From NCBI RefSeq assembly GCF_001403735.1, contig NZ_CXPG01000012.1, forward strand, positions 124,001 to 188,000: a stretch of 64,000 bases of DNA, in the 5' to 3' direction. Positions 1 through 64,000 of the stretch are shown here, piece by piece. How positions within the stretch are numbered: the first letter of the stretch is position 1; each line of letters starts with the position of its first letter. A program made the translations under genes and the position numbers. The DNA is from Jannaschia rubra. Its GTDB lineage: Bacteria > Pseudomonadota > Alphaproteobacteria > Rhodobacterales > Rhodobacteraceae. The notes beneath the pieces were generated by a model that was not told the DNA's origin, searched no databases, and saw only the letters and a program-made list of their open reading frames with translations.

Positions 1-871
1 GCGCCAGGAACGGCAGCGTCGGATGCGCCGCATCCCCGATCGCGGTGCAGGCCCCCCGCGTCCATCGCGGCGTCGCCCCGTGGTCCATCAGGCCCCAGAG
101 GTTCACCCGCTCCACCCGGTCCAGCACGTCGCGGATGGGCCGCGCGAACCCGGCAAAGGCCCGGCGCAGGTTCGCGGGGTCGTCGTCCTGCGACCAGCCC
201 TCCGCCACCCACGCCGTCCGTTCCTCGACCGCCACGATGTTGAGGGCGCGCCCGTCGCGCAGCGGATAACACACCAGATGCCGCCCCGGCCCGACATGCA
301 CCTGCGCCTCGGCCGGCCAGTCGTCCACCGGCACGATGGCGCGCCAGGCGACCTGTCCCGTGAACCGCGCGGGATGGTCCGGCGCGACAAAGGCCCGCGA
401 CGCCCCCCGCACGCCGTCGGCACCCACCAGCCGGCGAAACGCGATCCGCCTGCCGCCCTCCAGCCGCATCGCCGCGTCCTCGACCGCTGTCACGGGCGTG
501 TCCAGACGGACGGGAATGTCCAGATCGCCCGCCCGCGCGGCCAGCGCCCCGATCAGGTCGGCCCGGTGGATCAGGCGGAACCCGGCGCCCAGCGGCATGC
601 GGATCAGCCGCGCCCCCGAAGGGCCGTCGATCAGGTGAACCGCCTGGCTGTCGACCCCCGGCACCGACACGCCCAGCGCGTCCAGCACCCGTCCGCCATT
701 CGGCGCGATCTGCAACCCCGCGCCCACCTCGGTCAGCGCGGGGGCCTGCTCGACCACCTCGACCGACAGGCCCCGCTGCGCGCAGGCGATGGCGCAGGCC
801 AGCCCCGCGATCCCCGCGCCCAGGACGGTGACGTCGGGCGCGGCGTCGCGCGATGGATCAGTCGTCGCGAT
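1..871 (-). CDS. FAD-dependent monooxygenase (UbiH/salicylate-hydroxylase type), 3' end outside window
   Basis: A flavoprotein hydroxylase read on the minus strand; its C-terminus runs off the left edge. Near the N-terminus the frame reads VTVLGAGIAGLACAIACA, the GxGxxG dinucleotide-binding fold of class A flavin monooxygenases. Near the window edge it reads AIGDAAHPTLPF, the second FAD-binding GD motif. The protein most likely hydroxylates an aromatic or quinone-like substrate with NAD(P)H and O2; the substrate cannot be told. The start is uncertain: no ATG lies in frame just upstream of the Rossmann motif, and the frame enters the end of dksA. I placed the 5' end at an in-frame ATC around 871 as an approximation. 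It is probably co-transcribed with dksA upstream. Confidence 0.8.
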   Translation of the reverse strand, partial: MATTDPSRDAAPDVTVLGAGIAGLACAIACAQRGLSVEVVEQAPALTEVGAGLQIAPNGGRVLDALGVSVPGVDSQAVHLIDGPSGARLIRMPLGAGFRLIHRADLIGALAARAGDLDIPVRLDTPVTAVEDAAMRLEGGRRIAFRRLVGADGVRGASRAFVAPDHPARFTGQVAWRAIVPVDDWPAEAQVHVGPGRHLVCYPLRDGRALNIVAVEERTAWVAEGWSQDDDPANLRRAFAGFARPIRDVLDRVERVNLWGLMDHGATPRWTRGACTAIGDAAHPTLPFLA

Positions 872-1280
872 GGACCTTCTCGCGCCGCTCGTGCCGCTCC
901 TGCGCCTCCACCGTCATGGTGGCGATGGGCCGCGCGTCCAGCCGCTTGAGAGAGATCGGATCGCCCGTCACCTCGCAATAGCCGTATTCCCCCTCGTCGA
1001 TCCGCCGCAGCGCCGCGTCGATCTTGGAAATCAGCTTGCGCTGCCGGTCCCGCGTCCGCAGCTCCAGCGAGCGGTCGGTCTCCTCCGACGCGCGGTCGGC
1101 GATGTCGGGGATGGACCGGGCCGCCTGCTGCAGCCCCTCGATGGTCCGCTCTGTCTCCTCGATCAGGTCGTTCTTCCAGGCCTGAAGTTTGCGGCGGAAA
1201 TACTCCATCTGCCGCTCGTTCATGAAGGGCTCGTCTTCGGCGGGGGTGTAATCGGCGGGTACGATGGTTTCGGCGTTCAT
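858..1280 (-). CDS. dksA: DksA-family RNA polymerase-binding regulator, single-cysteine type
   Basis: 140 residues. It has the TraR/DksA layout: a long helical N-terminal half (coiled coil, about residues 20-90) followed by a short C-terminal globular part. That part reads YGYCEVTGDPISLKRLDARP, so only one of the four zinc-finger cysteines remains. Zinc-less DksA proteins of this kind are known in Alphaproteobacteria. The protein binds the RNA polymerase secondary channel and works with ppGpp on rRNA and biosynthetic promoters. The ATG start at 1280 is preceded by a purine-rich stretch and a 175-base gap to the divergent MoxR gene. Its end slightly overlaps the flavin monooxygenase frame. Confidence 0.93.
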   Translation of the reverse strand: MNAETIVPADYTPAEDEPFMNERQMEYFRRKLQAWKNDLIEETERTIEGLQQAARSIPDIADRASEETDRSLELRTRDRQRKLISKIDAALRRIDEGEYGYCEVTGDPISLKRLDARPIATMTVEAQERHERREKVHRDD

Positions 1281-1455
1281 GTGGTTGCTCCCTCACGCCG
1301 GCCTGCGGCTTTGTGTCGGATGCCCGAAAACGGTGCCGCCGGCCGGTATTTCTGCGGCGCGCTTACAGGACGCTTCAGGGGTTGTCACGCCCTTGCCGGC
1401 GCTGGTTGCGCTAGCGGCGGCGACTGTTACCCTGCCGCCCGATTCAGGCGGAATA

Positions 1456-2307
1456 ATGGACATCGCGATGCGTTTCGACGGCACCGACAGCTATGTGGCA
1501 ACCGACGACCTGCGGGTCGCGGTGAACGCCGCCATCACCCTCGAACGGCCGCTTCTAGTCAAGGGAGAGCCGGGGACCGGCAAGACCGAACTCGCCCGGC
1601 AGGTCGCCGCCGCCCTGGGGGTGCCGATGCTCGAATGGTCGGTGAAATCGACCACCCGCGCGCAGCAGGGGCTTTACGAATACGACGCCGTCTCCCGCCT
1701 GCGCGACAGCCAGCTCGGCGACGCGCGCGTCCACGACATTTCGAACTACATCCGCCGCGGCAAGCTCTGGCAGGCGTTCGAGGCCGGCGAGCGCGTCGTC
1801 CTCCTGATCGACGAGATCGACAAGGCCGACATCGAGTTTCCGAACGACCTGTTGCAGGAACTCGACCGGATGGAGTTTCATGTCTACGAGACCGGAGAGA
1901 CCGTCCGCGCCGCGCACCGGCCCATCGTCATCATCACCTCCAACAACGAGAAGGAGCTCCCCGACGCTTTCCTGCGTCGCTGCTTCTTTCACTATATCCG
2001 CTTCCCCGACGCCGAGACGCTGGCGAAAATCGTCGAGGTCCACCACCCCGGCATCAAGCCCGCCCTGCTGACCGCCGCGCTGACGCAGTTCTTCGCGCTG
2101 CGCGACCAGCAAGGCCTCAAGAAGAAGCCCTCCACCTCCGAGATGCTCGACTGGCTCAAGCTCCTCCTGGCCGAGGATCTTAATGCCGAAGACCTGCGCG
2201 CCGATCCCGGCACCGCGCTGCCCCGCCTGCACGGCGCGCTTCTCAAGAACGAACAGGACGTGCACCTGTTCGAACGGCTCGCCTTCATGGCGCGCGGGGG
2301 CCGCTGA
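1456..2307 (+). CDS. MoxR-family AAA+ ATPase
   Basis: 283 residues from an ATG preceded by GGCGGA; an ATG four codons later (1468) is an alternative. The Walker A is GEPGTGKTEL near residue 40 and the Walker B is VVLLIDEIDKAD near residue 115, followed by sensor-1 residues in IIITSNNEKELP. MoxR ATPases act as chaperones for metal-centre or complex assembly and are normally paired with a VWA-domain protein. Such a partner lies about 1.7 kb downstream on the same strand (4032-5216), with a lipoprotein and a small membrane protein between. The whole run 1456-5216 is likely one transcription unit. The client is unknown. Confidence 0.93.
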   Translation: MDIAMRFDGTDSYVATDDLRVAVNAAITLERPLLVKGEPGTGKTELARQVAAALGVPMLEWSVKSTTRAQQGLYEYDAVSRLRDSQLGDARVHDISNYIRRGKLWQAFEAGERVVLLIDEIDKADIEFPNDLLQELDRMEFHVYETGETVRAAHRPIVIITSNNEKELPDAFLRRCFFHYIRFPDAETLAKIVEVHHPGIKPALLTAALTQFFALRDQQGLKKKPSTSEMLDWLKLLLAEDLNAEDLRADPGTALPRLHGALLKNEQDVHLFERLAFMARGGR

Positions 2308-2480
2308 CGGGCGTGCGCGCCGGCCTCGACGTCGCAGGGGCTGGTCCCCCGCCCCAATCCGGCCACATTACCCGCCTAGCGTCACGACAAAGCACGAAGA
2401 TGCGGACGGGCAGACATGGCATACGAAACGATCGACCTGCGGGCCGTGACGGCCTGCGACCGCGCGGCGCGCTCCGCCTG

Positions 2481-3860
2481 ATGCTGCGCCCCCTCGCCGC
2501 CTTCGCCGTCATGGCGCTCGCCGCCTGCGCGCCCCAGGGCACCGCGCCGCAGGCCAGCCGCGCGACCGTGGCCGGCGTGATCGACGCGCTGCCGCCCGCG
2601 CGGCGCTTCGCCGGGCCGCCCGCCATGGCCGTGCCGGTGCAATCGAACGCGCAGGTGGCGCGCGACTTCATGTCGCTGACGTTCCAGCTCGAAACCGGGC
2701 GGCAGCTTCCGGTCTTCACCCGCTACGAAGGCCCGATCACCGTCTCGGTGGAGAACGCCAGCGGCGCGCCCCTGCCGCCCTCGCTGCAACCGGACCTCGA
2801 CGACCTGCTGGCGCGCCTGCGGTCCGAGGCGGGCATCGACATCGCCCGTGCCGGACCGGGCGAGATGGGGTCGATCACCGTGTCGGCCGTGCCCCGCGCC
2901 GCGCTGCAACGCCATGTCCCCGGCGCCGCCTGTTTCGTCGTTCCGCGCGTGACGGGCTGGCAGGAATACCTCTCCAGGCGCTTCGGTCCGGCGATCGACT
3001 GGACGACCCTGACCACGCGCACCCGCGCCAGCGTCTTCCTGCCCGCCGACGTCAGCCCGCAGGAGATCCGCGACTGCCTGCACGAGGAGATCGGTCAGGC
3101 GATCGGCCCCCTGAACGATCTCTATCGCCTGCCCTGGTCGGCCTTCAACGACGACAACATGCACGTCGTCCTGACGCCATACGACATGCTGCTGCTGCGC
3201 GCGACCTACGACCCCGCGCTCGCCTCCGGCATGACGCGGGAACAGGTCGCGGCGGCGCTTCCGGGCATCCTCGCCCGCATCAATCCGCGCGGCCGTACCC
3301 CCGACCGCGGCGCCGTGCCGGAGGCGACCACCGCCTGGACCGCCGCGCTGCAGGGCGCGCTCGACCCCCGCGGGTCCGATGCCTCCCGATTGGCGCAGGC
3401 CCGCAGCGCCGTGGCGCTGGCGCAGGCGGCGGGCTGGGGCGACGAACGGCTGGCCTATTCGCAACTGGCGCTGGGGCGCGCGGCGCTGTCGCTCGACGGC
3501 GACCTGGCGCTTGCGGCCTTCCTTCAGGCACATACGCTCTATCGGCGGATGACGGGCCGCGACAGCATCCATTCCGCGCAGGTCGGGTTGCAACTCGCGG
3601 CCTTCGCCCTCTCGACGGGGCAGGTGGACATGGCGCTCGACATCCTCGACGGCGCCATTCCCGCCGCCGATGCCGCGCAGAACGCCTCGCTCCTCGCCAC
3701 GCTCCTCCTGTTGCGGGCCGAGGCTGCGCGGATGACCGGCGCCGATGCCGACGCCGCCCTCATCCGACGCGAGGGGCTGGCCTGGGGTCGCTACGCCTGG
3801 GGCGACCGCATCCTCGCCATCCGCGCGGCCGAGGTTGCGGGCCTGCGCCCCGCGGCGTAA
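2481..3860 (+). CDS. DUF2927 lipoprotein
   Basis: 459 residues. It begins with a lipoprotein signal ending in the lipobox LAAC (cysteine near residue 16). This gives a clear reason to start at the ATG at 2481 rather than at the open frame upstream. The middle region, with RDCLHEEIGQAIGPLNDL and GWQEYLSRRFGP, matches the DUF2927 family, which is common in Rhodobacteraceae and has no proven function. The HEEIGQ stretch resembles a protease-like helix, but I would not call activity from it. The C-terminal third is alanine-rich and helical, perhaps a TPR-like repeat region. It sits between the MoxR ATPase and its VWA partner. Confidence 0.85.
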   Translation: MLRPLAAFAVMALAACAPQGTAPQASRATVAGVIDALPPARRFAGPPAMAVPVQSNAQVARDFMSLTFQLETGRQLPVFTRYEGPITVSVENASGAPLPPSLQPDLDDLLARLRSEAGIDIARAGPGEMGSITVSAVPRAALQRHVPGAACFVVPRVTGWQEYLSRRFGPAIDWTTLTTRTRASVFLPADVSPQEIRDCLHEEIGQAIGPLNDLYRLPWSAFNDDNMHVVLTPYDMLLLRATYDPALASGMTREQVAAALPGILARINPRGRTPDRGAVPEATTAWTAALQGALDPRGSDASRLAQARSAVALAQAAGWGDERLAYSQLALGRAALSLDGDLALAAFLQAHTLYRRMTGRDSIHSAQVGLQLAAFALSTGQVDMALDILDGAIPAADAAQNASLLATLLLLRAEAARMTGADADAALIRREGLAWGRYAWGDRILAIRAAEVAGLRPAA

Positions 3861-3869
3861 GCAGCGCCC

Positions 3870-4031
3870 ATGTTGCCGCTCGTCACCGCCATCCTGGGCG
3901 CCGTATTCGGTGCCCTCACCGCCCGCCGCCGCAAGGGCAACGGGTTCGACATGGCGCAATGGGCCGCGGTCTGGGCGATCATCGGGGGGCTTCTGGGCCT
4001 TCTCGCCCTGATCGTGCTGGCCCGGCTCTAG
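3870..4031 (+). CDS. Small two-helix membrane protein (53 aa)
   Basis: Short open frame from ATG 3870 to TAG 4031. The first hydrophobic stretch (about residues 1-18) is followed by a basic ARRRKGNG linker and a second strongly hydrophobic helix ending IIGGLLGLLALIVLARL. It fills the gap between the DUF2927 lipoprotein gene (9 bases upstream) and the VWA gene, whose GTG start follows its stop codon directly. This spacing supports a real translated gene in the same operon. No family is recognised. Confidence 0.65.
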   Translation: MLPLVTAILGAVFGALTARRRKGNGFDMAQWAAVWAIIGGLLGLLALIVLARL

Positions 4032-5216
4032 GTGTTCCTGCCCTTCTTCGACGCCCTTCGGCGCGCGGGCGTCCCCGTCTCGCTGCGCGAACACCTGGCC
4101 TTCCTCGACGGCATGGCGGCAGGCATCGTCACCTTCGATGTCGACGGCTTCTACTATCTCGCCCGCACCGCGCTGGTGAAGGACGAACGCCACATCGACC
4201 GCTTCGACCGGGCCTTCGCCCAGGCCTTCGGCGGACTCGAATCCCTCTCGACGCAGGACGTGCTGAACGCCCTCGACCTGCCCGCCGACTGGCTGGAGAA
4301 ACAGGCCGAGAAGCACCTCACCCCCGAGGAACGCGCCGAGGTCGAGGCGCTCGGCGGCTTCGACAGGCTGATGCAGACGCTGCGCGAGCGGCTGAAGGAA
4401 CAGCAGGGCCGCCACCAGGGCGGCTCGAAATGGATCGGCACGGCCGGCACCTCGCCCTTCGGCGCCTACGGCTACAACCCCGAGGGCGTCCGCATCGGCC
4501 AGGACGAAAGCCGCCACCGGCGCGCCGTCAAGGTCTGGGACAGGCGCGAGTTCCGCAACCTCGACGACGACGTCGAGCTGGGCACGCGCAACATCAAGGT
4601 GGCCCTCAAGCGCCTGCGCGCCTGGGCCCGCGACGGCGCGGCGGAGGAGTTGGACCTCGACGGCACGATCCGCTCCACCGCGCGGGCGGGCTACCTCGAC
4701 GTGCGGACCCGGCCCGAGCGGCGCAACGCGGTGAAGGTGCTCCTCTTTCTCGACGTCGGCGGCAGCATGGACCCCCACGTCCGCGTGGTGGAGGAGCTGT
4801 TCTCCGCCGCCCGGGCCGAGTTCCGCACGCTGGAGCATTTCTACTTCCACAACTGCCTTTACGAAGGCGTCTGGAAGGACAACCGCCGCCGCTGGGACGC
4901 CGTGACCCCCACCACCGAGGTGCTCAACACCTACGGCCCCGACTATCGCGCGATCTTCGTGGGCGACGCCGCCATGTCCCCCTATGAGATCGCCTATGCC
5001 GGCGGCGCCAACGAACACTGGAATGCCGAGGCCGGGCAGGTCTGGCTGACCCGCGCGCGCGAGAAATGGGCCTCGAACCTCTGGATCAACCCCCTGCCGC
5101 GCAACCAGTGGGGCCACACCCATTCCGTCGCCATGATCCGCGAGATCTTCGAGGACCGCATGGTTCCCATGACGCTCGACGGGCTGACGCGGGGCATGAA
5201 GCTGCTGACCCGCTAG
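4032..5216 (+). CDS. VWA-domain protein, CoxE/YeaD-like partner of MoxR
   Basis: 394 residues with a GTG start that abuts the previous stop codon. The C-terminal half is a von Willebrand A fold with a MIDAS motif variant, LFLDVGGSMDPHV (D-x-G-G-S). The N-terminal half is helical and charged. This domain order fits the CoxE-like proteins that work with MoxR ATPases, as for carbon monoxide dehydrogenase maturation, but no cox genes are present here, so the client stays open. Its last 4 bases overlap the end of the convergent DUF421 gene. Confidence 0.88.
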   Translation: MFLPFFDALRRAGVPVSLREHLAFLDGMAAGIVTFDVDGFYYLARTALVKDERHIDRFDRAFAQAFGGLESLSTQDVLNALDLPADWLEKQAEKHLTPEERAEVEALGGFDRLMQTLRERLKEQQGRHQGGSKWIGTAGTSPFGAYGYNPEGVRIGQDESRHRRAVKVWDRREFRNLDDDVELGTRNIKVALKRLRAWARDGAAEELDLDGTIRSTARAGYLDVRTRPERRNAVKVLLFLDVGGSMDPHVRVVEELFSAARAEFRTLEHFYFHNCLYEGVWKDNRRRWDAVTPTTEVLNTYGPDYRAIFVGDAAMSPYEIAYAGGANEHWNAEAGQVWLTRAREKWASNLWINPLPRNQWGHTHSVAMIREIFEDRMVPMTLDGLTRGMKLLTR

Positions 5217-5752
5217 GCGTCCGGGCGCAGCGGCTCCGCATCCACGCGGGGCGTGTTCAGGTTGCCGGGCCGCACGCCGTCCAACAGATCGTCGTCGAGC
5301 GACTTGCCGTGCAGGACGCTCACGTCGCCCGTCGTCTCCAGCACCACGGCGCGCACCTCCGTTAGGTGAAGCACGTTCGCCTCGCGCAGCTTGGCCGACA
5401 GTTCCGACCGGGTGATATGGGCGCTCGCCATGTTCCCCTCCAGTACCTTGCCGTCCTTCATCAACAGGATCGGGTTGTTGTCGGTCAGTTCCTGCACCGC
5501 CGACCAGCGTTCGCGCATCAGGCCGATCACCCATTGCACCGCGAACAGCGACGCCATCGCCATCAGCCCGTGCCACAGCGCCGTGTCGGGGTTCAGCACC
5601 GTTCCCGCCAGCACCGACCCGAAGGACACCGTGACCGCGAAGTCATAGGACGACATCTTGGAAAACGCGCGCAGCCCCGCCAGCCGCACGCAGAGGATCA
5701 TGAACGGCACCATGACCGCCGCGTCGATCAGATGTGTGGCCCAGCCCGGCAT
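5213..5752 (-). CDS. DUF421 (YetF-like) membrane protein
   Basis: 179 residues from ATG 5752, chosen because GGGAGG lies just upstream; the open frame extends nine codons further. Two or three N-terminal transmembrane helices, with SSYDFAVTVSFGSVLAGT in between, are followed by a cytoplasmic domain with NNPILLMKDGKVLEGNM. This is the DUF421/YetF signature. The family is widespread; function is not settled, and links to spore and envelope physiology are reported only in Bacillus. The gene converges on the VWA gene and is divergent from the M48 protease gene. Confidence 0.88.
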   Translation of the reverse strand: MPGWATHLIDAAVMVPFMILCVRLAGLRAFSKMSSYDFAVTVSFGSVLAGTVLNPDTALWHGLMAMASLFAVQWVIGLMRERWSAVQELTDNNPILLMKDGKVLEGNMASAHITRSELSAKLREANVLHLTEVRAVVLETTGDVSVLHGKSLDDDLLDGVRPGNLNTPRVDAEPLRPDA

Positions 5753-5835
5753 CGTCGGTCCTCCCTCGTTGCAGGCCAACGGGTCGCGGGCGATGCCTGT
5801 TCCCTTCCCCGGGCCCCGCCCCCATATTCATAGCC

Positions 5836-6528
5836 ATGATAAAGCTGCCCATCCTCCTTCTCGCCATCGGCTACGGCCTCGTGATGTGGCTGTTCTCGGC
5901 ATGGCGGCTGAAGCGCCAGATGGACGCGACCTCCACCCCTCTGTCCGACCCGGGGCTGGAGGCCGAGATGGCGCGCATGGCCGACGTCCTCGACCTCGAC
6001 CGCATCCGCGTGAACGTGCACGAGGTGGAGCCTGTGAACGGCCTCGCCGCCCCCGACGGCCGCATCTTCATCACCCGCGGCTTCCTGCGGAAATACCAGT
6101 CGGGCGAGGTGACGGCCGCGGAACTCGCCAGCGTCGTCGCGCATGAACTGGGGCACGTGGCCCTTGGTCATTCGCGGCGGCGGCTGATCGACTTCTCGGG
6201 GCAGAACGCGATCCGCGTGGTGCTGATGGGCGTCCTGGGTCGCTTCATCCCGGGCATCGGCCCGCTGATCGCCAACGCCGTGGCAAGCGTGATTACCGCG
6301 CGCCTGTCCCGGCAGGACGAATACGAGGCCGACGCCTACGCCAGCGCCCTTCTTGTCAAGGCGGGCATCGGCACCGGGCCGCAGAAGTCCATGTTCACCA
6401 AGCTCGGGCGCCTTACCGGCGCAGGCGGGCAAGGCACGCCCGCCTGGCTCCTCAGCCATCCCCGCACCGAGGAACGCATCGCCGCGATCGAGGCGAACGA
6501 GGCGCGCTGGAAGCTCCCCGCCGATTAA
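5836..6528 (+). CDS. M48-family metalloprotease (HtpX-like)
   Basis: 230 residues. One N-terminal transmembrane helix (residues about 3-20) is followed by a peptidase M48 domain with the zinc motif HELGH in SVVAHELGHVALGHS (about residue 110). The downstream EYEADAYA provides the third ligand glutamate. A second hydrophobic hairpin (GRFIPGIGPLIANAVASVI) lies between them, as in HtpX-type membrane proteases. It probably degrades misfolded membrane or periplasmic proteins. The ATG at 5836 is chosen because the hydrophobic helix begins right there. Confidence 0.9.
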   Translation: MIKLPILLLAIGYGLVMWLFSAWRLKRQMDATSTPLSDPGLEAEMARMADVLDLDRIRVNVHEVEPVNGLAAPDGRIFITRGFLRKYQSGEVTAAELASVVAHELGHVALGHSRRRLIDFSGQNAIRVVLMGVLGRFIPGIGPLIANAVASVITARLSRQDEYEADAYASALLVKAGIGTGPQKSMFTKLGRLTGAGGQGTPAWLLSHPRTEERIAAIEANEARWKLPAD

Positions 6529-6827
6529 CCGACGCTTAACCGCTCCACCCGATACCCTGTCTTGCGCGCAACGGAGGCGATTCGCGGATGTGACGGTCCG
6601 CGGACCCGCCCCCATCACCGGAAAGATGGGCTGTCTGGCCCGCCGGCACCAACCTTCGGGGGCGACCCCGGGGGTCAGACGACCCCCCGCCCCCGGGGGG
6701 CAACCATCCGTTCTTCGGAACGCGGCCGATTTCCGGCTTCTTTACCCACCCGAGACCGACCGCCCCGGTCGCCCCCCTGACGCCGCCCCACTGGACGGCG
6801 CGCGGCGGCCGGGGCATGACCTGTGGC

Positions 6828-7706
6828 ATGGCACATGCGACACCCGACATCCTCTGCATCGGTTCGGTCCTCTGGGACATCATCGGCCGGTCCTCCGTCC
6901 ACATGGAACGCGGCTCCGACGTGGGCGGGCGCATCACCCGGCTGCCGGGGGGCGTCGCGCTCAACATCGCCATGGCGGCGCGCGCCTACGGCATGACGCC
7001 CGCGCTCCTGTCAGTCGTCGGCCGGGACGAGGAGGGCGACACCCTCGTCGCCGCACTCGACCGCCTGAACCTCATCACCGACACGCTCTACCGCTCCGAG
7101 GACCTGCCCACCGACGTCTACATGGCCGTCGAGGGCGCGAACGGCCTCATCGCCGCCATCGCCGACGCCCATTCGCTGGAACGTGTGGGCGACAAGATCC
7201 TCGCCCCCCTCGACGGCCCGCTGCGGGGCTTCGCCGGGCCGATCGCGCTCGACGGGAACCTCACGCGCGACCTGCTGGCGCGCATCGCGGGCGACGACCG
7301 CTTCGCCGGCGCCGACCTGCGCGTGGCGCCCGCCTCGCCGGGCAAGGCCGACCGGCTGATGCCCTTCCTCACCCACGCCTCCACCACGCTCTACGTCAAC
7401 CTGGAGGAAGCGGGCCTCCTCCTCCATGCGCCGCAGCCCGACGCGCCCACGGCGGCGCAGGCGCTCCGCGCGCGGGGGCTGCACCGGGCGGTCGTCACCG
7501 ACGGGCCCCGCCGCGCCGCCTGCGCCCATTCCGGCGGCATCGTCGCGCGCGACCCCCGGCCGGTGATGGTGACGCGCGTGACCGGCGCGGGCGACACCTT
7601 CATGGCCGCCCACATCGCGGCCGAGGTGGCGGGCGCGGGTCCGCAGGCCGCGCTCGACCGCGCGCTCGACGCGGCGGCGACCTATGTGTCGGGCGATACC
7701 TATTGA
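6828..7706 (+). CDS. PfkB-family carbohydrate/nucleoside kinase, possibly pseudouridine kinase
   Basis: About 292 residues; an ATG four codons upstream (6816) is equally possible. The start DILCIGSVLWDIIGRS is the PfkB N-terminal strand. PfkB signature 1 surrounds GGVALNIAMAARAYGMTP. The catalytic anion-hole motif is VTRVTGAGDTFMAA near the C-terminus, with the base aspartate. The lack of a long lid and the SPGKADRL and NLEEAGLL stretches are reminiscent of PsuK, but no pseudouridine glycosidase gene is adjacent, so the substrate is inferred only. The 287-base upstream region is very C/G-rich with GGGGTC/GACCCC inverted repeats and no gene. Confidence 0.88.
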   Translation: MAHATPDILCIGSVLWDIIGRSSVHMERGSDVGGRITRLPGGVALNIAMAARAYGMTPALLSVVGRDEEGDTLVAALDRLNLITDTLYRSEDLPTDVYMAVEGANGLIAAIADAHSLERVGDKILAPLDGPLRGFAGPIALDGNLTRDLLARIAGDDRFAGADLRVAPASPGKADRLMPFLTHASTTLYVNLEEAGLLLHAPQPDAPTAAQALRARGLHRAVVTDGPRRAACAHSGGIVARDPRPVMVTRVTGAGDTFMAAHIAAEVAGAGPQAALDRALDAAATYVSGDTY

Positions 7707-7779
7707 CACCCCAAGGCGCTCCGCTTGTCCCGGCGTCGCGCGGCGACTATGTCGAAGCGAACCTGACGGGACCTGATCC

Positions 7780-8490
7780 ATGAACCTTGGCGATGAAACG
7801 CCCCCGCGCCACAGCCGGCCCCGCCCGTTCGCGCGCCTGCGCAACAGCTTCCTCACCGGCCTCATCGTCATCGCGCCCATCGGCCTCACGTTCTGGCTGA
7901 TCTGGTCGGTCATCGGCTGGATCGACAGCTGGGTCCTGCCCTTCGTCCCGGTCGCCTATCGCCCCGACATCCTGCTTCTGCGGCACTTCGACATCGACCT
8001 CGACATCCGGGGCATCGGGGTGGCGTTCTTCCTCGTCTTCACGCTGCTGGTGGGCTGGGCCGCCAAGGGGCTCATCGGCCGGTCGATCCTGCGCTATGCG
8101 GAAAACCTGGTGCAGACCATGCCGATCGTGCGGTCGGTCTACGGCGGCCTCAAGCAGATCGCCGAGACCATCCTCGCGCAGGACCAGTCGTCCTTCGAGC
8201 AGGCCTGCCTCGTGGAATACCCGCGCCGGGGCATCTGGGCCATCGGCTTCGTCTCGACCGCCGCGCGGGGCGAGATCGCGCGCCGGGCGGAGTCTCCGAT
8301 GCTCTCGGTCTTTCTGCCCACCACGCCGAACCCCACCTCGGGGTTCCTGCTGTTCGTTCCCGCCGACGACGTGGTGATGCTCGACATGTCGGTCGAGGAT
8401 GCGGCCAAGCTCGTGATCTCGGCAGGCCTCGTCTATCCGAACGGCAAGGGCCAGGGCGATCCCATCCCCGATCTCGCGCCCCCGGCCTAG
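7780..8490 (+). CDS. DUF502 membrane protein
   Basis: 236 residues. Two N-terminal transmembrane helices (about residues 25-50 and 80-105) flank a short loop. Then comes the typical DUF502 stretch with VQTMPIVRSVYGGLKQI and SPMLSVFLPTTPNPTSGFL. This family of conserved bacterial membrane proteins has a soluble C-terminal domain and no established function. ATG 7780 has a weak purine-rich leader. The last 4 bases overlap the end of the convergent 86-residue gene. Confidence 0.9.
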   Translation: MNLGDETPPRHSRPRPFARLRNSFLTGLIVIAPIGLTFWLIWSVIGWIDSWVLPFVPVAYRPDILLLRHFDIDLDIRGIGVAFFLVFTLLVGWAAKGLIGRSILRYAENLVQTMPIVRSVYGGLKQIAETILAQDQSSFEQACLVEYPRRGIWAIGFVSTAARGEIARRAESPMLSVFLPTTPNPTSGFLLFVPADDVVMLDMSVEDAAKLVISAGLVYPNGKGQGDPIPDLAPPA

Positions 8491-8747
8491 GTCGCCGACG
8501 GGCGGCGGTATTCGCCGTCGTGGATGCCGGCCAGCCGATCCTGAAGGTCCTGCGGCAGCATGGCGGGGTCCACGATCACCTTGCCGTCGTGGGCCGAGAC
8601 GATCTGCTCCGGCCCGATCTCCACGTCGCCGTAGCCTTCGAAATAGACGGTCAGAAGCCGGGGCGTCACCTCGCGGACGGCGCCGATGCCGACCTCGCCC
8701 TCGGCGGCGAAGACCTCGTCCTCGGTCTGGATCTCGGATAGGGGCAT
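8487..8747 (-). CDS. Hypothetical 86-aa protein, PRC-barrel-like
   Basis: Starts at ATG 8747 with AGGAG seven bases upstream. The protein is soluble and acidic and rich in beta-type segments (VGIGAVREVTPRLLTVYFEG, HDGKVIVDP), which suggests a small barrel such as a PRC-barrel or DUF2171 fold. No catalytic residues can be named. It lies downstream of murD on the same strand after a 65-base gap, so it may be the tail of the division cluster transcript. Confidence 0.7.
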   Translation of the reverse strand: MPLSEIQTEDEVFAAEGEVGIGAVREVTPRLLTVYFEGYGDVEIGPEQIVSAHDGKVIVDPAMLPQDLQDRLAGIHDGEYRRPSAT

Positions 8748-8812
8748 GGTCTCTCTCCTGATTGTCTCGCGCCTAAGATGACACGCGACGCCCCCGCGTC
8801 CAGCCCCGCCGT

Positions 8813-10189
8813 TCAGTCGAGCGCCGCGACCCGCGCGGCGAAATCGTCGCCCCGCCGCTCGAAGTTGTCGTATTGGTCGAAGCTCGCCGCAGCCGGGGCC
8901 AGCAGGACCGTCTCGCCCGGCCGCGCGTCCTCGGCCGCGCGCGCCACGGCGGTCGCCATGTCGGTGCAGACCTCGGCCTCCACCCCCGGCCCCAGCGCCA
9001 GCGCGAAGGCCTGCGCCTCGCGCCCGATGACATAGGCGCGGACCACGCGGCCCAGATGGGGGTGCAGGTCGCCCAGGCCCCCCTCCTTCTGCAACCCGCC
9101 GCAGATCCAGCGGATGCGGTCGAAGGCCTGCAACGCCTGCGCGGCGGCATCGACGTTGGTCGCCTTGCTGTCGTTGACGAAAACCACGCCACCCCTCTCG
9201 GCCACGCGCTGGCTGCGGTGCGGCAGGCCGGGATAGCTCCGCAACCCCGCCTCGATGTCGCGCGGCCCCAGGCCCAGCGCGCGCGCCGCGGCCCAGGCGG
9301 CGCAGGCGTTCTGATGGTTGTGCCGCCCCGGCAAGCCCGGCACGTCGCGCAGGTCGACCGACGCGATCTGGCGCCCCTTGCGCGTCTCGGCCAGCCAGCC
9401 CTTGCGCGCCGTCACCCGCCAGCCCGGCCCGTCCAGCCGCCCGGTCGACACGCGGATCACCCGGTCGTCGCCCGGCGCCTCCTGCATCTGATTGGCGAGG
9501 AACCGGCCCTCGTCCTCGTCCACGCCGATCACGGCACGGTCCGGCCCGCCTTCGGCGAACAACCGGCGCTTGGCGGCGAAATACCCGCCCTCGCCCGCGT
9601 GGCGGTCCAGATGGTCGGGCGACAGGTTGGTGAAGACGGCGATGTCCGGCGTCAGGCTGCGCGCAAGCTCGGTCTGATAGCTGCTCAGCTCCAGCACTAC
9701 CACGTCGTCCGCCCCCATGGGGTCGAGGTCCAGCACCCCGCGCCCGATGTTGCCCGCCAGATGCGCGGACCGCCCCGCCTGCGTCAGGATGTGGTGGAGC
9801 AGCGCCGAGGTTGTCGACTTGCCGTTCGACCCGGTGATGCACACGGTGCGCGGCGCGTCCTCGCCCAGGGAACGGAAGAACAGGCCGATGTCGTTGTCCA
9901 CGGCCACTCCCGCATCCCAGGCCGCGCGGATCGCAGGATGCGGCGCGGGGTAAAGGTGCGGGATCCCCGGCGACGTCACCAGTACGACAACGTCGTCCAG
10001 CGCGCCGGGCCCGGTCGGGTCGCGCACCTCGAACCCTTCGGCCGCCGCCGCCTCGCGGGCCGCCGCGCCGTCGTCCCAGACGATGACCAGCGCGCCGCCC
10101 GCGCGCAGGGCCCGCGCCGCCGTCAGCCCCGACCGCCCAAGGCCCAGGACCGCGACCCCGGCCCCCTCGTAGCCCCGGACGGGGATCAT
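8813..10189 (-). CDS. murD: UDP-N-acetylmuramoyl-L-alanine--D-glutamate ligase
   Basis: 458 residues. It adds D-glutamate to UDP-MurNAc-L-Ala in cytoplasmic peptidoglycan precursor synthesis. The N-terminal Rossmann domain reads [17 protein letters not shown]. The Mur ligase ATP motif is [19 protein letters not shown] (about residue 110), followed by [10 protein letters not shown] and [13 protein letters not shown], all typical of MurD. The ATG at 10189 overlaps the stop of the small upstream membrane gene in an ATGA junction, which fixes the start and suggests coupled translation. Confidence 0.97.
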
Positions 10190-10383
10190 TCGCGCACCGC
10201 CATCTCGCGCCCCATCTGCCGCAGGACCTCCCACGCGGACGACGCCTCCACCGGCGCCCCCGGACCCTCGCGATACCCCTGCACCACCGGCACCGCCATG
10301 ATGGCTAGTCCCACTGCCACGGCCACCGCCCCCCAGCGCGCGGCGCGGGTGCCGAGGGTGAGGGGGTGTTGGCGTTCAGGCAT
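10186..10383 (-). CDS. Small single-helix membrane protein in the dcw cluster (65 aa)
   Basis: ATG at 10383 to TGA at 10186. One hydrophobic helix (about residues 17-33, [17 protein letters not shown]) follows a short basic N-terminus; the C-terminus is acidic and amphipathic. It overlaps the end of the ACT-domain gene by 8 bases and the start of murD by 4. Such tight packing argues that it is translated. No family is recognised; it sits where some relatives have unannotated small genes between mraY and murD. Confidence 0.65.
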
Positions 10384-10777
10384 CGGGCGCCTCCGCCGCT
10401 GCGCGCAGGCGCAGCGTCTGCAATGCGCGGCCGGCATCGGCCTCGGGCACGAGGATGTGGTCGTGGCGATGCCCCGCCACGACGTTGCAGGCGATGCCTG
10501 CCTCCGCCAACGCCGTCGCCGCGGCCGCCGTCAGCCCGACGCCGTCCAGCGCGGAGTTCACAGTCAGCGTGAGCCATGCCATCGGCATCGTCACGTCCAG
10601 ACCCGCATCCAGCGCCACGTCGACCGGCAGGAGGAGCGACATCCCCTCGTCCTCCCGCACGGTCGCCAGCGCCTCTCGCGCGAGCGACGGATCGTCCGAC
10701 GTGGCGAAGACGAAGGTGCCGGAGCGACGGCGCGGGGCCATCCCGGCGATCATGTCAGAGGTGCCGCGAACCGCCAT
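10376..10777 (-). CDS. ACT-domain protein inserted in the dcw cluster
   Basis: 133 residues. The fold is an ACT/aspartokinase-like pair. The stretch MAWLTLTVNSALDGVGLTAA followed by ALAEAGIACNVVAGHRHDHI matches the family of small standalone ACT proteins (CASTOR-like C-terminal domains). Such domains bind amino acids or other small ligands, so a sensor role is possible but unproven. The ATG shares one base with the mraY stop (TGATG junction), so it is coupled to the wall-synthesis operon. Confidence 0.82.
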   Translation of the reverse strand: MAVRGTSDMIAGMAPRRRSGTFVFATSDDPSLAREALATVREDEGMSLLLPVDVALDAGLDVTMPMAWLTLTVNSALDGVGLTAAAATALAEAGIACNVVAGHRHDHILVPEADAGRALQTLRLRAAAEAPDA

Positions 10778-11859
10778 CACCGCACCTTCAACGTCGCCAG
10801 CCCGATCAGCGCCAGGATCAGGGCGATGATCCAGAAGCGGATGACGACCTGCGGTTCGGCCCAGCCCTTCTTCTCGAAGTGGTGGTGGATCGGGGCCATG
10901 AGGAAGACGCGTTTTCCGGTGCGCTTGAAATAGAGGACCTGGATGATGACCGACAGCGCCTCGACCACGAACAGGCCGCCGATGATGGCCCAGACCAGTT
11001 CGTGCTTGGTGGCCACCGCGATGGTGCCCAGTGCGCCGCCCAGCGCCAGCGACCCGGTGTCGCCCATGAAGACGGCCGCCGGCGGCGCGTTGTACCACAG
11101 GAAGCCCAAACCCCCGCCGATCAGGCCGGCGGCGAAGATCAGCAATTCCCCGGTGCCGGGGACGTAGTGCACCTCGAGATAGTCGGTGAAGTCGGTCCGT
11201 CCCACGGCATAGGCGATGACCCCCAGCGTGCCCGCCGCGATCATCACCGGCATGATCGCCAGCCCGTCCAGACCGTCGGTCAGGTTGACCGCATTGGCCG
11301 ACCCCACGATCACGATCATCACGAAGGGGATGTAGAAATATCCCATGTTGAGCAGCACGTTCTTGAAGAAGGGAAAGGCCAGCTGCGCTTCGAGCCCCTG
11401 CGGCTGCACCCAGAGGATCACCCCCCCCGCGACCGCGGCGATCACGAACCCCAGCAGCAGGCGCACGCGGCCCGGGACGCCCTTGTGGTTGCCCGCGCTG
11501 ATCTTGGCATAGTCGTCGACGAAGCCGATGGCCCCGAAGCTGATGGTGACGCCCAGCACCAGCCAGACGTAGGGGTTGTCGAGCCGCCCGAACAGAAGCG
11601 TCGCCACCGTCACCGCACCCAGGATCAGCACGCCGCCCATGGTGGGAGTGCCGGCCTTGGCGAAATGCGTCTCGGGCCCGTCGGAGCGGATCGGCTGCCC
11701 CCGGCCCTGGCTGCGGCGCAGCAGGTTGATGAGCGGCGGCCCGAACAGGAAGCCGAAGATCAGCGCGGTGAAGAACGCCCCCCCCGCCCGGACCGTAATG
11801 TAGGAAAACAGGTTGAAGACGTCGCCGCCGTCGGACAGTTTCGAGAGCCAGTAGAGCAT
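10777..11859 (-). CDS. mraY: Phospho-N-acetylmuramoyl-pentapeptide transferase
   Basis: 360 residues, an integral membrane enzyme that makes lipid I by moving phospho-MurNAc-pentapeptide to undecaprenyl phosphate. About ten transmembrane helices are visible. Family motifs include FVDDYAKI, the catalytic [13 protein letters not shown] and the C-terminal HHHFEKKGW with its histidine cluster. Length is normal. It starts 9 bases after murF ends, in the expected order of the cluster. Confidence 0.97.
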
Positions 11860-11867
11860 TTGCGTTC

Positions 11868-13256
11868 CTATTCCGTCCGCCCGTTCGTCCCAAGGGCCCG
11901 CAGCCCCTCGACCAGCGTGGCCATCTTCATCGACAACGATCCCTTGACCAGCACCGCGTCGCCCGGCCGCACCATGTGCCGCAGATGGGGGGTCATGGCG
12001 GGCGCGTCTTCGGCGTGATGCCCGCGCCGGTCGGCGGGCAAGGCATCGTGCAGCGCGCGGGCCAGCGGCCCGACGGTATGCACGGTGTCGATGGCCTCCA
12101 TTGCCGGATGCGCGGCCAGCGCGCGGTGCAGGTCGGGCGCCGTCGGCCCGAGTTCCTTCATGTCGCCGAGGACGGCGATGCGGCGCGCACGGCGCGGCAC
12201 CGTGGTCGCCGCCAGCAGGTCGAGCGCGGCCCCCACCGAGGCGGGGTTCGCGTTGTAGGCATCGTCGATCAGGTCCACCGGTGCGCGGTCGGGGTCGAGC
12301 GTCACGGCTTGGCGCCGCCCGCGCCCCTCCGGCGGGCTCCACCCGCCCAGGGCCAGCGCCGCGCGCCCCACGTCGCCGCCCGCCGCATGGACAGCCGCCA
12401 GCACCGCCAGCGCGTTCATCGCAAAATGCGCGCCGGGGGCACCGACTCGGAACATGATCGGCCCCATGGGCGTCTCGGCGGAACAGACGGTGCAGCCATC
12501 GCCCGGCACCGCGCCGGTCAGGCGCCAGTCGGCGCCCGCGCCCTGACCGAAGGACAGCGTGCCGCGCTCGGCCAGGATGTCCGAGACGTCGAGGTCCGCG
12601 TTCCAGATCGCCGTGCCGCCGGGGCGCAGGCCCCCGAAGATCGCGGCCTTCTCGCGCGCGATGCCGGGCAGGCCGTCGGGGAAAGCCTCGAGGTGCACGG
12701 CCGCGACGGTCGTGACCATGGCCACGTCGGGGGCGGCCTGCGCGGCCAGGGGTGCGATCTCGCCGGGATGGTTCATCCCGATCTCGACCACGGCGAAGGC
12801 CGCATCGGGCGGAATGGCCGCCAGCGTCAGCGGCACGCCCCAATGGTTGTTGTAGGACTTGATCGCCGCGTGGGTCGGCCCCTGCGCGGACAGGACGTGG
12901 CGCAGCATCTCCTTGGTCGAGGTCTTGCCGACGCTGCCCGTGACCGCGATCACGCGGGCCGTCGTGCGCGCACGGCCTGCGCGGCCCAGCGCTTCCAGCG
13001 CGGTCTGCACGTCGTCCACGATCAGGAGCGGCGCGTCGGCGCAGCCTTCGGGCACATGGTCCACCAGCGCCGCGCCGGCGCCTGCGTCCAGCGCCGCGCG
13101 AACGAAATCGTGGCCGTCGCGGGCGGCGCGCAGGGCCACGAACATCTGGCCCGCCCCGATGGCGCGGCTGTCGATGCCGAGGCCGGTGACGGACCAGTCG
13201 CCCTGCGCCCGGCCCCCCATCGCCGCGGCGGCGTCGCTGGCGGACCAGAGCGTCAT
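11868..13256 (-). CDS. murF: UDP-N-acetylmuramoyl-tripeptide--D-alanyl-D-alanine ligase
   Basis: 462 residues. It adds D-Ala-D-Ala to the muramyl tripeptide. The ATP loop is [20 protein letters not shown] (about residue 105). [23 protein letters not shown] and [12 protein letters not shown] are MurF-specific. The C-terminal domain ends with [11 protein letters not shown]. The ATG overlaps the murE stop by four bases, so the start is well fixed. Confidence 0.97.
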
Positions 13257-14719
13257 GCCTCGCGCCCTTCGAGGGCCGCGACCGACATCGACGCCTGCTC
13301 CACATCGTCGAAGGGCAGGATCATGTCGCCAACGACCTGACCGCTCTCGTGTCCCTTGCCCATCACCAGCAGCGCGTCGCCCGGCTGCAGCAGGCCCGCC
13401 CCGCGCAGGATGGCCTCGGCCCGGTCGCCGATCTCGATGGCGTCGGGCGCGCCCTGCAGGACGGCGGCGCGGATCGTGGCCGGGTCTTCGGTGCGGGGGT
13501 TGTCGTCGGTGACGATCACCACGTCGGCATGGTCCCGCGCCGCCTGGCCCATCAGGGCGCGTTTGCCCCGGTCGCGGTCGCCGCCCGCGCCCACGATGGC
13601 GACGATGCGGCCCATGACGTGCGGGCGCAGCGCCCGGAGCGCGGTGGCCACGGCGTCGGGCGTATGGGCGTAATCGACGAAGACCGCCGCCCCCCCGTCG
13701 CGGGTCGCGGCAAGCTGCATCCGGCCGCGCACGCCCGCAAGACGCGGCAGGGCGGCGAAGACGGCCTCCGGGTCCTCTCCCCCGCCGATGACGAGGCCGG
13801 CGGCCAGCAGGGCGTTCGCCGCCTGGAACCCGCCGATCAGGTCGAGGCGCGCGGTATGGCTGCGCCCCTGCCAGCGGAACAGCACGTCCTGCCCGGTCGC
13901 GTCGAACCGCTGGCCTGTCAGTTGCAGGCGCGCGGCATCGTTCCGGCCGACGCCGATCACCTCCTGCCCGCGGCTTTCGCAGGCGGCGGCGAGGTCGGGG
14001 CCGCGCGGGTCGTCGAGGTTCACGACCGCGATTCCGTCGCCCGGCAGCAGGCGGTCGAACAGCCCGGCCTTGGCGTCGAAATAGGCCTCCATCGTGCCAT
14101 GATAGTCGAGATGGTCCTGCGTCAGGTTGGTGAAGCCCGCCGCGGCCAGGCGCACCGCCTCCAGCCGCCGCTGGTCGAGCCCGTGGGACGACGCCTCCAT
14201 CGCCGCATGGGTGACGCCGAAGGCCGCCATCTCGGCCAGCAGGGCGTGCAGGGCTATGGGTTCCGGCGTGGTATGGCCGGCGGGGGCGTGAAACGCGCCT
14301 TCGACGCCCGTGGTGCCGATGTTGGCGGCGGTCAGTCCCAGCGCCTCCCACAGCTGGCGGGCGAAGGTGGCGACGCTGGTCTTGCCGTTGGTGCCGGTGA
14401 CGGCGACCATGATCTCGGGCTGGGCGCCGGCCCAGAGCGCGGCGGCAAAGGCCAGCGCGGCGCGCGCGTCCTCGACCACCACGACGGGGGCGCCGGGGGG
14501 CAGCATCGCGGCGCCCGCCGGATCGGTCAGCACCGCCGCGGCACCACGGTCCAGCGCATCGGCGGCAAACCGCGCGCCGTGGGTCGCGGTGCCGGGAAGC
14601 GCCGCGAACAGGTCGCCGGGCCGCACCCGCCGGTTGTCGACGGCAAGGCCCGTCACGCAGGGGTCGGAGACCGGGGCCCCCGAGCCGCGCAGGCCCAGTT
14701 CGGAGAGTTTCTTCTGCAT
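13253..14719 (-). CDS. murE: UDP-N-acetylmuramoylalanyl-D-glutamate--2,6-diaminopimelate ligase
   Basis: 488 residues. It adds meso-diaminopimelate to UDP-MurNAc-L-Ala-D-Glu. Motifs are [19 protein letters not shown] for ATP, the carbamylated-lysine region GLFDRLL after [12 protein letters not shown], and the DAP-specific signature DNPRTEDP. The start is set at ATG 14719 because GAAGG lies 5 bases upstream; a GTG three codons earlier (14728) is the alternative. The gene follows ftsI after 76 bases, the widest gap in the cluster. Confidence 0.96.
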
Positions 14720-14795
14720 CGCCTTCACCGCATTCTGCCGCCGCAGGGTCGCGCCCGCCCTAGCGCGCAGCGCCGGTCGCGTCCATCGCCCGCCG

Positions 14796-16592
14796 TCAGT
14801 TGTCCGCCCCGGCCCGTGTCAGATAGGCCCCGAAGCTGTCGGCCGCCGGGTCGAAGTCGGGGCGCAAACCCAGGAGCGGCGCGATGCGGCGCACCGCCTC
14901 GGAGGCCACCGGAACGGCGGTCCAGCCGGCGGTCCGACGCTCCTCCCCCGCGGCCTGGATGCTCGGTTCGTCGAGCGAGACGACGAGGACATACTCCGGG
15001 TCTTGGGCAGGGAAGACGCCCGCGAAGGTGGTGATGACCTTGTCGCGATAGTAGCCGCCCGTCGGGCTGGGCTTGTCGGCGGTGCCGGTCTTGCCCGCGA
15101 TCTGGTAGCCCTCCACCTCGGCCAGCGAGGCGGTGCCGCGCGTCACCACCTGCCGCAGCATGTGCCGCGCCTCGGCCGAGACGCGCTCCGACACGATGCG
15201 GGGGCCGGGTTCGGGCGGGGCGGCGCGCGCGAGCAGCGTGGGCGTGACCCGTGTGCCGCCGTTCAGGAGGGACGCATAGGCCGTCGCCAGATGCAGCGGC
15301 GAGGCAGAGAGACCGTGGCCATAGCTGATCGTCATGGTCGAGATGTCGGGCCAGCGGGCGGGCACCAGCGGCCGCGCGCCGGGCGCTTCGGTCAGCTCCA
15401 CCGGGGTGGCCTCGAAGAAGCCGAGCGAGCGCAGGAACGCCTGCTGGCGGGTGCCGCCGATGTCGAGCGCCATGCGCGCCGTGCCGATGTTGGACGATTT
15501 GACGATGACATCCGTCACCGAAAGCTGGTTGCCGTAGTTGTGGAAGTCGCGGATGCGGAAGCGCCCCTGACGCAGCGGCCCGCGCGTGTCGATCATCGTG
15601 CCGGCGTTGGTCAGCCCCAGTTCCAGCGACTGCGCGGCGGCGAAGATCTTGAAGGTGGAGCCGAGTTCGTAGACGCCCTGCACCGCACGGTTGAACAGCG
15701 GATCGTCGCCCCGGTCGCCCTGCGTCAGGACCTGCGGCCGGTCGTTCGGGTCGAAGTCGGGCAGCGAGGCCATCGACACGATCTCGCCCGTGTGGATGTC
15801 CATCAGGATGGCGGCCGCGCCCTTGGCGTTCATCAGCTTCATGCCCGAGAGCAGCACCCGCTCCATCGCGGTCTGCACCGAGAGGTCGACGGACAGGCGC
15901 AGGGGCGCGCCCTCGCGGGCCGGGTCGCCAAGGTAGTCGTCGAACACCGCCTCGACCCCGGCGACGCCCTTGATCTCGGCCGCGCGCACGTCCTGTTCGC
16001 CGTAGCGCGCGCCGCCGAGGACGTGGCTGGCCAGCGGGCCGTTGGGATAGACGCGCATCTCGCGCTGGCCGAACAGCAGCCCCGGCTCGCCCAGGTCGTG
16101 GATCGCCTGCTGCTGCTCGGGCGAGATGTTTCCCTTGAGCCAGAAGAACTTGGACCCCGACTTGAAGCGGCGCTTCCAGGTCTCGGGGTTCATGTCGGGA
16201 AAGACGCGGGCCAGACCTTCGGCGGCGGCGTCCGAATCGACCATCAGATGCGGCTGGGCATAGAGCGCGGTGGCCGTGACGTTGGTGGCGAGCACGCGGC
16301 CCTGCCGGTCGATGATGTCCGCGCGTTCCGACACGATGCCGGCCCCGGCGAGGCCGCCGGTCGCAGGCTCCCGCGCCTCCGACGCCGAGATGGCGCCCAT
16401 CTTGAGGCCGACGGCGGCGAAGCCCACGAGAAAGCAGGCGGCGGTGAACTTGAGGCGGCGTTCGGCGCGCAGGCGCAGCTTTTCGGGATTGGCGCGCGGC
16501 GCCGCCGGGGCCGCGTCGCGGGGGCGCGGCACGGTGGGGGTGACGGGGCGGAAGGGGTCGATGGCATGGGTGCGGCGACGGCGGAAGATCAT
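14796..16592 (-). CDS. ftsI: Division-specific transpeptidase FtsI (PBP3)
   Basis: 598 residues. A basic proline-rich cytoplasmic N-terminus is followed by one transmembrane helix (about residues 48-68), a PBP dimer domain and the transpeptidase domain. The three active-site motifs are STFK in YELGSTFKIFAA, SSN in VKSSNIGTA and KTGT in IAGKTGTADK. It cross-links septal peptidoglycan in the divisome with FtsW, FtsL and others. The ATG overlaps the ftsL stop by four bases. Confidence 0.97.
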   Translation of the reverse strand: MIFRRRRTHAIDPFRPVTPTVPRPRDAAPAAPRANPEKLRLRAERRLKFTAACFLVGFAAVGLKMGAISASEAREPATGGLAGAGIVSERADIIDRQGRVLATNVTATALYAQPHLMVDSDAAAEGLARVFPDMNPETWKRRFKSGSKFFWLKGNISPEQQQAIHDLGEPGLLFGQREMRVYPNGPLASHVLGGARYGEQDVRAAEIKGVAGVEAVFDDYLGDPAREGAPLRLSVDLSVQTAMERVLLSGMKLMNAKGAAAILMDIHTGEIVSMASLPDFDPNDRPQVLTQGDRGDDPLFNRAVQGVYELGSTFKIFAAAQSLELGLTNAGTMIDTRGPLRQGRFRIRDFHNYGNQLSVTDVIVKSSNIGTARMALDIGGTRQQAFLRSLGFFEATPVELTEAPGARPLVPARWPDISTMTISYGHGLSASPLHLATAYASLLNGGTRVTPTLLARAAPPEPGPRIVSERVSAEARHMLRQVVTRGTASLAEVEGYQIAGKTGTADKPSPTGGYYRDKVITTFAGVFPAQDPEYVLVVSLDEPSIQAAGEERRTAGWTAVPVASEAVRRIAPLLGLRPDFDPAADSFGAYLTRAGADN

Positions 16593-17032
16593 GGCAACTG
16601 CTCCCCGTCGTCGGCCAGCGTGGGCGGGGCGATGACGCGCGATTCGGCCTCGGCGCCGAAGACGTGGTTCATGATGATGACGTCGCCGATCTGACGCTCC
16701 AGCACCTTGCCCGCGATGCGGTTGCGGGGCGGCTCGGGCGGCGGCGGCGGCGCGAAGCTGACCTGATCGGCCAGCGCGAAGTGGTCGGGCGCGAGGGGGA
16801 CGAGGCCCAGGCTCTCGAAGTTCATCTCGGCCAGTTCGTGCAGGCGGTCGGGACGGTTGAGATAGGCCCATTCGGCCTTGAGCATCGACAGTTCCTGATG
16901 GCGGGCGCCGATGGTTCGTTCCAGCCGGGCGACGGCGCGTTCCGTCGCACGGGTGCGGTAGCCTTCGTCGTAGGCCCAGAAGGCCAGTGCCACGACGAGG
17001 CAGATCGACAGGGCGTAGAAGACGGTCCGCAT
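16589..17032 (-). CDS. ftsL: Cell division protein FtsL
   Basis: 147 residues. A short cytoplasmic N-terminus, a single transmembrane helix (about residues 4-21) and a periplasmic coiled coil (about residues 28-60, RLERTIGARHQELSMLKAEW) are followed by the YLNRPDRLHELAEMNF motif that marks FtsL. The C-terminal 70 residues, starting with a run of prolines, are longer than in E. coli FtsL. It bridges FtsB/FtsQ and FtsWI in the divisome. Position between rsmH and ftsI is diagnostic. Confidence 0.93.
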   Translation of the reverse strand: MRTVFYALSICLVVALAFWAYDEGYRTRATERAVARLERTIGARHQELSMLKAEWAYLNRPDRLHELAEMNFESLGLVPLAPDHFALADQVSFAPPPPPEPPRNRIAGKVLERQIGDVIIMNHVFGAEAESRVIAPPTLADDGEQLP

Positions 17033-17035
17033 CCG

Positions 17036-18025
17036 CTATCCCTCCAGCGTGACGGGGTCGGGCAGACCCAGGGTGCGGCGGTCCACCGGGCCGGCGGGCG
17101 CGTCGGTGCGGCGGGCGAGGCGCAGGCGGGCGGAGCGGGCGCGGGGATTCGCGGCGACCTCGGCCTCGGCGGGCGAGATGGCCCTGTGGGTAACGGTGAA
17201 GGCCGGGTCGCGGGTTTCGCGCGCGGGCGCATGGCGGCTGCCGCCGCCGCCGGTGTCGGCACGGTCGGCGAGGAAGCGTTTGACAGCGCGGTCCTCGGTC
17301 GAGTGGAAGGTGACGACGGCGAGCCAGCCGCCGGGGCGCAGCGCGCGTTCGGCGGCCTGAAGGCCCCCGACGAGTTCGCCGAATTCGTCGTTCACCGCGA
17401 TGCGGATGGCCTGAAAGCTGCGCGTCGCGGGATGGCTTTGCCCCGGTTTCTGGCGCGGCAGGTTGGCGGCGACCGTGCCGGCGAGGTCGAGAGTGGTGGC
17501 GAAAGGCGCCTGTGCGCGACGGCGGACGATGGCGCGGGCAATGCGGCGGGCGGCGCGCTCCTCTCCGTAGCGGTGCAGGATGTCGGCCAGCGCGGCCTCC
17601 TCCAGCGTGTTCACGAGGTCGGCGGCGGTCGGGCCGCTGTCGCCCATCCGCATGTCGAGGGGGCCGTCGCGCATGAAGCTGAACCCCCGGTCGGGCACGT
17701 CGAGCTGCATCGAGCTGACGCCGAGGTCCAGCACAACGCCATCCACGCCGTCGGACGCGGGCGTCACCGCGTCCATGTTGGAAAACACGTCCTTCACCAG
17801 GATGACCCGCCCGTCCGCATATTCCCCTGCCCAGTCCTGCGCCATGCGGTGGGCCAGCGGATCGCGGTCGAGACCGATCACCCGGTCCGCGCCCGCCTCC
17901 AGAAGCCCCCGGGTGTATCCCCCGGCGCCCATGGTCCCATCCAACCACAAGCCCCTGACGGGGGCCACGTTTTCGAGGATCGGGGCCAGAAGAACGGGAA
18001 CGTGTGGCGCGGCGGACTCAGTCAC
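17036..18025 (-). CDS. rsmH: 16S rRNA (cytosine(1402)-N(4))-methyltransferase
   Basis: 329 residues. It methylates N4 of C1402 in the ribosomal P site using SAM. The SAM-binding start is [33 protein letters not shown] and [14 protein letters not shown] are RsmH signatures, and [13 protein letters not shown] lies near the C-terminus. The length is normal. It lies 9 bases after mraZ and 3 bases before ftsL. Confidence 0.97.
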
Positions 18026-18034
18026 GGGCCCACC

Positions 18035-18541
18035 TCATTCCGGGGCACGGCGCTTCTTGGGCAGGAGCGAGGTGATCGGCATGCCTTCGGGCAGCTCGGA
18101 GAGGACCTGGCCCAGGCGGCTGGTCGCGGAAGTGGGGGCGTCGGGCGAATGGATGCGGAAGGTCTTGCCCTTGCCGCCGAAGACCGCCGCGTCGGTGATG
18201 CCGATGCGGTCGCGCAGCGCGGCGTTCAGGATCAGGCGGCCGCTGTCGTCGATGGTGACGGTGTCGGCGTTGAGGTAGAAATAATCCTCCAGCGCCTCGC
18301 GGGCGGGGTCGCCCTCGTCCATGTCGTCGATCATCTCGCCCATCTCAATGGCGCCCTGCATGGTGTAGATGGTGTAGTAGGGCACGCGGTCGTCGCCGAA
18401 ACAGAGAACCATGCGGGGGTTCGTTCCGGCTTCGCGCGCGGGATCGCAGGCGTCGAGGACGCGGCGGAAGTCGGCGGGGATCGAGACCCTGCCCTTCGCG
18501 TCCACCTTGTGGGTGCTGGTGCCTCGGAAGCGCTGCTCCAA
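18035..18541 (-). CDS. mraZ: Transcriptional regulator MraZ
   Basis: 168 residues with two AbrB-like half domains. The first contains HKVDAKGRVSIPADFRRVL and the second DSGRLILNAALRDRIGI. MraZ forms a ring that binds repeats upstream of its own operon and controls dcw transcription. The start codon is TTG at 18541, preceded by AGGAA at eight bases' distance. The upstream DNA lacks obvious closely spaced TGGG repeats but contains a perfect 13-base hairpin (18609-18644). Confidence 0.95.
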   Translation of the reverse strand: MEQRFRGTSTHKVDAKGRVSIPADFRRVLDACDPAREAGTNPRMVLCFGDDRVPYYTIYTMQGAIEMGEMIDDMDEGDPAREALEDYFYLNADTVTIDDSGRLILNAALRDRIGITDAAVFGGKGKTFRIHSPDAPTSATSRLGQVLSELPEGMPITSLLPKKRRAPE

Positions 18542-18608
18542 ACCCGGTTTCCTGACTTTCGGACGCGCGGTGCGGCCGGTTTCGATTGCCGTCCCCCGGA
18601 ACGGAAAC

Positions 18609-18644
18609 GGGCGGATCGGGTGTCTGCCAATACCCGATCCGCCC
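18609..18644 (-). promoter_or_regulatory. Perfect 13-bp hairpin in the mraZ leader
   Basis: GGGCGGATCGGGT and ACCCGATCCGCCC pair exactly around a 10-base loop, 68 bases upstream of the mraZ TTG. It has no clear T-run on either strand, so it is more likely a leader-RNA structure or operator than a simple terminator. Confidence 0.6.
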
Positions 18645-19275
18645 TATGTTCCCGTCGCAGCGATCCCGTCATGTCGGGGGCTGTTTCGGGCGTCCTTGTC
18701 GCGCGGTCACCTGGGGGGATGCTGCTCGCTGCGCGCTTCGGACCTTCTTCATCCAGAGACGTCTTGTGGGGGGTGCCTGTATGTAACCTGCCTTCGTTTT
18801 AGGGGTCTGAGGTCTGCGCCTCTTGCCTCCCCGTGCTCTGTAGAAACTTGATGCCACGTCCACGGCGGTATGAGAAGCCACTTTGTGACACTCCATCCCA
18901 CTTTTGTTATCCACAGGATGTGGGTAAGGCTGTGAGTTAAGGTATTTCACACAACATGTTGTGTACTGAGCAATATTTCAGACGATTTCTAGCTGCGTTT
19001 ATTTCGGAGGTTTTCCGCCCGCTGGCACCAATCGTGACCCAAAGCCCACAGGCCGGGGCGGCAACGGCCACCGCGGCTTTTCCGGGTTTACAGGTCGAGA
19101 ATCGGCCGATCCGAGACGATTGGCAAGCCGAACCCCTTGATTCAAAGGGTCGCAGGCTCGTCAGCGGAATTTTGCGAATCGGAAGCGGTGCGTGGCAGGG
19201 CGATTCTCGCCTGCCGTGTGGCATCCGGACCCGTGCCCGGACCCATGCGGTGGCATGAAATGCCGCGGAGTGGGG
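18645..19275. other. Gene-free AT-richer region between mraZ and apbC
   Basis: No open frame here has credible composition or a ribosome-binding site. Around 18895-18970 the DNA is clearly richer in A+T than the neighbours and holds the DnaA-box-like dyad and 16-base palindrome listed separately. Both flanking genes point left, so this stretch contains the dcw promoter and possibly the end of a transcript coming from the right. Confidence 0.5.
18907..18964. promoter_or_regulatory. DnaA-box dyad and 16-base palindrome upstream of dcw
   Basis: TTATCCACA (18907-18915) is the exact consensus DnaA box. Three bases on, TGTGGGTAA (18919-18927) is an inverted box with one change. At 18949-18964 lies ACACAACATGTTGTGT, a perfect 16-base palindrome that looks like an operator for a dimeric repressor. 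Function is inferred from form alone. Confidence 0.45.
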
Positions 19276-20349
19276 TCAGGCCCGGCCCGCGGCCACCAGA
19301 TCGCGCGCGATGCGGGCATAGGCGTCGGCCATCGGCCCTTCGCCCGCCGCGACCGGCGTGCCCGCATCGCCGCCGAGCCGGGTGTCGAGGTCGATGGGCA
19401 GCGCGCCGAGGAACGGCAGGCCCAGCTTGCCCGCCTCGGCCCGGACGCCGCCGTGGCCGAAGATATGCGCTTCAAACCCGCAATTGGGACAGTGGAAGGT
19501 GGACATGTTCTCGATCAGGCCCAGCACCGGCGTCTTGAGCGTGGTGAACATGTCGAGCGCCTTGCGCGCATCGAGGAGCGCCACGTCCTGCGGGGTGCTG
19601 ACGACGATGGCGCCGTCCACATGCGTCTTGGAGCAGAGCGTGAGCTGCACGTCACCGGTGCCCGGCGGCAGGTCGACGATCAGCACGTCGAGATCCTGAC
19701 CGCCGGTGTGATGGGTCCAGACCACCTGCCCCAGCATCTGCTGGAGCGCGCCCATGAGCATGGGGCCGCGCCAGATGACGGCCTTGTCCTCCGCCAGCAT
19801 GAGGCCGATGGACATGACGGTGACGCCATGGGCCTGCAACGGGTGGATCGTCTTGCCGTCGGGCGAGGCGGGGCGCTTGCTGAGGCCCATCATGCGCGGT
19901 TGGCTGGGGCCGTGGATGTCGGCATCGAGAAGGCCCACGCGCCGCCCCTGTCGCGCCAGCGCCACGGCGAGATTCGAGCTGACGGTGGATTTGCCCACGC
20001 CACCCTTGCCGGAAGCGATGGCAAGCACGCGGCGGACGCCCGGCACGGCGGTGGGCCCGGCCTGCGGCTTGGGGTGGCCGCCGATCTTGAGCGCGGGGGG
20101 CGCCTGTTCGGCGGTGAGCACGGCCTGCACCCGCGCGACGCCGGGAAGGGCCGCGACGGCGGCTTCGGCAGCGGCGCGCATCGGCTCCATCACGCGGGCG
20201 ATCTCGACGGAGGGCGCCTCGATCACGAAGCGGACGTCGCCGCCGTCGATGACCAGCGCGCGCACCATGTCGGCGCCGATCAGGTCGCGGCCGTCCGGGA
20301 TGCGGATGGCCGAGAGCGCGTGCTTCACGTCTTCGCGGTCGATGGTCAT
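19276..20349 (-). CDS. apbC: Mrp/ApbC-type iron-sulfur cluster carrier P-loop ATPase
   Basis: 357 residues. An N-terminal DUF59 (MIP18-like) domain (about residues 1-85) is followed by a ParA/MinD-type NTPase with the deviant Walker A IASGKGGVGKSTVSSNLA. Switch motifs are LLDADIHGPSQPRMMG and VDLPPGTGDVQLT. The CxxC pair HCPNCGFE binds the bridging 4Fe-4S cluster. It delivers Fe-S clusters to apoproteins. ATG 20349 has GGGGGAG upstream. It begins 29 bases after the MFS gene ends on the same strand, so the two are likely co-transcribed. Confidence 0.95.
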   Translation of the reverse strand: MTIDREDVKHALSAIRIPDGRDLIGADMVRALVIDGGDVRFVIEAPSVEIARVMEPMRAAAEAAVAALPGVARVQAVLTAEQAPPALKIGGHPKPQAGPTAVPGVRRVLAIASGKGGVGKSTVSSNLAVALARQGRRVGLLDADIHGPSQPRMMGLSKRPASPDGKTIHPLQAHGVTVMSIGLMLAEDKAVIWRGPMLMGALQQMLGQVVWTHHTGGQDLDVLIVDLPPGTGDVQLTLCSKTHVDGAIVVSTPQDVALLDARKALDMFTTLKTPVLGLIENMSTFHCPNCGFEAHIFGHGGVRAEAGKLGLPFLGALPIDLDTRLGGDAGTPVAAGEGPMADAYARIARDLVAAGRA

Positions 20350-20377
20350 CGGATGCTCCCCCTCGGGTGGTCGGGGT

Positions 20378-21568
20378 CTAGGTGGACCTGCGGGCAGGGG
20401 ATGGCAAGACCAGCGCCGCCGCGACGAGGGTGCCGCCGAGGCCCGACCAGAGCAGGACGGTGGAAAGGCCGAAGACGCCCGCGAGCAGGCCGATGGCGCC
20501 GGACCCCAGGGCCACCGCACCGATGCCCACGACGACCCAGAGCGACATGACGCGGCCGCGCAGGTGGTCGGACAGATCCTCCTGCACCGCGGCCTGAAGG
20601 CCCACGCCGCAGAAGGTCGAGGCGAAGCCCAGCACCGCCGTCCAGACCAGGGCCGCGTGCCAGGACGACGACAGGCCGAGGCAGGCGAGCGACGCGATGC
20701 CACCCAGAAGGACCGCGCGCGTGACCGGCGGGATGCCCCCCTGCCCCGCGCCTGCCGTCTTGGCCAGAGCGGCGGCGAGCGCGCCCGCCCCGGCGGCGGC
20801 GGTCAGAAGGCCCAGACCCGCCGCGCCCTTGTCGTGGACGCCCTCGGCCATGACGGGCAGGAGTTCGAGGTAGCCGCGCACCAGCACCGCGATGGCCGCC
20901 GTCAGCACCATGGCGTGACGCGCGACAGGAGTGGCGGCGAGATAGCGCAGCCCCTCGCCGATGCCCTGCATCAGCCCCGCGCGCGGCGCGGCAGGCAGGG
21001 GGCGCGGGTCCATCCAGCGGATCGCGGCGAGCATCGGCAGGTAGAGCGCGGCCGAGAGCCAGAGCGTCGTCACCGCGCCGAAGGCCGCGATCATCACGCC
21101 GGTCAGCACCGGGCCGACCATCCGCCCCATGTTGAAGTTGAGCGCCGAGAGCGCGACGACGTTCGGGACATCGGCGCGCGGCACGAGGCGCGGACCGAGC
21201 GACATGCGGACGGGATGATGCGCCGCAGTGATGAGGCCCACGGTGAAGGCCACCGCCGCAAGCCCCCAGCGGCCCAGCCCCGGCCCGCCCGCGACGAGCG
21301 CGGCCACCGCAAGCACCGCCGCCATGGAACCCGAGGTCATCATCAGCGCGCGACGGATGTCGGCGCGGTCGACCAGCACGCCGAAGACCGGCCCGGCGAA
21401 GATCGTGGGCAGAAGGCCGAGCGCCGCGATGAAGCCGACGAAGGCGGCGGAATGGGACACGTCCCACGCGAGCCAGCCCAGCGTCACCCGCTGCGCCCAG
21501 AGCGCCTGCACGACGGGGACGGCGGCGAAGAAATAGGCACGGAATCCGGAGTGGCTGAGGGCGCTCAT
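20378..21568 (-). CDS. MFS transporter (EntS/MefA-like exporter)
   Basis: 396 residues with about twelve transmembrane helices in two halves. The loop between helices 2 and 3 reads GVLVDRADIRRALM, the MFS motif A region. HLRGRVMSLW in the second half is typical of the transmembrane secretion effector subfamily (MFS_3), which includes EntS. The substrate is unknown. ATG 21568 begins just before the first helix. Confidence 0.9.
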   Translation of the reverse strand: MSALSHSGFRAYFFAAVPVVQALWAQRVTLGWLAWDVSHSAAFVGFIAALGLLPTIFAGPVFGVLVDRADIRRALMMTSGSMAAVLAVAALVAGGPGLGRWGLAAVAFTVGLITAAHHPVRMSLGPRLVPRADVPNVVALSALNFNMGRMVGPVLTGVMIAAFGAVTTLWLSAALYLPMLAAIRWMDPRPLPAAPRAGLMQGIGEGLRYLAATPVARHAMVLTAAIAVLVRGYLELLPVMAEGVHDKGAAGLGLLTAAAGAGALAAALAKTAGAGQGGIPPVTRAVLLGGIASLACLGLSSSWHAALVWTAVLGFASTFCGVGLQAAVQEDLSDHLRGRVMSLWVVVGIGAVALGSGAIGLLAGVFGLSTVLLWSGLGGTLVAAALVLPSPARRST

Positions 21569-21657
21569 CGGCCAAAGCTAGGCGCGGCGCGCGAAAGGGC
21601 CAACGAACGCGACGTCATCCATGCAGATGCTGCATAGCGGCATTGAGACAACCGGCC

Positions 21658-21690
21658 GTTGTGCAACTGCGGCGTTAGCGCCATCTATCA
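21658..21690 (+). promoter_or_regulatory. Candidate stress (RpoH-type) promoter of the DUF1127 gene
   Basis: GTTG at 21658 and CCATCTATC at 21681 are a loose match to the CTTG/CCAT-type RpoH promoters that drive the equivalent Rhodobacter locus. The 19-base spacing is a little long. This is a suggestion from position and partial match only. Confidence 0.25.
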
Positions 21691-21731
21691 CTCAACGAAA
21701 CGGCGAAACGGCAATGGGGCCGTGACCCGAT

Positions 21732-21760
21732 CAGAGGCAGAAAGCCTCTGGAACCAGAGG
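21732..21760 (+). promoter_or_regulatory. Competing hairpins at the DUF1127 ribosome-binding site
   Basis: CAGAGGC (21732-21738) pairs with GCCTCTG (21744-21750) around AGAAA. The 3' arm, CCTCT, can instead pair with the Shine-Dalgarno AGAGG at 21756-21760, ten bases before the ATG. The two folds exclude each other, so the leader could switch the site on and off. Confidence 0.4.
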
Positions 21761-21770
21761 AACGAAAAAC

Positions 21771-21989
21771 ATGGCAAGCACCTTCTACGGCAACACTGCA
21801 ACCTCCGCCACCCTGCGCGACCGAGTTGCGGCACGTCTCGACACCGCGCGTATCGGTCTCGGCAACTGGCGGACCTATCGCCGGACGCTGAACGAACTGT
21901 CGGCGCTGTCGAACCGCGACCTGGCCGATCTGGGCCTGAGCCGGTCGATGATCCGCGCGATCGCGTTGGAAGCGGCCTACGGCAAGTAA
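21771..21989 (+). CDS. DUF1127 small protein (CcaF1-like)
   Basis: 72 residues. The C-terminal half carries the DUF1127 motif: LGNWRTYRRTLNELSALSNR then DLADLGLSRSMIRAIA. In Rhodobacter sphaeroides the corresponding DUF1127 gene sits upstream of the CcsR small RNAs, is stress-induced with them, and its product was reported to bind RNA and affect sRNA maturation. Here too it is followed directly by an array of CCUCC-loop hairpins. ATG 21771 has AGAGGAA upstream. Basic and arginine-rich, which fits RNA binding. Confidence 0.92.
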   Translation: MASTFYGNTATSATLRDRVAARLDTARIGLGNWRTYRRTLNELSALSNRDLADLGLSRSMIRAIALEAAYGK

Positions 21990-22002
21990 GAGATACCTGC
22001 AG

Positions 22003-22375
22003 TGCCCGGTCCTCCCCCGGGCATTGCGGGGACGCGGCGGCGATCTCCTCCCTGATCCGTCCGCCGCACCACATTCCCGGCCCTTTCCTCCCATCGGGCC
22101 GGGGACCGGTCCGGACCTCTCCTCCTCCCTTGAGGGCCGGACATCGTGAAGGAACCGGCGGCATCCTTTCCTCCCATCGGATGTCGTCGGGGCCTTTCAC
22201 GGACAGATACGGAACCTTCGCCGCAGTGCGGCGTTCGGAACCGGAACTTCGACGGCGGGCGTCTCCTCCCGATTGGCCCGTCGCCCGAAGCCGGACGCTG
22301 CCCGACCTCCCTCGCGGCTGGCGTTCGACGCAGAAACGGCGGTGCCCATCCTCCCATGGGCGCCGCCGTTTTTTT
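22003..22375 (+). ncRNA. Array of CcsR-like small RNAs with anti-Shine-Dalgarno loops, ending in a terminator
   Basis: A run of stem-loops, each showing a CCUCCC or CUCCUCCC loop. Stems: 22003-22009/22017-22023; 22034-22040/22061-22067; 22076-22083/22096-22103 (exact 8 bp); 22110-22119/22132-22141; 22145-22166/22179-22201; about 22247-22290; about 22286-22327; and 22335-22349/22356-22370 (15 bp) followed by seven T, which also acts as terminator. An extra hairpin without the motif lies near 22220. I count eight motif loops. Rhodobacter sphaeroides has four CcsR RNAs downstream of a DUF1127 gene, processed from one transcript and involved in oxidative-stress and C1 metabolism control. The array therefore looks expanded. 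Confidence 0.85.
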
Positions 22376-22378
22376 GCG

Positions 22379-22747
22379 TCAGATGTCTGCGGCCCAGTCG
22401 ATCGCCTCCGGGGCCGAGCCGAATGGAAAGATGCGGATGTCGAGCGTCGGGACGATCGGATCGAGACGCTCGAAGATGTAGCCGAGCCATGTCTTGTCCG
22501 TCAGGACGGCCAGGCGGCGGAACTGCATCAGGTTGCCCAGCAGCCCGAGCTCATGCCGGATGTCGGCCGCGACCGCATCGCGCGAAGCATCATTGAACCC
22601 CTCGAAATCGACGACCGCGCCGATGCTGCGCTGGCTTTTGAGCAGGCCGTCCAGATCGGCGTAGATCGCGTCGATGTCGGCGCGGTCGAGATCGCCCGAC
22701 AGCCGGATCGCCCAGACGTTTTCGGGCGCGTCCAGTTTTTCGTACAT
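22379..22747 (-). CDS. STAS/SpoIIAA-like protein
   Basis: 122 residues. The pattern MYEKLDAPENVWAIRLSGDL, then VVDFEGFNDASRDAVAADI and FRRLAVLTDKTWLGYIFE, matches the SpoIIAA-like (STAS/SEC14-type) family of small cytoplasmic proteins. Members may bind lipids or nucleotides; the role is not established. It is convergent with the small-RNA array, whose terminator ends 3 bases before this gene's stop, so that terminator may serve both. Confidence 0.82.
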   Translation of the reverse strand: MYEKLDAPENVWAIRLSGDLDRADIDAIYADLDGLLKSQRSIGAVVDFEGFNDASRDAVAADIRHELGLLGNLMQFRRLAVLTDKTWLGYIFERLDPIVPTLDIRIFPFGSAPEAIDWAADI

Positions 22748-22775
22748 CGCGGGTCTCCTGTGATTGGGTGCGGCG

Positions 22776-25196
22776 TCAGAACGGCACGTCGCCCGCCTGA
22801 TCGGCGGGGACGAGGAAGCGGCCGACGAGTTTCTTCACGCCGGCCTTGTCGAAGGAGACCTCGAGCTTGTCGCCCTCCACCCCCGTCACCTCGCCGTAGC
22901 CGAACTTCTGGTGGAACACGCGGTCGCCTTCGGTGAAGGCGCTGACGGCGGTGGCGTCGATCGTCAGGTTCTTGGCCTCGGACGGCTGGCGCATGGGGCG
23001 GGTGGCGTTGGATTGGAGCCGCCGCCAGCCGGGGGAATTGTAGACGTCGGCGCGGGCGGCCTTGTCCTGCAGGTTGGATTCGACGCCGCCCGACATGGCG
23101 GCCTGCTGTGCTGCGGCCATGCCGGTCGCGCCGAAGCCGCCGCCGTAGAGGCCGGGCGGGGTCAGCACCTCGACGTGTTCGGTGGGCAATTCGTCGATGA
23201 AGCGCGACGGCAGGGCGGATTGCCACTGGCCGTAGAGGCGGCGGTTGGCCGCGAAGCTGATGGTGCAGATTTCCTCGGCCCGGGTGATGCCGACGTAAGC
23301 GAGGCGGCGTTCCTCCTCCAGCCCCTTCATGCCGCTTTCGTCCATCGAGCGCTGCGACGGGAACAGCCCGTCCTCCCACCCCGGCAGGAAGACGACCGGA
23401 AACTCCAGCCCCTTGGCGGCGTGGAGCGTCATCAGCGTGATCTGGGGTTCGGACTGCGACTGCTCGTTGTCCATGATGAGGCTGACGTGTTCGAGGAAAC
23501 CCTGCAGGTTCTCGAACCCTTCCAGCGCCTTGACCAGTTCCTTGAGGTTTTCGAGCCGGCCCGGCGCCTCGGGCGTCTTTTCGTTTTGCCAGAAGGTCGT
23601 GTAGCCGGATTCGTCGAGGATTTCCTCGGCCAGCCGGATGTGGTCACGCCCGTCGAGCAGTTCCGCCCGCCAGCGCGCCAGACCATCGACCAGTTCGGCC
23701 AGCGCCTTGCCGCCCTTGCCGCCGATGGTCTTCGTGCGCACGCAGAGCCGCGCGCCCTCGACCAGCGACACGCCGTTCGACCGGGCCATGACCTGGATCG
23801 TCTGCTGCGCCTTGTCGCCGAGGCCCCGTTTGGGGGTGTTCACGATCCGCTCGAACGCGAGGTCGTCGTCGGGGCTGACGACGAGGCGGAAGTAGGCCAT
23901 GGCGTCGCGAATCTCGAGCCGTTCGTAGAAGCGCGGGCCGCCGATCACGCGGTAAGGCAGGCCGATGGTGAGGAAGCGATCCTCGAAGGCGCGCATCTGG
24001 TGGGCGGCGCGGACGAGGATGGCCATGCTGTCGAGCGGGATCCGGTCGAGACCGCGGGTGCCGCGTTGCAGCGATTCCGCCTCCTCGCCGATCCAGCGGG
24101 CCTCCTCGTCGCCGTCCCAGTGGCCGATGAGGCGGACCTTCTCGCCCTCCTCTGCTTTCGTCCAGAGGGTCTTGCCGAGGCGGCCCTTGTTGCCCGCGAT
24201 GACGGCGGAAGCGGCGGCGAGGATGTGGGGGGTGGAGCGGTAGTTCTGTTCCAGGCGGATGATCTGCGCGCCCTCGAAATCCTTTTCGAAGCGTAGGATG
24301 TTGCCGACCTCGGCGCCGCGCCAGCCGTAGATGGACTGGTCGTCGTCGCCCACGCAGCAGATGTTGCGGTGCCCGCCGGCCAGCAGGCGCAGCCAGAGGT
24401 ACTGGGCGACGTTGGTGTCCTGGTATTCGTCCACGAGGATGTAGCGGAACCAGCGGCGGTATTGTGCGAGCACGTCGTCGTGGGTCTGGAAAATATGGAT
24501 GACGTGCAGCAGCAGGTCGCCGAAATCGACGGCGTTCAGCGTGAGCAGCCGGTCCTGATAGGCGCGGTAGAGCGCGACGCCGTGGCCATCGAAGGCGCCG
24601 GCCTCGTTCGCGGGCACCTTGTCGGGCGTCCAGGCGCGGTTCTTCCAGTGATCGATGATCCCGGCCAGCATCCGGGGCGGCCAGCGCTTTTCGTCGATGT
24701 CGGCGGCCTGGATGAGCTGCTTCAGCAGGCGGTTCTGGTCGTCGGTATCGAGGATGGTGAAGTTCGAGCGCAGGTGAAGGTCGCGCGCCTCGCCCCCGAC
24801 GCTCACCTTGCGGCCGACGAGTTCGGCGTGGCGGCGCAGAAGCTTGACGCAGACCGAATGGAAGGTGCCGAGCCAGGGCATCCCCTCCGCCGCCTGGCCC
24901 ATCATGCGACCGAGGCGGTCCTTCATCTCGCGCGCGGCCTTGTTGGTGAAGGTGACCGCGAGGATCTCGTTCGGGCGGGCCTTGCCCTGCGCCATCAGGT
25001 GCGCGATGCGGGCCGTCAGGGCGCGGGTTTTGCCGGTGCCTGCCCCCGCGAGCATCAGAACCGGACCGTCGAGCGTCTGCACCGCCTGCAATTGCGCGGG
25101 ATTGAGCCCGTCGAGATAGGGCGCCGGGCGCGCGGCCATGGCGCGGGCGGACAGGCTGGGGGCCTCGAAGGCGTCGGAATCGGTGCTATCGGTCAT
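22776..25196 (-). CDS. uvrD: UvrD/PcrA-type ATP-dependent 3'-5' DNA helicase
   Basis: 806 residues from ATG 25196. The open frame extends ten codons upstream but MTDSTDSDAF is the usual start. Superfamily 1A motifs in order: Walker A LMLAGAGTGKTRALTARI (about residue 45), VTFTNKAAREMKDR, Walker B VDEYQDTNVAQY, QSIYGWRGAE, RLEQNYRST, TLHAAKGLEFPVVFLPG and YVGITRAEE. The C-terminal Tudor-like RNA polymerase-interacting domain (EGDRVFHQKFGYGEV) is present. It works in nucleotide excision and mismatch repair and in clearing replication blocks. Confidence 0.96.
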   Translation of the reverse strand: MTDSTDSDAFEAPSLSARAMAARPAPYLDGLNPAQLQAVQTLDGPVLMLAGAGTGKTRALTARIAHLMAQGKARPNEILAVTFTNKAAREMKDRLGRMMGQAAEGMPWLGTFHSVCVKLLRRHAELVGRKVSVGGEARDLHLRSNFTILDTDDQNRLLKQLIQAADIDEKRWPPRMLAGIIDHWKNRAWTPDKVPANEAGAFDGHGVALYRAYQDRLLTLNAVDFGDLLLHVIHIFQTHDDVLAQYRRWFRYILVDEYQDTNVAQYLWLRLLAGGHRNICCVGDDDQSIYGWRGAEVGNILRFEKDFEGAQIIRLEQNYRSTPHILAAASAVIAGNKGRLGKTLWTKAEEGEKVRLIGHWDGDEEARWIGEEAESLQRGTRGLDRIPLDSMAILVRAAHQMRAFEDRFLTIGLPYRVIGGPRFYERLEIRDAMAYFRLVVSPDDDLAFERIVNTPKRGLGDKAQQTIQVMARSNGVSLVEGARLCVRTKTIGGKGGKALAELVDGLARWRAELLDGRDHIRLAEEILDESGYTTFWQNEKTPEAPGRLENLKELVKALEGFENLQGFLEHVSLIMDNEQSQSEPQITLMTLHAAKGLEFPVVFLPGWEDGLFPSQRSMDESGMKGLEEERRLAYVGITRAEEICTISFAANRRLYGQWQSALPSRFIDELPTEHVEVLTPPGLYGGGFGATGMAAAQQAAMSGGVESNLQDKAARADVYNSPGWRRLQSNATRPMRQPSEAKNLTIDATAVSAFTEGDRVFHQKFGYGEVTGVEGDKLEVSFDKAGVKKLVGRFLVPADQAGDVPF

Positions 25197-25263
25197 GGCT
25201 GCAAGGTAAGGCGGCAGCCGCGCCAAGGGAACCCCGCGTTCGCGCTATGTTCCCAAGGGTGCG

Positions 25264-25297
25264 AAAAAGGGCCGGGCCGCCACCAGGACGGCCCGGC
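25264..25297 (-). terminator. Rho-independent terminator after the EF-hand gene
   Basis: On the minus strand a 9-bp GC stem (25271-25279 with 25289-25297) is followed by five T. It lies ten bases beyond the stop of the EF-hand gene and before uvrD. Confidence 0.75.
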
Positions 25298-25306
25298 GGG
25301 AACGCG

Positions 25307-25708
25307 TCAGCCGTCGCGGTCCATCATCATCTGCCGCTCGCCGGAGAACATGTTGTATTCGTCCTCGTCGAGCAGGTCGTTGTCGTCGGCATCGAAGCGA
25401 TCGAAGTCGGCTTCGTAGAACTCGTCCTCCGAAATGTCGCCGCTGGCATCGATGTCGTAGGTGTCGGACCCGACCATCTCCTCCATGCCTTCACGGCCGG
25501 CGTCGAACTCGTCCGTCGTCACCATTCCGTCGCCATCCGCATCGTAGCCGGTGAAGCCCGCGCTCATGTCGCCGTCGCGGTACTCCTGCATGCTGAGCAT
25601 GCCATCGCCGTCGGCGTCGTAGTCGGTCATCATCTTCATGTCGTCCTGCGCCAGCACGGGGCCGGCGGTCATCAGGATCGCTGTCGTAAGTGCAAGTGTC
25701 TTGCGCAT
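25307..25708 (-). CDS. Exported EF-hand calcium-binding protein
   Basis: 133 residues. A Sec signal peptide (residues 1-20, ending VLAQ) precedes four EF-hand loops: DADGDGMLSMQE, DADGDGMVTTDE, DIDASGDISEDE and DADDNDLLDEDE. All have acidic residues at the coordinating positions. The mature protein is very acidic and methionine-rich (DDMKMM, RQMMM). It is likely a periplasmic calcium-binding protein of the EF-hand family common in Rhodobacteraceae. The role is unknown. It is divergent from pyc. Confidence 0.9.
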   Translation of the reverse strand: MRKTLALTTAILMTAGPVLAQDDMKMMTDYDADGDGMLSMQEYRDGDMSAGFTGYDADGDGMVTTDEFDAGREGMEEMVGSDTYDIDASGDISEDEFYEADFDRFDADDNDLLDEDEYNMFSGERQMMMDRDG

Positions 25709-25834
25709 GTCGTCTCTCCCTTTGTTTGCAGGTATGGGGAAACGTCCACCGCGGGCTGCGGTTCCCGCCGGAAACGGTTGCCGCATCGCAGCACGGCCGC
25801 TACCACTTCGGTCAACCGACGGGAGAGGCGAAGA

Positions 25835-28800
25835 ATGGCCGAGTTCAGCAAGATCCTCATCGCGAACCGGGGCGAAATCGCCATCCGCGTGATGCGTGCC
25901 GCCAACGAGATGGGCAAGAAGACCGTCGCCGTCTATGCCGAGGAGGACAAATTGTCGCTCCACCGGTTCAAGGCCGACGAAGCCTATCGCGTGGGCGAGG
26001 GGCTGGGGCCGGTCGCGGCCTATCTGTCCATCCCCGAAATCATCCGCGTGGCGCGGGCGTCGGGGGCCGATGCGATCCACCCCGGATACGGCCTTCTGTC
26101 GGAGAACCCGGAATTCGTCGACGCCTGCACCGCCGCGGGCATCGCCTTCATCGGGCCCCGCGCCGAGACCATGCGGGCCCTGGGCGACAAGGCGTCGGCG
26201 CGGCAGGTGGCCATCGCAGCGGGGGTGCCGGTCATTCCGGCGACGGACGTTCTGGGCGACGACATGGCGGAAATCCGCAGGCAGGCGGAGGAGGTCGGCT
26301 ATCCGCTGATGCTGAAGGCGTCCTGGGGCGGCGGGGGTCGGGGGATGCGGCCCATCGCGTCCGAGGAGGAGCTGGAGGAGAAGGTGCTGGAAGGCCGGCG
26401 CGAGGCGGAGGCCGCCTTCGGCAACGGCGAGGGATATCTGGAGCGGATGATCCCCCGCGCGCGCCACGTCGAGGTGCAGATCCTGGGCGACCGGCAGGGC
26501 AACATCTATCACCTGTACGAGCGGGACTGCTCCGTCCAGCGGCGCAACCAGAAGGTCGTGGAGCGGGCACCCGCCCCGTACCTTTCGGAAGCGCAGCGGG
26601 AACACATCTGTTCGCTGGGCAAGAAGATCTGCGAGCACGTGCAGTACGAATGCGCCGGCACCGTCGAGTTCCTGATGGACATGGATACCGGCGAGTTCTT
26701 CTTCATAGAGGTGAACCCCCGCGTGCAGGTCGAGCACACCGTCACCGAGGAGGTGACCGGCATCGACATCGTGCGCGCCCAGATCCTGATCGCGGAGGGC
26801 AAGTCGCTGATGGAGGCGACGGGGGTCGCGTCGCAATACGACGTCACGCTGGACGGCCACGCGGTGCAGTGCCGGGTCACGACCGAGGACCCGCAGAACA
26901 ACTTCATCCCCGATTACGGCCGCATCACCACCTATCGGTCTGCGACGGGCATGGGCATCCGGCTGGACGGGGGCACGGCCTATTCGGGCGCGGTCATCAC
27001 GCGGTATTACGACAGCCTGCTGACCAAGGTGACGGCCTGGGCGCGCACGCCGGAGGCCGCGATCAAGCGGATGGACCGGGCGCTCCGCGAGTTCCGCATC
27101 CGGGGCGTCAGCACCAACATCCCCTTCGTCATCAACCTGCTGCGGCACCCGAAGTTCCTGTCCTACGAGTATTCCACGCGCTTCATCGACGAGACGCCGG
27201 AGCTGTTCGACTTTCCCGTGCAGCGCGACCGGGCGACGCGCATCCTGACCTATGTGGCCGACATCTCGGTCAACGGGCACCCGGAGACGGAGGGTCGCCC
27301 CCGCCCCGCCGCCGACATCCGCGTGCCGCGCGCGCCCGACCTGATGGCGGATGTGCCGCCCGATGGGACGAAGCAGATCCTGGAGGCGAAGGGGCCGAAG
27401 GGGCTGGCCGACTGGATGCTGGGCCAGAGGCGGCTGCTGCTGACGGACACGACGATGCGCGACGGGCACCAGTCGCTGCTGGCGACGCGGATGCGGTCGA
27501 TCGACATGGTACGCGCGGCGCCCGCCTATGCCGCGAACCTGCCGGAATTATTCAGCGTGGAATGCTGGGGCGGCGCCACCTTCGACGTGGCGTATCGGTT
27601 CCTGCAGGAGTGTCCGTGGCAACGGCTACGCGACCTGCGCGCGGCGATGCCGAACCTGCTGACGCAGATGCTGCTGCGGGCGTCGAACGGAGTGGGATAC
27701 ACCAACTATCCCGACAACGTGGTCCAGAGCTTCGTGCGGCAGGCCGCGGAGACGGGGATCGACGTGTTCCGCGTGTTCGACAGCCTCAACTGGGTCGAGA
27801 ACATGCGCGTGGCCATGGATGCGGTGATCGACACCGGCCGCGTCTGCGAGGGGACACTGTGCTATACCGGCGACCTGCTGGACCCGGACCGCGCGAAATA
27901 CGACCTGAAGTACTACGTCGGCATGGCCCGCGCGCTGGAGGATGCGGGGGCGCATGTGCTGGGCGTCAAGGACATGGCGGGGCTGCTGAAGCCCGCGGCG
28001 GCGCGCGCCCTGTTCGGCGCGTTGAAGGAGGAGGTGGGCATCCCCATCCACTTCCACACCCACGACACCGCCGGCATCGCCTGCGCCACCGTCCTTGCCG
28101 CGAGCGAGGCAGGCGTGGACGCGGCGGACGTGGCGATGGACGCGTTCTCGGGCAACACCTCGCAGGCGACCTTCGGCACGATCCTGGCCGCGCTGAAGGA
28201 CGATCCGCGCGATCCGGGTCTGGACGAGGGCGCGGTGCGGCGGATGTCGGACTACTGGGAAGCCGTCCGCGCGCAGTACCTGGCCTTCGAAAGCGGGATG
28301 CAGGCGCCGTCGTCGGAGGTCTATCTGCACGAGATGCCGGGCGGGCAGTTCACCAACCTCAAGGCACAGGCGCGCAGCATGGGGCTGGAGGACCGCTGGC
28401 ACGAGGTGGCGCAGATGTATGCCGACGTGAACCGCATGTTCGGCGACATCGTGAAGGTCACGCCGTCGTCCAAGGTGGTGGGCGACATGGCGTTGATGAT
28501 GGTCGCGCAGGGTCTGACGGTGGAGCAGGTGACGGACCCCGACACCGACATCAGCTTTCCGGATTCGGTGATCGACATGATGAAGGGCAACCTGGGGCAG
28601 CCGCCGGGCGGATGGCCGAAAGCGTTGCAGAAGAAGGTCCTGAAGGGTGAGCCGCCGCTGACCGACCGGCCAGGCAAGCACCTGCCGCCGGTCGACCTGG
28701 AGGCGGTGCGCGCGGAGCTTTCTGCGCGGCTGGAGCAGGAGATCGACGACGAGGATCTGAACGGATACCTGATGTATCCCAAGGTCTTCACCGATTACGC

Positions 28801-29275
28801 CGAGCGGCACGCCGTCTATGGCCCGGTGCGCGCCCTGCCCACGCCCGTGTTCTTCTACGGGATGCAGTCGGGCGACGAGACCCATGCCGAGATCGACCCC
28901 GGCAAGACGCTGGAGATCCGCTGCGTCGCCCGCGGCGAGACCAACCCCGACGGCGAGGTGCGGGTATTCTTCGAGCTGAACGGCCAGCCGCGGACCATTC
29001 GCGTGGCCGACCGGAGCGTGATGGCCGCGGCGGCCCGGATGCCCAAGGCCACGCCGGGAAACCCGGACCATGTGGGCGCGCCCATGCCCGGCGTGGTCGC
29101 GTCGGTCGCGGTGACGGAGGGGGCGAAGGTCCGCAAGGGCGACCTGCTGCTGACCATCGAGGCGATGAAGATGGAGACGGGCCTGCACGCCGACCGCGAC
29201 GCGACGGTCGCCGCCGTGCATGTGGCACCGGGTGCGCAGATCGACGCGAAGGATCTGCTGGTCGAATTGGGCTGA
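25835..29275 (+). CDS. pyc: Pyruvate carboxylase
   Basis: 1146 residues, full length. Biotin carboxylase domain (1-450): KILIANRGEIAIRVMRAANE, the ATP-grasp loop KASWGGGGRGMR and FFIEVNPRVQVEHTVTEE. Carboxyltransferase domain (about 530-800): DTTMRDGHQSLLATRMRS and the metal-binding HFHTHDTAG. The C-terminal biotinyl domain has the biotinylation site EAMKM. It makes oxaloacetate from pyruvate, bicarbonate and ATP for anaplerosis. The start is the ATG at 25835 with GGGAGAGG upstream; the open frame is longer but non-homologous. Confidence 0.98.
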   Translation: MAEFSKILIANRGEIAIRVMRAANEMGKKTVAVYAEEDKLSLHRFKADEAYRVGEGLGPVAAYLSIPEIIRVARASGADAIHPGYGLLSENPEFVDACTAAGIAFIGPRAETMRALGDKASARQVAIAAGVPVIPATDVLGDDMAEIRRQAEEVGYPLMLKASWGGGGRGMRPIASEEELEEKVLEGRREAEAAFGNGEGYLERMIPRARHVEVQILGDRQGNIYHLYERDCSVQRRNQKVVERAPAPYLSEAQREHICSLGKKICEHVQYECAGTVEFLMDMDTGEFFFIEVNPRVQVEHTVTEEVTGIDIVRAQILIAEGKSLMEATGVASQYDVTLDGHAVQCRVTTEDPQNNFIPDYGRITTYRSATGMGIRLDGGTAYSGAVITRYYDSLLTKVTAWARTPEAAIKRMDRALREFRIRGVSTNIPFVINLLRHPKFLSYEYSTRFIDETPELFDFPVQRDRATRILTYVADISVNGHPETEGRPRPAADIRVPRAPDLMADVPPDGTKQILEAKGPKGLADWMLGQRRLLLTDTTMRDGHQSLLATRMRSIDMVRAAPAYAANLPELFSVECWGGATFDVAYRFLQECPWQRLRDLRAAMPNLLTQMLLRASNGVGYTNYPDNVVQSFVRQAAETGIDVFRVFDSLNWVENMRVAMDAVIDTGRVCEGTLCYTGDLLDPDRAKYDLKYYVGMARALEDAGAHVLGVKDMAGLLKPAAARALFGALKEEVGIPIHFHTHDTAGIACATVLAASEAGVDAADVAMDAFSGNTSQATFGTILAALKDDPRDPGLDEGAVRRMSDYWEAVRAQYLAFESGMQAPSSEVYLHEMPGGQFTNLKAQARSMGLEDRWHEVAQMYADVNRMFGDIVKVTPSSKVVGDMALMMVAQGLTVEQVTDPDTDISFPDSVIDMMKGNLGQPPGGWPKALQKKVLKGEPPLTDRPGKHLPPVDLEAVRAELSARLEQEIDDEDLNGYLMYPKVFTDYAERHAVYGPVRALPTPVFFYGMQSGDETHAEIDPGKTLEIRCVARGETNPDGEVRVFFELNGQPRTIRVADRSVMAAAARMPKATPGNPDHVGAPMPGVVASVAVTEGAKVRKGDLLLTIEAMKMETGLHADRDATVAAVHVAPGAQIDAKDLLVELG

Positions 29276-29396
29276 CGGCGGGGGCGTTGCCGTGAATTGT
29301 ACCGGAATGGCCGCAATCCGGACACGGAAACTGCGCGGGAAGGTCGGGAGCAGACATTAACCCTTCCGCAACATGTCCTGACACCGAGCATCTGCC

Positions 29397-30110
29397 ATGC
29401 CCCTGCCCCTTGCCCCCCTTCGCCGCTTTCTGCGTGGGACCGACGGCGCGATCACCGTCGAATACGTCGTCCTGGCCGCCGGGATCACGGGCCTGTCCAT
29501 CGGGGCCTACGGCGCGGTGACGGACGGGCTGGGTGCGCTGGCCGGCACGGTCGAAGGCGAGATCAACGGCACCGCGTCCGATGGAACCGTCGGCAAGACC
29601 TATATCGAAGGTTTCCGCAGTGGCGCGGACGGCTGGAGCGGTGCGGAGGCGACCGACATGATGGGCATCGGCGAGGTGCTGGGACCCATTGGCGGATCGG
29701 GCGGCGCGCCCACCGTGTCGCGGGATTTCGTCACCGATCCGGATGCGGCCAAGGCGACGTTCCAGTTCGACCTCTATGCGATGGACAGCCTGGACCGGGA
29801 ATCGGGCGTCATCTACATCGACGGCAAGGAAGTGGGCCGCGTGACCCGCAATCACCTGAAGGGCACGACCTTCACCCCGGCGGAGGGCTTGGCGGAGCGT
29901 GGCATCATCGTGCGGGCCGAGATTGTCGACGACGACATCCAGCTGGGCGGATCGACGTCGTGGCGCGATGCGCTATCGGTCATCAGCATCAGCGTGAAGG
30001 ACCCGGGCGACACTGTGAACTTCGGCTTCGGGTCCACCGCGGACCAGGGGGTCGGGGACGAAAGCTTCGCCATCGACAATTTCGTGGCGACGGGGCTTCG
30101 GGATCTTTGA
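29397..30110 (+). CDS. Flp-type pilin fused to a beta-rich C-terminal domain (copy 1)
   Basis: 237 residues. A basic leader is followed by DGAITVEYVVLAAGITGLS, which fits the type IVb (Flp/Tad) prepilin pattern: cleavage after G, glutamate at +5 and tyrosine at +6, then a hydrophobic helix (about residues 20-40). Ordinary Flp pilins end soon after. Here about 190 more residues follow, with strand-rich and glycine-rich segments and the ending DESFAIDNFVATGL, reminiscent of LamG/jelly-roll domains. It is likely a minor pilin or pilus-borne adhesin. No tad genes are in the window. A paralog follows directly. Confidence 0.72.
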   Translation: MPLPLAPLRRFLRGTDGAITVEYVVLAAGITGLSIGAYGAVTDGLGALAGTVEGEINGTASDGTVGKTYIEGFRSGADGWSGAEATDMMGIGEVLGPIGGSGGAPTVSRDFVTDPDAAKATFQFDLYAMDSLDRESGVIYIDGKEVGRVTRNHLKGTTFTPAEGLAERGIIVRAEIVDDDIQLGGSTSWRDALSVISISVKDPGDTVNFGFGSTADQGVGDESFAIDNFVATGLRDL

Positions 30111-30329
30111 GAGATTCGGGCCGGAATGGGGCGGTGCGATTGCGCGACAGGGGGTCTGGGCACATTGCGGGTGGCCAAGGTACAGCTTGCGGAAACGGAG
30201 CCGTCCTTTGTGTCGAATTGTTCGCCGAGACCGGCCTCGCCGCCGCAATCCGGCCCCGAAATCTCCGCCGATTTGCCTGGGAGAAAGGCTAAAACTGGAC
30301 CTAACCCGAATTAGACCCGAGTTTTTGCC

Positions 30330-31058
30330 ATGCGTCCGAACCTTGCGATCCTGAAGACATTCCTCCGCGATACCTGCGGGGCGGTGACTGTCGAGTACGT
30401 GATCCTCGCCGCCGCCGTCACGGGCATGGGCATCGCCTCGACCGACGTGATCCGCAACGGTATGGGCACGCTCGCCGGGACCGTCGACGGAGAATTGCGC
30501 GGAACCTCGACCGACGAAGTGGTCGGCCTGAGCTATGCCGACAGCTTCGACAACGGCGCGAACGGTTGGTCGGGTGCGATCGCCAGCGAGATGGAAGGCG
30601 TCGGCCACGTCCTGGGGCCCATCGGCGGGTCCGGCGGGCAGCCCAGCGTGTCGCGCACCTTCGACATCGACCCCAACGCGTCCAAGGCGACGTTCGAGTT
30701 CGACCTGCTGGCCATGGACAGCCTCGATAAGGAATCCGGCATCATCTACATCGGCGGGATCGAGGTCGGAAAGGTTACGGGAGACCACGGAACGCCGACC
30801 TTCACCGCCGCCGAAGGGCTGCCCGATGGGGTCATCATCCGCGCGACGACGCTCGACAAGGATGTGCAGCTTGGCGGCAGCGACCGCTATAACGACTCGA
30901 TCACGGGCATCCAGATCTCCGTGGCGCAGGACAAGGATGCACCGCTGGGGCAGCTCACCTTCGGCTTCGGGTCGACGGCGAACCAGCACACCGACGACGA
31001 GAGCTTCGCAATCGACAACTTCCGTGCGACGGGACTGCGCGACCCAAACAAGTCCTGA
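30330..31058 (+). CDS. Flp-type pilin fused to a beta-rich C-terminal domain (copy 2)
   Basis: 242 residues. It is a tandem paralog of 29397-30110, about half identical by eye across the whole length. Shared blocks include GAVTVEYVILAA, VLGPIGGSGG, AMDSLDKESG, VQLGGS and the ending DDESFAIDNFRATGLRD. It keeps the prepilin-like G/xxxxEY motif and one hydrophobic helix. The 219-base spacer between the copies carries its own possible promoter. The leader is weaker in basic residues than in copy 1. The same role is expected: a pilus-associated surface protein. Confidence 0.72.
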   Translation: MRPNLAILKTFLRDTCGAVTVEYVILAAAVTGMGIASTDVIRNGMGTLAGTVDGELRGTSTDEVVGLSYADSFDNGANGWSGAIASEMEGVGHVLGPIGGSGGQPSVSRTFDIDPNASKATFEFDLLAMDSLDKESGIIYIGGIEVGKVTGDHGTPTFTAAEGLPDGVIIRATTLDKDVQLGGSDRYNDSITGIQISVAQDKDAPLGQLTFGFGSTANQHTDDESFAIDNFRATGLRDPNKS

Positions 31059-31091
31059 CGCGGTGCAGCCTTGTGGGGCGTCAGGCTGACG

Positions 31092-31122
31092 ACGGGGTCC
31101 GTCCTTCGGGGGCGGACCCCGT
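31092..31122 (+). terminator. Terminator after pilin copy 2
   Basis: ACGGGGTCCG and CGGACCCCGT form a 10-bp stem with an 11-base loop, then GTTT. The T-run is short, so efficiency is uncertain. Confidence 0.55.
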
Positions 31123-31222
31123 TTCGCATGGGGGGAGAAATCCTTCGGATTTACACGTCGGAGAGCCGTTTTTTCGCTTGCGGAGCGACGGCGCTTTTCC
31201 TATCTGACCTTCACCGAAGAGG

Positions 31223-31297
31223 GCGGGCGTAGCTCAGGGGTAGAGCATAACCTTGCCAAGGTTAGGGTCGGGCGTTCGAATCGCCTCGCCCGCTCCA
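31223..31297 (+). tRNA. tRNA-Gly (GCC)
   Basis: The acceptor arms GCGGGCG and CGCCCGC pair exactly. The D-arm is GCTC/GAGC, the anticodon loop is TTGCCAA (anticodon GCC) and the T-loop is TTCGAAT. CCA is encoded at the 3' end. A strong terminator follows 14 bases later. Confidence 0.97.
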
Positions 31298-31310
31298 ATT
31301 CGGAACAGAG

Positions 31311-31342
31311 AAAGACCCCCGGCCAGACGGCCGGGGGTCTTT
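31311..31342 (+). terminator. Strong hairpin terminator after tRNA-Gly
   Basis: A 14-bp stem (31311-31324 with 31329-31342) with loop AGAC includes AAAG at the base and CTTT on the other side, so it can work in both directions. It lies between the tRNA and the convergent RTX/Hint pseudogene. Confidence 0.85.
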
Positions 31343-31366
31343 CTGTTTTCGCCCTGTGCCTGTGGG

Positions 31367-32937
31367 TCAGGCGACGAGAAGCTGCGTCAGAGGCGTGCGG
31401 GACATGGGTCGGGCCGCAGGGCCATAGGCATCGGGATCGGCCCGCAGGTCGGGGCGCGCGGCGAACAGACGTTCGCGGGCGGTGGCCTCAACCCCTTTGA
31501 GACCGTAGGCGCCGGGCAGGAAGGTCTCGACCTCCGCCCCTTCAGCGAAGATGTGGTGACAGGGCGTCAGCAGGTGGAAATAGGCCACGAGACCCGGCGC
31601 CTCGGCCCGGATCCCTATGCCGTCGATCAGAGACAGGGCGGGGACGAGCACCTCCTCCTCACCGAACAGGACCTGGGCCTGCCAACCGCGCAGCAGCATC
31701 CGGTGCTGGGGCGAGACGCGCGGCGGCCGGTCGTTGCCGACGGTGCCCGCGTCGCCCGACAGGAGGTCGTCGCCGGAGCCGGCGAAGACCGTGTCGTTCC
31801 CCGCACCCGCGTCGATGTTGTCGGCATCGCCGTCGCTGGCGGTCACGTCGAAGTCAATGTCCGACAGGTGGATCGCCTGCTGCGTCGGGCTGCCGTTGTC
31901 GTAGGTGATGACGATGCGATCCACCGGACCGGCAATCGTCACCCTAACAGCGCCGTCCTGCTGGTCGGGTTTGTCGTAGTTGATCCGCGCGGTGATGGTG
32001 TTGCCCTTGGCGGAATCGTGGCCGAGCACGTCGAGATCGACCGCGACCTCGTTTGCGTCGACGTCATAGGCGCGGACCGTCACGATGTCCTGGAAGTCGT
32101 TGGCGCGGTCCTTCACGCCGTCGATGTCGTTGATGACGAAAAGGACGTTGTGGACCTCGGCGGAAGCGTCGGCGGCGCTTTCGAAGGTAAGGGTCGAGTC
32201 GGTGGCGTTGCCGTTTACAAAGAGCTTGGCGGAGGACTGTGTGGAAATGTTGCTGTCCCCGGGCGCATAGAAGGCGCCTTCCTTGGTCGAGGTGTCGGCG
32301 GCGAAAGTGGCGCCTGACGCCAGGTCGGTCGTGACCGAGACCTGAATGCCGCCGTGGGTCTGCGTGGCGCCGCCCGCCAGGTTCTGGTTGTCGGCGTATT
32401 GCGACCAGCGGAACGTCTGCTGCGTCGTGGCCGCGGTGTACTGGTCGTTCGCGTCGACGCGGTTGCCGTTCGGATCGCCGCCATAGCCGCGGTCGATCAG
32501 GTCGTCGCCCGAGATGCCCAAGACGATGCCTTCGTTGACGTCGCCGCAGCGGAACGCAACGCCCTCGCCCGCGGTGACGGAGGGGTCGTAGTCCATCGTC
32601 TCGTAGGTGCGGCCCCGCGCCAGCGGCGAGGAGGCGAGGGTCAGGCGCGCGGCGCGGTCGTTCACGCTGAACTGGACGACGCGGATGGTCCCGTCGGTGA
32701 CGGTGTCGCGGATGAGCCAGGAGTCGTCGGACTCCACGTTGGTGCCGGAGGCCGAGAAGCTGCCGATGGTGACGTCGGCCGTCGCCGTCTCTCCGGCCTA
32801 TTCGTCAGCCAGGTATCCGCGCCCGCGTCCGTCACGCGGGTCGTTCCTGTCGCGTCCGCGGGGCCGGTCCAGACGGACTGCTTGCCTTCCGTCCGCGTCG
32901 GGATGGAGCCCGGATTGACGGCATAAAGGCGGAATCG
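31367..32937 (-). pseudogene. Decayed RTX/Hint-domain secreted protein
   Basis: Three kinds of damage are visible. The N-terminal homology ([20 protein letters not shown], then SVWTGPADATGTTRVTDAG) begins about 32937 with no usable start codon. That frame breaks near 32798-32812, and the sequence continues in another frame as GETATADVTIGS after a TAG. At the other end the calcium-binding nonapeptides (AGAGNDTVFAGSGDDLLSGD) run straight into VGNDRPPRVSPQHRM. That is the second half of a Hint domain, so about the first hundred Hint residues, including the catalytic start, are missing. The long surviving frame is 31367 to about 32797. Intact relatives are type I-secreted surface proteins of Rhodobacteraceae. 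Confidence 0.75.
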
Positions 32938-33134
32938 TGGGTGGGCGGATCCTTGGTCTTGGGGCGCAGGGAATTGCCGATCCCGGACGAGTTGCAGAGA
33001 AACGGGACGAAAGAGGGGCCGCTCCGTGGCGGCTGGGCAACGTTTCGGGTGATGATGCCCCATGCCCGACGCCCTTCCCCGCCGCGCCGTTGCGCGGTAA
33101 GGGAGCGCGACCGAAGCCACCGGGGGACGCTTGG

Positions 33135-33722
33135 ATGCGCCAAGCCACGATCAGCCGCAAGACCGCCGAGACCGACATCTCGGTCACCGTCGATCTGGAC
33201 GGGACCGGAACCTACGACAACCACACCGGCGTCGGGTTCTTCGATCACATGCTGGATCAGCTGTCGCGGCACGCGCTGATCGACCTGACGGTCCGGTGCG
33301 ACGGTGACCTGCATATCGACGACCACCACACGGTCGAGGATGTCGGCATCGCGCTGGGTCAGGCTCTGAACGAGGCCATGGGCGACAAACGGGGCATCCG
33401 CCGCTACGGGGCTTGCCTGCTGCCGATGGACGATGCGCTGGTGCGGGCCGCGCTCGACCTGTCGGGGCGCCCCTGGCTGAGCTGGGAGGTCGCGATGACC
33501 GCGCCGCAGATCAAGGGTTTCGACACGGAGCTGGTGCGGGAGTTCTTCCAGGCCCTTGCCGTGCATGGCGGCATCACGCTGCATGTCGATACGCTTCGCG
33601 GCATCAATTCGCACCACATCGCGGAGGCGGCGTTCAAGGCGGTCGCGCGATCCCTGCGCGACGCGCTCGAGGTCGATCCACGCAAGGCGGATGCCATTCC
33701 GTCCACCAAGGGCAGTCTGTAA
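33135..33722 (+). CDS. hisB: Imidazoleglycerol-phosphate dehydratase
   Basis: 195 residues, the monofunctional form. It catalyses the sixth step of histidine synthesis. The two metal-binding histidine repeats are [12 protein letters not shown] with [10 protein letters not shown] and [14 protein letters not shown]. The start ATG 33135 agrees with the homologous N-terminus [15 protein letters not shown]. It is followed four bases later by hisH, so they form an operon. Confidence 0.97.
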
Positions 33723-33726
33723 GCCT

Positions 33727-34365
33727 GTGCTGACGGTTCTGGTCGACTACGACAGCGGCAACCTTCATTCCGCGCAAAAGGCGTTCGAGAGGATGGCCCG
33801 AGAGACCGACGCAGGGCGGATCCTCGTATCGTCGCGGCCGGAGGATGTGGCCCGTGCCGACCGGATCGTCCTGCCAGGTGACGGAGCCTTTCCGGCATGC
33901 CGGCGCGGCCTGCAGTCTTTCGACGGGCTTGAGGAGGCGCTGCTGGAGGCGGTGGGGCCGCGCGCCCGGCCGTTCCTGGGTATTTGCGTCGGGATGCAGA
34001 TGCTGGCCAGCGTCGGGCATGAGCACGAGGACATCGCGGGGTTCGACCTGATCCCCGGCGCGATCGAGCGGATCGTGCCGTCGGACACGCGGCTGAAGGT
34101 GCCCCATATGGGTTGGAACGACCTGATCGTCACCGGCGCACATCCGGTGCTGGCGGATATCGCGACGGGCGACCACGCCTATTTCGTCCATTCCTATCAG
34201 ATGGCGGTGGACCGACCGGTCGATCGTCTGGCGCATGTGGACTACGGCGGCGAGGTGACGGCGATCGTCGCGCGCGGCACCGTCATCGGCACGCAGTTCC
34301 ACCCCGAAAAGAGCCAGCGGACCGGCCTCCGCCTGATCGGCAACTTCCTGTCCTGGAAGCCCTAG
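33727..34365 (+). CDS. hisH: Imidazole glycerol phosphate synthase, glutaminase subunit
   Basis: 212 residues from a GTG start 4 bases after hisB. This is a class I glutamine amidotransferase with nucleophile cysteine in FLGICVGMQML (about residue 85) and the His/Glu pair in IGTQFHPEKSQ. It feeds ammonia to HisF, which is encoded 2.3 kb downstream. KVPHMGWNDL is a HisH signature. Confidence 0.97.
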   Translation: MLTVLVDYDSGNLHSAQKAFERMARETDAGRILVSSRPEDVARADRIVLPGDGAFPACRRGLQSFDGLEEALLEAVGPRARPFLGICVGMQMLASVGHEHEDIAGFDLIPGAIERIVPSDTRLKVPHMGWNDLIVTGAHPVLADIATGDHAYFVHSYQMAVDRPVDRLAHVDYGGEVTAIVARGTVIGTQFHPEKSQRTGLRLIGNFLSWKP

Positions 34366-34373
34366 CCCCGGCG

Positions 34374-34643
34374 TCAGGACGACGGCTCGTCCATCGGGAT
34401 GTCCTCGCCGAAGATGATGTCCTCCGGCACGGGCTCCATCGGCGGGGCGTCGAAGCTCACGTGGGTCAGGTCGGAGGCGAGAACGGTCGAGATGTTCCCC
34501 GAGGCCGCGCCGACCCCCTGCCCCGTGACCCCAAAGGTCGCCAGGGCAAGGCCGACGCCAGCCGCCATGAGGATGACCATTTCCACTGTCGCCGTCCCCC
34601 TGTCGTCCTGTGCCAGAGCGATGCCCCGCTTGAAAACATGCAT
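34374..34643 (-). CDS. Short Flp-pilin-like membrane protein (89 aa)
   Basis: The N-terminus has basic residues and then DRGTATVEMVILMAAGVGLA. This is a prepilin-like glycine, T-A-T-V-E and hydrophobic helix, similar to the two larger pilin-like proteins at 29397 and 30330. The acidic, proline-rich tail (about residues 60-89) is unlike them. It may be a Flp-like minor subunit or a TadE-like fragment. The gene is opposite to hisH and converges with it, with 8 bases between the stops. Confidence 0.65.
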   Translation of the reverse strand: MHVFKRGIALAQDDRGTATVEMVILMAAGVGLALATFGVTGQGVGAASGNISTVLASDLTHVSFDAPPMEPVPEDIIFGEDIPMDEPSS

Positions 34644-34808
34644 GTCCGGTTCCCTTCCTGCGACGCGCGCAATGCCGCGCGACGGGCGGGGAAGACGATG
34701 CGGAGCGTACGGCGACTGGGCGGGATCGGGGCCGAAAGACGACCTTTGCCACGAATTCGATTACAATTTTCTACGCCCCCGGACGGAACGCCCGGGGGAC
34801 GCCCAGGA

Positions 34809-35195
34809 TCAGCGGATCTTGACCCAGTTCTGGCGGGCGCAGATCAGCCCCCCGGCGATGCATCCCCGCAGCGCCATCTGATTGCCGTCGAGAGCGATCT
34901 TGCCCAGATAGACCTTGTCGTTCGACGGCCGCCAGACGCGACCCTCATAGGCGCCGCCGCCACGGGGCACCATCTGCTGCACGATCTGGCGGCCGAGGTT
35001 CGGCGACTGGTACTCTCCGGCGGTGTTGAAGGTCCGGCTGATGGTGCCGCAGAAGGCTTGGCCGCAGGGCGCGATGGTGACATGGGCATAGGAGCCGTCG
35101 TCGACCTGCGTCTGCCAGACGCCTTCGATCGGATCGGCCATCGCCATCCCGGCCAGGCCCGTGGCCGCCAGCAGCGTCAGGAAAAATCGTTTCAT
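34809..35195 (-). CDS. DUF2147 exported protein
   Basis: 128 residues. The signal peptide (1-20, ending AMA) is followed by the DUF2147 pattern EGVWQTQVDDGSYAHVTIAP, CGQAFCGTI and GKIALDGNQMALRGCI. The family is a small periplasmic beta-barrel related to lipocalins. Two cysteine pairs may form disulfides. Function is not known. The ATG has a purine-rich leader (AGGGAGGACACCG). Confidence 0.87.
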   Translation of the reverse strand: MKRFFLTLLAATGLAGMAMADPIEGVWQTQVDDGSYAHVTIAPCGQAFCGTISRTFNTAGEYQSPNLGRQIVQQMVPRGGGAYEGRVWRPSNDKVYLGKIALDGNQMALRGCIAGGLICARQNWVKIR

Positions 35196-35332
35196 CGGTG
35201 TCCTCCCTAAAGACTGGCGGAAGGGTGACGCGCGGTCCGGCGATCTGGCAAGACTGACGTTTCGGCATGGGCTTCACCCTCGCCCCGGTTTGCGGCAGAA
35301 CCGGCATGACGCAGACGACCCGAGGTGCCGCC

Positions 35333-36049
35333 ATGATCCTCTATCCCGCCATCGACCTGAAGGACGGTCAGGCCGTCCGCCTGCTGCACGGCGAGATGTC
35401 GTCGGCCACGGTCTTCAGCGACGATCCGGCGGCGCAGGCGCGCGCGTTTCAGGAAGCGGGCTGCGAATGGGTGCATCTGGTCGACCTGAACGGGGCGTTC
35501 GCGGGCACGCCCGTCAACGCGGCGGCGGTCGAGGCGATCCTGGCCGCGCTGGACGTGCCAGCGCAACTGGGCGGCGGCATCCGCGACATGGAGACGATCG
35601 AGAGCTGGCTGTCGCGGGGGCTGGCGCGCGTGATCCTGGGCACGGTCGCGGTCGAGACGCCGTCGCTGGTGCGCGAGGCGGCCCATGCGTTCCCCGGCCA
35701 GATCGCCGTGGGGATCGACGCGCGCAAGGGGCGCGTGGCGACGCGCGGCTGGGCGGAGGAGACCGACGTGACCGCCACGGAACTGGCCCACCGGTTCGAG
35801 GACGCGGGCGTGGCGGCCATCATCTATACCGACATCGACCGCGACGGCGCCATGGGCGGGCCCAACATCGAGGCGACGGACGCGCTGGCGCGTGCGGTGT
35901 CGGTGCCGGTGATCGCCAGCGGCGGCGTGTCGTCGCTCGACGATCTTCGGGCGTTGAAGGCGCGGGGCACCATCGCGGGCGCGATCACGGGGCGCGCGCT
36001 CTACGATGGGGCGATCGACCTGAAGGCGGCGCTGGCGGCCTTGCGCTAG
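35333..36049 (+). CDS. hisA: Phosphoribosylformimino-5-aminoimidazole carboxamide ribotide isomerase
   Basis: 238 residues, a TIM barrel. It opens with [20 protein letters not shown], where the aspartate is catalytic. It has two phosphate-binding half-barrel repeats, [12 protein letters not shown] and [15 protein letters not shown], and the second catalytic aspartate in [14 protein letters not shown]. It isomerises ProFAR to PRFAR for histidine synthesis. The upstream in-frame ATG codons precede non-homologous sequence, so 35333 is preferred. Confidence 0.97.
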
Positions 36050-36052
36050 CCG

Positions 36053-36496
36053 CTATTCGACCGCCTTGCCGGTCAGGGTCTGCAATGCCCCCTTCATCTT
36101 TTCGACGTAGTCCGCGTCGTCGGGGATGGTCAGGTCGTCGAACATGTCGTCCATTTCGGGCCAGAGGACCTGGGTCTGCCCTTCGTCGTCGTAGACCAGT
36201 ACCCGCAAAGGCAGCATGACGCCGGCGCGCAGATCGTCCTGCATCGCCCGGGTGCCGAGTTGCGGATTGCCGAAGATCAGAAGCTGCGCAGCGGGCAGCT
36301 CCATGTCCACCGAGGCCGCCCCTTCGGCGTGATCGACGCGCGCGAAGACGGTCGCCCCCGCGCCTTCGACGGCGGCGACGAGCGCATCCATGGTGTCCGC
36401 CACAGGCTTGTCCGAAGGGATCGACTGGAAATCGGCGGCGAGGACGGGGCTGGCGAGCGCCACGGCTGCGGTGGCGGCAAGGATGGTGCGGAACAT
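36053..36496 (-). CDS. DUF302 exported protein
   Basis: 147 residues from ATG 36496. The signal peptide (1-20, ending VLAA) is followed by a DUF302 domain: [21 protein letters not shown], the conserved [14 protein letters not shown] and [17 protein letters not shown]302 proteins are small alpha/beta folds of unknown function, often periplasmic. The gene is convergent with hisA (3 bases between stops) and divergent from hisF. Confidence 0.88.
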
Positions 36497-36633
36497 GGGT
36501 GTCTCCTGTTTGCGGCTGTGGGAAACAGACGGACGGAGGGGCCGGTTCGTTCCGTCACAGCTCCGGCCCGGCAGGTTCCCGCCGGCTGGACGCGCCCCTT
36601 GCCACCTCGCGCAAAGCCCGCCAAACCGCATTC

Positions 36634-37395
36634 ATGCTCAAGACTCGCATCATTCCCTGCCTCGATGTGGCCGATGGCCGCGTGGTCAAGGGCGTCAACT
36701 TCGTCGACCTGATCGACGCGGGCGACCCGGTGGAATCGGCCCGCGCCTATGACGCGGCGGGCGCGGACGAGCTTTGCTTCCTCGACATCCATGCGACGCA
36801 TGAAAACCGTGGCACGATGTACGATCTCGCGACCCGGACGGCGGAGGCATGCTTCATGCCCCTGACCATCGGCGGCGGGGTGCGGACGGTGGACGACGTG
36901 CGGAACCTGCTTCTGGCGGGGGCCGACAAGGTCAGCTTCAACTCCGCCGCCGTAGCCGATCCCGATGTCCTGTCCCGCGCGGCCGACCGCTTCGGCAGCC
37001 AGTGCATCGTCTGCGCCATCGACGCGCGGACGGTGGAGGCCGGTCGATGGGAGATTTTTACCCACGGGGGGCGTCGCGCCACCGGCATCGACGCGGTGGA
37101 GTTCGCGCGATTGGCGGCGGAGCGGGGCGCGGGCGAGATCCTGCTGACGTCGATGGATCGCGACGGCACGAAGGCGGGGTTCAACCTCGCCCTGACGCGC
37201 GCCGTGTCCGATGCGGTGCCGGTGCCCGTCATCGCGTCGGGCGGTGTGGGAACGCTGGATCATCTGGTCGAGGGTGTGACCGAAGGCGGCGCATCGGCCG
37301 TGCTCGCCGCGTCGATCTTCCATTTCGGCACCTACACGATTGCCGAGGCCAAGGCTCATATGGCCGCGGCCGGCATCCCGATGCGATTGGAGTGA
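36634..37395 (+). CDS. hisF: Imidazole glycerol phosphate synthase, cyclase subunit
   Basis: 253 residues. The barrel starts [20 protein letters not shown], with a catalytic aspartate in CLDV. The phosphate loops are [12 protein letters not shown] and [12 protein letters not shown], and the second aspartate is in [14 protein letters not shown]. It works with HisH to form imidazole glycerol phosphate and AICAR. It is followed after 2 bases by hisE. Confidence 0.97.
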
Positions 37396-37397
37396 CG

Positions 37398-37721
37398 ATG
37401 GCCGACCGACACAGCATCGACCGCCTGTGGGAAACCATCGAGGCCCGGCGCGACGCCGACCCCGAGACGAGCTGGACCGCGCGGCTGTTGTCGCTGGGGC
37501 CGGAAAAATGCGCCACAAAGTTCGGCGAGGAAGCCATCGAGGCGGTGATCGAGGCGGTAAAGGGTGATTCGGAGGCTCTGGCGCGGGAGGGGGCGGATGT
37601 TCTCTATCATTTCTGCATCATGCTCGCCGCAGGGGGCGTCACGCTGGACGACGTGATGCGGGAGCTTGACCGAAGGGAAGGCACATCCGGGCTGGTCGAG
37701 AAGGCATCGCGCGGCGGGTAA
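37398..37721 (+). CDS. hisE: Phosphoribosyl-ATP pyrophosphatase
   Basis: 107 residues, the standalone HisE (not fused to HisI). The MazG-like acidic motif is KFGEEAIEAVIEAVKG, with EGADVLYHFCIMLAA further on. It hydrolyses phosphoribosyl-ATP to phosphoribosyl-AMP. ATG 37398 follows the hisF stop almost directly, so the two are coupled. Confidence 0.96.
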   Translation: MADRHSIDRLWETIEARRDADPETSWTARLLSLGPEKCATKFGEEAIEAVIEAVKGDSEALAREGADVLYHFCIMLAAGGVTLDDVMRELDRREGTSGLVEKASRGG

Positions 37722-37930
37722 GGCCCCTGCTGCAGTGCAATGTACTCTGACATCCTCATGTCGAGCCGTGGCAGGGCTCGTCCCGGCCGCGACGGCGGGA
37801 ACCTGCAAACCGGCTTTCGATGAAAATGCCGCAAGACGACGCATCCGGTGCGGAACCGACACGCCGCCCTGCGGGTTGCCGCAATGACCAACCTGCAAAC
37901 AGGTCACCGCGACAACATCAGGAGAATAAG

Positions 37931-38749
37931 ATGAAAACGCTTTTCGCGTCTACCGCCATCGCGGTCTGCCTTGGACTGCCCGCCCTTGCCCAGACCGTAG
38001 TGGACAGCCCCTTCGTCGGGTCGATCGACACCCAGGCGCTGCGGGCATCGGACCTGATGGGCGCGCGGCTCTATGTGACGGAGGTGGAGGCCGACCCGTT
38101 CGGCGGTCTTCAGGACGACTGGAACGACGTGGGCGAGATTTCCGACATCATCGTCGGTGCCTCCGGCGGGATCGACGCCGTGCTGGCTGACATCGGAGGC
38201 TTCCTCGGTCTGGGTGAGCGGACCGTGGCCGTGAACATGGACGATCTGCAGTTCGTGTCTGACGGTGCCGAGGCGGACGAGTATTTCATCGTCCTGCAGG
38301 GCACCCAGGCTCAGCTTGAAGCAGCGCCCGAGTTCGACGACAGCTTCGAGCGGGGACGCCTCGGGCTGGAACGCGTGGATGCTCCGGCCGCTACGGTCGA
38401 CGGGACTATCGTCGCAGGAACGACCACGGCCATGTCGGCCGCTCCCATGATCGAGCGGGAGGGCTATGCCCTGATCGAGCGTGACGCCCTGACGGCGGAC
38501 GACGTGACCGGCGCCACCGTCTATGGCGTGGGCGACGATATCATCGGCGAAATCGGCGACCTCATCATGTCGGATGGCGGCCAAGTGGATCGCGCGATCG
38601 TCGATGTGGGCGGGTTCCTCGGCCTGGGCGAGAAGCACGTGGAGTTGCCCTTCGACAGCCTGAGCGTCATGCGCGGCGACGGCGATGTGCGCGTCTACAT
38701 CGACGCCACGCAGGAGCAGCTCGAAGCCTTGCCCGAATACGAAGGGTGA
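37931..38749 (+). CDS. Exported protein with two PRC-barrel domains
   Basis: 272 residues. The signal peptide (1-20, ending ALAQ) is followed by two PRC-barrel repeats. The first is around DLMGARLYVTEVEAD to GERTVAVNMDDLQF. The second is around VTGATVYGVGDDIIGEIGDL to LGEKHVELPFDSLSV. Both contain the phrase D-[IV]-GGFLGLGE. Such proteins are common in the alphaproteobacterial periplasm; the role is unknown, possibly envelope stress or photosystem-related in relatives. ATG 37931 has AGGAG upstream. Each domain ends with T-Q-(A/E)-QLEA(A/L)PE. Confidence 0.85.
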   Translation: MKTLFASTAIAVCLGLPALAQTVVDSPFVGSIDTQALRASDLMGARLYVTEVEADPFGGLQDDWNDVGEISDIIVGASGGIDAVLADIGGFLGLGERTVAVNMDDLQFVSDGAEADEYFIVLQGTQAQLEAAPEFDDSFERGRLGLERVDAPAATVDGTIVAGTTTAMSAAPMIEREGYALIERDALTADDVTGATVYGVGDDIIGEIGDLIMSDGGQVDRAIVDVGGFLGLGEKHVELPFDSLSVMRGDGDVRVYIDATQEQLEALPEYEG

Positions 38750-38770
38750 CCGCTCGCTCCGCCTGAAATC

Positions 38771-38801
38771 GGGCCCGTCGCACCCTGCGGCGGGCCCTTT
38801 C
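38771..38801 (+). terminator. Terminator after the PRC-barrel gene
   Basis: An 11-bp stem with one G-U pair (38771-38781 with 38787-38797), loop ACCCT, then TTTC. It lies between two convergent genes. Confidence 0.75.
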
Positions 38802-38806
38802 ATGCG

Positions 38807-39280
38807 TCAGAGGCGGGCGCTGACGATGCCGGTGTTGAACCCGCCCATCCTGAGTTCCCCGAACAGGCGTTGATATTCGATCTTGGGGCAGCGGTCCTGG
38901 ATGATGGTCACGCCCGCCGCATCGCACATCGCCTCAGCCTCCGGGCTGACGATGCCGATCTGAAGCCAGACGCAGGACAGGCCGGGCAGACGGCGCAGCC
39001 CTTCCTCGACGATGGGGGGCACGGCCTCGGGCCTGCGGAAGATGTCGAGCATGTCGACCGGCCCGGCGATGTCAGCCAGGCCCGCGACGACGGTTTCCCC
39101 GAACAGGACCGACCCGGCGTGGCCCGGATTGACGGGGATCACCCGAACCCCCTTTCGCGACAGATAGCGGCCAACGTAGTTGCTGGGCCGCACCGGATTG
39201 GGCGACACGCCCACGCAGGCGATCGTCTTGGTGCGGGTCAGCACGTCACGCAGCAGGGTGTCGGACGGAGTCGTGGTCAT
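38807..39280 (-). CDS. CoA-binding-domain protein
   Basis: 157 residues from ATG 39280; the open frame extends upstream through a terminator and is not coding there. The single Rossmann-like CoA-binding domain has IACVGVSPNPVRPSNYVGRY, VDMLDIFRRPEAVPPIVEE and VWLQIGIVSPEAEAMCDAAG, ending IIQDRCPKIEY. It is the standalone form of the succinyl-CoA synthetase alpha N-domain (YccU-like). The ligand role is inferred. Confidence 0.9.
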   Translation of the reverse strand: MTTTPSDTLLRDVLTRTKTIACVGVSPNPVRPSNYVGRYLSRKGVRVIPVNPGHAGSVLFGETVVAGLADIAGPVDMLDIFRRPEAVPPIVEEGLRRLPGLSCVWLQIGIVSPEAEAMCDAAGVTIIQDRCPKIEYQRLFGELRMGGFNTGIVSARL

Positions 39281-39296
39281 GCGCCGACCAGACGAC

Positions 39297-39329
39297 AAAA
39301 AAAGGCCCGCGGCAAGAATGACGCGGGCC
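39297..39329 (-). terminator. Terminator on the minus strand
   Basis: GGCCCGC (39304-39310) pairs with GCGGGCC (39323-39329); on the minus strand the stem is followed by seven T (39297-39303). It closes the rlmB/zinc-ribbon transcript upstream of the CoA-binding gene. Confidence 0.8.
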
Positions 39330-39458
39330 AAGGTGTGGAACGAGGGACAGTGAACAGAAGAGCGAGAGTTCCAACTCGCCTTCCTCAGACATGTAGGTAA
39401 CGGTCGGGCGGAAAAGAAGTTCCCCTCACGAAGACGTTTTTCCCGCGTGAGCCTGGCG

Positions 39459-39731
39459 TCAGTCGAAAATGTCCTCGATCTCGTCCACGACATCCTCGAT
39501 CAGGCGGCGCAGGAAGCCCTTGGACTTCTTCTTGCGCCCTTTTCCCGGTTTGGGCATGGGCCGCGGCACGGCGCCCGCGGGATGATCCGCCACCGCGCGT
39601 GCCTGCGCGGGACGCAGCGGCTTCATCGCCGTCAGGGGCGCACCGCAGGAGCCGCAGGCCAGCGCATGGTTCCGCACGCAGAGCGTCGTCCGCCGGCCGC
39701 AATAGCAGCAAGTGGCGATCCGCTCAGGCAT
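39459..39731 (-). CDS. Small zinc-ribbon protein
   Basis: 90 residues from ATG 39731, overlapping the end of rlmB by 8 bases. Near the N-terminus CCYCGRRTTLC and ACGSCGAPL give four spaced cysteines of a zinc ribbon. A lysine-rich stretch (GKGRKKKSKG) is followed by an acidic amphipathic C-terminal helix. A nucleic-acid or ribosome link is plausible given rlmB, but is inferred only. Confidence 0.75.
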   Translation of the reverse strand: MPERIATCCYCGRRTTLCVRNHALACGSCGAPLTAMKPLRPAQARAVADHPAGAVPRPMPKPGKGRKKKSKGFLRRLIEDVVDEIEDIFD

Positions 39732-40512
39732 TCCGCCCGTCCTGCAGCGCATAGAGCGCGACGGCGGCCGCGTTCGAGACGTTGAGCGACCCGAACGGCC
39801 CGGCCGGGTCGATCCGCACGATATTGTCGCAGAGCGCGCGCGTCCGGTCGCGCAGGCCCGGACCTTCGGCGCCCAGCACGATGGCGGTGGGCGTGGCGGT
39901 CAGGGCGGACGCGGCCTGCGACAGGGTGTCGGTCCCGTCGCCGTCCAATCCGATCAGCGTGTAGCCCAGCCCCTTCAGCCGCTCCATCGCGTCGCCGAGG
40001 TTGCCCACGCGCAGATAGGGCTGCCGCTCCAGCGCGCCCGAAGCCGTCTTGGCCAGCGCCCCGGTTTCGGGTGCGGAGTGGCGCGTGGGGGCGATGACGG
40101 CGCGGGCGCCGAACACTTCAGCCGACCGCAGGATGGCGCCTGCGTTGTGCGGGTCGGTCACGCGGTCGAGCAGTACCAGTAGCGGCGCTCCGCCCCCCGG
40201 CCGCGCAAGGTCGTCGAGCTTGCCCCAGTCGAGCGGCCTGACCTCCAGCGCGGCGCCCTGATGCACCGACCCGGGATCGAGAGGCGCGGAGAACTTGCGC
40301 GGGTCCACGATTTCGGGCGTCATGCCGGATGCCGGCACCACCTCGCCCAGCCGGTCGGCGGCATTCTTCGTCAGCACCAGCCGCAACCGGTCGCGCATCG
40401 GGTTCTGCAGCGCATCGCGCACCGCATGCAGGCCGAACAGCCAGACGGTCTCGCGCGCGGCGGCGCGGCGGTCCTGCTCCTTGGCCACGACCCATTTCGG
40501 CTTTTGCGCCAT
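39724..40512 (-). CDS. rlmB: TrmH/SpoU-family 23S rRNA 2'-O-methyltransferase
   Basis: 262 residues. The N-terminal substrate-binding domain (WLFGLHAVRDALQNP) is followed by the knotted SPOUT domain. Its motif 1 is LLVLLDRVTDPHNAGAILRS, motif 2 is AIVLGAEGPGLRDRTR and motif 3 is VRIDPAGPFGSLNVSNAAAVALY. These fit RlmB, which methylates G2251 of 23S rRNA. Close paralogs with other targets cannot be excluded. It is divergent from tRNA-Tyr. Confidence 0.92.
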   Translation of the reverse strand: MAQKPKWVVAKEQDRRAAARETVWLFGLHAVRDALQNPMRDRLRLVLTKNAADRLGEVVPASGMTPEIVDPRKFSAPLDPGSVHQGAALEVRPLDWGKLDDLARPGGGAPLLVLLDRVTDPHNAGAILRSAEVFGARAVIAPTRHSAPETGALAKTASGALERQPYLRVGNLGDAMERLKGLGYTLIGLDGDGTDTLSQAASALTATPTAIVLGAEGPGLRDRTRALCDNIVRIDPAGPFGSLNVSNAAAVALYALQDGRNA

Positions 40513-40610
40513 GTCACATCCCCGATGGTTCGTCCCGCTTATCGCGCGACGCGGCGGGGGTCACAACACCGCTTGACCCCACCCGGCCCCTTGGCTATCC
40601 GAGCCCCGTT

Positions 40611-40694
40611 GGGCGACAGGCCGCAAGGTGTGGCAGGGGACTGTAACTCCCTCGCGGAGACGCACGCCAGGTTCGATTCCTGGGTCGCCCACCA
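40611..40694 (+). tRNA. tRNA-Tyr (GTA)
   Basis: Acceptor GGGCGAC pairs with GTCGCCC, with A then encoded CCA. The anticodon loop CTGTAAC gives anticodon GTA. There is a long type II variable arm with a GCG/CGC stem, and the T-arm is CCAGG/CCTGG with loop TTCGATT. Confidence 0.96.
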
Positions 40695-40753
40695 CCGGCT
40701 CCTCCGCAAGGGAGATGCCGAAGGTTCCGTTGCACCGGCAAAGCGGCAGTCGC
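40692..40753 (+). repeat. 62-base direct repeat, copy A
   Basis: Begins at the CCA end of tRNA-Tyr with CCACCGGCTC and ends GCGGCAGTCGC. Copy B at 40805-40866 has the same length and most of the same bases (about four fifths by eye). No gene overlaps. Confidence 0.7.
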
Positions 40754-40804
40754 TTCGCAGAAGCGACGAGAGCTCTTTCTTCAAGTCATTTCGCCTTGAA
40801 TGAG

Positions 40805-40866
40805 CCACCGGCTCTTCCGCAAGGAAGATGCCGAAGGCCCAGCAGCAGCGGCAGAGCGGCAGTCGC
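40805..40866 (+). repeat. 62-base direct repeat, copy B
   Basis: Second copy of 40692-40753, 113 bases downstream. Shared blocks are CCACCGGCTC, TCCGCAAGG, AGATGCCGAAGG and AGCGGCAGTCGC. It lies between tRNA-Tyr and the end of the DUF4387 gene. Confidence 0.7.
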
Positions 40867-40876
40867 CGCCCCTCCC

Positions 40877-41161
40877 TCAGACATCCATCCCGGTCAACAC
40901 ATGCGCCAGGGCCGCGCCGTGCATGTCGCGGTCGCGTGCGCTGCCCTGCACCTGGGGGCGCGGCAAGCTCAGCTTGACGACATGCAGGTCGGGCAGGTCG
41001 AAGCGCCTCATCTCGGCCGCGCCCAGCCGCGTGGCGAAGGTTTCGGTCGGGATGGCCGCGACGCGGGCATAGGTGTCGGCCTCGCAGAAGATGTCCACCG
41101 TCATCCAGAACGGCCCGGCGTTCTTGGACCTGACGCGTGCCAGCGTGCCCAGTTCAGACAT
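40877..41161 (-). CDS. DUF4387 protein (AtuA-associated)
   Basis: 94 residues. The pattern AGPFWMTVDIFCEADTYARV, then FDLPDLHVVKLSLPRPQVQGS with HGAALAHVL, is typical of DUF4387. This domain is found fused to or next to AtuA-like (DUF1446) proteins. The start overlaps the end of the AtuA-like gene by 8 bases, so the two are translated together and probably form one enzyme. Reaction unknown; see the AtuA-like entry. Confidence 0.87.
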   Translation of the reverse strand: MSELGTLARVRSKNAGPFWMTVDIFCEADTYARVAAIPTETFATRLGAAEMRRFDLPDLHVVKLSLPRPQVQGSARDRDMHGAALAHVLTGMDV

Positions 41162-42491
41162 CCAGAACCTCCAGCCGGAACCCGTCCATCGGATCGTCGA
41201 GCGTGAGGACGTGATGCAGGACGAATTCGTATTGCGGCCCGAGGTCGATTTCCGGCGGGGAGAAGGGGAAGGCGAAGGTGGGCATCGGCTCCTCCGCCGT
41301 CAGGGGGTGGTGGAGGAGCAGCGGGTTCACCGTTTTGGCCACCTCGCGCGCGACGCCGGCGTCGGGGGCGATGACCTGCGCCATGACGCCGATCTCGTTC
41401 GGGGTGGCGGTGCCGGGCTCCAGCGCGCCGAGCGTCGCGTCGAGACCGATGCGGCGAAGCTCCAGGTCGTAGGGCACGTCGCCCATCCGGTCGGAAACCT
41501 TGGCTCGCGCCCGCGCCTCCAGCGAGGCGCACCAGTCGTCGATCTGCGCGACATACCGGGGGTCGCGCACCAGGACGAGCGACATGACCCCCTGCCCCGC
41601 GACGCGCGCGGCCTCCAGCTTGACGGTATGGGGCGCAATGACCCATTCGCTGCCCTCCACCCGGACGGAGCGGTCGTCGAGCGCGGCATAGGTCGCGGCC
41701 GACACGTCGAGGTGGCCGCCCGGTTCGTGCAACACGATGGGATCGGAGTTCTCATAGAGCAGATGCGCGGCGACGGTGCGGGGCGTGGCGCGCGACGCCT
41801 GCGACATCGGCGTGACGGTGAAGCCCGTGTCGTCGAAGACGATCTCGATCGTGCCGGTGTCGGGGTGCGTGCAGCAGAGCGCCCCGCATTCCCCCACCTT
41901 GGCCCCGTGCCATGCCGCGCCGGGGTGGCATCCGCGCGCCAACGGCAGGGCGGCGAGGATCGCCGTGTCGGTGGTGCGGCCGCAGATCACGATATCGGCC
42001 CCCGTGGCCAAGGCCGCCTGTACCTGCTCGGCCCCCGCCAGCGCCACGATGTTGGTGCAGGTCAGCATGTCCTCCCGCGCGACGGCGGGCGCACCGGACA
42101 GCGGGGTCACGCGGTCCCACGCCGCCATCAGGTCCTGCGGGTCGCGGTCGCAATAAAGGACGGCGATCTTCGCGTGGCTCCCCGTCTCGGCCAGGATCTC
42201 GCGCGTGATGTCCACGAGCCAATCGACCGCCGTGCCGGCGCCGCAGGTGCCCGCCGTTCCGATCACCAGCGGGCAATCGGCGCGGCGCGCGGCGTCGATC
42301 AGCGTCGCCCACTCCGCCTTGGTCTGTGCGCGGGAATACTTGCTGACCCCCCGCCCAAGATAGGCGGGGCCGCTGTCGGTGGAGCCGCCGTCGATGGCGA
42401 TGAGGTCCGGCGCGCGGGACAGGCCCGTCTCCAGCGCCTCGGCCTCCCACCCGAGGCCGAGGGCACCGGCGGGAATCAGGATACGCACCAT
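41154..42491 (-). CDS. AtuA-like (DUF1446) protein
   Basis: 445 residues. The N-terminus VRILIPAGALGLGWEAEALE, with IDGGSTDSGPAYLG and LVIGTAGTCGAGTAVDW, matches the AtuA/DUF1446 family. AtuA was named for acyclic terpene utilisation in Pseudomonas, but most members have no assigned reaction. Here the gene is packed downstream of a tripartite tricarboxylate transporter (tctA stop and this ATG adjoin). That suggests it acts on an imported organic acid. Confidence 0.88.
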   Translation of the reverse strand: MVRILIPAGALGLGWEAEALETGLSRAPDLIAIDGGSTDSGPAYLGRGVSKYSRAQTKAEWATLIDAARRADCPLVIGTAGTCGAGTAVDWLVDITREILAETGSHAKIAVLYCDRDPQDLMAAWDRVTPLSGAPAVAREDMLTCTNIVALAGAEQVQAALATGADIVICGRTTDTAILAALPLARGCHPGAAWHGAKVGECGALCCTHPDTGTIEIVFDDTGFTVTPMSQASRATPRTVAAHLLYENSDPIVLHEPGGHLDVSAATYAALDDRSVRVEGSEWVIAPHTVKLEAARVAGQGVMSLVLVRDPRYVAQIDDWCASLEARARAKVSDRMGDVPYDLELRRIGLDATLGALEPGTATPNEIGVMAQVIAPDAGVAREVAKTVNPLLLHHPLTAEEPMPTFAFPFSPPEIDLGPQYEFVLHHVLTLDDPMDGFRLEVLDV

Positions 42492-44045
42492 TCAGTCGGT
42501 CCTCTGCTTGGGCGGGGGGGTGCCCTCGTGTTCGCCCATGGCCTCCATCGGGGTGGCCGGGCGCTTGATGATGCGGCGCAGGAACAGCGGCGCGACGAAG
42601 CCCAGCACCGCCGCCGACCAGAGCGTGATCGAGATACCGGAGGAGAACAGATACTGCCATTCGCCGTTCGATAGCGTCATCGCCTGCCGCAGGTTGTTCT
42701 CCATCGCGTTGCCCAGAAGTATGCCCAGGATCACCGGCACCGTGGGAATGTCGAGCTTTCGAAACAGCCAGCCCATGACCCCGAATGCCACCATCAGAAG
42801 GAGGTCGAAATAGCTTCCCGTCAGGGAATAGATGCCCACGAAGCTGACCATCATCACGCCCGGCAGCAGCAGGTTCGCCGGCACCGACAGCACCTTGACG
42901 AAGATCTTGACCAGCGGGACGTTCATCAGGAGCAGGACGAAGTTCGCGATCAGGAGCGATGCGATCAGGCCCCAGACGACGTCGGGGCGGTTGGCGAACA
43001 GCGTGGGCCCCGGCGTGATGTTCAGCGTCATCAGCACCGCGAGCAGCACCGCCGTCGTGCCGGATCCGGGAACCCCGAGCGTCAGCATCGGCACCAGCGC
43101 CCCGCCGGCGGCCGAGTTGTTGCCCGCCTCGGGCGCAGCCACGCCCTTGACCACGCCCGTGCCGAAGCCGCCTTTCGGGCCGGCGATGGACTTCTCCATC
43201 ATGTAGGTCAGGAAACTGCCGAGCGACGCGCCCGCGCCCGGCAGGACACCGGCAATGAAGCCCAGAACCGACGACCGCAGCATCGTCCAGCGCGTCACCC
43301 AGATGTCGCGCCAGGGGATCGTCACGCGGTCGAGCTTCACTCCGATGGCGCTGCCCTTGCCGTGGCTTTCGATGAAGACGAAGACCTCGGACACCGCGAA
43401 CAGGCCGACGATGGCGACGAGGAAATCCACCCCGTCCGCCAGGTGCAGGTTGCCGCCGGTGAACCGCGGAAAGCCGCTGGAGTTGTCGAGGCCGATCATG
43501 GCGATGCCCAGCCCGATGGCCGAGGCCAGCGCCGCCTTGGCCTGGTTCTTCGATGCGATGCCGCCCAGCGTGGAGAAGGCCAACAGGTAGAGCGCGAAAT
43601 ACTCCGCCGGGCCGAACAGATAGGCCACCCGTGCCAGCATCGGCGCGACCAGCGCGAGCGCGATGGTGGCGAAGAGCGCGCCCACGAAGGAGGCGACGCC
43701 CGAGATGACCAGCGCATCCCCCGCCCGGCCCGCCCGCGCCATGGGATAGCCGTCGAGCGTGGTCATCATCGCAGGCTCGTCGCCCGGAATGTTGAGCAGG
43801 ATCGAGGAGATGCGCCCGCCGTACATCGCGCCGTAGTAGACCGACGTCAGCAGCACCAGAGCCGCCGTGGCGTCGAGGCCCATGGAGAAGGTGATCGGGA
43901 TGAGCAGCGCCACGCCGTTCGACGGCCCGAGCCCCGGCAGCGCGCCGACGATGGTGCCGATGAAGCATCCGATGACGGCCAGCATCAGCGTCCAGGGCGA
44001 CAGCGCGATGGAGAAGCCCAAGGCCAGGTTCGACAGGATGTCCAT
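42492..44045 (-). CDS. tctA: Tripartite tricarboxylate transporter, large membrane subunit
   Basis: 517 residues with about a dozen transmembrane helices. The TctA signature GALPGLGPSNGVALLIPITF lies near residue 35, and GAMYGGRISSILLNIPGDEP is the conserved substrate-site loop. LPGAGASLGSFLTYMMEKS and GTGVVKGVAAPEAGNNSAAGG in the second half repeat the pattern. It forms the sodium- or proton-driven channel with TctB and takes substrate from TctC. The C-terminus is basic and ends just before the AtuA-like gene. Confidence 0.96.
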   Translation of the reverse strand: MDILSNLALGFSIALSPWTLMLAVIGCFIGTIVGALPGLGPSNGVALLIPITFSMGLDATAALVLLTSVYYGAMYGGRISSILLNIPGDEPAMMTTLDGYPMARAGRAGDALVISGVASFVGALFATIALALVAPMLARVAYLFGPAEYFALYLLAFSTLGGIASKNQAKAALASAIGLGIAMIGLDNSSGFPRFTGGNLHLADGVDFLVAIVGLFAVSEVFVFIESHGKGSAIGVKLDRVTIPWRDIWVTRWTMLRSSVLGFIAGVLPGAGASLGSFLTYMMEKSIAGPKGGFGTGVVKGVAAPEAGNNSAAGGALVPMLTLGVPGSGTTAVLLAVLMTLNITPGPTLFANRPDVVWGLIASLLIANFVLLLMNVPLVKIFVKVLSVPANLLLPGVMMVSFVGIYSLTGSYFDLLLMVAFGVMGWLFRKLDIPTVPVILGILLGNAMENNLRQAMTLSNGEWQYLFSSGISITLWSAAVLGFVAPLFLRRIIKRPATPMEAMGEHEGTPPPKQRTD

Positions 44046-44046
44046 G

Positions 44047-44514
44047 TCAGAGCCCCCTCGGCAGGCCGACGAGGCCGAGGCCCAGCACGAACCGGAACAG
44101 GACGAACAGGCCGATCGACAGGCCGATGCCCGCGAGCGCCGCGAACTTCGCCCGCGGTTCGATCAGGTAGCTGAGGATCGCGGCCGCGACGGTCGTCGGC
44201 AGCAGGAAGCCGAGAGGCTTGAGCATATAGGCATAGGCCACCAGCGTCAGCACCGCGACGGCCATCAGGCCCCAAGTGGCGCCGGAGGGAAACTTCGGGT
44301 CCGGGTCGGGCTTCAGCACCATCACCAGACCGCAGATCAGGCAGACCCCCGCCACGAGCAGGGGGAACGTCTTGGAACCGACCGGATCGGTCAGGAAACC
44401 CACCTGAAGGTTCAGCGCGGCATTGGCATAGGCCAGCGCACCCAGGACGACGACCACCCCGAACAGGCGGTCGCCCTTTCCTTTCGACAGGTTCACGCGG
44501 GTCGCCCCGCGCAT
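44047..44514 (-). CDS. tctB: Tripartite tricarboxylate transporter, small membrane subunit
   Basis: 155 residues with four predicted transmembrane helices. RLFGVVVVLGALAYANAALN, PLLVAGVCLICGLVMVL and KPLGFLLPTTVAAAILSYLI are TctB-like. The start at ATG 44514 is chosen because the upstream in-frame extension overlaps tctC coding sequence. One base separates its stop from the tctA start. It is the poorly conserved accessory subunit. Confidence 0.9.
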   Translation of the reverse strand: MRGATRVNLSKGKGDRLFGVVVVLGALAYANAALNLQVGFLTDPVGSKTFPLLVAGVCLICGLVMVLKPDPDPKFPSGATWGLMAVAVLTLVAYAYMLKPLGFLLPTTVAAAILSYLIEPRAKFAALAGIGLSIGLFVLFRFVLGLGLVGLPRGL

Positions 44515-44533
44515 ACCCACGACGGATGCGGTG

Positions 44534-45490
44534 TCATTGGATGACGCCGATCTCGCGCGACAGTTCGGCCTGGCTCGCGATGCTCTCGTCCACGAAGGCC
44601 TGGAAGTCGTCAGCCACACGCGTGAAGGGGGCGAGGCCATTGGCAGCCATCGCAGCCTTCCACTCGTCGCTTTCGGCCACGGCGGTCAGCTTGTCGGCCC
44701 ATTCCTGGAACCGCTCGTCCGAGATGTCCTTCGGCACATAGAGCCCGCGCCAGTTCACGCCGATCACGTCGACGCCCTGCTCCCTGGCGGTGGGGATGTC
44801 GAACCCTTCCACCCGGTCCTCGGACAGCACGGCAAGGGGGCGGACTTCGCCGGATTCGATGAACCCCACGATCTCGGACATGTCGCCCGTCATGCCTTGG
44901 GTAAAGCCTCCGACGGTCTGGGTGATCGCATCCGCGCCGCCGTCGACGCCGATGTACTTGATCGACCGCAGATCCTCGATGCCGTGGGCCTGCGCCAGTT
45001 GCAGCACCTTGAGATGGTCAAAGCCGCCCGCTGCGGATCCGCCTGCGAAGGCGATGGAGGACGGATCTTCCTTCATCGCGTCCAGAAGGTCGGTCAGCGT
45101 CTGATACGGGCTGTCGGCGGCCACGACGATGACGCCCGGATCGGCCCCGATGGCGCCGACGAAGCGCACCTGGTCGGCGCTGGCCCCACCATAGGCGTTC
45201 TGTGCCAGGCGGGTGACGGTGGCGACGGAGGCCGCGACCATCAGGTCCTCGTCGTCGGTCCGCTCGTTCACGACGGTCTGGAACGCGAGGCCACCGCCGG
45301 CGCCCGCCATGTTGGTGACCTGCACCGGCTGGTCGACTTCGCCGATGTCGTACATGATCTTGCCGATCTGGCGGCAGGTGAAATCCCAGCCGCCGCCGGG
45401 GTTCGCCGGAGCGATGCATTCGGCCGCCGAGGCCGCGCCGACGACGAGAAGGGCCGCGGCAAGGGTCGCCGCGCGAAGGGTATGGGTCAT
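44534..45490 (-). CDS. tctC: Tripartite tricarboxylate transporter, periplasmic binding protein
   Basis: 318 residues. A signal peptide (about 1-24, ending ASAA) precedes the mature start ECIAPANPGGGWDFTCRQIG. That is the typical Bug/TctC opening, where the PGGGWD loop contacts a carboxylate. GGSAAGGFDHLKVLQLA and VNWRGLYVPKDISDE are also typical. It captures a di- or tricarboxylate for TctAB. ATG 45490 has GGGAGG eight bases upstream. It is the first gene of the operon tctC-tctB-tctA-atuA-DUF4387. Confidence 0.95.
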   Translation of the reverse strand: MTHTLRAATLAAALLVVGAASAAECIAPANPGGGWDFTCRQIGKIMYDIGEVDQPVQVTNMAGAGGGLAFQTVVNERTDDEDLMVAASVATVTRLAQNAYGGASADQVRFVGAIGADPGVIVVAADSPYQTLTDLLDAMKEDPSSIAFAGGSAAGGFDHLKVLQLAQAHGIEDLRSIKYIGVDGGADAITQTVGGFTQGMTGDMSEIVGFIESGEVRPLAVLSEDRVEGFDIPTAREQGVDVIGVNWRGLYVPKDISDERFQEWADKLTAVAESDEWKAAMAANGLAPFTRVADDFQAFVDESIASQAELSREIGVIQ

Positions 45491-45598
45491 GAGGTCCTCC
45501 CAGACGTGGGGCCGGATGTTGTCCCGACCTTCCGTCCGGCAGGTTAGCGGCTCGGACCGCCGGATCAAGCCCGGATCGCGCCAGGACGCACCGCGCTC

Positions 45599-46711
45599 TC
45601 AGGCACGGGGCTTCGCCTGCGGCACGAAGCCTTCGGCATCGCCCAGGAACAGGCCGATCTTGTGCAGCCGGGGGATCGCGTCGCAGATGACCTTGATCAC
45701 GATCAGCGCCGGCACCGCGACGACCATGCCCATGATCGACCAGATCCAGGCGAAGAAGGCGACCGACAGGAACACCATCACCACGTTCAGCCGAAGCCGC
45801 TGGCCGACCAGCGTCGGCGTGACGAACTGGCCCTCGAAGGCGGTCAGGCCATAGTACGTCAGGAGCACGCCGATCGCGGGCCAGGGATCGCCGAAGGTCA
45901 CGAAGGCTATGATTCCGGCGATGAGCGCGCCGACCACCGCCCCCACGAAGGGAATGAAGTTGAGCGCCGTCGCCATGATCCCGATCAGCCAGGGCGACGG
46001 CAGGCCCCACCAGAACATCGCCGCGCCGATGCACAGGCCGAGCCCGATGTTGATGAGGGTGATCGCGCCCAGATAATTGCCCAGCCGCGCCTCGATCGTG
46101 CGGATGGTCGCCACGGTGGTCTTCTTGTCCTGGAAACGGTCGACGCTCTGGACGGCCTTCTGGATGAAAAGGTCGCCCGAGGCGACGAGGAAGTACATCA
46201 GGCAGATGGCGAAGACGATCTGACTGAGCAGGCCGGGCGCGAAGGCCGCGACGGAGGTGGCGAGCCCCACGTTGTCCACGACCTCGACCTGCATCGGGCC
46301 GGGTCCATCGCTGCCGATCGCTTCCTCGGTGACTTCCCTCGCCTCGTTCATGCTTTCGAGCAGGCCACCGGGGCCGGTCAGGGTCGCCGTCGCCTCGCGC
46401 AGGAGGGAGGGGATGTCGGACACGAATTCGTAGATCGACTCGCTCAGGGCCATCATGCCGACGAAGACCCCCGCGCCGATCAGCAGCGTGAAAAGCGCCG
46501 CCGACACCGGGGCAGGTATGCCCACCCGTTCCAGCAGGCGTCGGGGAGCGTTCAGGATGAAATAGCCGAAGATGGCACTGGTGACCGGGATCAGGAAGAC
46601 CGACGCCACGATGAGGGCCTGCACCAATGCGAGGATGAACAGGCCGGTGACCGGGATGGCAAGAGGGTGGCGCGTCTTTGGCGTCTCCGTCGGCGGCGCG
46701 GGGTCGATCAC
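45599..46711 (-). CDS. AI-2E family (PerM/YdiK-type) membrane transporter
   Basis: About 370 residues. Seven to eight transmembrane helices are split by a large periplasmic loop (about residues 90-160, LLREATATLTGPGGLLESMN). The signature region is NIGLGLCIGAAMFWWGLPSP, with NFIPFVGAVVGAL and FEGQFVTPTLVGQRLRLN after it. The family includes the AI-2 exporter TqsA and Na+/H+ antiporters, so the substrate is open. The start is uncertain: a GTG at 46711 gives a sensible N-terminus. A GTG at 46792 would overlap the YihY gene by 59 bases. Confidence 0.87.
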   Translation of the reverse strand: MIDPAPPTETPKTRHPLAIPVTGLFILALVQALIVASVFLIPVTSAIFGYFILNAPRRLLERVGIPAPVSAALFTLLIGAGVFVGMMALSESIYEFVSDIPSLLREATATLTGPGGLLESMNEAREVTEEAIGSDGPGPMQVEVVDNVGLATSVAAFAPGLLSQIVFAICLMYFLVASGDLFIQKAVQSVDRFQDKKTTVATIRTIEARLGNYLGAITLINIGLGLCIGAAMFWWGLPSPWLIGIMATALNFIPFVGAVVGALIAGIIAFVTFGDPWPAIGVLLTYYGLTAFEGQFVTPTLVGQRLRLNVVMVFLSVAFFAWIWSIMGMVVAVPALIVIKVICDAIPRLHKIGLFLGDAEGFVPQAKPRA

Positions 46712-46733
46712 GCCCGCCGAGCGGGCGGGCGGA

Positions 46734-47726
46734 TCATCGCGCGGGGCCAAGGGTATCCGCCTTCGTCGCTTCGCGGAAGCCCATCGGCTCACGCGGGCCC
46801 GTGGTGGTATCGCGGGCGGTCTGCGCCTCGATCTCGGAATTGAGTTCGGCCCCCAGCAGGATCACGAAGGCCGAAAGCCACATCCACATCAGCAGGACGA
46901 TGACGCCGGCGATGGACCCGAACGTCTCGTTGTAGCTGCCGAAGTTGCGGACGTAGATCGAGAAACCGATGGACGCGACGAGCCAGAGCGCACAGGCCGT
47001 CAGCACGCCGGGCGTCAGCCAGCGCCATTGTGCGGACGCCCGGTCCGGCCCGACACGGTAGAGAACCGCGACTCCGCCCACGAACAGGAGCGCCAGCGGA
47101 AGATAGCTGACAAGGCGGATCGCCAGTTCCATGCCCGGCGCGATGTCGAGGAAGGCCAGCGCAACAGGCAAGACCACGATTAGGACGGCCGCGATCAGGA
47201 CGCCCACGATCATGGCAAGCGTCAGCCCGATCGTCATGAGCTTCAGCCAGATGAATCCGCGCGTCTCCTTTTCGTCGTAGGCCAGGTTCAGCCCCTCAAT
47301 CAGGCTGCCCATGCCCTTTGACGACGACCATAGCGCGAGGACCAGACCCAGGATCAGGCCCAGCGTCAGGCCCCCCGTCTCGCTGCCGGTCACGGATTTC
47401 GCCTGTTCCAGAAGGATGCTGCTCACGTCAGACGGGACGATCCCCGACACCTTCTGGAACGCATCGACGATCTGCGACGGCTCGTAGATCAGCCCGGCGA
47501 TGGACATCAGCGCGGTGATGGCGGGAAAGATCGCCAGCAGCGCGTAGAAGGCGATGCCGGCCGCGACCAGCGACACGTGGTCGGCAATGACCTCGTCCTT
47601 CACCCGGAAGGCGATGTCCTTCCAGCCCTTCGCAGGGATCTTCGTGGGACCGGATGCACCTCGACCGCGCCCCGGCTCCATCTGCACGGCCTCGGCACGG
47701 GTCATCTTGCGTCTGGTATCGCTCAT
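46734..47726 (-). CDS. YihY/BrkB-family membrane protein
   Basis: 330 residues with six transmembrane helices. The family pattern is HVSLVAAGIAFYALLAIFPA, ALWSSSKGMGSLIEGLNLAY and FGSYNETFGSIAGVIVLLMW. It was once annotated as ribonuclease BN, which is wrong for this family. Its function is unknown, with possible envelope or transport roles. It lies upstream of the AI-2E-type gene on the same strand. Confidence 0.92.
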   Translation of the reverse strand: MSDTRRKMTRAEAVQMEPGRGRGASGPTKIPAKGWKDIAFRVKDEVIADHVSLVAAGIAFYALLAIFPAITALMSIAGLIYEPSQIVDAFQKVSGIVPSDVSSILLEQAKSVTGSETGGLTLGLILGLVLALWSSSKGMGSLIEGLNLAYDEKETRGFIWLKLMTIGLTLAMIVGVLIAAVLIVVLPVALAFLDIAPGMELAIRLVSYLPLALLFVGGVAVLYRVGPDRASAQWRWLTPGVLTACALWLVASIGFSIYVRNFGSYNETFGSIAGVIVLLMWMWLSAFVILLGAELNSEIEAQTARDTTTGPREPMGFREATKADTLGPAR

Positions 47727-47760
47727 CTCGTGGTAGTCCCCCTACCCGGTATCCGGGCGG

Positions 47761-48138
47761 TCATTCAACGCGCCCGGCGGCCGATTGTTCCCTGTCCTCA
47801 CGCTCCAGATGCCGACGCAGGAGCGCGGTGTTCCGGCGGTTCGCCTTGAACGCCACGTCCAGCAGATCGCCCAGAAGCGGTACGGTACCGACGACGACAT
47901 CCATCCCGATGTTGCCCGCCATCCGCAGCTTGAGGCCCGTGGGCGCGCCCATCCGATGTGCCTCCAGCAGAATGAACCCCGCCGGTCCCGCGGTCGCCAC
48001 GTCGCCCAAGAAGGGCACCAGCCCCAGGATGGAATCCCAGCCGAAGCGGATACCGGTGCCCGGCACTCGGAAGTTGGCGTCCATCGTGCGCGCGACCTTC
48101 TCCAGCCGTTCCAGACGTCTCAGCTTGTCCGGTGTCAT
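47761..48138 (-). CDS. DUF4112 protein
   Basis: 125 residues. The DUF4112 core reads ANFRVPGTGIRFGWDSILGL, VPFLGDVATAGPAGFILLEA and DVVVGTVPLLGDLLDVAFKA. It has two amphipathic or weakly hydrophobic segments that may be membrane-associated. A charged C-terminus follows. The family has no known function. ATG 48138 is preceded by AGGGGAGG. It is divergent from the SDR gene. Confidence 0.9.
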   Translation of the reverse strand: MTPDKLRRLERLEKVARTMDANFRVPGTGIRFGWDSILGLVPFLGDVATAGPAGFILLEAHRMGAPTGLKLRMAGNIGMDVVVGTVPLLGDLLDVAFKANRRNTALLRRHLEREDREQSAAGRVE

Positions 48139-48234
48139 CGAACCTCCCCTGTTGCGAAACAGACGCCCGCTGTGCCTTGCGAGTTCCCTCGGCCGGGCGA
48201 TAGCCTCCGCAGGAAAACCACTAGGAGGGCGAGG

Positions 48235-48972
48235 ATGACACGGACGTTCGAGGAGCAGGTGGCCATCGTCACCGGCGGCGCGCAGGGGATCGGGCTGGCC
48301 GTCCTGCGCCGGCTGATCGCGGATGGCGCGCGGGTGGCGAGCTGGGACACGAATCCCGACCGCAACGAGGCGATGGCGGCAAGCGAAGGCGCGACGGCCA
48401 TCGCCTGCGATGTGTCGGACGCAGCTTCCGTCGACGACGCGATGGCGCGCACCGTGGCGATGCTGGGCGCGCCCGCCATACTGGTGAACTCCGCCGGCAT
48501 CGCGGGGCCGAACGCGCCGGTCGCCGATTATCCCTTGGACGATTGGACCCGCATCCTGGCCGTCAACCTGACGGGGACGTTCCTCGTGAACCGCGCGGTG
48601 GTGCCCCACATGCGCGACGCGGGTTACGGTCGCATCCTGAACGTCGCATCGATCGCGGGAAAGGAAGGCAACCCGAATGCCTGCGCCTATTCCGCGTCGA
48701 AGGCAGGGGTGATCGCATTCACCAAGAGCCTCGGCAAGGAACTGGCCGACATGGACATCGGGGTCAATTGCGTGACCCCCGCCGCCGCGCGTACCCCAAT
48801 CTTCGAGCAGATGTCGCAGGAGCATGTGGACTGGATGCTGTCCAAGATCCCCCGCGCGCGGTTCCTCGAAGTGGAGGAGGCCGCGGCGACCATCGCCTTC
48901 GCCGTCTCGCCCGCCAACAGCTTCACCACCGGCGCGGTCTTCGACCTGTCGGGCGGCCGCGCGACCTATTGA
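48235..48972 (+). CDS. Short-chain dehydrogenase/reductase
   Basis: 245 residues of the classical SDR family. The cofactor loop is VAIVTGGAQGIGLAVLRRL. An acidic residue after strand 2 (SWDTNPDRNEA) suggests NAD(H) preference. NSAG is present, and the catalytic serine, tyrosine and lysine lie in ILNVASIAGKEGNPNACAYS followed by ASKAG. It resembles 3-oxoacyl-ACP or sugar-alcohol dehydrogenases; the substrate cannot be named. ATG 48235 has AGGAGGG nine bases upstream. Confidence 0.92.
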   Translation: MTRTFEEQVAIVTGGAQGIGLAVLRRLIADGARVASWDTNPDRNEAMAASEGATAIACDVSDAASVDDAMARTVAMLGAPAILVNSAGIAGPNAPVADYPLDDWTRILAVNLTGTFLVNRAVVPHMRDAGYGRILNVASIAGKEGNPNACAYSASKAGVIAFTKSLGKELADMDIGVNCVTPAAARTPIFEQMSQEHVDWMLSKIPRARFLEVEEAAATIAFAVSPANSFTTGAVFDLSGGRATY

Positions 48973-48979
48973 CCCCGCA

Positions 48980-49516
48980 TCAGGCAGCCGGCGGATAGAC
49001 CACCTTTCCGTCGCCTGTCGGCCGCGCGCCGGGCGTCATGCTGGCAGGGTCGATCCTCTTGCCGCCCATCAGGTGATCGACGGCATGCCCGTTGGCCAGC
49101 AGGTAGTCGGTGATGATCCGTCTGTGGCAACGCCACCACACGGCCTCCGAACACATCATCGCCAGCCGGGTCTGACCGCCCAGGGCCACGAGGTCTTCGA
49201 ACGCCCTCCGGAACTCGTCGCCCAGGGCGTAGTCGGCGTAGTTGTGGAAGCTCCGCACCCGCCACAGCGCGTTCGTCGCCTCCTCCACTTCGGGCTGTTT
49301 GGCCCGCCGGCCGCCCAGTGCGGGCATGTGGCGATAGCCGATCTGCACGCCGGCGAGATCTTCCGGCAGCCGGTCGGTGTTGAAGTCCGGGTTGCTGCGC
49401 GACCTGGGGAAGGAGCGCACATCCACCACCAGGCCGACACGCGCGTGGCGGAGTATGTCGATGAACTCGTCCAGGGGACGGTTGGAATGACCGACGCTGG
49501 CGAACCGGACGGTCAT
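48980..49516 (-). CDS. DUF488 protein
   Basis: 178 residues. VGHSNRPLDEFIDILRHARV, VDVRSFPRSRSNPDF, YRHMPALGGRR and MMCSEAVWWRCHRRIITDYL are the DUF488 signature, including the conserved cysteine and the CHR motif. Function is not established. The start ATG 49516 is homologous; the longer upstream frame runs through other sequence toward the tRNA fragment. It is the last chromosomal gene before the integrated element. Confidence 0.9.
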   Translation of the reverse strand: MTVRFASVGHSNRPLDEFIDILRHARVGLVVDVRSFPRSRSNPDFNTDRLPEDLAGVQIGYRHMPALGGRRAKQPEVEEATNALWRVRSFHNYADYALGDEFRRAFEDLVALGGQTRLAMMCSEAVWWRCHRRIITDYLLANGHAVDHLMGGKRIDPASMTPGARPTGDGKVVYPPAA

Positions 49517-49682
49517 CGGACGGTCGCTCCGAAGCCTTCGCCGACCCCTGTTGGGACGTCGATCCGATGCGTTGATGACTGGTCCACCATGGCGGTCTTC
49601 CTTCCGCAGAAGAACCCGCCGACAGGACGTCCGTTCCAGGGGTAAGGTCCGGATCTCGGTCGTCAGTTCACGGAAAAGCCCA

Positions 49683-49729
49683 TGGTGCCCCCACACGGAC
49701 TCGAACCGCGGACCTACTGATTACAAATC
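49683..49729 (-). repeat. Attachment site: 3' fragment of tRNA-Thr (UGU)
   Basis: Read on the minus strand, 47 bases match the 3' part of a tRNA-Thr: anticodon loop TTTGTAA (anticodon UGU), TCAGTAGGTC, T-loop TTCGAGT and the GGGGGC-A-CCA end. Upstream of the anticodon loop the match stops at once, and the DNA there cannot form the 5' half of a tRNA. This is what the integrase-side junction of a tRNA-targeting element looks like. Confidence 0.85.
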
Positions 49730-49870
49730 GAGACGAGCGCTATAATCATGGTACATTCTCGCCAATTCGGGGCGTACGAACCCATTTAAACAAGGCAATA
49801 TTCGTCCTATCGGCTCACTCGGCATCACCCGAGCTGTGCCCAGAAACAGTGCTCAGGACGGTATTTATCA

Positions 49871-51004
49871 ATGACAATATTCAAGTTCACAGAGGCGCGG
49901 GTTCGCGACCTCCCACTAGGCTCGGGCATCCACAGGGATACGGACGTGAAGGGCCTACTCTGCATCTGCCACAAGACGACGAAGACCTTCGCTGCCCAGG
50001 GCGATGTGAGGCGGAACAAGCGCCACGTCCGCACTGTGCGCGTCAAGATCGGGCGCACCGACCTGGTGCGTCTGGGCGAGGCGCGAAACGAGGCCAGAAA
50101 GCTGATGGCCACGATCCAGTCTGGTGTCGACCCGACCGCTGGACCCGAGGAGACGGGCATGACGCTGGAACAGGCCCTCACCACGCATCTGAAAGAACGG
50201 GACCTCTCGCCCGCGTCGGTCAAGAACTACCAGTATCACATGGATCAGTATCTCGGGCGTCTTCGACGTCGTGCGGTGGCAGACATATCACGCCAAGACT
50301 GCCGAGACCTCTTGGACACGCTGACGAAGCGACACGGACGGACCACGGGCGGATCGGTGATGCGCACGGTGCGAGCGATCATCAACACCGCCCGCAGGCA
50401 CGACGAGACCATAGCGGCCAATCCCATAGACGCGATCCGTGTGCCTGCGACTGCCAGACGGCAGGTCGATGAATTGGATGTTGCGGCATTTTGGAGCGAG
50501 ACCTCAGCGTCGTCGGGCGTAATGCGCGATCTGCACCGCACCTTCCTGTTGACTGGCGCTCGCCGCAGTTCGTTGCTCGGTGTGAAGCGGGCCGACTTCG
50601 ATCCTGATCGGGGCATCCTCACTTTTACGCACATGAAGGTGGGCGGTGCATGGTCGTTCCCTACTGGCCGCTGGCTGACGGAGACGCTGCGGGCGAGATT
50701 GGCGGAGGACGAACCGCTCTCGTCTGAGTGGCTGTGGCCGTCGCCAACCTCTGCGACTGGTCGGATCGCCGAACCCAAGCGCAAGGGCATACCGTCGCCC
50801 CATGCCCTTCGTCACCATGCCCGGACGTTCATGATCGCCGCTGGTGTGCCCTACGCCGAGGGGGCTCTGCTTCTGGGCCAGAGGCTGCCGGGCGCATCGG
50901 GTGGCTATGTGCATCAGTCACATCTGGTCGAGGCCTTGAGACCGTACGCGCAAGCGCTTGAGGACTACATCCTGGCGCTCGCGAATGACGGTACGGTGGC
51001 TTAA
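49871..51004 (+). CDS. Tyrosine-type site-specific integrase
   Basis: 377 residues. The N-terminal arm-binding domain (1-90, KFTEARVRDLPLGSGIHRDT) is followed by a core-binding SAM-like domain (about 95-190) and the catalytic domain. Catalytic arginine I is in LLTGARRSSLLG (about 230), the HxxR box is PSPHALRHHARTF (about 311-314) and the nucleophile tyrosine is in SGGYVHQSH (about 345). It directs integration at the adjacent tRNA-Thr. It is the first gene of the element, pointing inward. Confidence 0.94.
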   Translation: MTIFKFTEARVRDLPLGSGIHRDTDVKGLLCICHKTTKTFAAQGDVRRNKRHVRTVRVKIGRTDLVRLGEARNEARKLMATIQSGVDPTAGPEETGMTLEQALTTHLKERDLSPASVKNYQYHMDQYLGRLRRRAVADISRQDCRDLLDTLTKRHGRTTGGSVMRTVRAIINTARRHDETIAANPIDAIRVPATARRQVDELDVAAFWSETSASSGVMRDLHRTFLLTGARRSSLLGVKRADFDPDRGILTFTHMKVGGAWSFPTGRWLTETLRARLAEDEPLSSEWLWPSPTSATGRIAEPKRKGIPSPHALRHHARTFMIAAGVPYAEGALLLGQRLPGASGGYVHQSHLVEALRPYAQALEDYILALANDGTVA

Positions 51005-51053
51005 CTCGTTGGCATCAAATGCAAGTGCAGACTGATAACCTGACAGCATCGAG

Positions 51054-51078
51054 ACCCATTTGGGTACATCTGGATGTA
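51054..51078. promoter_or_regulatory. Two abutting dyads upstream of the AlpA-like gene
   Basis: ACCCATTTGGGT (51054-51065) is palindromic, and TACATC-TG-GATGTA (51065-51078) follows, sharing one base. They end just before the AGAGG ribosome-binding site of the gene at 51092, where a repressor could block transcription. Confidence 0.5.
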
Positions 51079-51091
51079 GAGGTTTATCACC

Positions 51092-51280
51092 ATGACGACC
51101 GAAAGAACCGACACCCCGTGGATGACCAGCGAGCAGGCCGCAGGCTACCTCTCGGTCTCCAAGGGCACTATGCACAACTGGCGTAGCAAGGGCGCAGGCC
51201 CTCGCTACCGCACCGTCGGACGGATCGTCCGATACCACCGCGACGACCTCGACGCTTTTCTAATGGAGGGCGCGGCGTGA
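51092..51280 (+). CDS. AlpA/excisionase-like HTH protein
   Basis: 62 residues. The MerR-like winged-helix pattern of the excisionase/AlpA family is WMTSEQAAGYLSVSKGTMHN, then WRSKGAGPRYRTVGRIVRYH and RDDLDAFL. In satellites and prophages such proteins activate excision or act as regulators. AGAGG lies upstream, and the ATG follows two dyads. The stop overlaps the next gene's start. Confidence 0.88.
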   Translation: MTTERTDTPWMTSEQAAGYLSVSKGTMHNWRSKGAGPRYRTVGRIVRYHRDDLDAFLMEGAA

Positions 51281-51726
51281 GCGATTGGACTGCGGCACGG
51301 CGGGCTGCGAGGATCGCGGAAGTTTCCGGCATAGAGGTCAAGAGGGCCGACGTGTCCCCCGCAGACAAGGACCGCATTGAGCTCGCCGTCATGCGGATTG
51401 GTGGACCTCGCCGAAACCAGGTTTTCTACCGCTCGCTGTCGGACGCCTGCGCCCAAGAGGGTTGGCCACTTGAACACCCCATGACGATCTGGACGGTCGC
51501 GATGTACGCGAACGTTTTCCCCGTGCAGCGCCTCAAGGGCGACGCTCGGGTTGTCGAAGGGCCGATACATTTCACGGGGCCGGACTTCGCGCTAACGAGC
51601 TCCAACCTCGACCTGTTCTGGGGAGACACCGTGCTGGTCGCCCTGGCGCTGAAACGCCGTGACGCGCCAGGCGTGGACAAGATGCTCTACCGCCGGGCTG
51701 GCGCAGGACCTTACCACCGCGCCTGA
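51277..51726 (+). CDS. Hypothetical element protein (149 aa)
   Basis: GTG start overlapping the previous stop by four bases (GTGA). It is soluble, with no signal or membrane segment. Recognisable features are a basic N-terminus (DWTAARRAARIAE), a central RRNQVFYRSLSDACAQEG and a C-terminal part (DTVLVALALKRRDAPGVDKM) that might fold as a small alpha/beta domain. I know no family for it. Tight coupling to the AlpA-like gene suggests a role in control or replication of the element. Confidence 0.6.
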   Translation: MSDWTAARRAARIAEVSGIEVKRADVSPADKDRIELAVMRIGGPRRNQVFYRSLSDACAQEGWPLEHPMTIWTVAMYANVFPVQRLKGDARVVEGPIHFTGPDFALTSSNLDLFWGDTVLVALALKRRDAPGVDKMLYRRAGAGPYHRA

Positions 51727-51876
51727 CGGCCAGCGAAGGCCAGCCCCGCGCGAAGTGTTGGTATGCAGGTGCCAGCCACCACGGTATTGTTCTGTGAGAA
51801 GGAGCGGACTGCCGCCGCAAGGCAATCCGCTCTGAAAGAACCCGAACAGCAACAATCGAGTAGAAGGGACACGGCA

Positions 51877-52113
51877 ATGTCCATGACTGAAAATACCACG
51901 CGTGAGGTTGACAGCACGCCATTGAAAGACCTCCTGACGACAAGGCAGGCCGCAACCCTGACAGGGCACCCACCAACAGTGCTGCAAGCCTTCCGCAACC
52001 GTCGCAACAACACCAAGTACAAGAACGCAGGACCCGACTACGTGAAGATCGGGACCGCAGTCTTCTACGAGCGATCCGTGATTGCAGCTTACGTCGAAAA
52101 CCGGCGGGGCTGA
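51877..52113 (+). CDS. Small HTH protein (second excisionase-like)
   Basis: 78 residues from ATG 51877, with AGAAGGGA upstream. LLTTRQAATLTGHPPTVLQA, then FRNRRNNTKYKNAGPDYVKI and GTAVFYERSVIAAYVENRR, fits the winged-helix pattern of excisionase-like DNA-binding proteins. It lies one base before the start of the primase-helicase gene. It may be a replication-initiation helper that binds the origin. The 150-base leader contains a hairpin (51803-51813 with 51821-51831). Confidence 0.78.
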   Translation: MSMTENTTREVDSTPLKDLLTTRQAATLTGHPPTVLQAFRNRRNNTKYKNAGPDYVKIGTAVFYERSVIAAYVENRRG

Positions 52114-52114
52114 C

Positions 52115-54682
52115 ATGACCAAAGACACTGATGCGTCGCAACTGGCGCCGCTGGTCGAAGCCGGATACCAGCTAATCCCGCTGCATAACTTCGCTTTTCA
52201 GGATGAGCATAAGGGTAAGCGCCGAAAGCGCGGCAAGAGCCCAGTCCATGGCAACTGGACCAAGAAGCCATATCGTTCATCCGATCAAGTCACGCACATG
52301 GAAGCTGGCGATAACGTCGGGGTTCGCCTCAAGGCAAGCGACCTCGTGATCGACGTGGACCCGCGCGCATTTCCAGACGGCGAGACCCTCGCGACCGATA
52401 ACCCGTTCACCCGTCTCTGCGAGGCCGTTGGTTTTGACCCCGATAAGTATCCGACCGTGGCGACGGGCGGCGGTGGATTGCACATCTACATGACGAAGGG
52501 CACCGAGAGGTCTGTCAGGGACAGCCTGCCTGATTATCCGGGCGTCGAGTTCAAGGCCCTGGGACGTCAGGTCGTCGCGCCAGGTTCGATCCACCCAGAC
52601 ACCCTCAATGCCTATACATGGCTTCAAGGCAGGCCTCTTGACGACCTTTGGCTCGGCGCACCCGCCGCGCCCGATCTGCTCTTGGGCCTGATCGAAAGGC
52701 CAAAGGGTTCTGCTCCCAGCGGCGGCGGTGAGCACGATCAGGAAGAACTGGCGAAGATGCTGGACGGACTGGACCCCGAGAATTTCCGCGACCATGATAT
52801 GTGGCTGACGCTGATGCAGGCTTGCCATCATGCCACTGCTGGTGATGGGCGCGAGGAATTCGTGGAGTGGTGCACCCGCGACCCGGACTATGCCGATCAT
52901 GGCGGCGTCGTCGGCCTGCGATGGGACAGCCTTCACGCCGATAACGACGGGACGCGGGTCACGTACAAGACGCTCCACAAGATCATGCGCGACGCGGGCA
53001 TCGGCGATCACATCCCGCAACCGCTAGCGCCTGACGACTTCGACGACCTCGATCCTGACGACCTGCCCGAGGGGGCGTTGACGGTGGAAAGGAAGCCAAA
53101 GCCAAAGATCAGGACCGGCGAAGGCAGGCTGATCGATATGACCGCCGCCGCGAAGAAGGCGCTTTTCGATGCTGCTGGCCATGAGGTCCTGCAACGCCAT
53201 GGCCAGTTGATCCGTCCACTCCGCCTAGGACGATCGGCCGATGAGGATGGCGTCCGTCACCAGGCGGGCGCGACCGTCCTCCTGCCCGTGAATGAACACT
53301 GGCTTCAAAAGCGCATGGCACAGACCGCCAAATGGTACAGGCTGGCCGTCGAGAAGTCCTCGGACGAAGGCGGCAAGGGCAAGGTGAAGGAACATGACAC
53401 CGATCCGCCGCTCAAGGTCGCGCGTCTGATCCTGAACGATCAGGGCGACTGGCCCTTCCATGCCATGACGGGAATGGTCGCATCGCCGACCGTGGACGTG
53501 ACGACCGGACAGGTGGTTGACCGGCCAGGCATTGACCCACGCACGGGGCTGCTGGCCGTCTTCGAACCCGCCGACTTCCCGCGCATCGACCCAGACGTCG
53601 GCCATGACGGCGCAAAAGAGAGGCTGCGCCGCGTCGAACATGCCCTGTTCAGGGCGATGCCGTTCGTTGACGAAGGCAGTCGTGCGGTCGCCATGTCGGC
53701 ACTGATAACCGCGCTCGTCAGGCCGACGCTCCGTGCGGCCCCGATGCACCTTTTCGATGCGGCCATGGCTGGCACAGGCAAATCCAAGATGGCCTCGGTG
53801 GTTGGCGTCTTGGCTACGGGCGTCGAACCGTCCGCATCTGCCTGGGCAAGCTCGGACGACGAGAACGAGAAGCGCATCGCCGCTCTCTACCGCAAGGGCA
53901 ATCCGGTGATCCTGTTCGACAACGTAGACGCCAAGAAAGGCGACAGGCTGGACGGAAACATCTTGAACATCGTGCTCACGCAGGACCCCGCATCGATCCG
54001 CGTCCTGGGCAAGACCGAGGACGAGACCCTGAATACCAGACTGATGGTGCTCGCGACCGGCAACAACATCGTCGTTGCAGGCGACTGCTGCCGCCGCGCG
54101 GTCAAGTGTCGTCTTGACGCCAAATGCGCAGAGCCTGAACGCCGCGAATTCGACTTCGATCCAGTCCAGGTCGCCAGAGAAAATCGAGGGCGTCTCGTGA
54201 CTGACCTGCTTGAAGCCCTCTCCGCCTACATCCATGCAGGCCGCCCGACCGATCCTGCCAAGCTAGGCTCCTTCGAGGACTGGACCTCAGTACGCGGGCT
54301 GCTGGTCTGGTGCGGACTGGCTGATCCCGCCGTCACAATCGCGGACATCAAGGCCACGGATCAGGATCGCGATGACCTCATGACCGCCCTTGAGAACTGG
54401 CGCCATGCCTTCGACGGTGATTGGGTCACAGGCGCAGACCTGGAGGCATTCGTGGCCGCATCCGCGGATGACCTTGATGAACGGCTGGGGCGTGAGATGC
54501 ACGACGGCGCTGAGGCGATGGTGGAGGCCCTGTTCAACAACAAGACCGACAAGAACTGGATTGGGCGGTCGCTCAACTCGACCCAGGGGGTTGCGGCTGG
54601 CAACTTCTATCTGGAGGTCAAGCCGGGACGTTCTGCAAAGTTTCGGGTCCTGGATGCCGAGATTATGGACGGGCGCGCATGA
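52115..54682 (+). CDS. Primase-polymerase/helicase replication protein
   Basis: 855 residues. The N-terminal bifunctional primase-polymerase domain (1-190) has DLVIDVDPRAF, whose D-x-D would bind metal, and TGGGGLHIYM. A PriCT-2-like domain follows (about 213-270, LDPENFRDHDMWLTLMQACH). The C-terminal half is a P-loop helicase with Walker A AGTGKSKMASV (about 552) and Walker B VILFDNVD (about 599), then LMVLATGNNIVV as sensor 1. It would initiate replication of the excised element. The origin-like repeat lies just downstream. ATG 52115 is chosen after the previous TGA. Confidence 0.9.
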   Translation: MTKDTDASQLAPLVEAGYQLIPLHNFAFQDEHKGKRRKRGKSPVHGNWTKKPYRSSDQVTHMEAGDNVGVRLKASDLVIDVDPRAFPDGETLATDNPFTRLCEAVGFDPDKYPTVATGGGGLHIYMTKGTERSVRDSLPDYPGVEFKALGRQVVAPGSIHPDTLNAYTWLQGRPLDDLWLGAPAAPDLLLGLIERPKGSAPSGGGEHDQEELAKMLDGLDPENFRDHDMWLTLMQACHHATAGDGREEFVEWCTRDPDYADHGGVVGLRWDSLHADNDGTRVTYKTLHKIMRDAGIGDHIPQPLAPDDFDDLDPDDLPEGALTVERKPKPKIRTGEGRLIDMTAAAKKALFDAAGHEVLQRHGQLIRPLRLGRSADEDGVRHQAGATVLLPVNEHWLQKRMAQTAKWYRLAVEKSSDEGGKGKVKEHDTDPPLKVARLILNDQGDWPFHAMTGMVASPTVDVTTGQVVDRPGIDPRTGLLAVFEPADFPRIDPDVGHDGAKERLRRVEHALFRAMPFVDEGSRAVAMSALITALVRPTLRAAPMHLFDAAMAGTGKSKMASVVGVLATGVEPSASAWASSDDENEKRIAALYRKGNPVILFDNVDAKKGDRLDGNILNIVLTQDPASIRVLGKTEDETLNTRLMVLATGNNIVVAGDCCRRAVKCRLDAKCAEPERREFDFDPVQVARENRGRLVTDLLEALSAYIHAGRPTDPAKLGSFEDWTSVRGLLVWCGLADPAVTIADIKATDQDRDDLMTALENWRHAFDGDWVTGADLEAFVAASADDLDERLGREMHDGAEAMVEALFNNKTDKNWIGRSLNSTQGVAAGNFYLEVKPGRSAKFRVLDAEIMDGRA

Positions 54683-54756
54683 CCGATGATGCCAGTCATG
54701 TAAGGTCGCCGTTGCGCTCTAATGTTGCGAACGGATCTTTTCGGCGGGCGGACCAA

Positions 54757-54894
54757 GGGGCGGGCATATGCGCGCATTTCTATATACAGAGGCCGTATAG
54801 GCTACCTACCTCTTACAGCTCATAAAACGACTGGGTAGTGTAGGTAGGCTATTCGACTTCCGATTATAAGAATGCGCGCATATGTCCGCGCCCC
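54757..54894. repeat. Nested inverted repeat, candidate replication origin
   Basis: The outer arms contain CATATGCGCGCATT (54765-54778) and AATGCGCGCATATG (54871-54884), exact complements. Imperfect GGGGCGGG and CCGCGCCCC extensions flank them. The inner arms ATAGGCTACCTAC (54797-54809) and GTAGGTAGGCTAT (54840-54852) match at 12 of 13 positions around a 30-base A+T-rich loop. The structure lies 75 bases after the primase gene. It could be a double- or single-strand origin or a packaging site. Confidence 0.6.
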
Positions 54895-55214
54895 TCGACA
54901 GTTTCACCGAGAAAAGGGTCCCAAAGGACCGTTCTGCCGAAAAGGCGTGCCGTCCTTCATCCTGGTTGAAGGGGTCTATTCGGTCGCCCCTCCATGCAAC
55001 GCTGGTTTCCCGCAGTGGGTGAACACGACATCCTGTCCTGAGAGAGCGAGGACGCCTCGCGCACGTGACAAGCCGCCTCCGTTCTTCCTGCCAGAGCGCC
55101 GCCCCACTGACAATCGATCAGGGGGCGTTTTGATCGGAAGGATAACGGGATCAGGGGCTTGGCGCGTGGAGGGCATCCCGAGCACCGAAACTGACACCGC
55201 AAGAGGGCCTACGA
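54895..55214. other. Gene-free stretch between the origin-like repeat and the terS-like gene
   Basis: One open frame runs through it (54872-55306), but its composition, lack of a ribosome-binding site and overlap with the repeat argue against coding. It holds short G/C-rich inverted pieces such as AAAGGGTCCC and CAAAGGACC but nothing I can name. It may contain the promoter of the following genes. Confidence 0.4.
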
Positions 55215-55847
55215 TTGAGCCGACTTTACCAAGACAGCGCACCAACGGCAGGATCAAAGGCCTCGACGGGGATGATGCATCCACATGCCAGCGAGCCGTC
55301 GCCTGAGTTCAAGCGCGCGTTCCTGGAACGCCTGGTCGAGGTTGGCAACGTGACGGTCGCCTGCGCCCAACTGGGACTGCCCAGGCCGAACGTCTATTAC
55401 TGGAAGCACCGCGACGACGACTTCCGTCGTGGCTGGGACATCGCCATGGCCATCTTCCAGGACCAGTTGACCAACGACGTGATGGACACCGCCCGCGAGC
55501 TCGGCCTCGGCCGCTGGAAGCAGGCCACCGACGAGGACGGTGAGCCCGTGCTGAACGACGACTTCGAGCCGGTCCTGATCCTGGACGTCTCGCACGTCGA
55601 CGCCCGCATCCTCTCGAAGCTGATCGACAAGCGGGTGCCGAACGTGGACGGCCCCGCCCAGACCAACCTCCAGGTTAACACGACCGTGAACAACAGGCTC
55701 CCTTCCAGGCCGAGGCTCGTGCAGCCCGAGAGGGCCGTACGGAGCTCCGTGGTGACCTCGGGGCGCCCGGGCGGTCGACACGGCGTCGAAGATGCCGAGT
55801 TCGTCCAGGGGTCACCACAGGAGACCGGGGGATACGCCGATGACTGA
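55215..55847 (+). CDS. Terminase small-subunit-like DNA-binding protein
   Basis: 210 residues from TTG 55215, with AGAGGG nine bases upstream; ATG 55272 is the alternative. The N-terminal third has a homeodomain-like HTH, EFKRAFLERLVEVGNVTVAC then AQLGLPRPNVYYWKHRDDDF, as in phage TerS proteins that recognise pac or cos DNA. A helical middle (FQDQLTNDVMDTARELGLGR) and a disordered basic tail follow. No large terminase is present. A lone terS is a hallmark of satellites that redirect a helper phage's packaging. Confidence 0.75.
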   Translation: MSRLYQDSAPTAGSKASTGMMHPHASEPSPEFKRAFLERLVEVGNVTVACAQLGLPRPNVYYWKHRDDDFRRGWDIAMAIFQDQLTNDVMDTARELGLGRWKQATDEDGEPVLNDDFEPVLILDVSHVDARILSKLIDKRVPNVDGPAQTNLQVNTTVNNRLPSRPRLVQPERAVRSSVVTSGRPGGRHGVEDAEFVQGSPQETGGYADD

Positions 55848-56127
55848 CGATGCAATACAGGTCACGATCGTGAAGCCGGGAGGCACAGCGACGGTGAAGT
55901 TCGCTGAAGGGTACGAGACGATGCGGGTGGCCATCGGCTACCTGCACGATCCGAACGATGGCCTGATTGCTGAGATGCAGGCGGGGCGGGACGCAACGCC
56001 CTGGGCCTCCCGTGCCGTGAGGGATGACGCCACCTGGTCGATTGAGCTTCGAGGCGACCTGGACGACGCAACCCGCGGGCACCTCCTGGACTGGATCGCT
56101 AGCACCGCGTATTTTGAAGACGCATAA
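55840..56127 (+). CDS. Hypothetical element protein (95 aa)
   Basis: ATG 55840 overlaps the end of the terS-like gene by 8 bases, so the two are probably translated together. The protein is acidic and soluble, with a beta-like N-terminus (IQVTIVKPGGTATVKFAEG) and a helical C-terminus (DDATRGHLLDWIASTAYFED). No family is recognised. The overlap suggests a packaging or capsid-related accessory role, which is inference. Confidence 0.6.
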   Translation: MTDDAIQVTIVKPGGTATVKFAEGYETMRVAIGYLHDPNDGLIAEMQAGRDATPWASRAVRDDATWSIELRGDLDDATRGHLLDWIASTAYFEDA

Positions 56128-56240
56128 CCGCCTGGAACTGCATCCCAACCTGACTTGACCGCTAGGAGCCCTAAAATTCAGATGCAGCGCTTTCCCCCAA
56201 TGACTACTGTCCTTGCGCCATAAGTTCCCGCAACGACGTC

Positions 56241-56837
56241 TTACACTGTTTCGCTAACAAGTTTTTGAGAAGATTCGGCGGCAAAGCTGTAAAAGTCTTT
56301 CTTATGATGCCTTTCGAAACTTCTCATGAGATAGCTTTTAACTAGCTCATGAAGTGTATATTTTCCTTCTTCGGAAAGAGGCTTTTGTTGAATGGAATTC
56401 ATGGCATCTTCTGTAAAGCCTTTTAAGCGTTCATCGCTAATATCTGGATCAAAGTTCTTGAAGAAAATGGCGATGTTGGATTGGGAGGTCGCCATTTGTA
56501 GGGTCGTGCGCGCTTCTACAGCGACTGCTTCAGACAATGATTGGATGACTGAAGGGCTGTTGAGCTTACTAATCTCACCCTGAGCGTTGGCGTAGGCCTT
56601 TAGGCCAACGATGACATGCTGGCTGGAAAAATCTGATAAGTCCGGCATGCCGTTTCTGCTAGTGGCTACCACACGCCCCAATGCTTCATCACTATCGTAT
56701 CCTTGAGTGAATATATCTGTCAGAAAATACAGCGCATATCCGATGGACCAAAGCGGCTTATCTTTTGTCTTTGCTTTCTTCATTGCCCATCTAATCGCAA
56801 GAAATGCGATAAATATGATGATAATAGTGGTTAGCAT
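56241..56837 (-). CDS. Low-GC membrane-anchored hypothetical protein (198 aa)
   Basis: One N-terminal transmembrane helix (TTIIIIFIAFLAIRWAM) with a basic stop-transfer (KKAKTKDK) is followed by about 175 cytoplasmic, mostly helical residues. Examples are EAVAVEARTTLQMATSQSNI and YTLHELVKSYLMRSFERHHK. Its base composition is clearly more A+T-rich than the element backbone, and it points against the surrounding genes, so it looks like an inserted cargo gene. No family is recognised. A membrane-anchored defence effector is possible but unsupported by motifs. Confidence 0.65.
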   Translation of the reverse strand: MLTTIIIIFIAFLAIRWAMKKAKTKDKPLWSIGYALYFLTDIFTQGYDSDEALGRVVATSRNGMPDLSDFSSQHVIVGLKAYANAQGEISKLNSPSVIQSLSEAVAVEARTTLQMATSQSNIAIFFKNFDPDISDERLKGFTEDAMNSIQQKPLSEEGKYTLHELVKSYLMRSFERHHKKDFYSFAAESSQKLVSETV

Positions 56838-57234
56838 ATGTCGACTCCAATTGTGCCGTTTGCTGCGGGCTTACATTCTACTGATGCGGGCGTAGTGGCC
56901 GGAGAAGATATGTAACACGACTGGCTCAGCGACAGAACAGTCGGGAACGAAGACAAGGTTAAAAAAGCTCTGGTTGTGTCGCGGGGTCGAAGGCTTTGAC
57001 GACGCCTGGTTACTACGTGACAGTCTGAGCTCACCAGCATGAATTGAGCGGCGTCCCTAACTTGTACGGTGCCCAGTCCTGTATTTTGCACCTTGGACCG
57101 CGAAATTGCCTTAAATATTAGCGCTTTAAAGGCCTACAGCCACTGACTGAATGTCAGTCGGGCGGCTCGCTGGCTTCTTTTCGGACGCCTCTGCGGCATT
57201 GTGCCTGCATCCCCGCACCGCCAGAGGAGAGCTG
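56838..57234. other. Gene-free stretch with a dyad
   Basis: A weak open frame (56831-57091, minus) has no ribosome-binding site and a non-protein-like composition. The only clear structure is GACTGA-ATG-TCAGTC at 57145-57159, a possible operator about 80 bases before the gene at 57235. The promoter of the divergent low-GC gene should also be here. Confidence 0.4.
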
Positions 57235-57609
57235 ATGACCGAGCGCCCGAAACCGGTACTGCCGACGCTCCGCTACAAGAATGCTGAGCGAGCATTGCGT
57301 GATCTTTTCGAAGAGGCGGCTGCTGATGCACGGCTCGACCCAGAAGCCAGCATGCGCTCGAACGTCATCACACTCTTGGCTCACGCCTGGAATGTCAGCG
57401 GGACAATCCACTGGCAGCGAGGCTGGGTTCGCGAGGCGATGTTGGTCTTGGCAGCCGCGGGTTGCATCGTCCCAAGTGCCCAGATCATGCGGTGGTATCG
57501 GTCGCGGATCAGCGAGGCACCCGGCACGTTCAGGAACACCGCTCGCGCGCCAGTTGAGATACTGGAACAGATGGACCTAGCATTCCTTGACGCCAACAAT
57601 TTGTTTTAG
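57235..57609 (+). CDS. Hypothetical protein (124 aa)
   Basis: ATG 57235 with AGAGGAG upstream; in-frame ATG 57151 is less likely. The sequence is helical and soluble, with ERALRDLFEEAAADARLDPE and VREAMLVLAAAGCIVPSAQI. No family is recognised. Codon use and GC are like the element backbone, not like the A+T-rich cargo on either side. It converges with the reverse transcriptase gene, with 40 bases between the stops. Confidence 0.6.
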   Translation: MTERPKPVLPTLRYKNAERALRDLFEEAAADARLDPEASMRSNVITLLAHAWNVSGTIHWQRGWVREAMLVLAAAGCIVPSAQIMRWYRSRISEAPGTFRNTARAPVEILEQMDLAFLDANNLF

Positions 57610-57649
57610 GTCCGCAACCCTCGAGTTCATAATCTGATAGGATGCGGAG

Positions 57650-58558
57650 CTAGTGGTCGAACCGCTGCAAGTTGTCACGCTCAGCGGCCATGGCTTCGGC
57701 CTTTGATCGCCAGGCAGGGTCAATCTGACTAGCCTCAAACAGACGCCCCGTTAGACGCCGGGCTACAATAAGTTTTTCACGACCGTTTGGCAAAGAGTCG
57801 AAGGTTGCCAAGTCGCCCGCTATGCCCCTCTGCCGTTTGTTGGGCAGCTTCATACCCTCTTTGGTGACGGCAACCCCGGTGATGATCCGGGGCTGTCCTG
57901 GGCGGAACAGCTTGGTCTTGTGGCCATACAGCCTGTAGGAGGCAAACACCTTCCTTGCCGCGTATATGAGACCCCTAGTCGCACCAGTTCCTGTGAACAC
58001 GACATCATCGACATAAACGGTCATGATGCATCCGTTTACTTTGGCCAGCGCGGCCAAAGTCTCGAACATGTCCTCATAGGCAAAGTATGAAAGAATTGGG
58101 CTTGAACTGCTGCCCGTTGGCAGGTGCCCGTCAACTGTAAGTAATTTGGTCAATATGCCCGCGACGTCGCCAGTGCAAAGCATACGGTCTAGAAAGAAGT
58201 GATGTACTGCCTGTGATCTGACAGACGGATAGAATTTCCGGACGTCAATTTTCACACAGCCGGTGTCCACAGAATGCCCGCTGGCATTGGTGATGTAGGA
58301 CCTCCCTTTGATCGCAGAATGGAGGTAATCTGGAGTATCAATTTTGGCTAAAAGCGCGGCCAGTCGCTTATGAATCTTATCTAGCTTTGGCTTAGGTTCC
58401 TGGATTGGTCGCCCGGTTCTCTTGTCCGTCCATCTTTTGTAATTGTCCGCGGCAGCGCAAAGTTCATTCAACTCATCAAGCGTCACCCGCAACCGATCCG
58501 CCAGCATTTGTGGGCTGGTGATCTTGTAGAAAATGGACTGGTTGCGGGGATAGCTCAA
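57650..58558 (-). CDS. Retron-type reverse transcriptase
   Basis: 302 residues from a TTG at 58558 that overlaps the HTH gene's stop (TTGA) and has AGGAG upstream; a TTG at 58597 is the alternative. RT motifs: first catalytic aspartate in VKIDVRKFYPSV (about 105) and the YVDD box in TVYVDDVVFTG (182-185). Two retron hallmarks are present: NAxxH in ITNASGHSVD (91-95) and a VTG-type motif as IITGVAV (226-228). It would make msDNA from a structured RNA encoded upstream in the operon. No fused effector domain is seen. The RT is A+T-richer than the backbone. Confidence 0.92.
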   Translation of the reverse strand: MSYPRNQSIFYKITSPQMLADRLRVTLDELNELCAAADNYKRWTDKRTGRPIQEPKPKLDKIHKRLAALLAKIDTPDYLHSAIKGRSYITNASGHSVDTGCVKIDVRKFYPSVRSQAVHHFFLDRMLCTGDVAGILTKLLTVDGHLPTGSSSSPILSYFAYEDMFETLAALAKVNGCIMTVYVDDVVFTGTGATRGLIYAARKVFASYRLYGHKTKLFRPGQPRIITGVAVTKEGMKLPNKRQRGIAGDLATFDSLPNGREKLIVARRLTGRLFEASQIDPAWRSKAEAMAAERDNLQRFDH

Positions 58559-58863
58559 CGCTCGGCGCTCCTGTAATCCGAAATGGTAGAAACCCAATCC
58601 AGCATCTTCACCGCCTTGTCGGCAACGAACACTCTGACATTCTCGGATTTTCCCGCCCCCTCAACCCTTTCAGCGAACAATAGTAGGGAAGACATAGGAA
58701 TGTCGAAAGCGTCGGAATACTTCTGGAGTGTGGCCATGGAGACGTTCTTGTCGCCCTTCTCGATTTCCGACACGTAGGATTTTGACAGGCCCAAGCGCTC
58801 CGCGGCATCCACCTGTGATAGGTCATGATAGACCCTCACAAGGCGCAGGGCTTTATTTAGCAT
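58555..58863 (-). CDS. XRE-family HTH protein, retron partner
   Basis: 102 residues from ATG 58863, with GGAGGG just upstream; a GTG at 58887 is less likely. The N-terminal Cro/CI-type HTH is LSQVDAAERLGLSKSYVSEI then EKGDKNVSMATLQKYSDAFD. A C-terminal extension of about 40 residues (NVRVFVADKAVKMLDWVSTI) has no known domain. Its stop overlaps the RT start. HTH-partnered retrons are known and are grouped as one of the published retron types (type VI as I recall). The protein may be repressor, effector or antitoxin. Confidence 0.9.
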   Translation of the reverse strand: MLNKALRLVRVYHDLSQVDAAERLGLSKSYVSEIEKGDKNVSMATLQKYSDAFDIPMSSLLLFAERVEGAGKSENVRVFVADKAVKMLDWVSTISDYRSAER

Positions 58864-58887
58864 TTTCTCCCTCCAAACATTGAACAC

Positions 58888-59040
58888 CTAGGGGCCGTCG
58901 AAGAAGAACCGCGCCAGTTTCACGATAGCTTTCACTATCCAAAACGCGGCCAGTAGTAGCGACCTGTTCCGAAGAACACGCCGATACCAACGACGGACCC
59001 GTTGCCCGGTGTTCAGGGGCTTCTTGGGATCATTTCCCAT
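58888..59040 (-). CDS. Small basic membrane peptide at the head of the retron operon (50 aa)
   Basis: ATG 59040 has GGAGGA upstream at good distance; the stop TAG is at 58888, just before the HTH gene. A hydrophilic start (MGNDPKKPLNTGQ) is followed by a strongly basic stretch (RVRRWYRRVLRNR) and a hydrophobic helix (SLLLAAFWIVKAIVKLARFFF). This is the form of membrane-acting toxins and holin-like peptides. The longer open frame upstream overlaps structured RNA sequence and is not coding. It could be the retron effector. No homolog is known to me. Confidence 0.62.
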   Translation of the reverse strand: MGNDPKKPLNTGQRVRRWYRRVLRNRSLLLAAFWIVKAIVKLARFFFDGP

Positions 59041-59062
59041 TTCAGCATCCTCCTGGGCATCA

Positions 59063-59333
59063 CCACCGGACAACCCGGTGGCTGTGCGCCGACCCCAAGA
59101 GGCAAAGTGGGCAAACGGTAACCCCCAGGTATCCCCGTGCCGCAACGTGCGCTGCGGCCTTAAGTCGGAAGTCGTCGCCGATCGCATCTCTCGCTCGCGA
59201 TCGCCGCTGCCCCCAAAGTGGGTAGAGACCGAAGCCTCCTCGACCGGCAAGCCGGTCAGCCTGTGGCGCTATCCTTCGCCTGAACATTGCATTCTGAATA
59301 GCAGGTCTGATCGCTTATGCAAGAAGAATGTTC
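59063..59333 (-). ncRNA. Candidate retron msr-msd RNA (structured region)
   Basis: Five stems lie in a row upstream of the membrane peptide, HTH and RT genes: 59063-59069/59075-59081 (7 bp), 59139-59144/59153-59158 (6 bp), 59179-59185/59197-59203 (7 bp), 59242-59248/59251-59257 (tight hairpin) and 59282-59292/59317-59333 (11 bp with a 6-base bulge). Retron RNAs sit upstream of their RT and are highly structured. I did not find convincing a1/a2 end repeats or the branching G, so ends are approximate and the call is inferred from place and structure. Confidence 0.45.
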
Positions 59334-59370
59334 GCGTACAGCGAATTTAATCCGCTCCGCTGCGTCGAAA

Positions 59371-59385
59371 ACTACAACATGTAGT
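59371..59385. promoter_or_regulatory. Operator-like dyad upstream of the retron operon
   Basis: ACTACA-ACA-TGTAGT is a 6+6 dyad with a 3-base spacer, 38 bases outside the structured region and 331 bases before the peptide start. It is the kind of site an XRE dimer would bind. No gene lies between 59041 and 59591. Confidence 0.4.
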
Positions 59386-59591
59386 GAAGCATTGCACTTC
59401 GCCGGGGCGCTACTTCGCCAGCGTTCAGCGGCAGGTCCTCACTCGCTGGTCCCCCGCACCGCCCAAACGCGGCATCTTATACCAATGATGCGACTGTCAG
59501 GCATGGCGTCGTCGCATCTCGGGTGGCGCTCGGTCCTCCAACTGCCGGGCGCCACCAACCCAATTCCGACGCCAGTGAGAGGAGCCAACGA

Positions 59592-60239
59592 ATGGCAGAC
59601 GACCCGAATAAACGACTGGCGGAGCTGCGCGACGAGCGCGCACCCCTGGTCGAAGAACGCGAGAAGGCCCGCGCCGAGGCCACGCAGGACATGATCGCGG
59701 GCAAGAAACCCGCAGGGACCGCTGCGGCGCTGGCCGAACGCATCCAGATCGTGGACGACGCAATCGCTGAGTTGCGGGACCGATCTGCCCACGCCGCAGC
59801 GAGCCAGGACCGCGCCAAGCGGACCCGTCAGGTGCAGGGCGCGATCGATACGGCCAGCGACCGCCGCAAACTGGCCGAAGCCGTGGACAAGGCGCTGACC
59901 GACCTGGCGGCTAATTGGTCCGCCTACCGAGAGGCCGTGCGCAACGGCGTGGGCCAGACCGCTGCGGCGGGCGGCGATGTCGGTCCCATCGACCGGGTGC
60001 TGACTAACAACCGCGCCAGCGAGGCCCTTATCAAGGCCATGATCGCCGCGGGAGGCAGCGAGCTTTCCCGCGCCTTCGGCATCGATACTCCGATCAAGGT
60101 TCGCCATTCGATCAGCCTGACCGACGCCGAGCGCCGTGTCGCGGAGTCCCTGAACCTGGAACTGCTGCGGCTCAGGGCGGCGTCACCGCAGACGCACTTG
60201 GCGGCGCAAGCTGCCAAAGAACTGGAGGCACTGAAATGA
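59592..60239 (+). CDS. Hypothetical coiled-coil protein (215 aa)
   Basis: ATG 59592, with GAGAGGAG upstream. The N-terminal 60 residues (NKRLAELRDERAPLVEEREK) and the C-terminal part (LTDAERRVAESLNLELLRLR) are heptad-like helices; the middle is glycine- and alanine-rich. There is no membrane segment. It overlaps the next gene by four bases (ATGA). It resembles small phage scaffolding or capsid-size proteins only in composition; no family is recognised. GC is like the element backbone. Confidence 0.62.
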   Translation: MADDPNKRLAELRDERAPLVEEREKARAEATQDMIAGKKPAGTAAALAERIQIVDDAIAELRDRSAHAAASQDRAKRTRQVQGAIDTASDRRKLAEAVDKALTDLAANWSAYREAVRNGVGQTAAAGGDVGPIDRVLTNNRASEALIKAMIAAGGSELSRAFGIDTPIKVRHSISLTDAERRVAESLNLELLRLRAASPQTHLAAQAAKELEALK

Positions 60240-60676
60240 GTAAAGAAGGCGAACGCCACGCGGCGGAACTGATCCGCCTGGAGGTCAAACGCAAGGAACT
60301 GGAAGACGCGCTTGGGCGCCTAGCGCGCGACGAGGCCGAGGCCCAGGAGGTCATGGACCTCGCACAGCACGTGCAACGACTGGAACAGGAGGTCGAGTCC
60401 GCTCGCGCCGCCGGACAGATGGAAAAGAAGGATGAAGACATGAACGATACGGTTACCAAGCGGGCAGTCCGCAACATGGCGAAGGTCGACGGGCAACTGG
60501 ATGCCCTGGCCAAGTCGATGCAGGCCGACGGGGAGACCGTCGAGGCTGCGTACGTCCGGGCGCTCGGCAGCGACATGGGCAAGTCGATGCTCCGCACCCG
60601 CGAGGAGGCGTACGCCCTCGCGACCGGCGGCGTCACCGAGGCAGATGTGGCTGCGGCTCGCGCGGACCTCACCTGA
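60236..60676 (+). CDS. Hypothetical coiled-coil protein (146 aa)
   Basis: Starts in an ATGA overlap with the previous gene. Residues 1-60 form a strong charged coiled coil (AAELIRLEVKRKELEDALGR, ARDEAEAQEVMDLAQHVQRL), and the rest is helical (TVTKRAVRNMAKVDGQLDAL). The C-terminus (GGVTEADVAAARADLT) is small and acidic. No family is recognised. It probably forms a complex with the product of 59592-60239. A terminator follows 32 bases later. Confidence 0.6.
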   Translation: MSKEGERHAAELIRLEVKRKELEDALGRLARDEAEAQEVMDLAQHVQRLEQEVESARAAGQMEKKDEDMNDTVTKRAVRNMAKVDGQLDALAKSMQADGETVEAAYVRALGSDMGKSMLRTREEAYALATGGVTEADVAAARADLT

Positions 60677-60707
60677 TCCGCCGACCCGACGGACACCTAC
60701 AGAATTG

Positions 60708-60742
60708 GCCGCGCAGACAATCAGTCTGCGCGGCGTCTTTCG
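60708..60742 (+). terminator. Terminator of the coiled-coil gene pair
   Basis: An 11-bp stem, GCCGCGCAGAC (60708-60718) with GTCTGCGCGGC (60724-60734), loop AATCA, followed by GTCTTTCG. Stem strong, T-run short. Confidence 0.7.
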
Positions 60743-60876
60743 TTCTGGTGTGTCTCGCGGGCCACACCATTATTTGTGGGTGCGGTCCCAAACGTTGGTA
60801 TGCGCGCTGCCCGCGTTCTGGGACTCTCCTCGAAGGCGAGCGCACCCGCGCCGTCGTATTGTAAGGAGCGAAAGCA

Positions 60877-61110
60877 ATGAGCGAAGTCATCAACAGAGAA
60901 GTCACCGAGGATCAGGTCGTATACACCATGGAAGACGGTTCGTCCCATTCCATGCCGCGCGAGTTTTCCGAAAGGCTCGGTGAAGCCATCTCGTCCGGCA
61001 TGGCGTTGCTTGAGGCCAAAGGCCGTAGCGATGACGAGGCTGCGGCCTGGATCAAGCAACATGTCGAGAGGATCATCCTCCGGCACGAAGCGGACGACGC
61101 AGCGGCTTAG
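60877..61110 (+). CDS. Hypothetical acidic protein (77 aa)
   Basis: ATG 60877, with AAGGAG upstream. Soluble and acidic: REVTEDQVVYTMEDGSSHSM, then helical ERLGEAISSGMALLEAKGRS and AAAWIKQHVERIILRHEADD. No family is recognised. It is monocistronic by spacing: a terminator lies upstream, and a 10-bp GC hairpin (61118-61145) lies 8 bases after its stop. Confidence 0.6.
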   Translation: MSEVINREVTEDQVVYTMEDGSSHSMPREFSERLGEAISSGMALLEAKGRSDDEAAAWIKQHVERIILRHEADDAAA

Positions 61111-61117
61111 GCGAGCG

Positions 61118-61145
61118 GCCCCGCCCGGCACGCTCCGGGCGGGGA
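61118..61145 (+). terminator. GC-rich hairpin after the 77-aa gene
   Basis: CCCCGCCCGG (61119-61128) and CCGGGCGGGG (61135-61144) pair exactly around CACGCT. There is no T-run, so it could be a pause site or a weak terminator. Confidence 0.45.
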
Positions 61146-61268
61146 CGATAGGGCCCGTCGAGCGTAGCAATCTGTCATCGTCTCCCAGCTTACGCTGCGG
61201 CTCACTCGCGACAAAGTGGTCCCATCTGCCGGGCGATTGTCGCCCGCTGCATAGAAGGAGAATATACC

Positions 61269-61799
61269 ATGACAAGAACAACATACTTCGCCTCCGCACC
61301 CGATGGGACCGAACTGACGCGCAAGACCGACCGTAAGTACACCCACGCCGTCCTGCTGGAAGGCGAAAATGGATGGCGCATTGCGGGCTTCTGCGGACGC
61401 CTCGACCTTGCGCACAAGAAGCAGACCGAGCACCCCGGCAGCATCGTGGTCGAGGCTCAGGTCCTAGGTGTCGTTTCGGCTGATGAGACCGCGTCCGAGG
61501 CCACCGAGGACGCCGAACCGACGGGCCATGAAGCGGTCGGGGCATCGGAGCGAGAGCAGAGCGTCGACGATAAGATCAGGAACGCGAAGATCACGGGTCC
61601 CGAGCGTCTGGGCACAATCGGTGAGCTAGTGCACGAGTTGCTGATGGACGTCGATAACACATACGTCGAGATTGTCGCCGAGGTGAAGCGCAGGTTCCCC
61701 GCCGCCAAGACTACCGCTCGCTCCGTAGCGTCAGTCGCGGCAGTCCTCCGCAAGAAGGGGGCGTCCGTCCCTGTTCGCCGAAAGGCCAAGGCCCCCTAA
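61269..61799 (+). CDS. Hypothetical protein with C-terminal winged-helix-like domain (176 aa)
   Basis: ATG 61269, with AGAAGGAG upstream. The N-terminal 70 residues (YFASAPDGTELTRKTDRKYT, AVLLEGENGWRIAGFCGR) look like a small beta domain. An acidic linker of about 35 residues follows. Then comes a compact helical domain, LGTIGELVHELLMDVDNTYV with EIVAEVKRRFPAAKTTARSV and a basic end (VPVRRKAKAP). It is plausibly DNA-binding, of the kind used by mobile-element regulators. No family name is certain. The next gene shares a similar T-x-x-x-V-x-x-x-R-x-x-L-R helix. Confidence 0.62.
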   Translation: MTRTTYFASAPDGTELTRKTDRKYTHAVLLEGENGWRIAGFCGRLDLAHKKQTEHPGSIVVEAQVLGVVSADETASEATEDAEPTGHEAVGASEREQSVDDKIRNAKITGPERLGTIGELVHELLMDVDNTYVEIVAEVKRRFPAAKTTARSVASVAAVLRKKGASVPVRRKAKAP

Positions 61800-61868
61800 G
61801 CCCTTGATAGGGTGAGGGTCCTCCGCTAAGCTCAACCCGCAGTGGTGTCATTCTGCGGAGGACCCTGA

Positions 61869-62390
61869 TTGGACAGTAAGAAAGGCAGCGGCGAGACGGC
61901 GAAACAGTTGATAAGGCTGGGCGCGCGCGACGACGAAGCACTTGAGCTCGTTTTGTTTCTGCACCCCGGTGCAAAGACGACCCCAACGACCATCCGGCAC
62001 TACCGTTCTGAGATGCGGGCCGACTTCGAGGACGTGAAAATAGACGGTGAGGCTCCGGGCTTAGATCGGGCGCGACTCCGTGCACTGGTCTTGGGTTGGG
62101 GCGAGGTGCCGTCCACACCAGGCAGTAAACCCACCCAGTCGTATCGCGAAATTACCCGAGATAAGATACTACTATGGTGGACAAACCGGCAGGTGCTCGA
62201 CGCCGTTTTGGCCGCTTGGCCCGACTGCGGGTACACGACGAACAACGTCAGCGACCTCCGGTCGAGGCTGCGAGCAAAGGACGAGCTTGTCCCAGACGAT
62301 GACGCGGCGCGAAGGTGGCAAGAGGGTAGGCCGTGGGCGATCGATCCGAAACCACCTGCCGGTCTGAAGCCACCCGCGAAATCAGTCTAG
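61869..62390 (+). CDS. Hypothetical helical protein, possible DNA-binding (173 aa)
   Basis: TTG start at 61869 after a GGAGGA site. ETAKQLIRLGARDDEALELV and NRQVLDAVLAAWPDCGYTTN, with NVSDLRSRLRAKDELVPDDD, suggest an N-terminal and a C-terminal helix-turn-helix-like unit. The second resembles the C-terminal domain of the preceding gene. No family is recognised. Start choice is moderately sure, since no ATG lies near. It is 102 bases upstream of the SIR2 gene but differs from it in base composition. Confidence 0.58.
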   Translation: MDSKKGSGETAKQLIRLGARDDEALELVLFLHPGAKTTPTTIRHYRSEMRADFEDVKIDGEAPGLDRARLRALVLGWGEVPSTPGSKPTQSYREITRDKILLWWTNRQVLDAVLAAWPDCGYTTNNVSDLRSRLRAKDELVPDDDAARRWQEGRPWAIDPKPPAGLKPPAKSV

Positions 62391-62491
62391 GTTGGCCAGG
62401 GATGATTGCGCGTTCTCATGGCAAGTAAGCATCTGTTGGCTCCTGTTGGATGTGCTAAGCTGCCCCAAAGTACATTGGGGAGCTTTGGCAT

Positions 62492-63856
62492 TTGGAATAT
62501 CAAACCTACAAAGATCAGATCACCTCGGAAGTTGCATCGCAGATAGAGAAACTGGGTTGTCAGCCTGTACTTTTTCTGGGTTCGGGGATATCGCGCCGAT
62601 ATTTTAATGCACCAAATTGGGTTGAGCTTTTACAACAGTTGGCCGAGGAGTGCCCACTGATTGATAAGGACTACGCCTACTATGCTCAGTCATGCTCAAG
62701 CGCCCCTCAAATAGGAAGCATCTTCGCTGATAAGTACCGAGAGTGGGCTTGGGGGAGCGGCAAAAACCAGTTTCCAGTCTCTCTATTCGAGTCAGACGTT
62801 GCGCCAGATGCGTTCTTAAAACACGCGGCGGCAACGATATTGAAGGGCAAGTGTCCCGCGACTTTGGCGGGCGTCGATGCCACGTATTCAGACGAAATCG
62901 CGGCAATGCAGGCGATAAAGCCCCATGCGGTTTTGACTACAAATTACGACACCCTGCTTGAGAGCATATTTTCCGATCACGCCGTTGTAATTGGCCAATC
63001 CGCTTTGAAGGGCATGCCCTTCGCCGTAGGCGAAATATTCAAATTTCATGGATGCGTTAACGATATCGAGCAAATTATCCTGACTTCGGAAGACTACGAG
63101 ACTTTCTACAAGAAAAAGAAATTTATCGCCGCACGATTGCTTTCGCTCTTCAACGAGCACCCAATGCTAATAGTCGGATATGGGGCAAACGACCCGAACG
63201 TTCAAGCGATCCTTTCGGACATTGACGAAGCGCTTGCCTTGCCTGGTTCACTAATCGAAAACATATACTTTGTTGAATATGATGCGGAGGCTGAGGCCAA
63301 AACTTCTTTGCCGATTGAGAAGCTGATCCAAATCGAAGACAACCGTAGCGTCCGGGTCAAACTCGTGGTCACCTCTGACCTCGAATGGGTATTCAAGGCC
63401 TTCAAATCACCCGATAACCTGAACTCCATTCCGCCAAGTATCATGCGCGCGATTCTCGCTAGGTCCTATGAGTTGGTAAGGTCTGATATCCCAAGAACCA
63501 AATTGGATGTTGATTTTGACTTCCTTGAGCGCAAGCTGGAAAACCAAGACGAGTTTGCGCAGCTTTTCGGCATAACAACCGTAAATGATGCATCCACAAT
63601 TTCCGCCAAATTCCCTTACTCGATCACGGAGCTTGGTAAGAAACTTGGAGGAAATAGTTGGCATCTAGCAGATAAGCTGATGAAAATGATCAAGGCCGAT
63701 ACGGGCGTGGATATAAAAGAAAGTGACAGCCGCTTTCAACATATGGTCAAGGTCAACAATTCCAAGTTTCATAAATACTCAGACGACGCCTTCGATCTTC
63801 TGAAAAAAGTGCAAGCGGCTGGCCATTGTGAAACTGAATGGCTGGAAGACACCTGA
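62492..63856 (+). CDS. SIR2-domain protein, probable anti-phage NADase
   Basis: 454 residues from a TTG at 62492, with GGGGAG upstream. The N-terminal half is a SIR2 fold: PVLFLGSGISRRY (about 26-37), the LTTNYDTLLES motif (148-158, with N151 and D153), catalytic-type histidine in IFKFHGCVND (H186) and IVGYGANDPNVQ (227-238). It lacks the zinc-binding cysteines of deacetylases, as in defence sirtuins that cleave NAD+ on infection. The C-terminal 200 residues are helical with no named domain, likely a sensor. The gene is strongly A+T-rich and stands alone, so it looks like recently acquired cargo. Confidence 0.88.
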   Translation: MEYQTYKDQITSEVASQIEKLGCQPVLFLGSGISRRYFNAPNWVELLQQLAEECPLIDKDYAYYAQSCSSAPQIGSIFADKYREWAWGSGKNQFPVSLFESDVAPDAFLKHAAATILKGKCPATLAGVDATYSDEIAAMQAIKPHAVLTTNYDTLLESIFSDHAVVIGQSALKGMPFAVGEIFKFHGCVNDIEQIILTSEDYETFYKKKKFIAARLLSLFNEHPMLIVGYGANDPNVQAILSDIDEALALPGSLIENIYFVEYDAEAEAKTSLPIEKLIQIEDNRSVRVKLVVTSDLEWVFKAFKSPDNLNSIPPSIMRAILARSYELVRSDIPRTKLDVDFDFLERKLENQDEFAQLFGITTVNDASTISAKFPYSITELGKKLGGNSWHLADKLMKMIKADTGVDIKESDSRFQHMVKVNNSKFHKYSDDAFDLLKKVQAAGHCETEWLEDT

Positions 63857-64000
63857 ACTAGGCAGACCCAGTTCTGTTACTCACGTCGAATGGCTAGCAA
63901 TGGCTGACACAGCTTTTCCGTAGCTAAAGTCCGATTCCGTTCCGTCTTCAAAATGGACGTAAAAACAGGTCGTCACGGCGTGAATACCGCCCGGTCTCTC
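63857..64000. other. Right-edge sequence with no recognised feature
   Basis: 144 bases after the SIR2 gene; no open frame, hairpin or tRNA sequence can be supported. The element clearly continues past the edge, because no second copy of the tRNA-Thr fragment is seen. Confidence 0.4.

Follow-up and report, generated by a model that had tools for sequence, protein, structure and literature searches.

Gene organization and classification of the locus

The window, i.e., the whole stretch of 64,000 nucleotides of Jannaschia rubra DNA that was analyzed, carries on its minus strand, in this order, a palindrome, a structured leader, a gene for a 50-aa peptide, a gene for an XRE HTH protein and a gene for a reverse transcriptase (RT) (Table 1). 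The order of leader RNA, basic membrane-type peptide, HTH and RT had been recognized in a previous sequence-only reading of the same DNA and is borne out. The accompanying statement that this layout is unfamiliar fails, because RT and HTH match type VI retron models and because the layout is already described in PMC8541194, a paper of 2021. According to its passages on the subject, which cite Mestre 2020, type VI retrons consist of an RT, a DNA-binding protein and small auxiliary proteins. PADLOC model RT_VI fits the window RT best, with RT_III-A as the runner-up (E 6.3e-36), and HTH_VI fits the adjoining HTH protein. The 50-aa peptide takes the place of the small auxiliary protein, and the structured msr/msd RNA expected beside the RT operon is represented by covarying hairpins in the leader. 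Judged by these constituents, the locus belongs to the type VI retrons. Retrons of this type are known anti-phage elements of bacteria, and a role in defence is putative here.

Retron RTs carry NAxxH and VTG motifs, which are present in the window as NASGH and ITG together with a YVDD motif with the invariant DD. The listed RT start, TTG 58597, is probably wrong, since the close relative L001 (95% identical) has an in-frame stop within the additional stretch that this start would include. TTG 58558 is preceded by AGGAG and overlaps the stop of the HTH gene as TTGA, and is the most likely start of the RT gene. With this overlap, the translational coupling of HTH and RT suggested earlier is plausible. 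In 51 of the 63 loci compared below, the likeliest RT start as predicted by script falls inside the HTH gene. For the HTH gene itself, GTG 58887 would yield a protein of 110 aa; ATG 58863, which has a good SD (GGAGGGAG) ahead of it and gives 102 aa, is the most likely start.

Table 1 Features of the retron locus and of its surroundings in the window
Feature	Position	Strand	Basis
Integrase-like gene	49871-51004		two Pfam models pass the cut-off, Phage_integrase does not
prim-pol	52115-54679		
Terminase-small-like gene	55281-55844		PHROG E 4e-7
RT of the retron (302 aa, start TTG 58558)	57650..58558	-	PADLOC RT_VI E 2.4e-79; motifs
XRE HTH protein, 102 aa	58555..58863	-	PADLOC HTH_VI E 2.5e-34; Pfam HTH_3 E 1.1e-13
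Gene for 50-aa basic, hydrophobic peptide	58888..59040	-	59/63 loci, controls 0/24 and 0/63
Structured leader, candidate retron ncRNA	59049..59288, ends approximate	-	fold z -2.23; consensus fold
SD strand of peptide gene, CCCAGGAGG	59049..59057	-	P(unpaired) 0.02 on average, against 0.42 in shuffles
Inner hairpin of SD domain	59062..59082	-	all cells paired
Anti-SD strand, CCUCUUGGG	59094..59102	-	pairs with 59057-59049 over 9 bp
Candidate msd hairpin	59179..59203	-	perfect 7-bp stem in window
Two msr-like hairpins	59258-59241 and 59238-59225 (59225..59258)	-	covariation
Conserved AUAGC with G 59269, candidate branching guanosine	59268..59272	-	identical in 8 aligned leaders
Weak promoter-like pair TTGCAT (59322-59317) / TATTCA (59300-59295), 16-bp spacer	59295..59322	-	by eye
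Palindrome TTCGC-TGTAC-GCGAA, probable HTH operator	59331..59345	.	exact on minus strand; position across loci
SIR2-domain gene	62495-63856		Pfam SIR2_2 E 9.4e-23; PADLOC PDC-S25 E 1.3e-72

Conservation of the small peptide gene

RT and HTH served to gather related loci, which come from genomes, plasmids, phages and viral contigs. HTH_VI was discarded as a genome probe because it is too general (360 of 385 genomes matched), and the genome matches of RT_VI include longer RTs of other kinds. Ninety-four loci with an HTH gene followed by an RT gene were reduced to 63 non-redundant ones at less than 97% RT identity. Loci without a profile-paired HTH, including L003 and L007 (RT about 50% identical), were left out, while L077, L078 and L080 were retained although they are distant (RT 106-132 bits, ORFs of 68-82 aa).

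The window peptide starts with ATG at 59040 behind AGGAGG, ends with a stop at 58888-58890 and has a net charge of +10. Its hydropathy over 19 residues (KD19 1.84) lies above the classical transmembrane threshold of 1.6. No match was found in Pfam or PADLOC, and the single match to a PHROG 'membrane protein' family is marginal (E 0.061). Peptide genes were scored by a strict rule demanding ATG, an SD-like box, 40-70 aa, a net charge of at least +1, an end near the HTH start and a hydrophobic stretch within the last two thirds. Such a gene precedes the HTH gene in 59 of the 63 loci and in 29 of the 32 clusters formed at 50% RT identity, as compared with none of 24 XRE-HTH loci that lack an RT gene and none of the 63 mirror positions on the opposite strand. 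The sequence-only reading had made its case dependent on conservation of the peptide frame beside homologous RT genes, and the frame is indeed kept. The four loci missed by the rule are L046, which carries a 33-aa version, the distant L077 and L080 with acidic ORFs of 77-82 aa instead, and L137. The latter is the sole locus without a peptide of any form; here, an IS1 InsA gene (2023-2277, Pfam E 3.9e-20) occupies the place of leader and peptide ahead of the HTH-RT pair.

The 59 peptides have a median length of 51 aa and a median net charge of +7. Only 17 of them reach a KD19 of at least 1.6, so many are amphipathic rather than membrane-spanning. The ratio dN/dS is below 1 (0.11-0.74) in all 14 informative of 15 pairs, with few changes per pair and sequences shared between pairs. 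On this comparative evidence the peptide is under purifying selection, and both the counts against the controls and the dN/dS values argue that it is more than a chance ORF. Note that the peptide is missing from the gene tables of six of the first 12 records examined, where plasmid tables are incomplete. When 100 relatives were searched with peptide profile A4, the only clear match was its own locus (E 9.8e-25), with four more at E 0.001-0.007; as A4 also misses the peptides of other type VI clades, this result cannot show that peptide relatives without an RT are absent. Taken across the collection, the comparison shows that the three genes and the leader recur together in distant bacteria. 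A small basic peptide with an affinity for membranes thus seems to be a standard third gene of type VI retrons.

In a few loci a gene for a ThsB-like TIR protein follows the type VI RT (L174 2977-3936, L179 2893-3858, also L103 and L104), which may represent a fourth gene in some operons of this type; two of these TIR genes were tested and matched PADLOC ThsB with E 7.1e-60 and 5.4e-133. In L037, which belongs to a P2-like phage, the neighbour of the retron (3518-4882, minus strand) matches PADLOC candidate PDC-S15 (E 7.3e-98) and is named FRG domain-containing in a RefSeq E. coli relative.

The leader RNA

As a single sequence, the window leader is matched in folding by only 5 of 200 shuffles. 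Rfam yielded no family above gathering score within 56000-60000. Covariation is seen in an alignment of eight close leaders (A2). In the consensus fold, 16 of 64 pairs have both partners altered in one or more sequences. When the msr-like hairpins are considered along with a third one at 59158-59139, pairing reaches 99.3% of the cells, seven pairs are changed on both sides, and the covariation score is 0.349 versus 0.217 in shuffled alignments, none of 500 shuffles being as high. These comparisons show that the leader adopts a conserved RNA fold. By analogy with retron biology, we take G 59269 within the AUAGC stretch as the candidate branching guanosine. The candidate msd hairpin is poorly conserved in sequence among relatives. 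In retrons, msr-msd is flanked by the inverted repeats a1 and a2. An 8-bp a1/a2 candidate was picked by eye (AGGCGAAG/CUUUGCCU, 59281-59274 / 59107-59100); 78.1% of its cells are paired, no pair is changed on both sides and over 39 loci p is 0.063 against shuffles. The pair is a tentative candidate, for which these data give no support.

A probable operator upstream of the leader

Within the 64 kb, the palindrome has four matches at no more than one mismatch versus 1.77 expected, and 11 of 100 shuffles reach four. In the window alone it is therefore not beyond chance, and its weight comes from its position across loci. TTCGC-N5-GCGAA stands ahead of the leader with 9-10 of 10 bases in 40 of the 63 loci (28 exact), the shuffled mean being 6.6; it reaches 8 of 10 bases in 11 loci and, with 6-7, is not detectable in 12. 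It occurs in 23 of the 32 clusters and in none of 24 control XRE upstream regions. It lies a median of 313 nt from the peptide ATG. In the window, the promoter-like pair was selected by its position against relatives; the script's best pair lay elsewhere (6/12). Among the 40 palindrome loci, 27 have a promoter score of at least 8, and in 24 of these 27 the -35 box begins 20-23 nt downstream of the first base of the palindrome. This arrangement is consistent with the palindrome being the probable operator of the HTH protein. The idea that msDNA acts as an operator decoy was rejected, because the palindrome is not enriched inside the ncRNA region (6.84 versus 6.65, none with at least 9).

A predicted helix covering the SD of the peptide gene

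The 3' part of the leader is predicted to fold such that the SD of the peptide gene is buried in a 9-bp helix; none of 30 shuffles makes the window SD as inaccessible. In the eight-leader alignment the SD domain, comprising this helix and the inner hairpin, is paired in 97.8% of the cells and has a covariation score of 0.292 versus 0.178, with 0 of 500 shuffles as high. Three of the eight pairs of the inner hairpin are changed on both sides, a number of both-sided pairs that 162 of 500 shuffles also reach, as do 436 of 500 for pair types. In the SD helix proper, both-sided changes are absent among the eight leaders and appear once more distant members are added, namely within the clade of the window with L072 and L074 and within the L008 clade. 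The SD columns are mostly paired in seven of eight multi-member clades.

Across the collection, 50 of 62 loci have an SD whose accessibility falls below the average of 30 shuffles, with a median P(unpaired) of 0.17 and an overall mean of 0.24 versus 0.39 (Wilcoxon p 1.4e-7, uncorrected for kinship). The cluster mean is below 0.3 in only 19 of 32 clusters, and by this measure the SD is not sequestered in most of the enterobacterial prophage group (0.48-0.64 for most), nor is it in L035 (0.87). A loop motif, GCAAUYYYG, lies 34-41 nt before the peptide ATG in 14 of the 63 loci (shuffled mean 0.1). It is common to distant loci, absent from the window leader and possibly a protein-binding RNA element. 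The comparison thus suggests a double lock on peptide production, with a conserved DNA site as one part and an RNA hairpin as the other.

Genomic surroundings

The integrase-like, prim-pol and terminase-small-like genes (49871-62390) along with the SIR2 gene suggest a phage-satellite-like mobile element that carries the retron and has two defence loci. The SIR2 gene is a second candidate defence gene near the retron. Elsewhere in the same genome there is another type VI retron, which belongs to a different clade and has its own peptide (L027 / L075, G000 contig 22, about 4810-5992).

Possible function of the peptide

We regard the peptide as the most likely effector of this type VI retron because it is a conserved third gene, has a toxin-like form and lies behind two apparent locks. 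In the reading that we favour, with a little better than even confidence, it would act on the membrane and be restrained by the HTH protein at the promoter, by the SD helix and by the RT-msDNA complex. The HTH protein would bind the palindrome and set transcription of the whole operon, which would make it at least an autoregulator. The SD helix would allow little translation of the peptide. With the leader as its source, the RT would produce msDNA, and the RT-msDNA complex, possibly together with the HTH protein, would restrain the peptide or its expression. It would thereby complete the restraint, the part that the antitoxin component plays in other retrons. Disturbance of msDNA or HTH by a phage could then let the peptide accumulate, insert into the inner membrane and stop the infected cell (abortive infection). 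A membrane toxin kept in check until phage infection, as proposed in the sequence-only reading, is plausible. A more specific and rather doubtful version has the retron RNA gating the effector peptide, whose gene follows the ncRNA directly. The ribosome-binding site would be buried in the 3' domain of the leader, HTH/RT-msDNA would open this domain or keep it shut, and damage to msDNA would be read out as toxin translation.

Alternatively, the peptide could be an adaptor between membrane and nucleic acid, its polybasic half binding msDNA or ncRNA and its hydrophobic helix anchoring RT-msDNA-HTH at the membrane, the site where phage entry would be sensed. The N-half is the more basic one in 53 of the 59 peptides, the C-half is hydrophobic or amphipathic, and the peptide strictly co-occurs with an RT among the collected loci. 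The strong dual lock on expression would, however, be more typical of a toxin, and a downstream ThsB-like TIR gene, which would suit an adaptor, is confined to the four loci named above. We consider an adaptor unlikely. Less likely still, the HTH protein could itself be the effector, e.g., by regulating host genes or by acting as a DNA-binding toxin, with the peptide merely assisting. PADLOC names type VI for its HTH partner, and in other retron types DNA-binding partners are held by msDNA; autoregulation is nevertheless the simpler explanation, given that 40 of 63 loci have the conserved palindrome at the promoter of the operon itself. That the small ORF is just a leader or coupling peptide, whose translation sets HTH-RT expression, would fit its place between leader and HTH and the SD inside a helix, but is very improbable as its amino acid character persists although the sequences differ widely, and dN/dS is below 1.

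The recurrent peptide, the shared operator and the SD helix provide a loosely described retron type with a candidate toxin and two testable locks. The available passages on type VI retrons give no effector mechanism, and the literature searched yielded no paper on the function, operator or SD helix of the type VI peptide, which may still have been described before.

Comparison with known systems

The window shares its RT and HTH models with type VI retrons (Mestre 2020 scheme; PADLOC RT_VI and HTH_VI) and likewise has a small auxiliary protein adjoining the DNA-binding protein, as stated in PMC8541194; none of the results speaks against membership. For the Mu-like phage of Shewanella treated in the same paper (L040), we find a 48-aa peptide at 1977-2123, where no gene is annotated. 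With the type IV retron Ec48 (Eco6), whose effector has two transmembrane segments (PMC8989520), the locus has the idea of a membrane-type effector in common. It differs by its single short basic helix instead of two and by the presence of an HTH protein, and its RT matches RT_VI best, with RT_IV absent among the 25 of 40 PADLOC models listed. The type I toxin-antitoxin peptides TisB and TimP are likewise short and hydrophobic with translation limited by RNA, the antitoxin of type I systems being an antisense RNA. In the window, unlike there, the SD is predicted to be paired in cis within the same leader, and RT and HTH are attached. A further likeness is to the C proteins of restriction-modification systems: Control_protein is the second-best PADLOC model for the window HTH (E 1e-11), and a palindrome upstream of the -35 box is a C-protein feature as well, although operator sequence and operon are different in the window.
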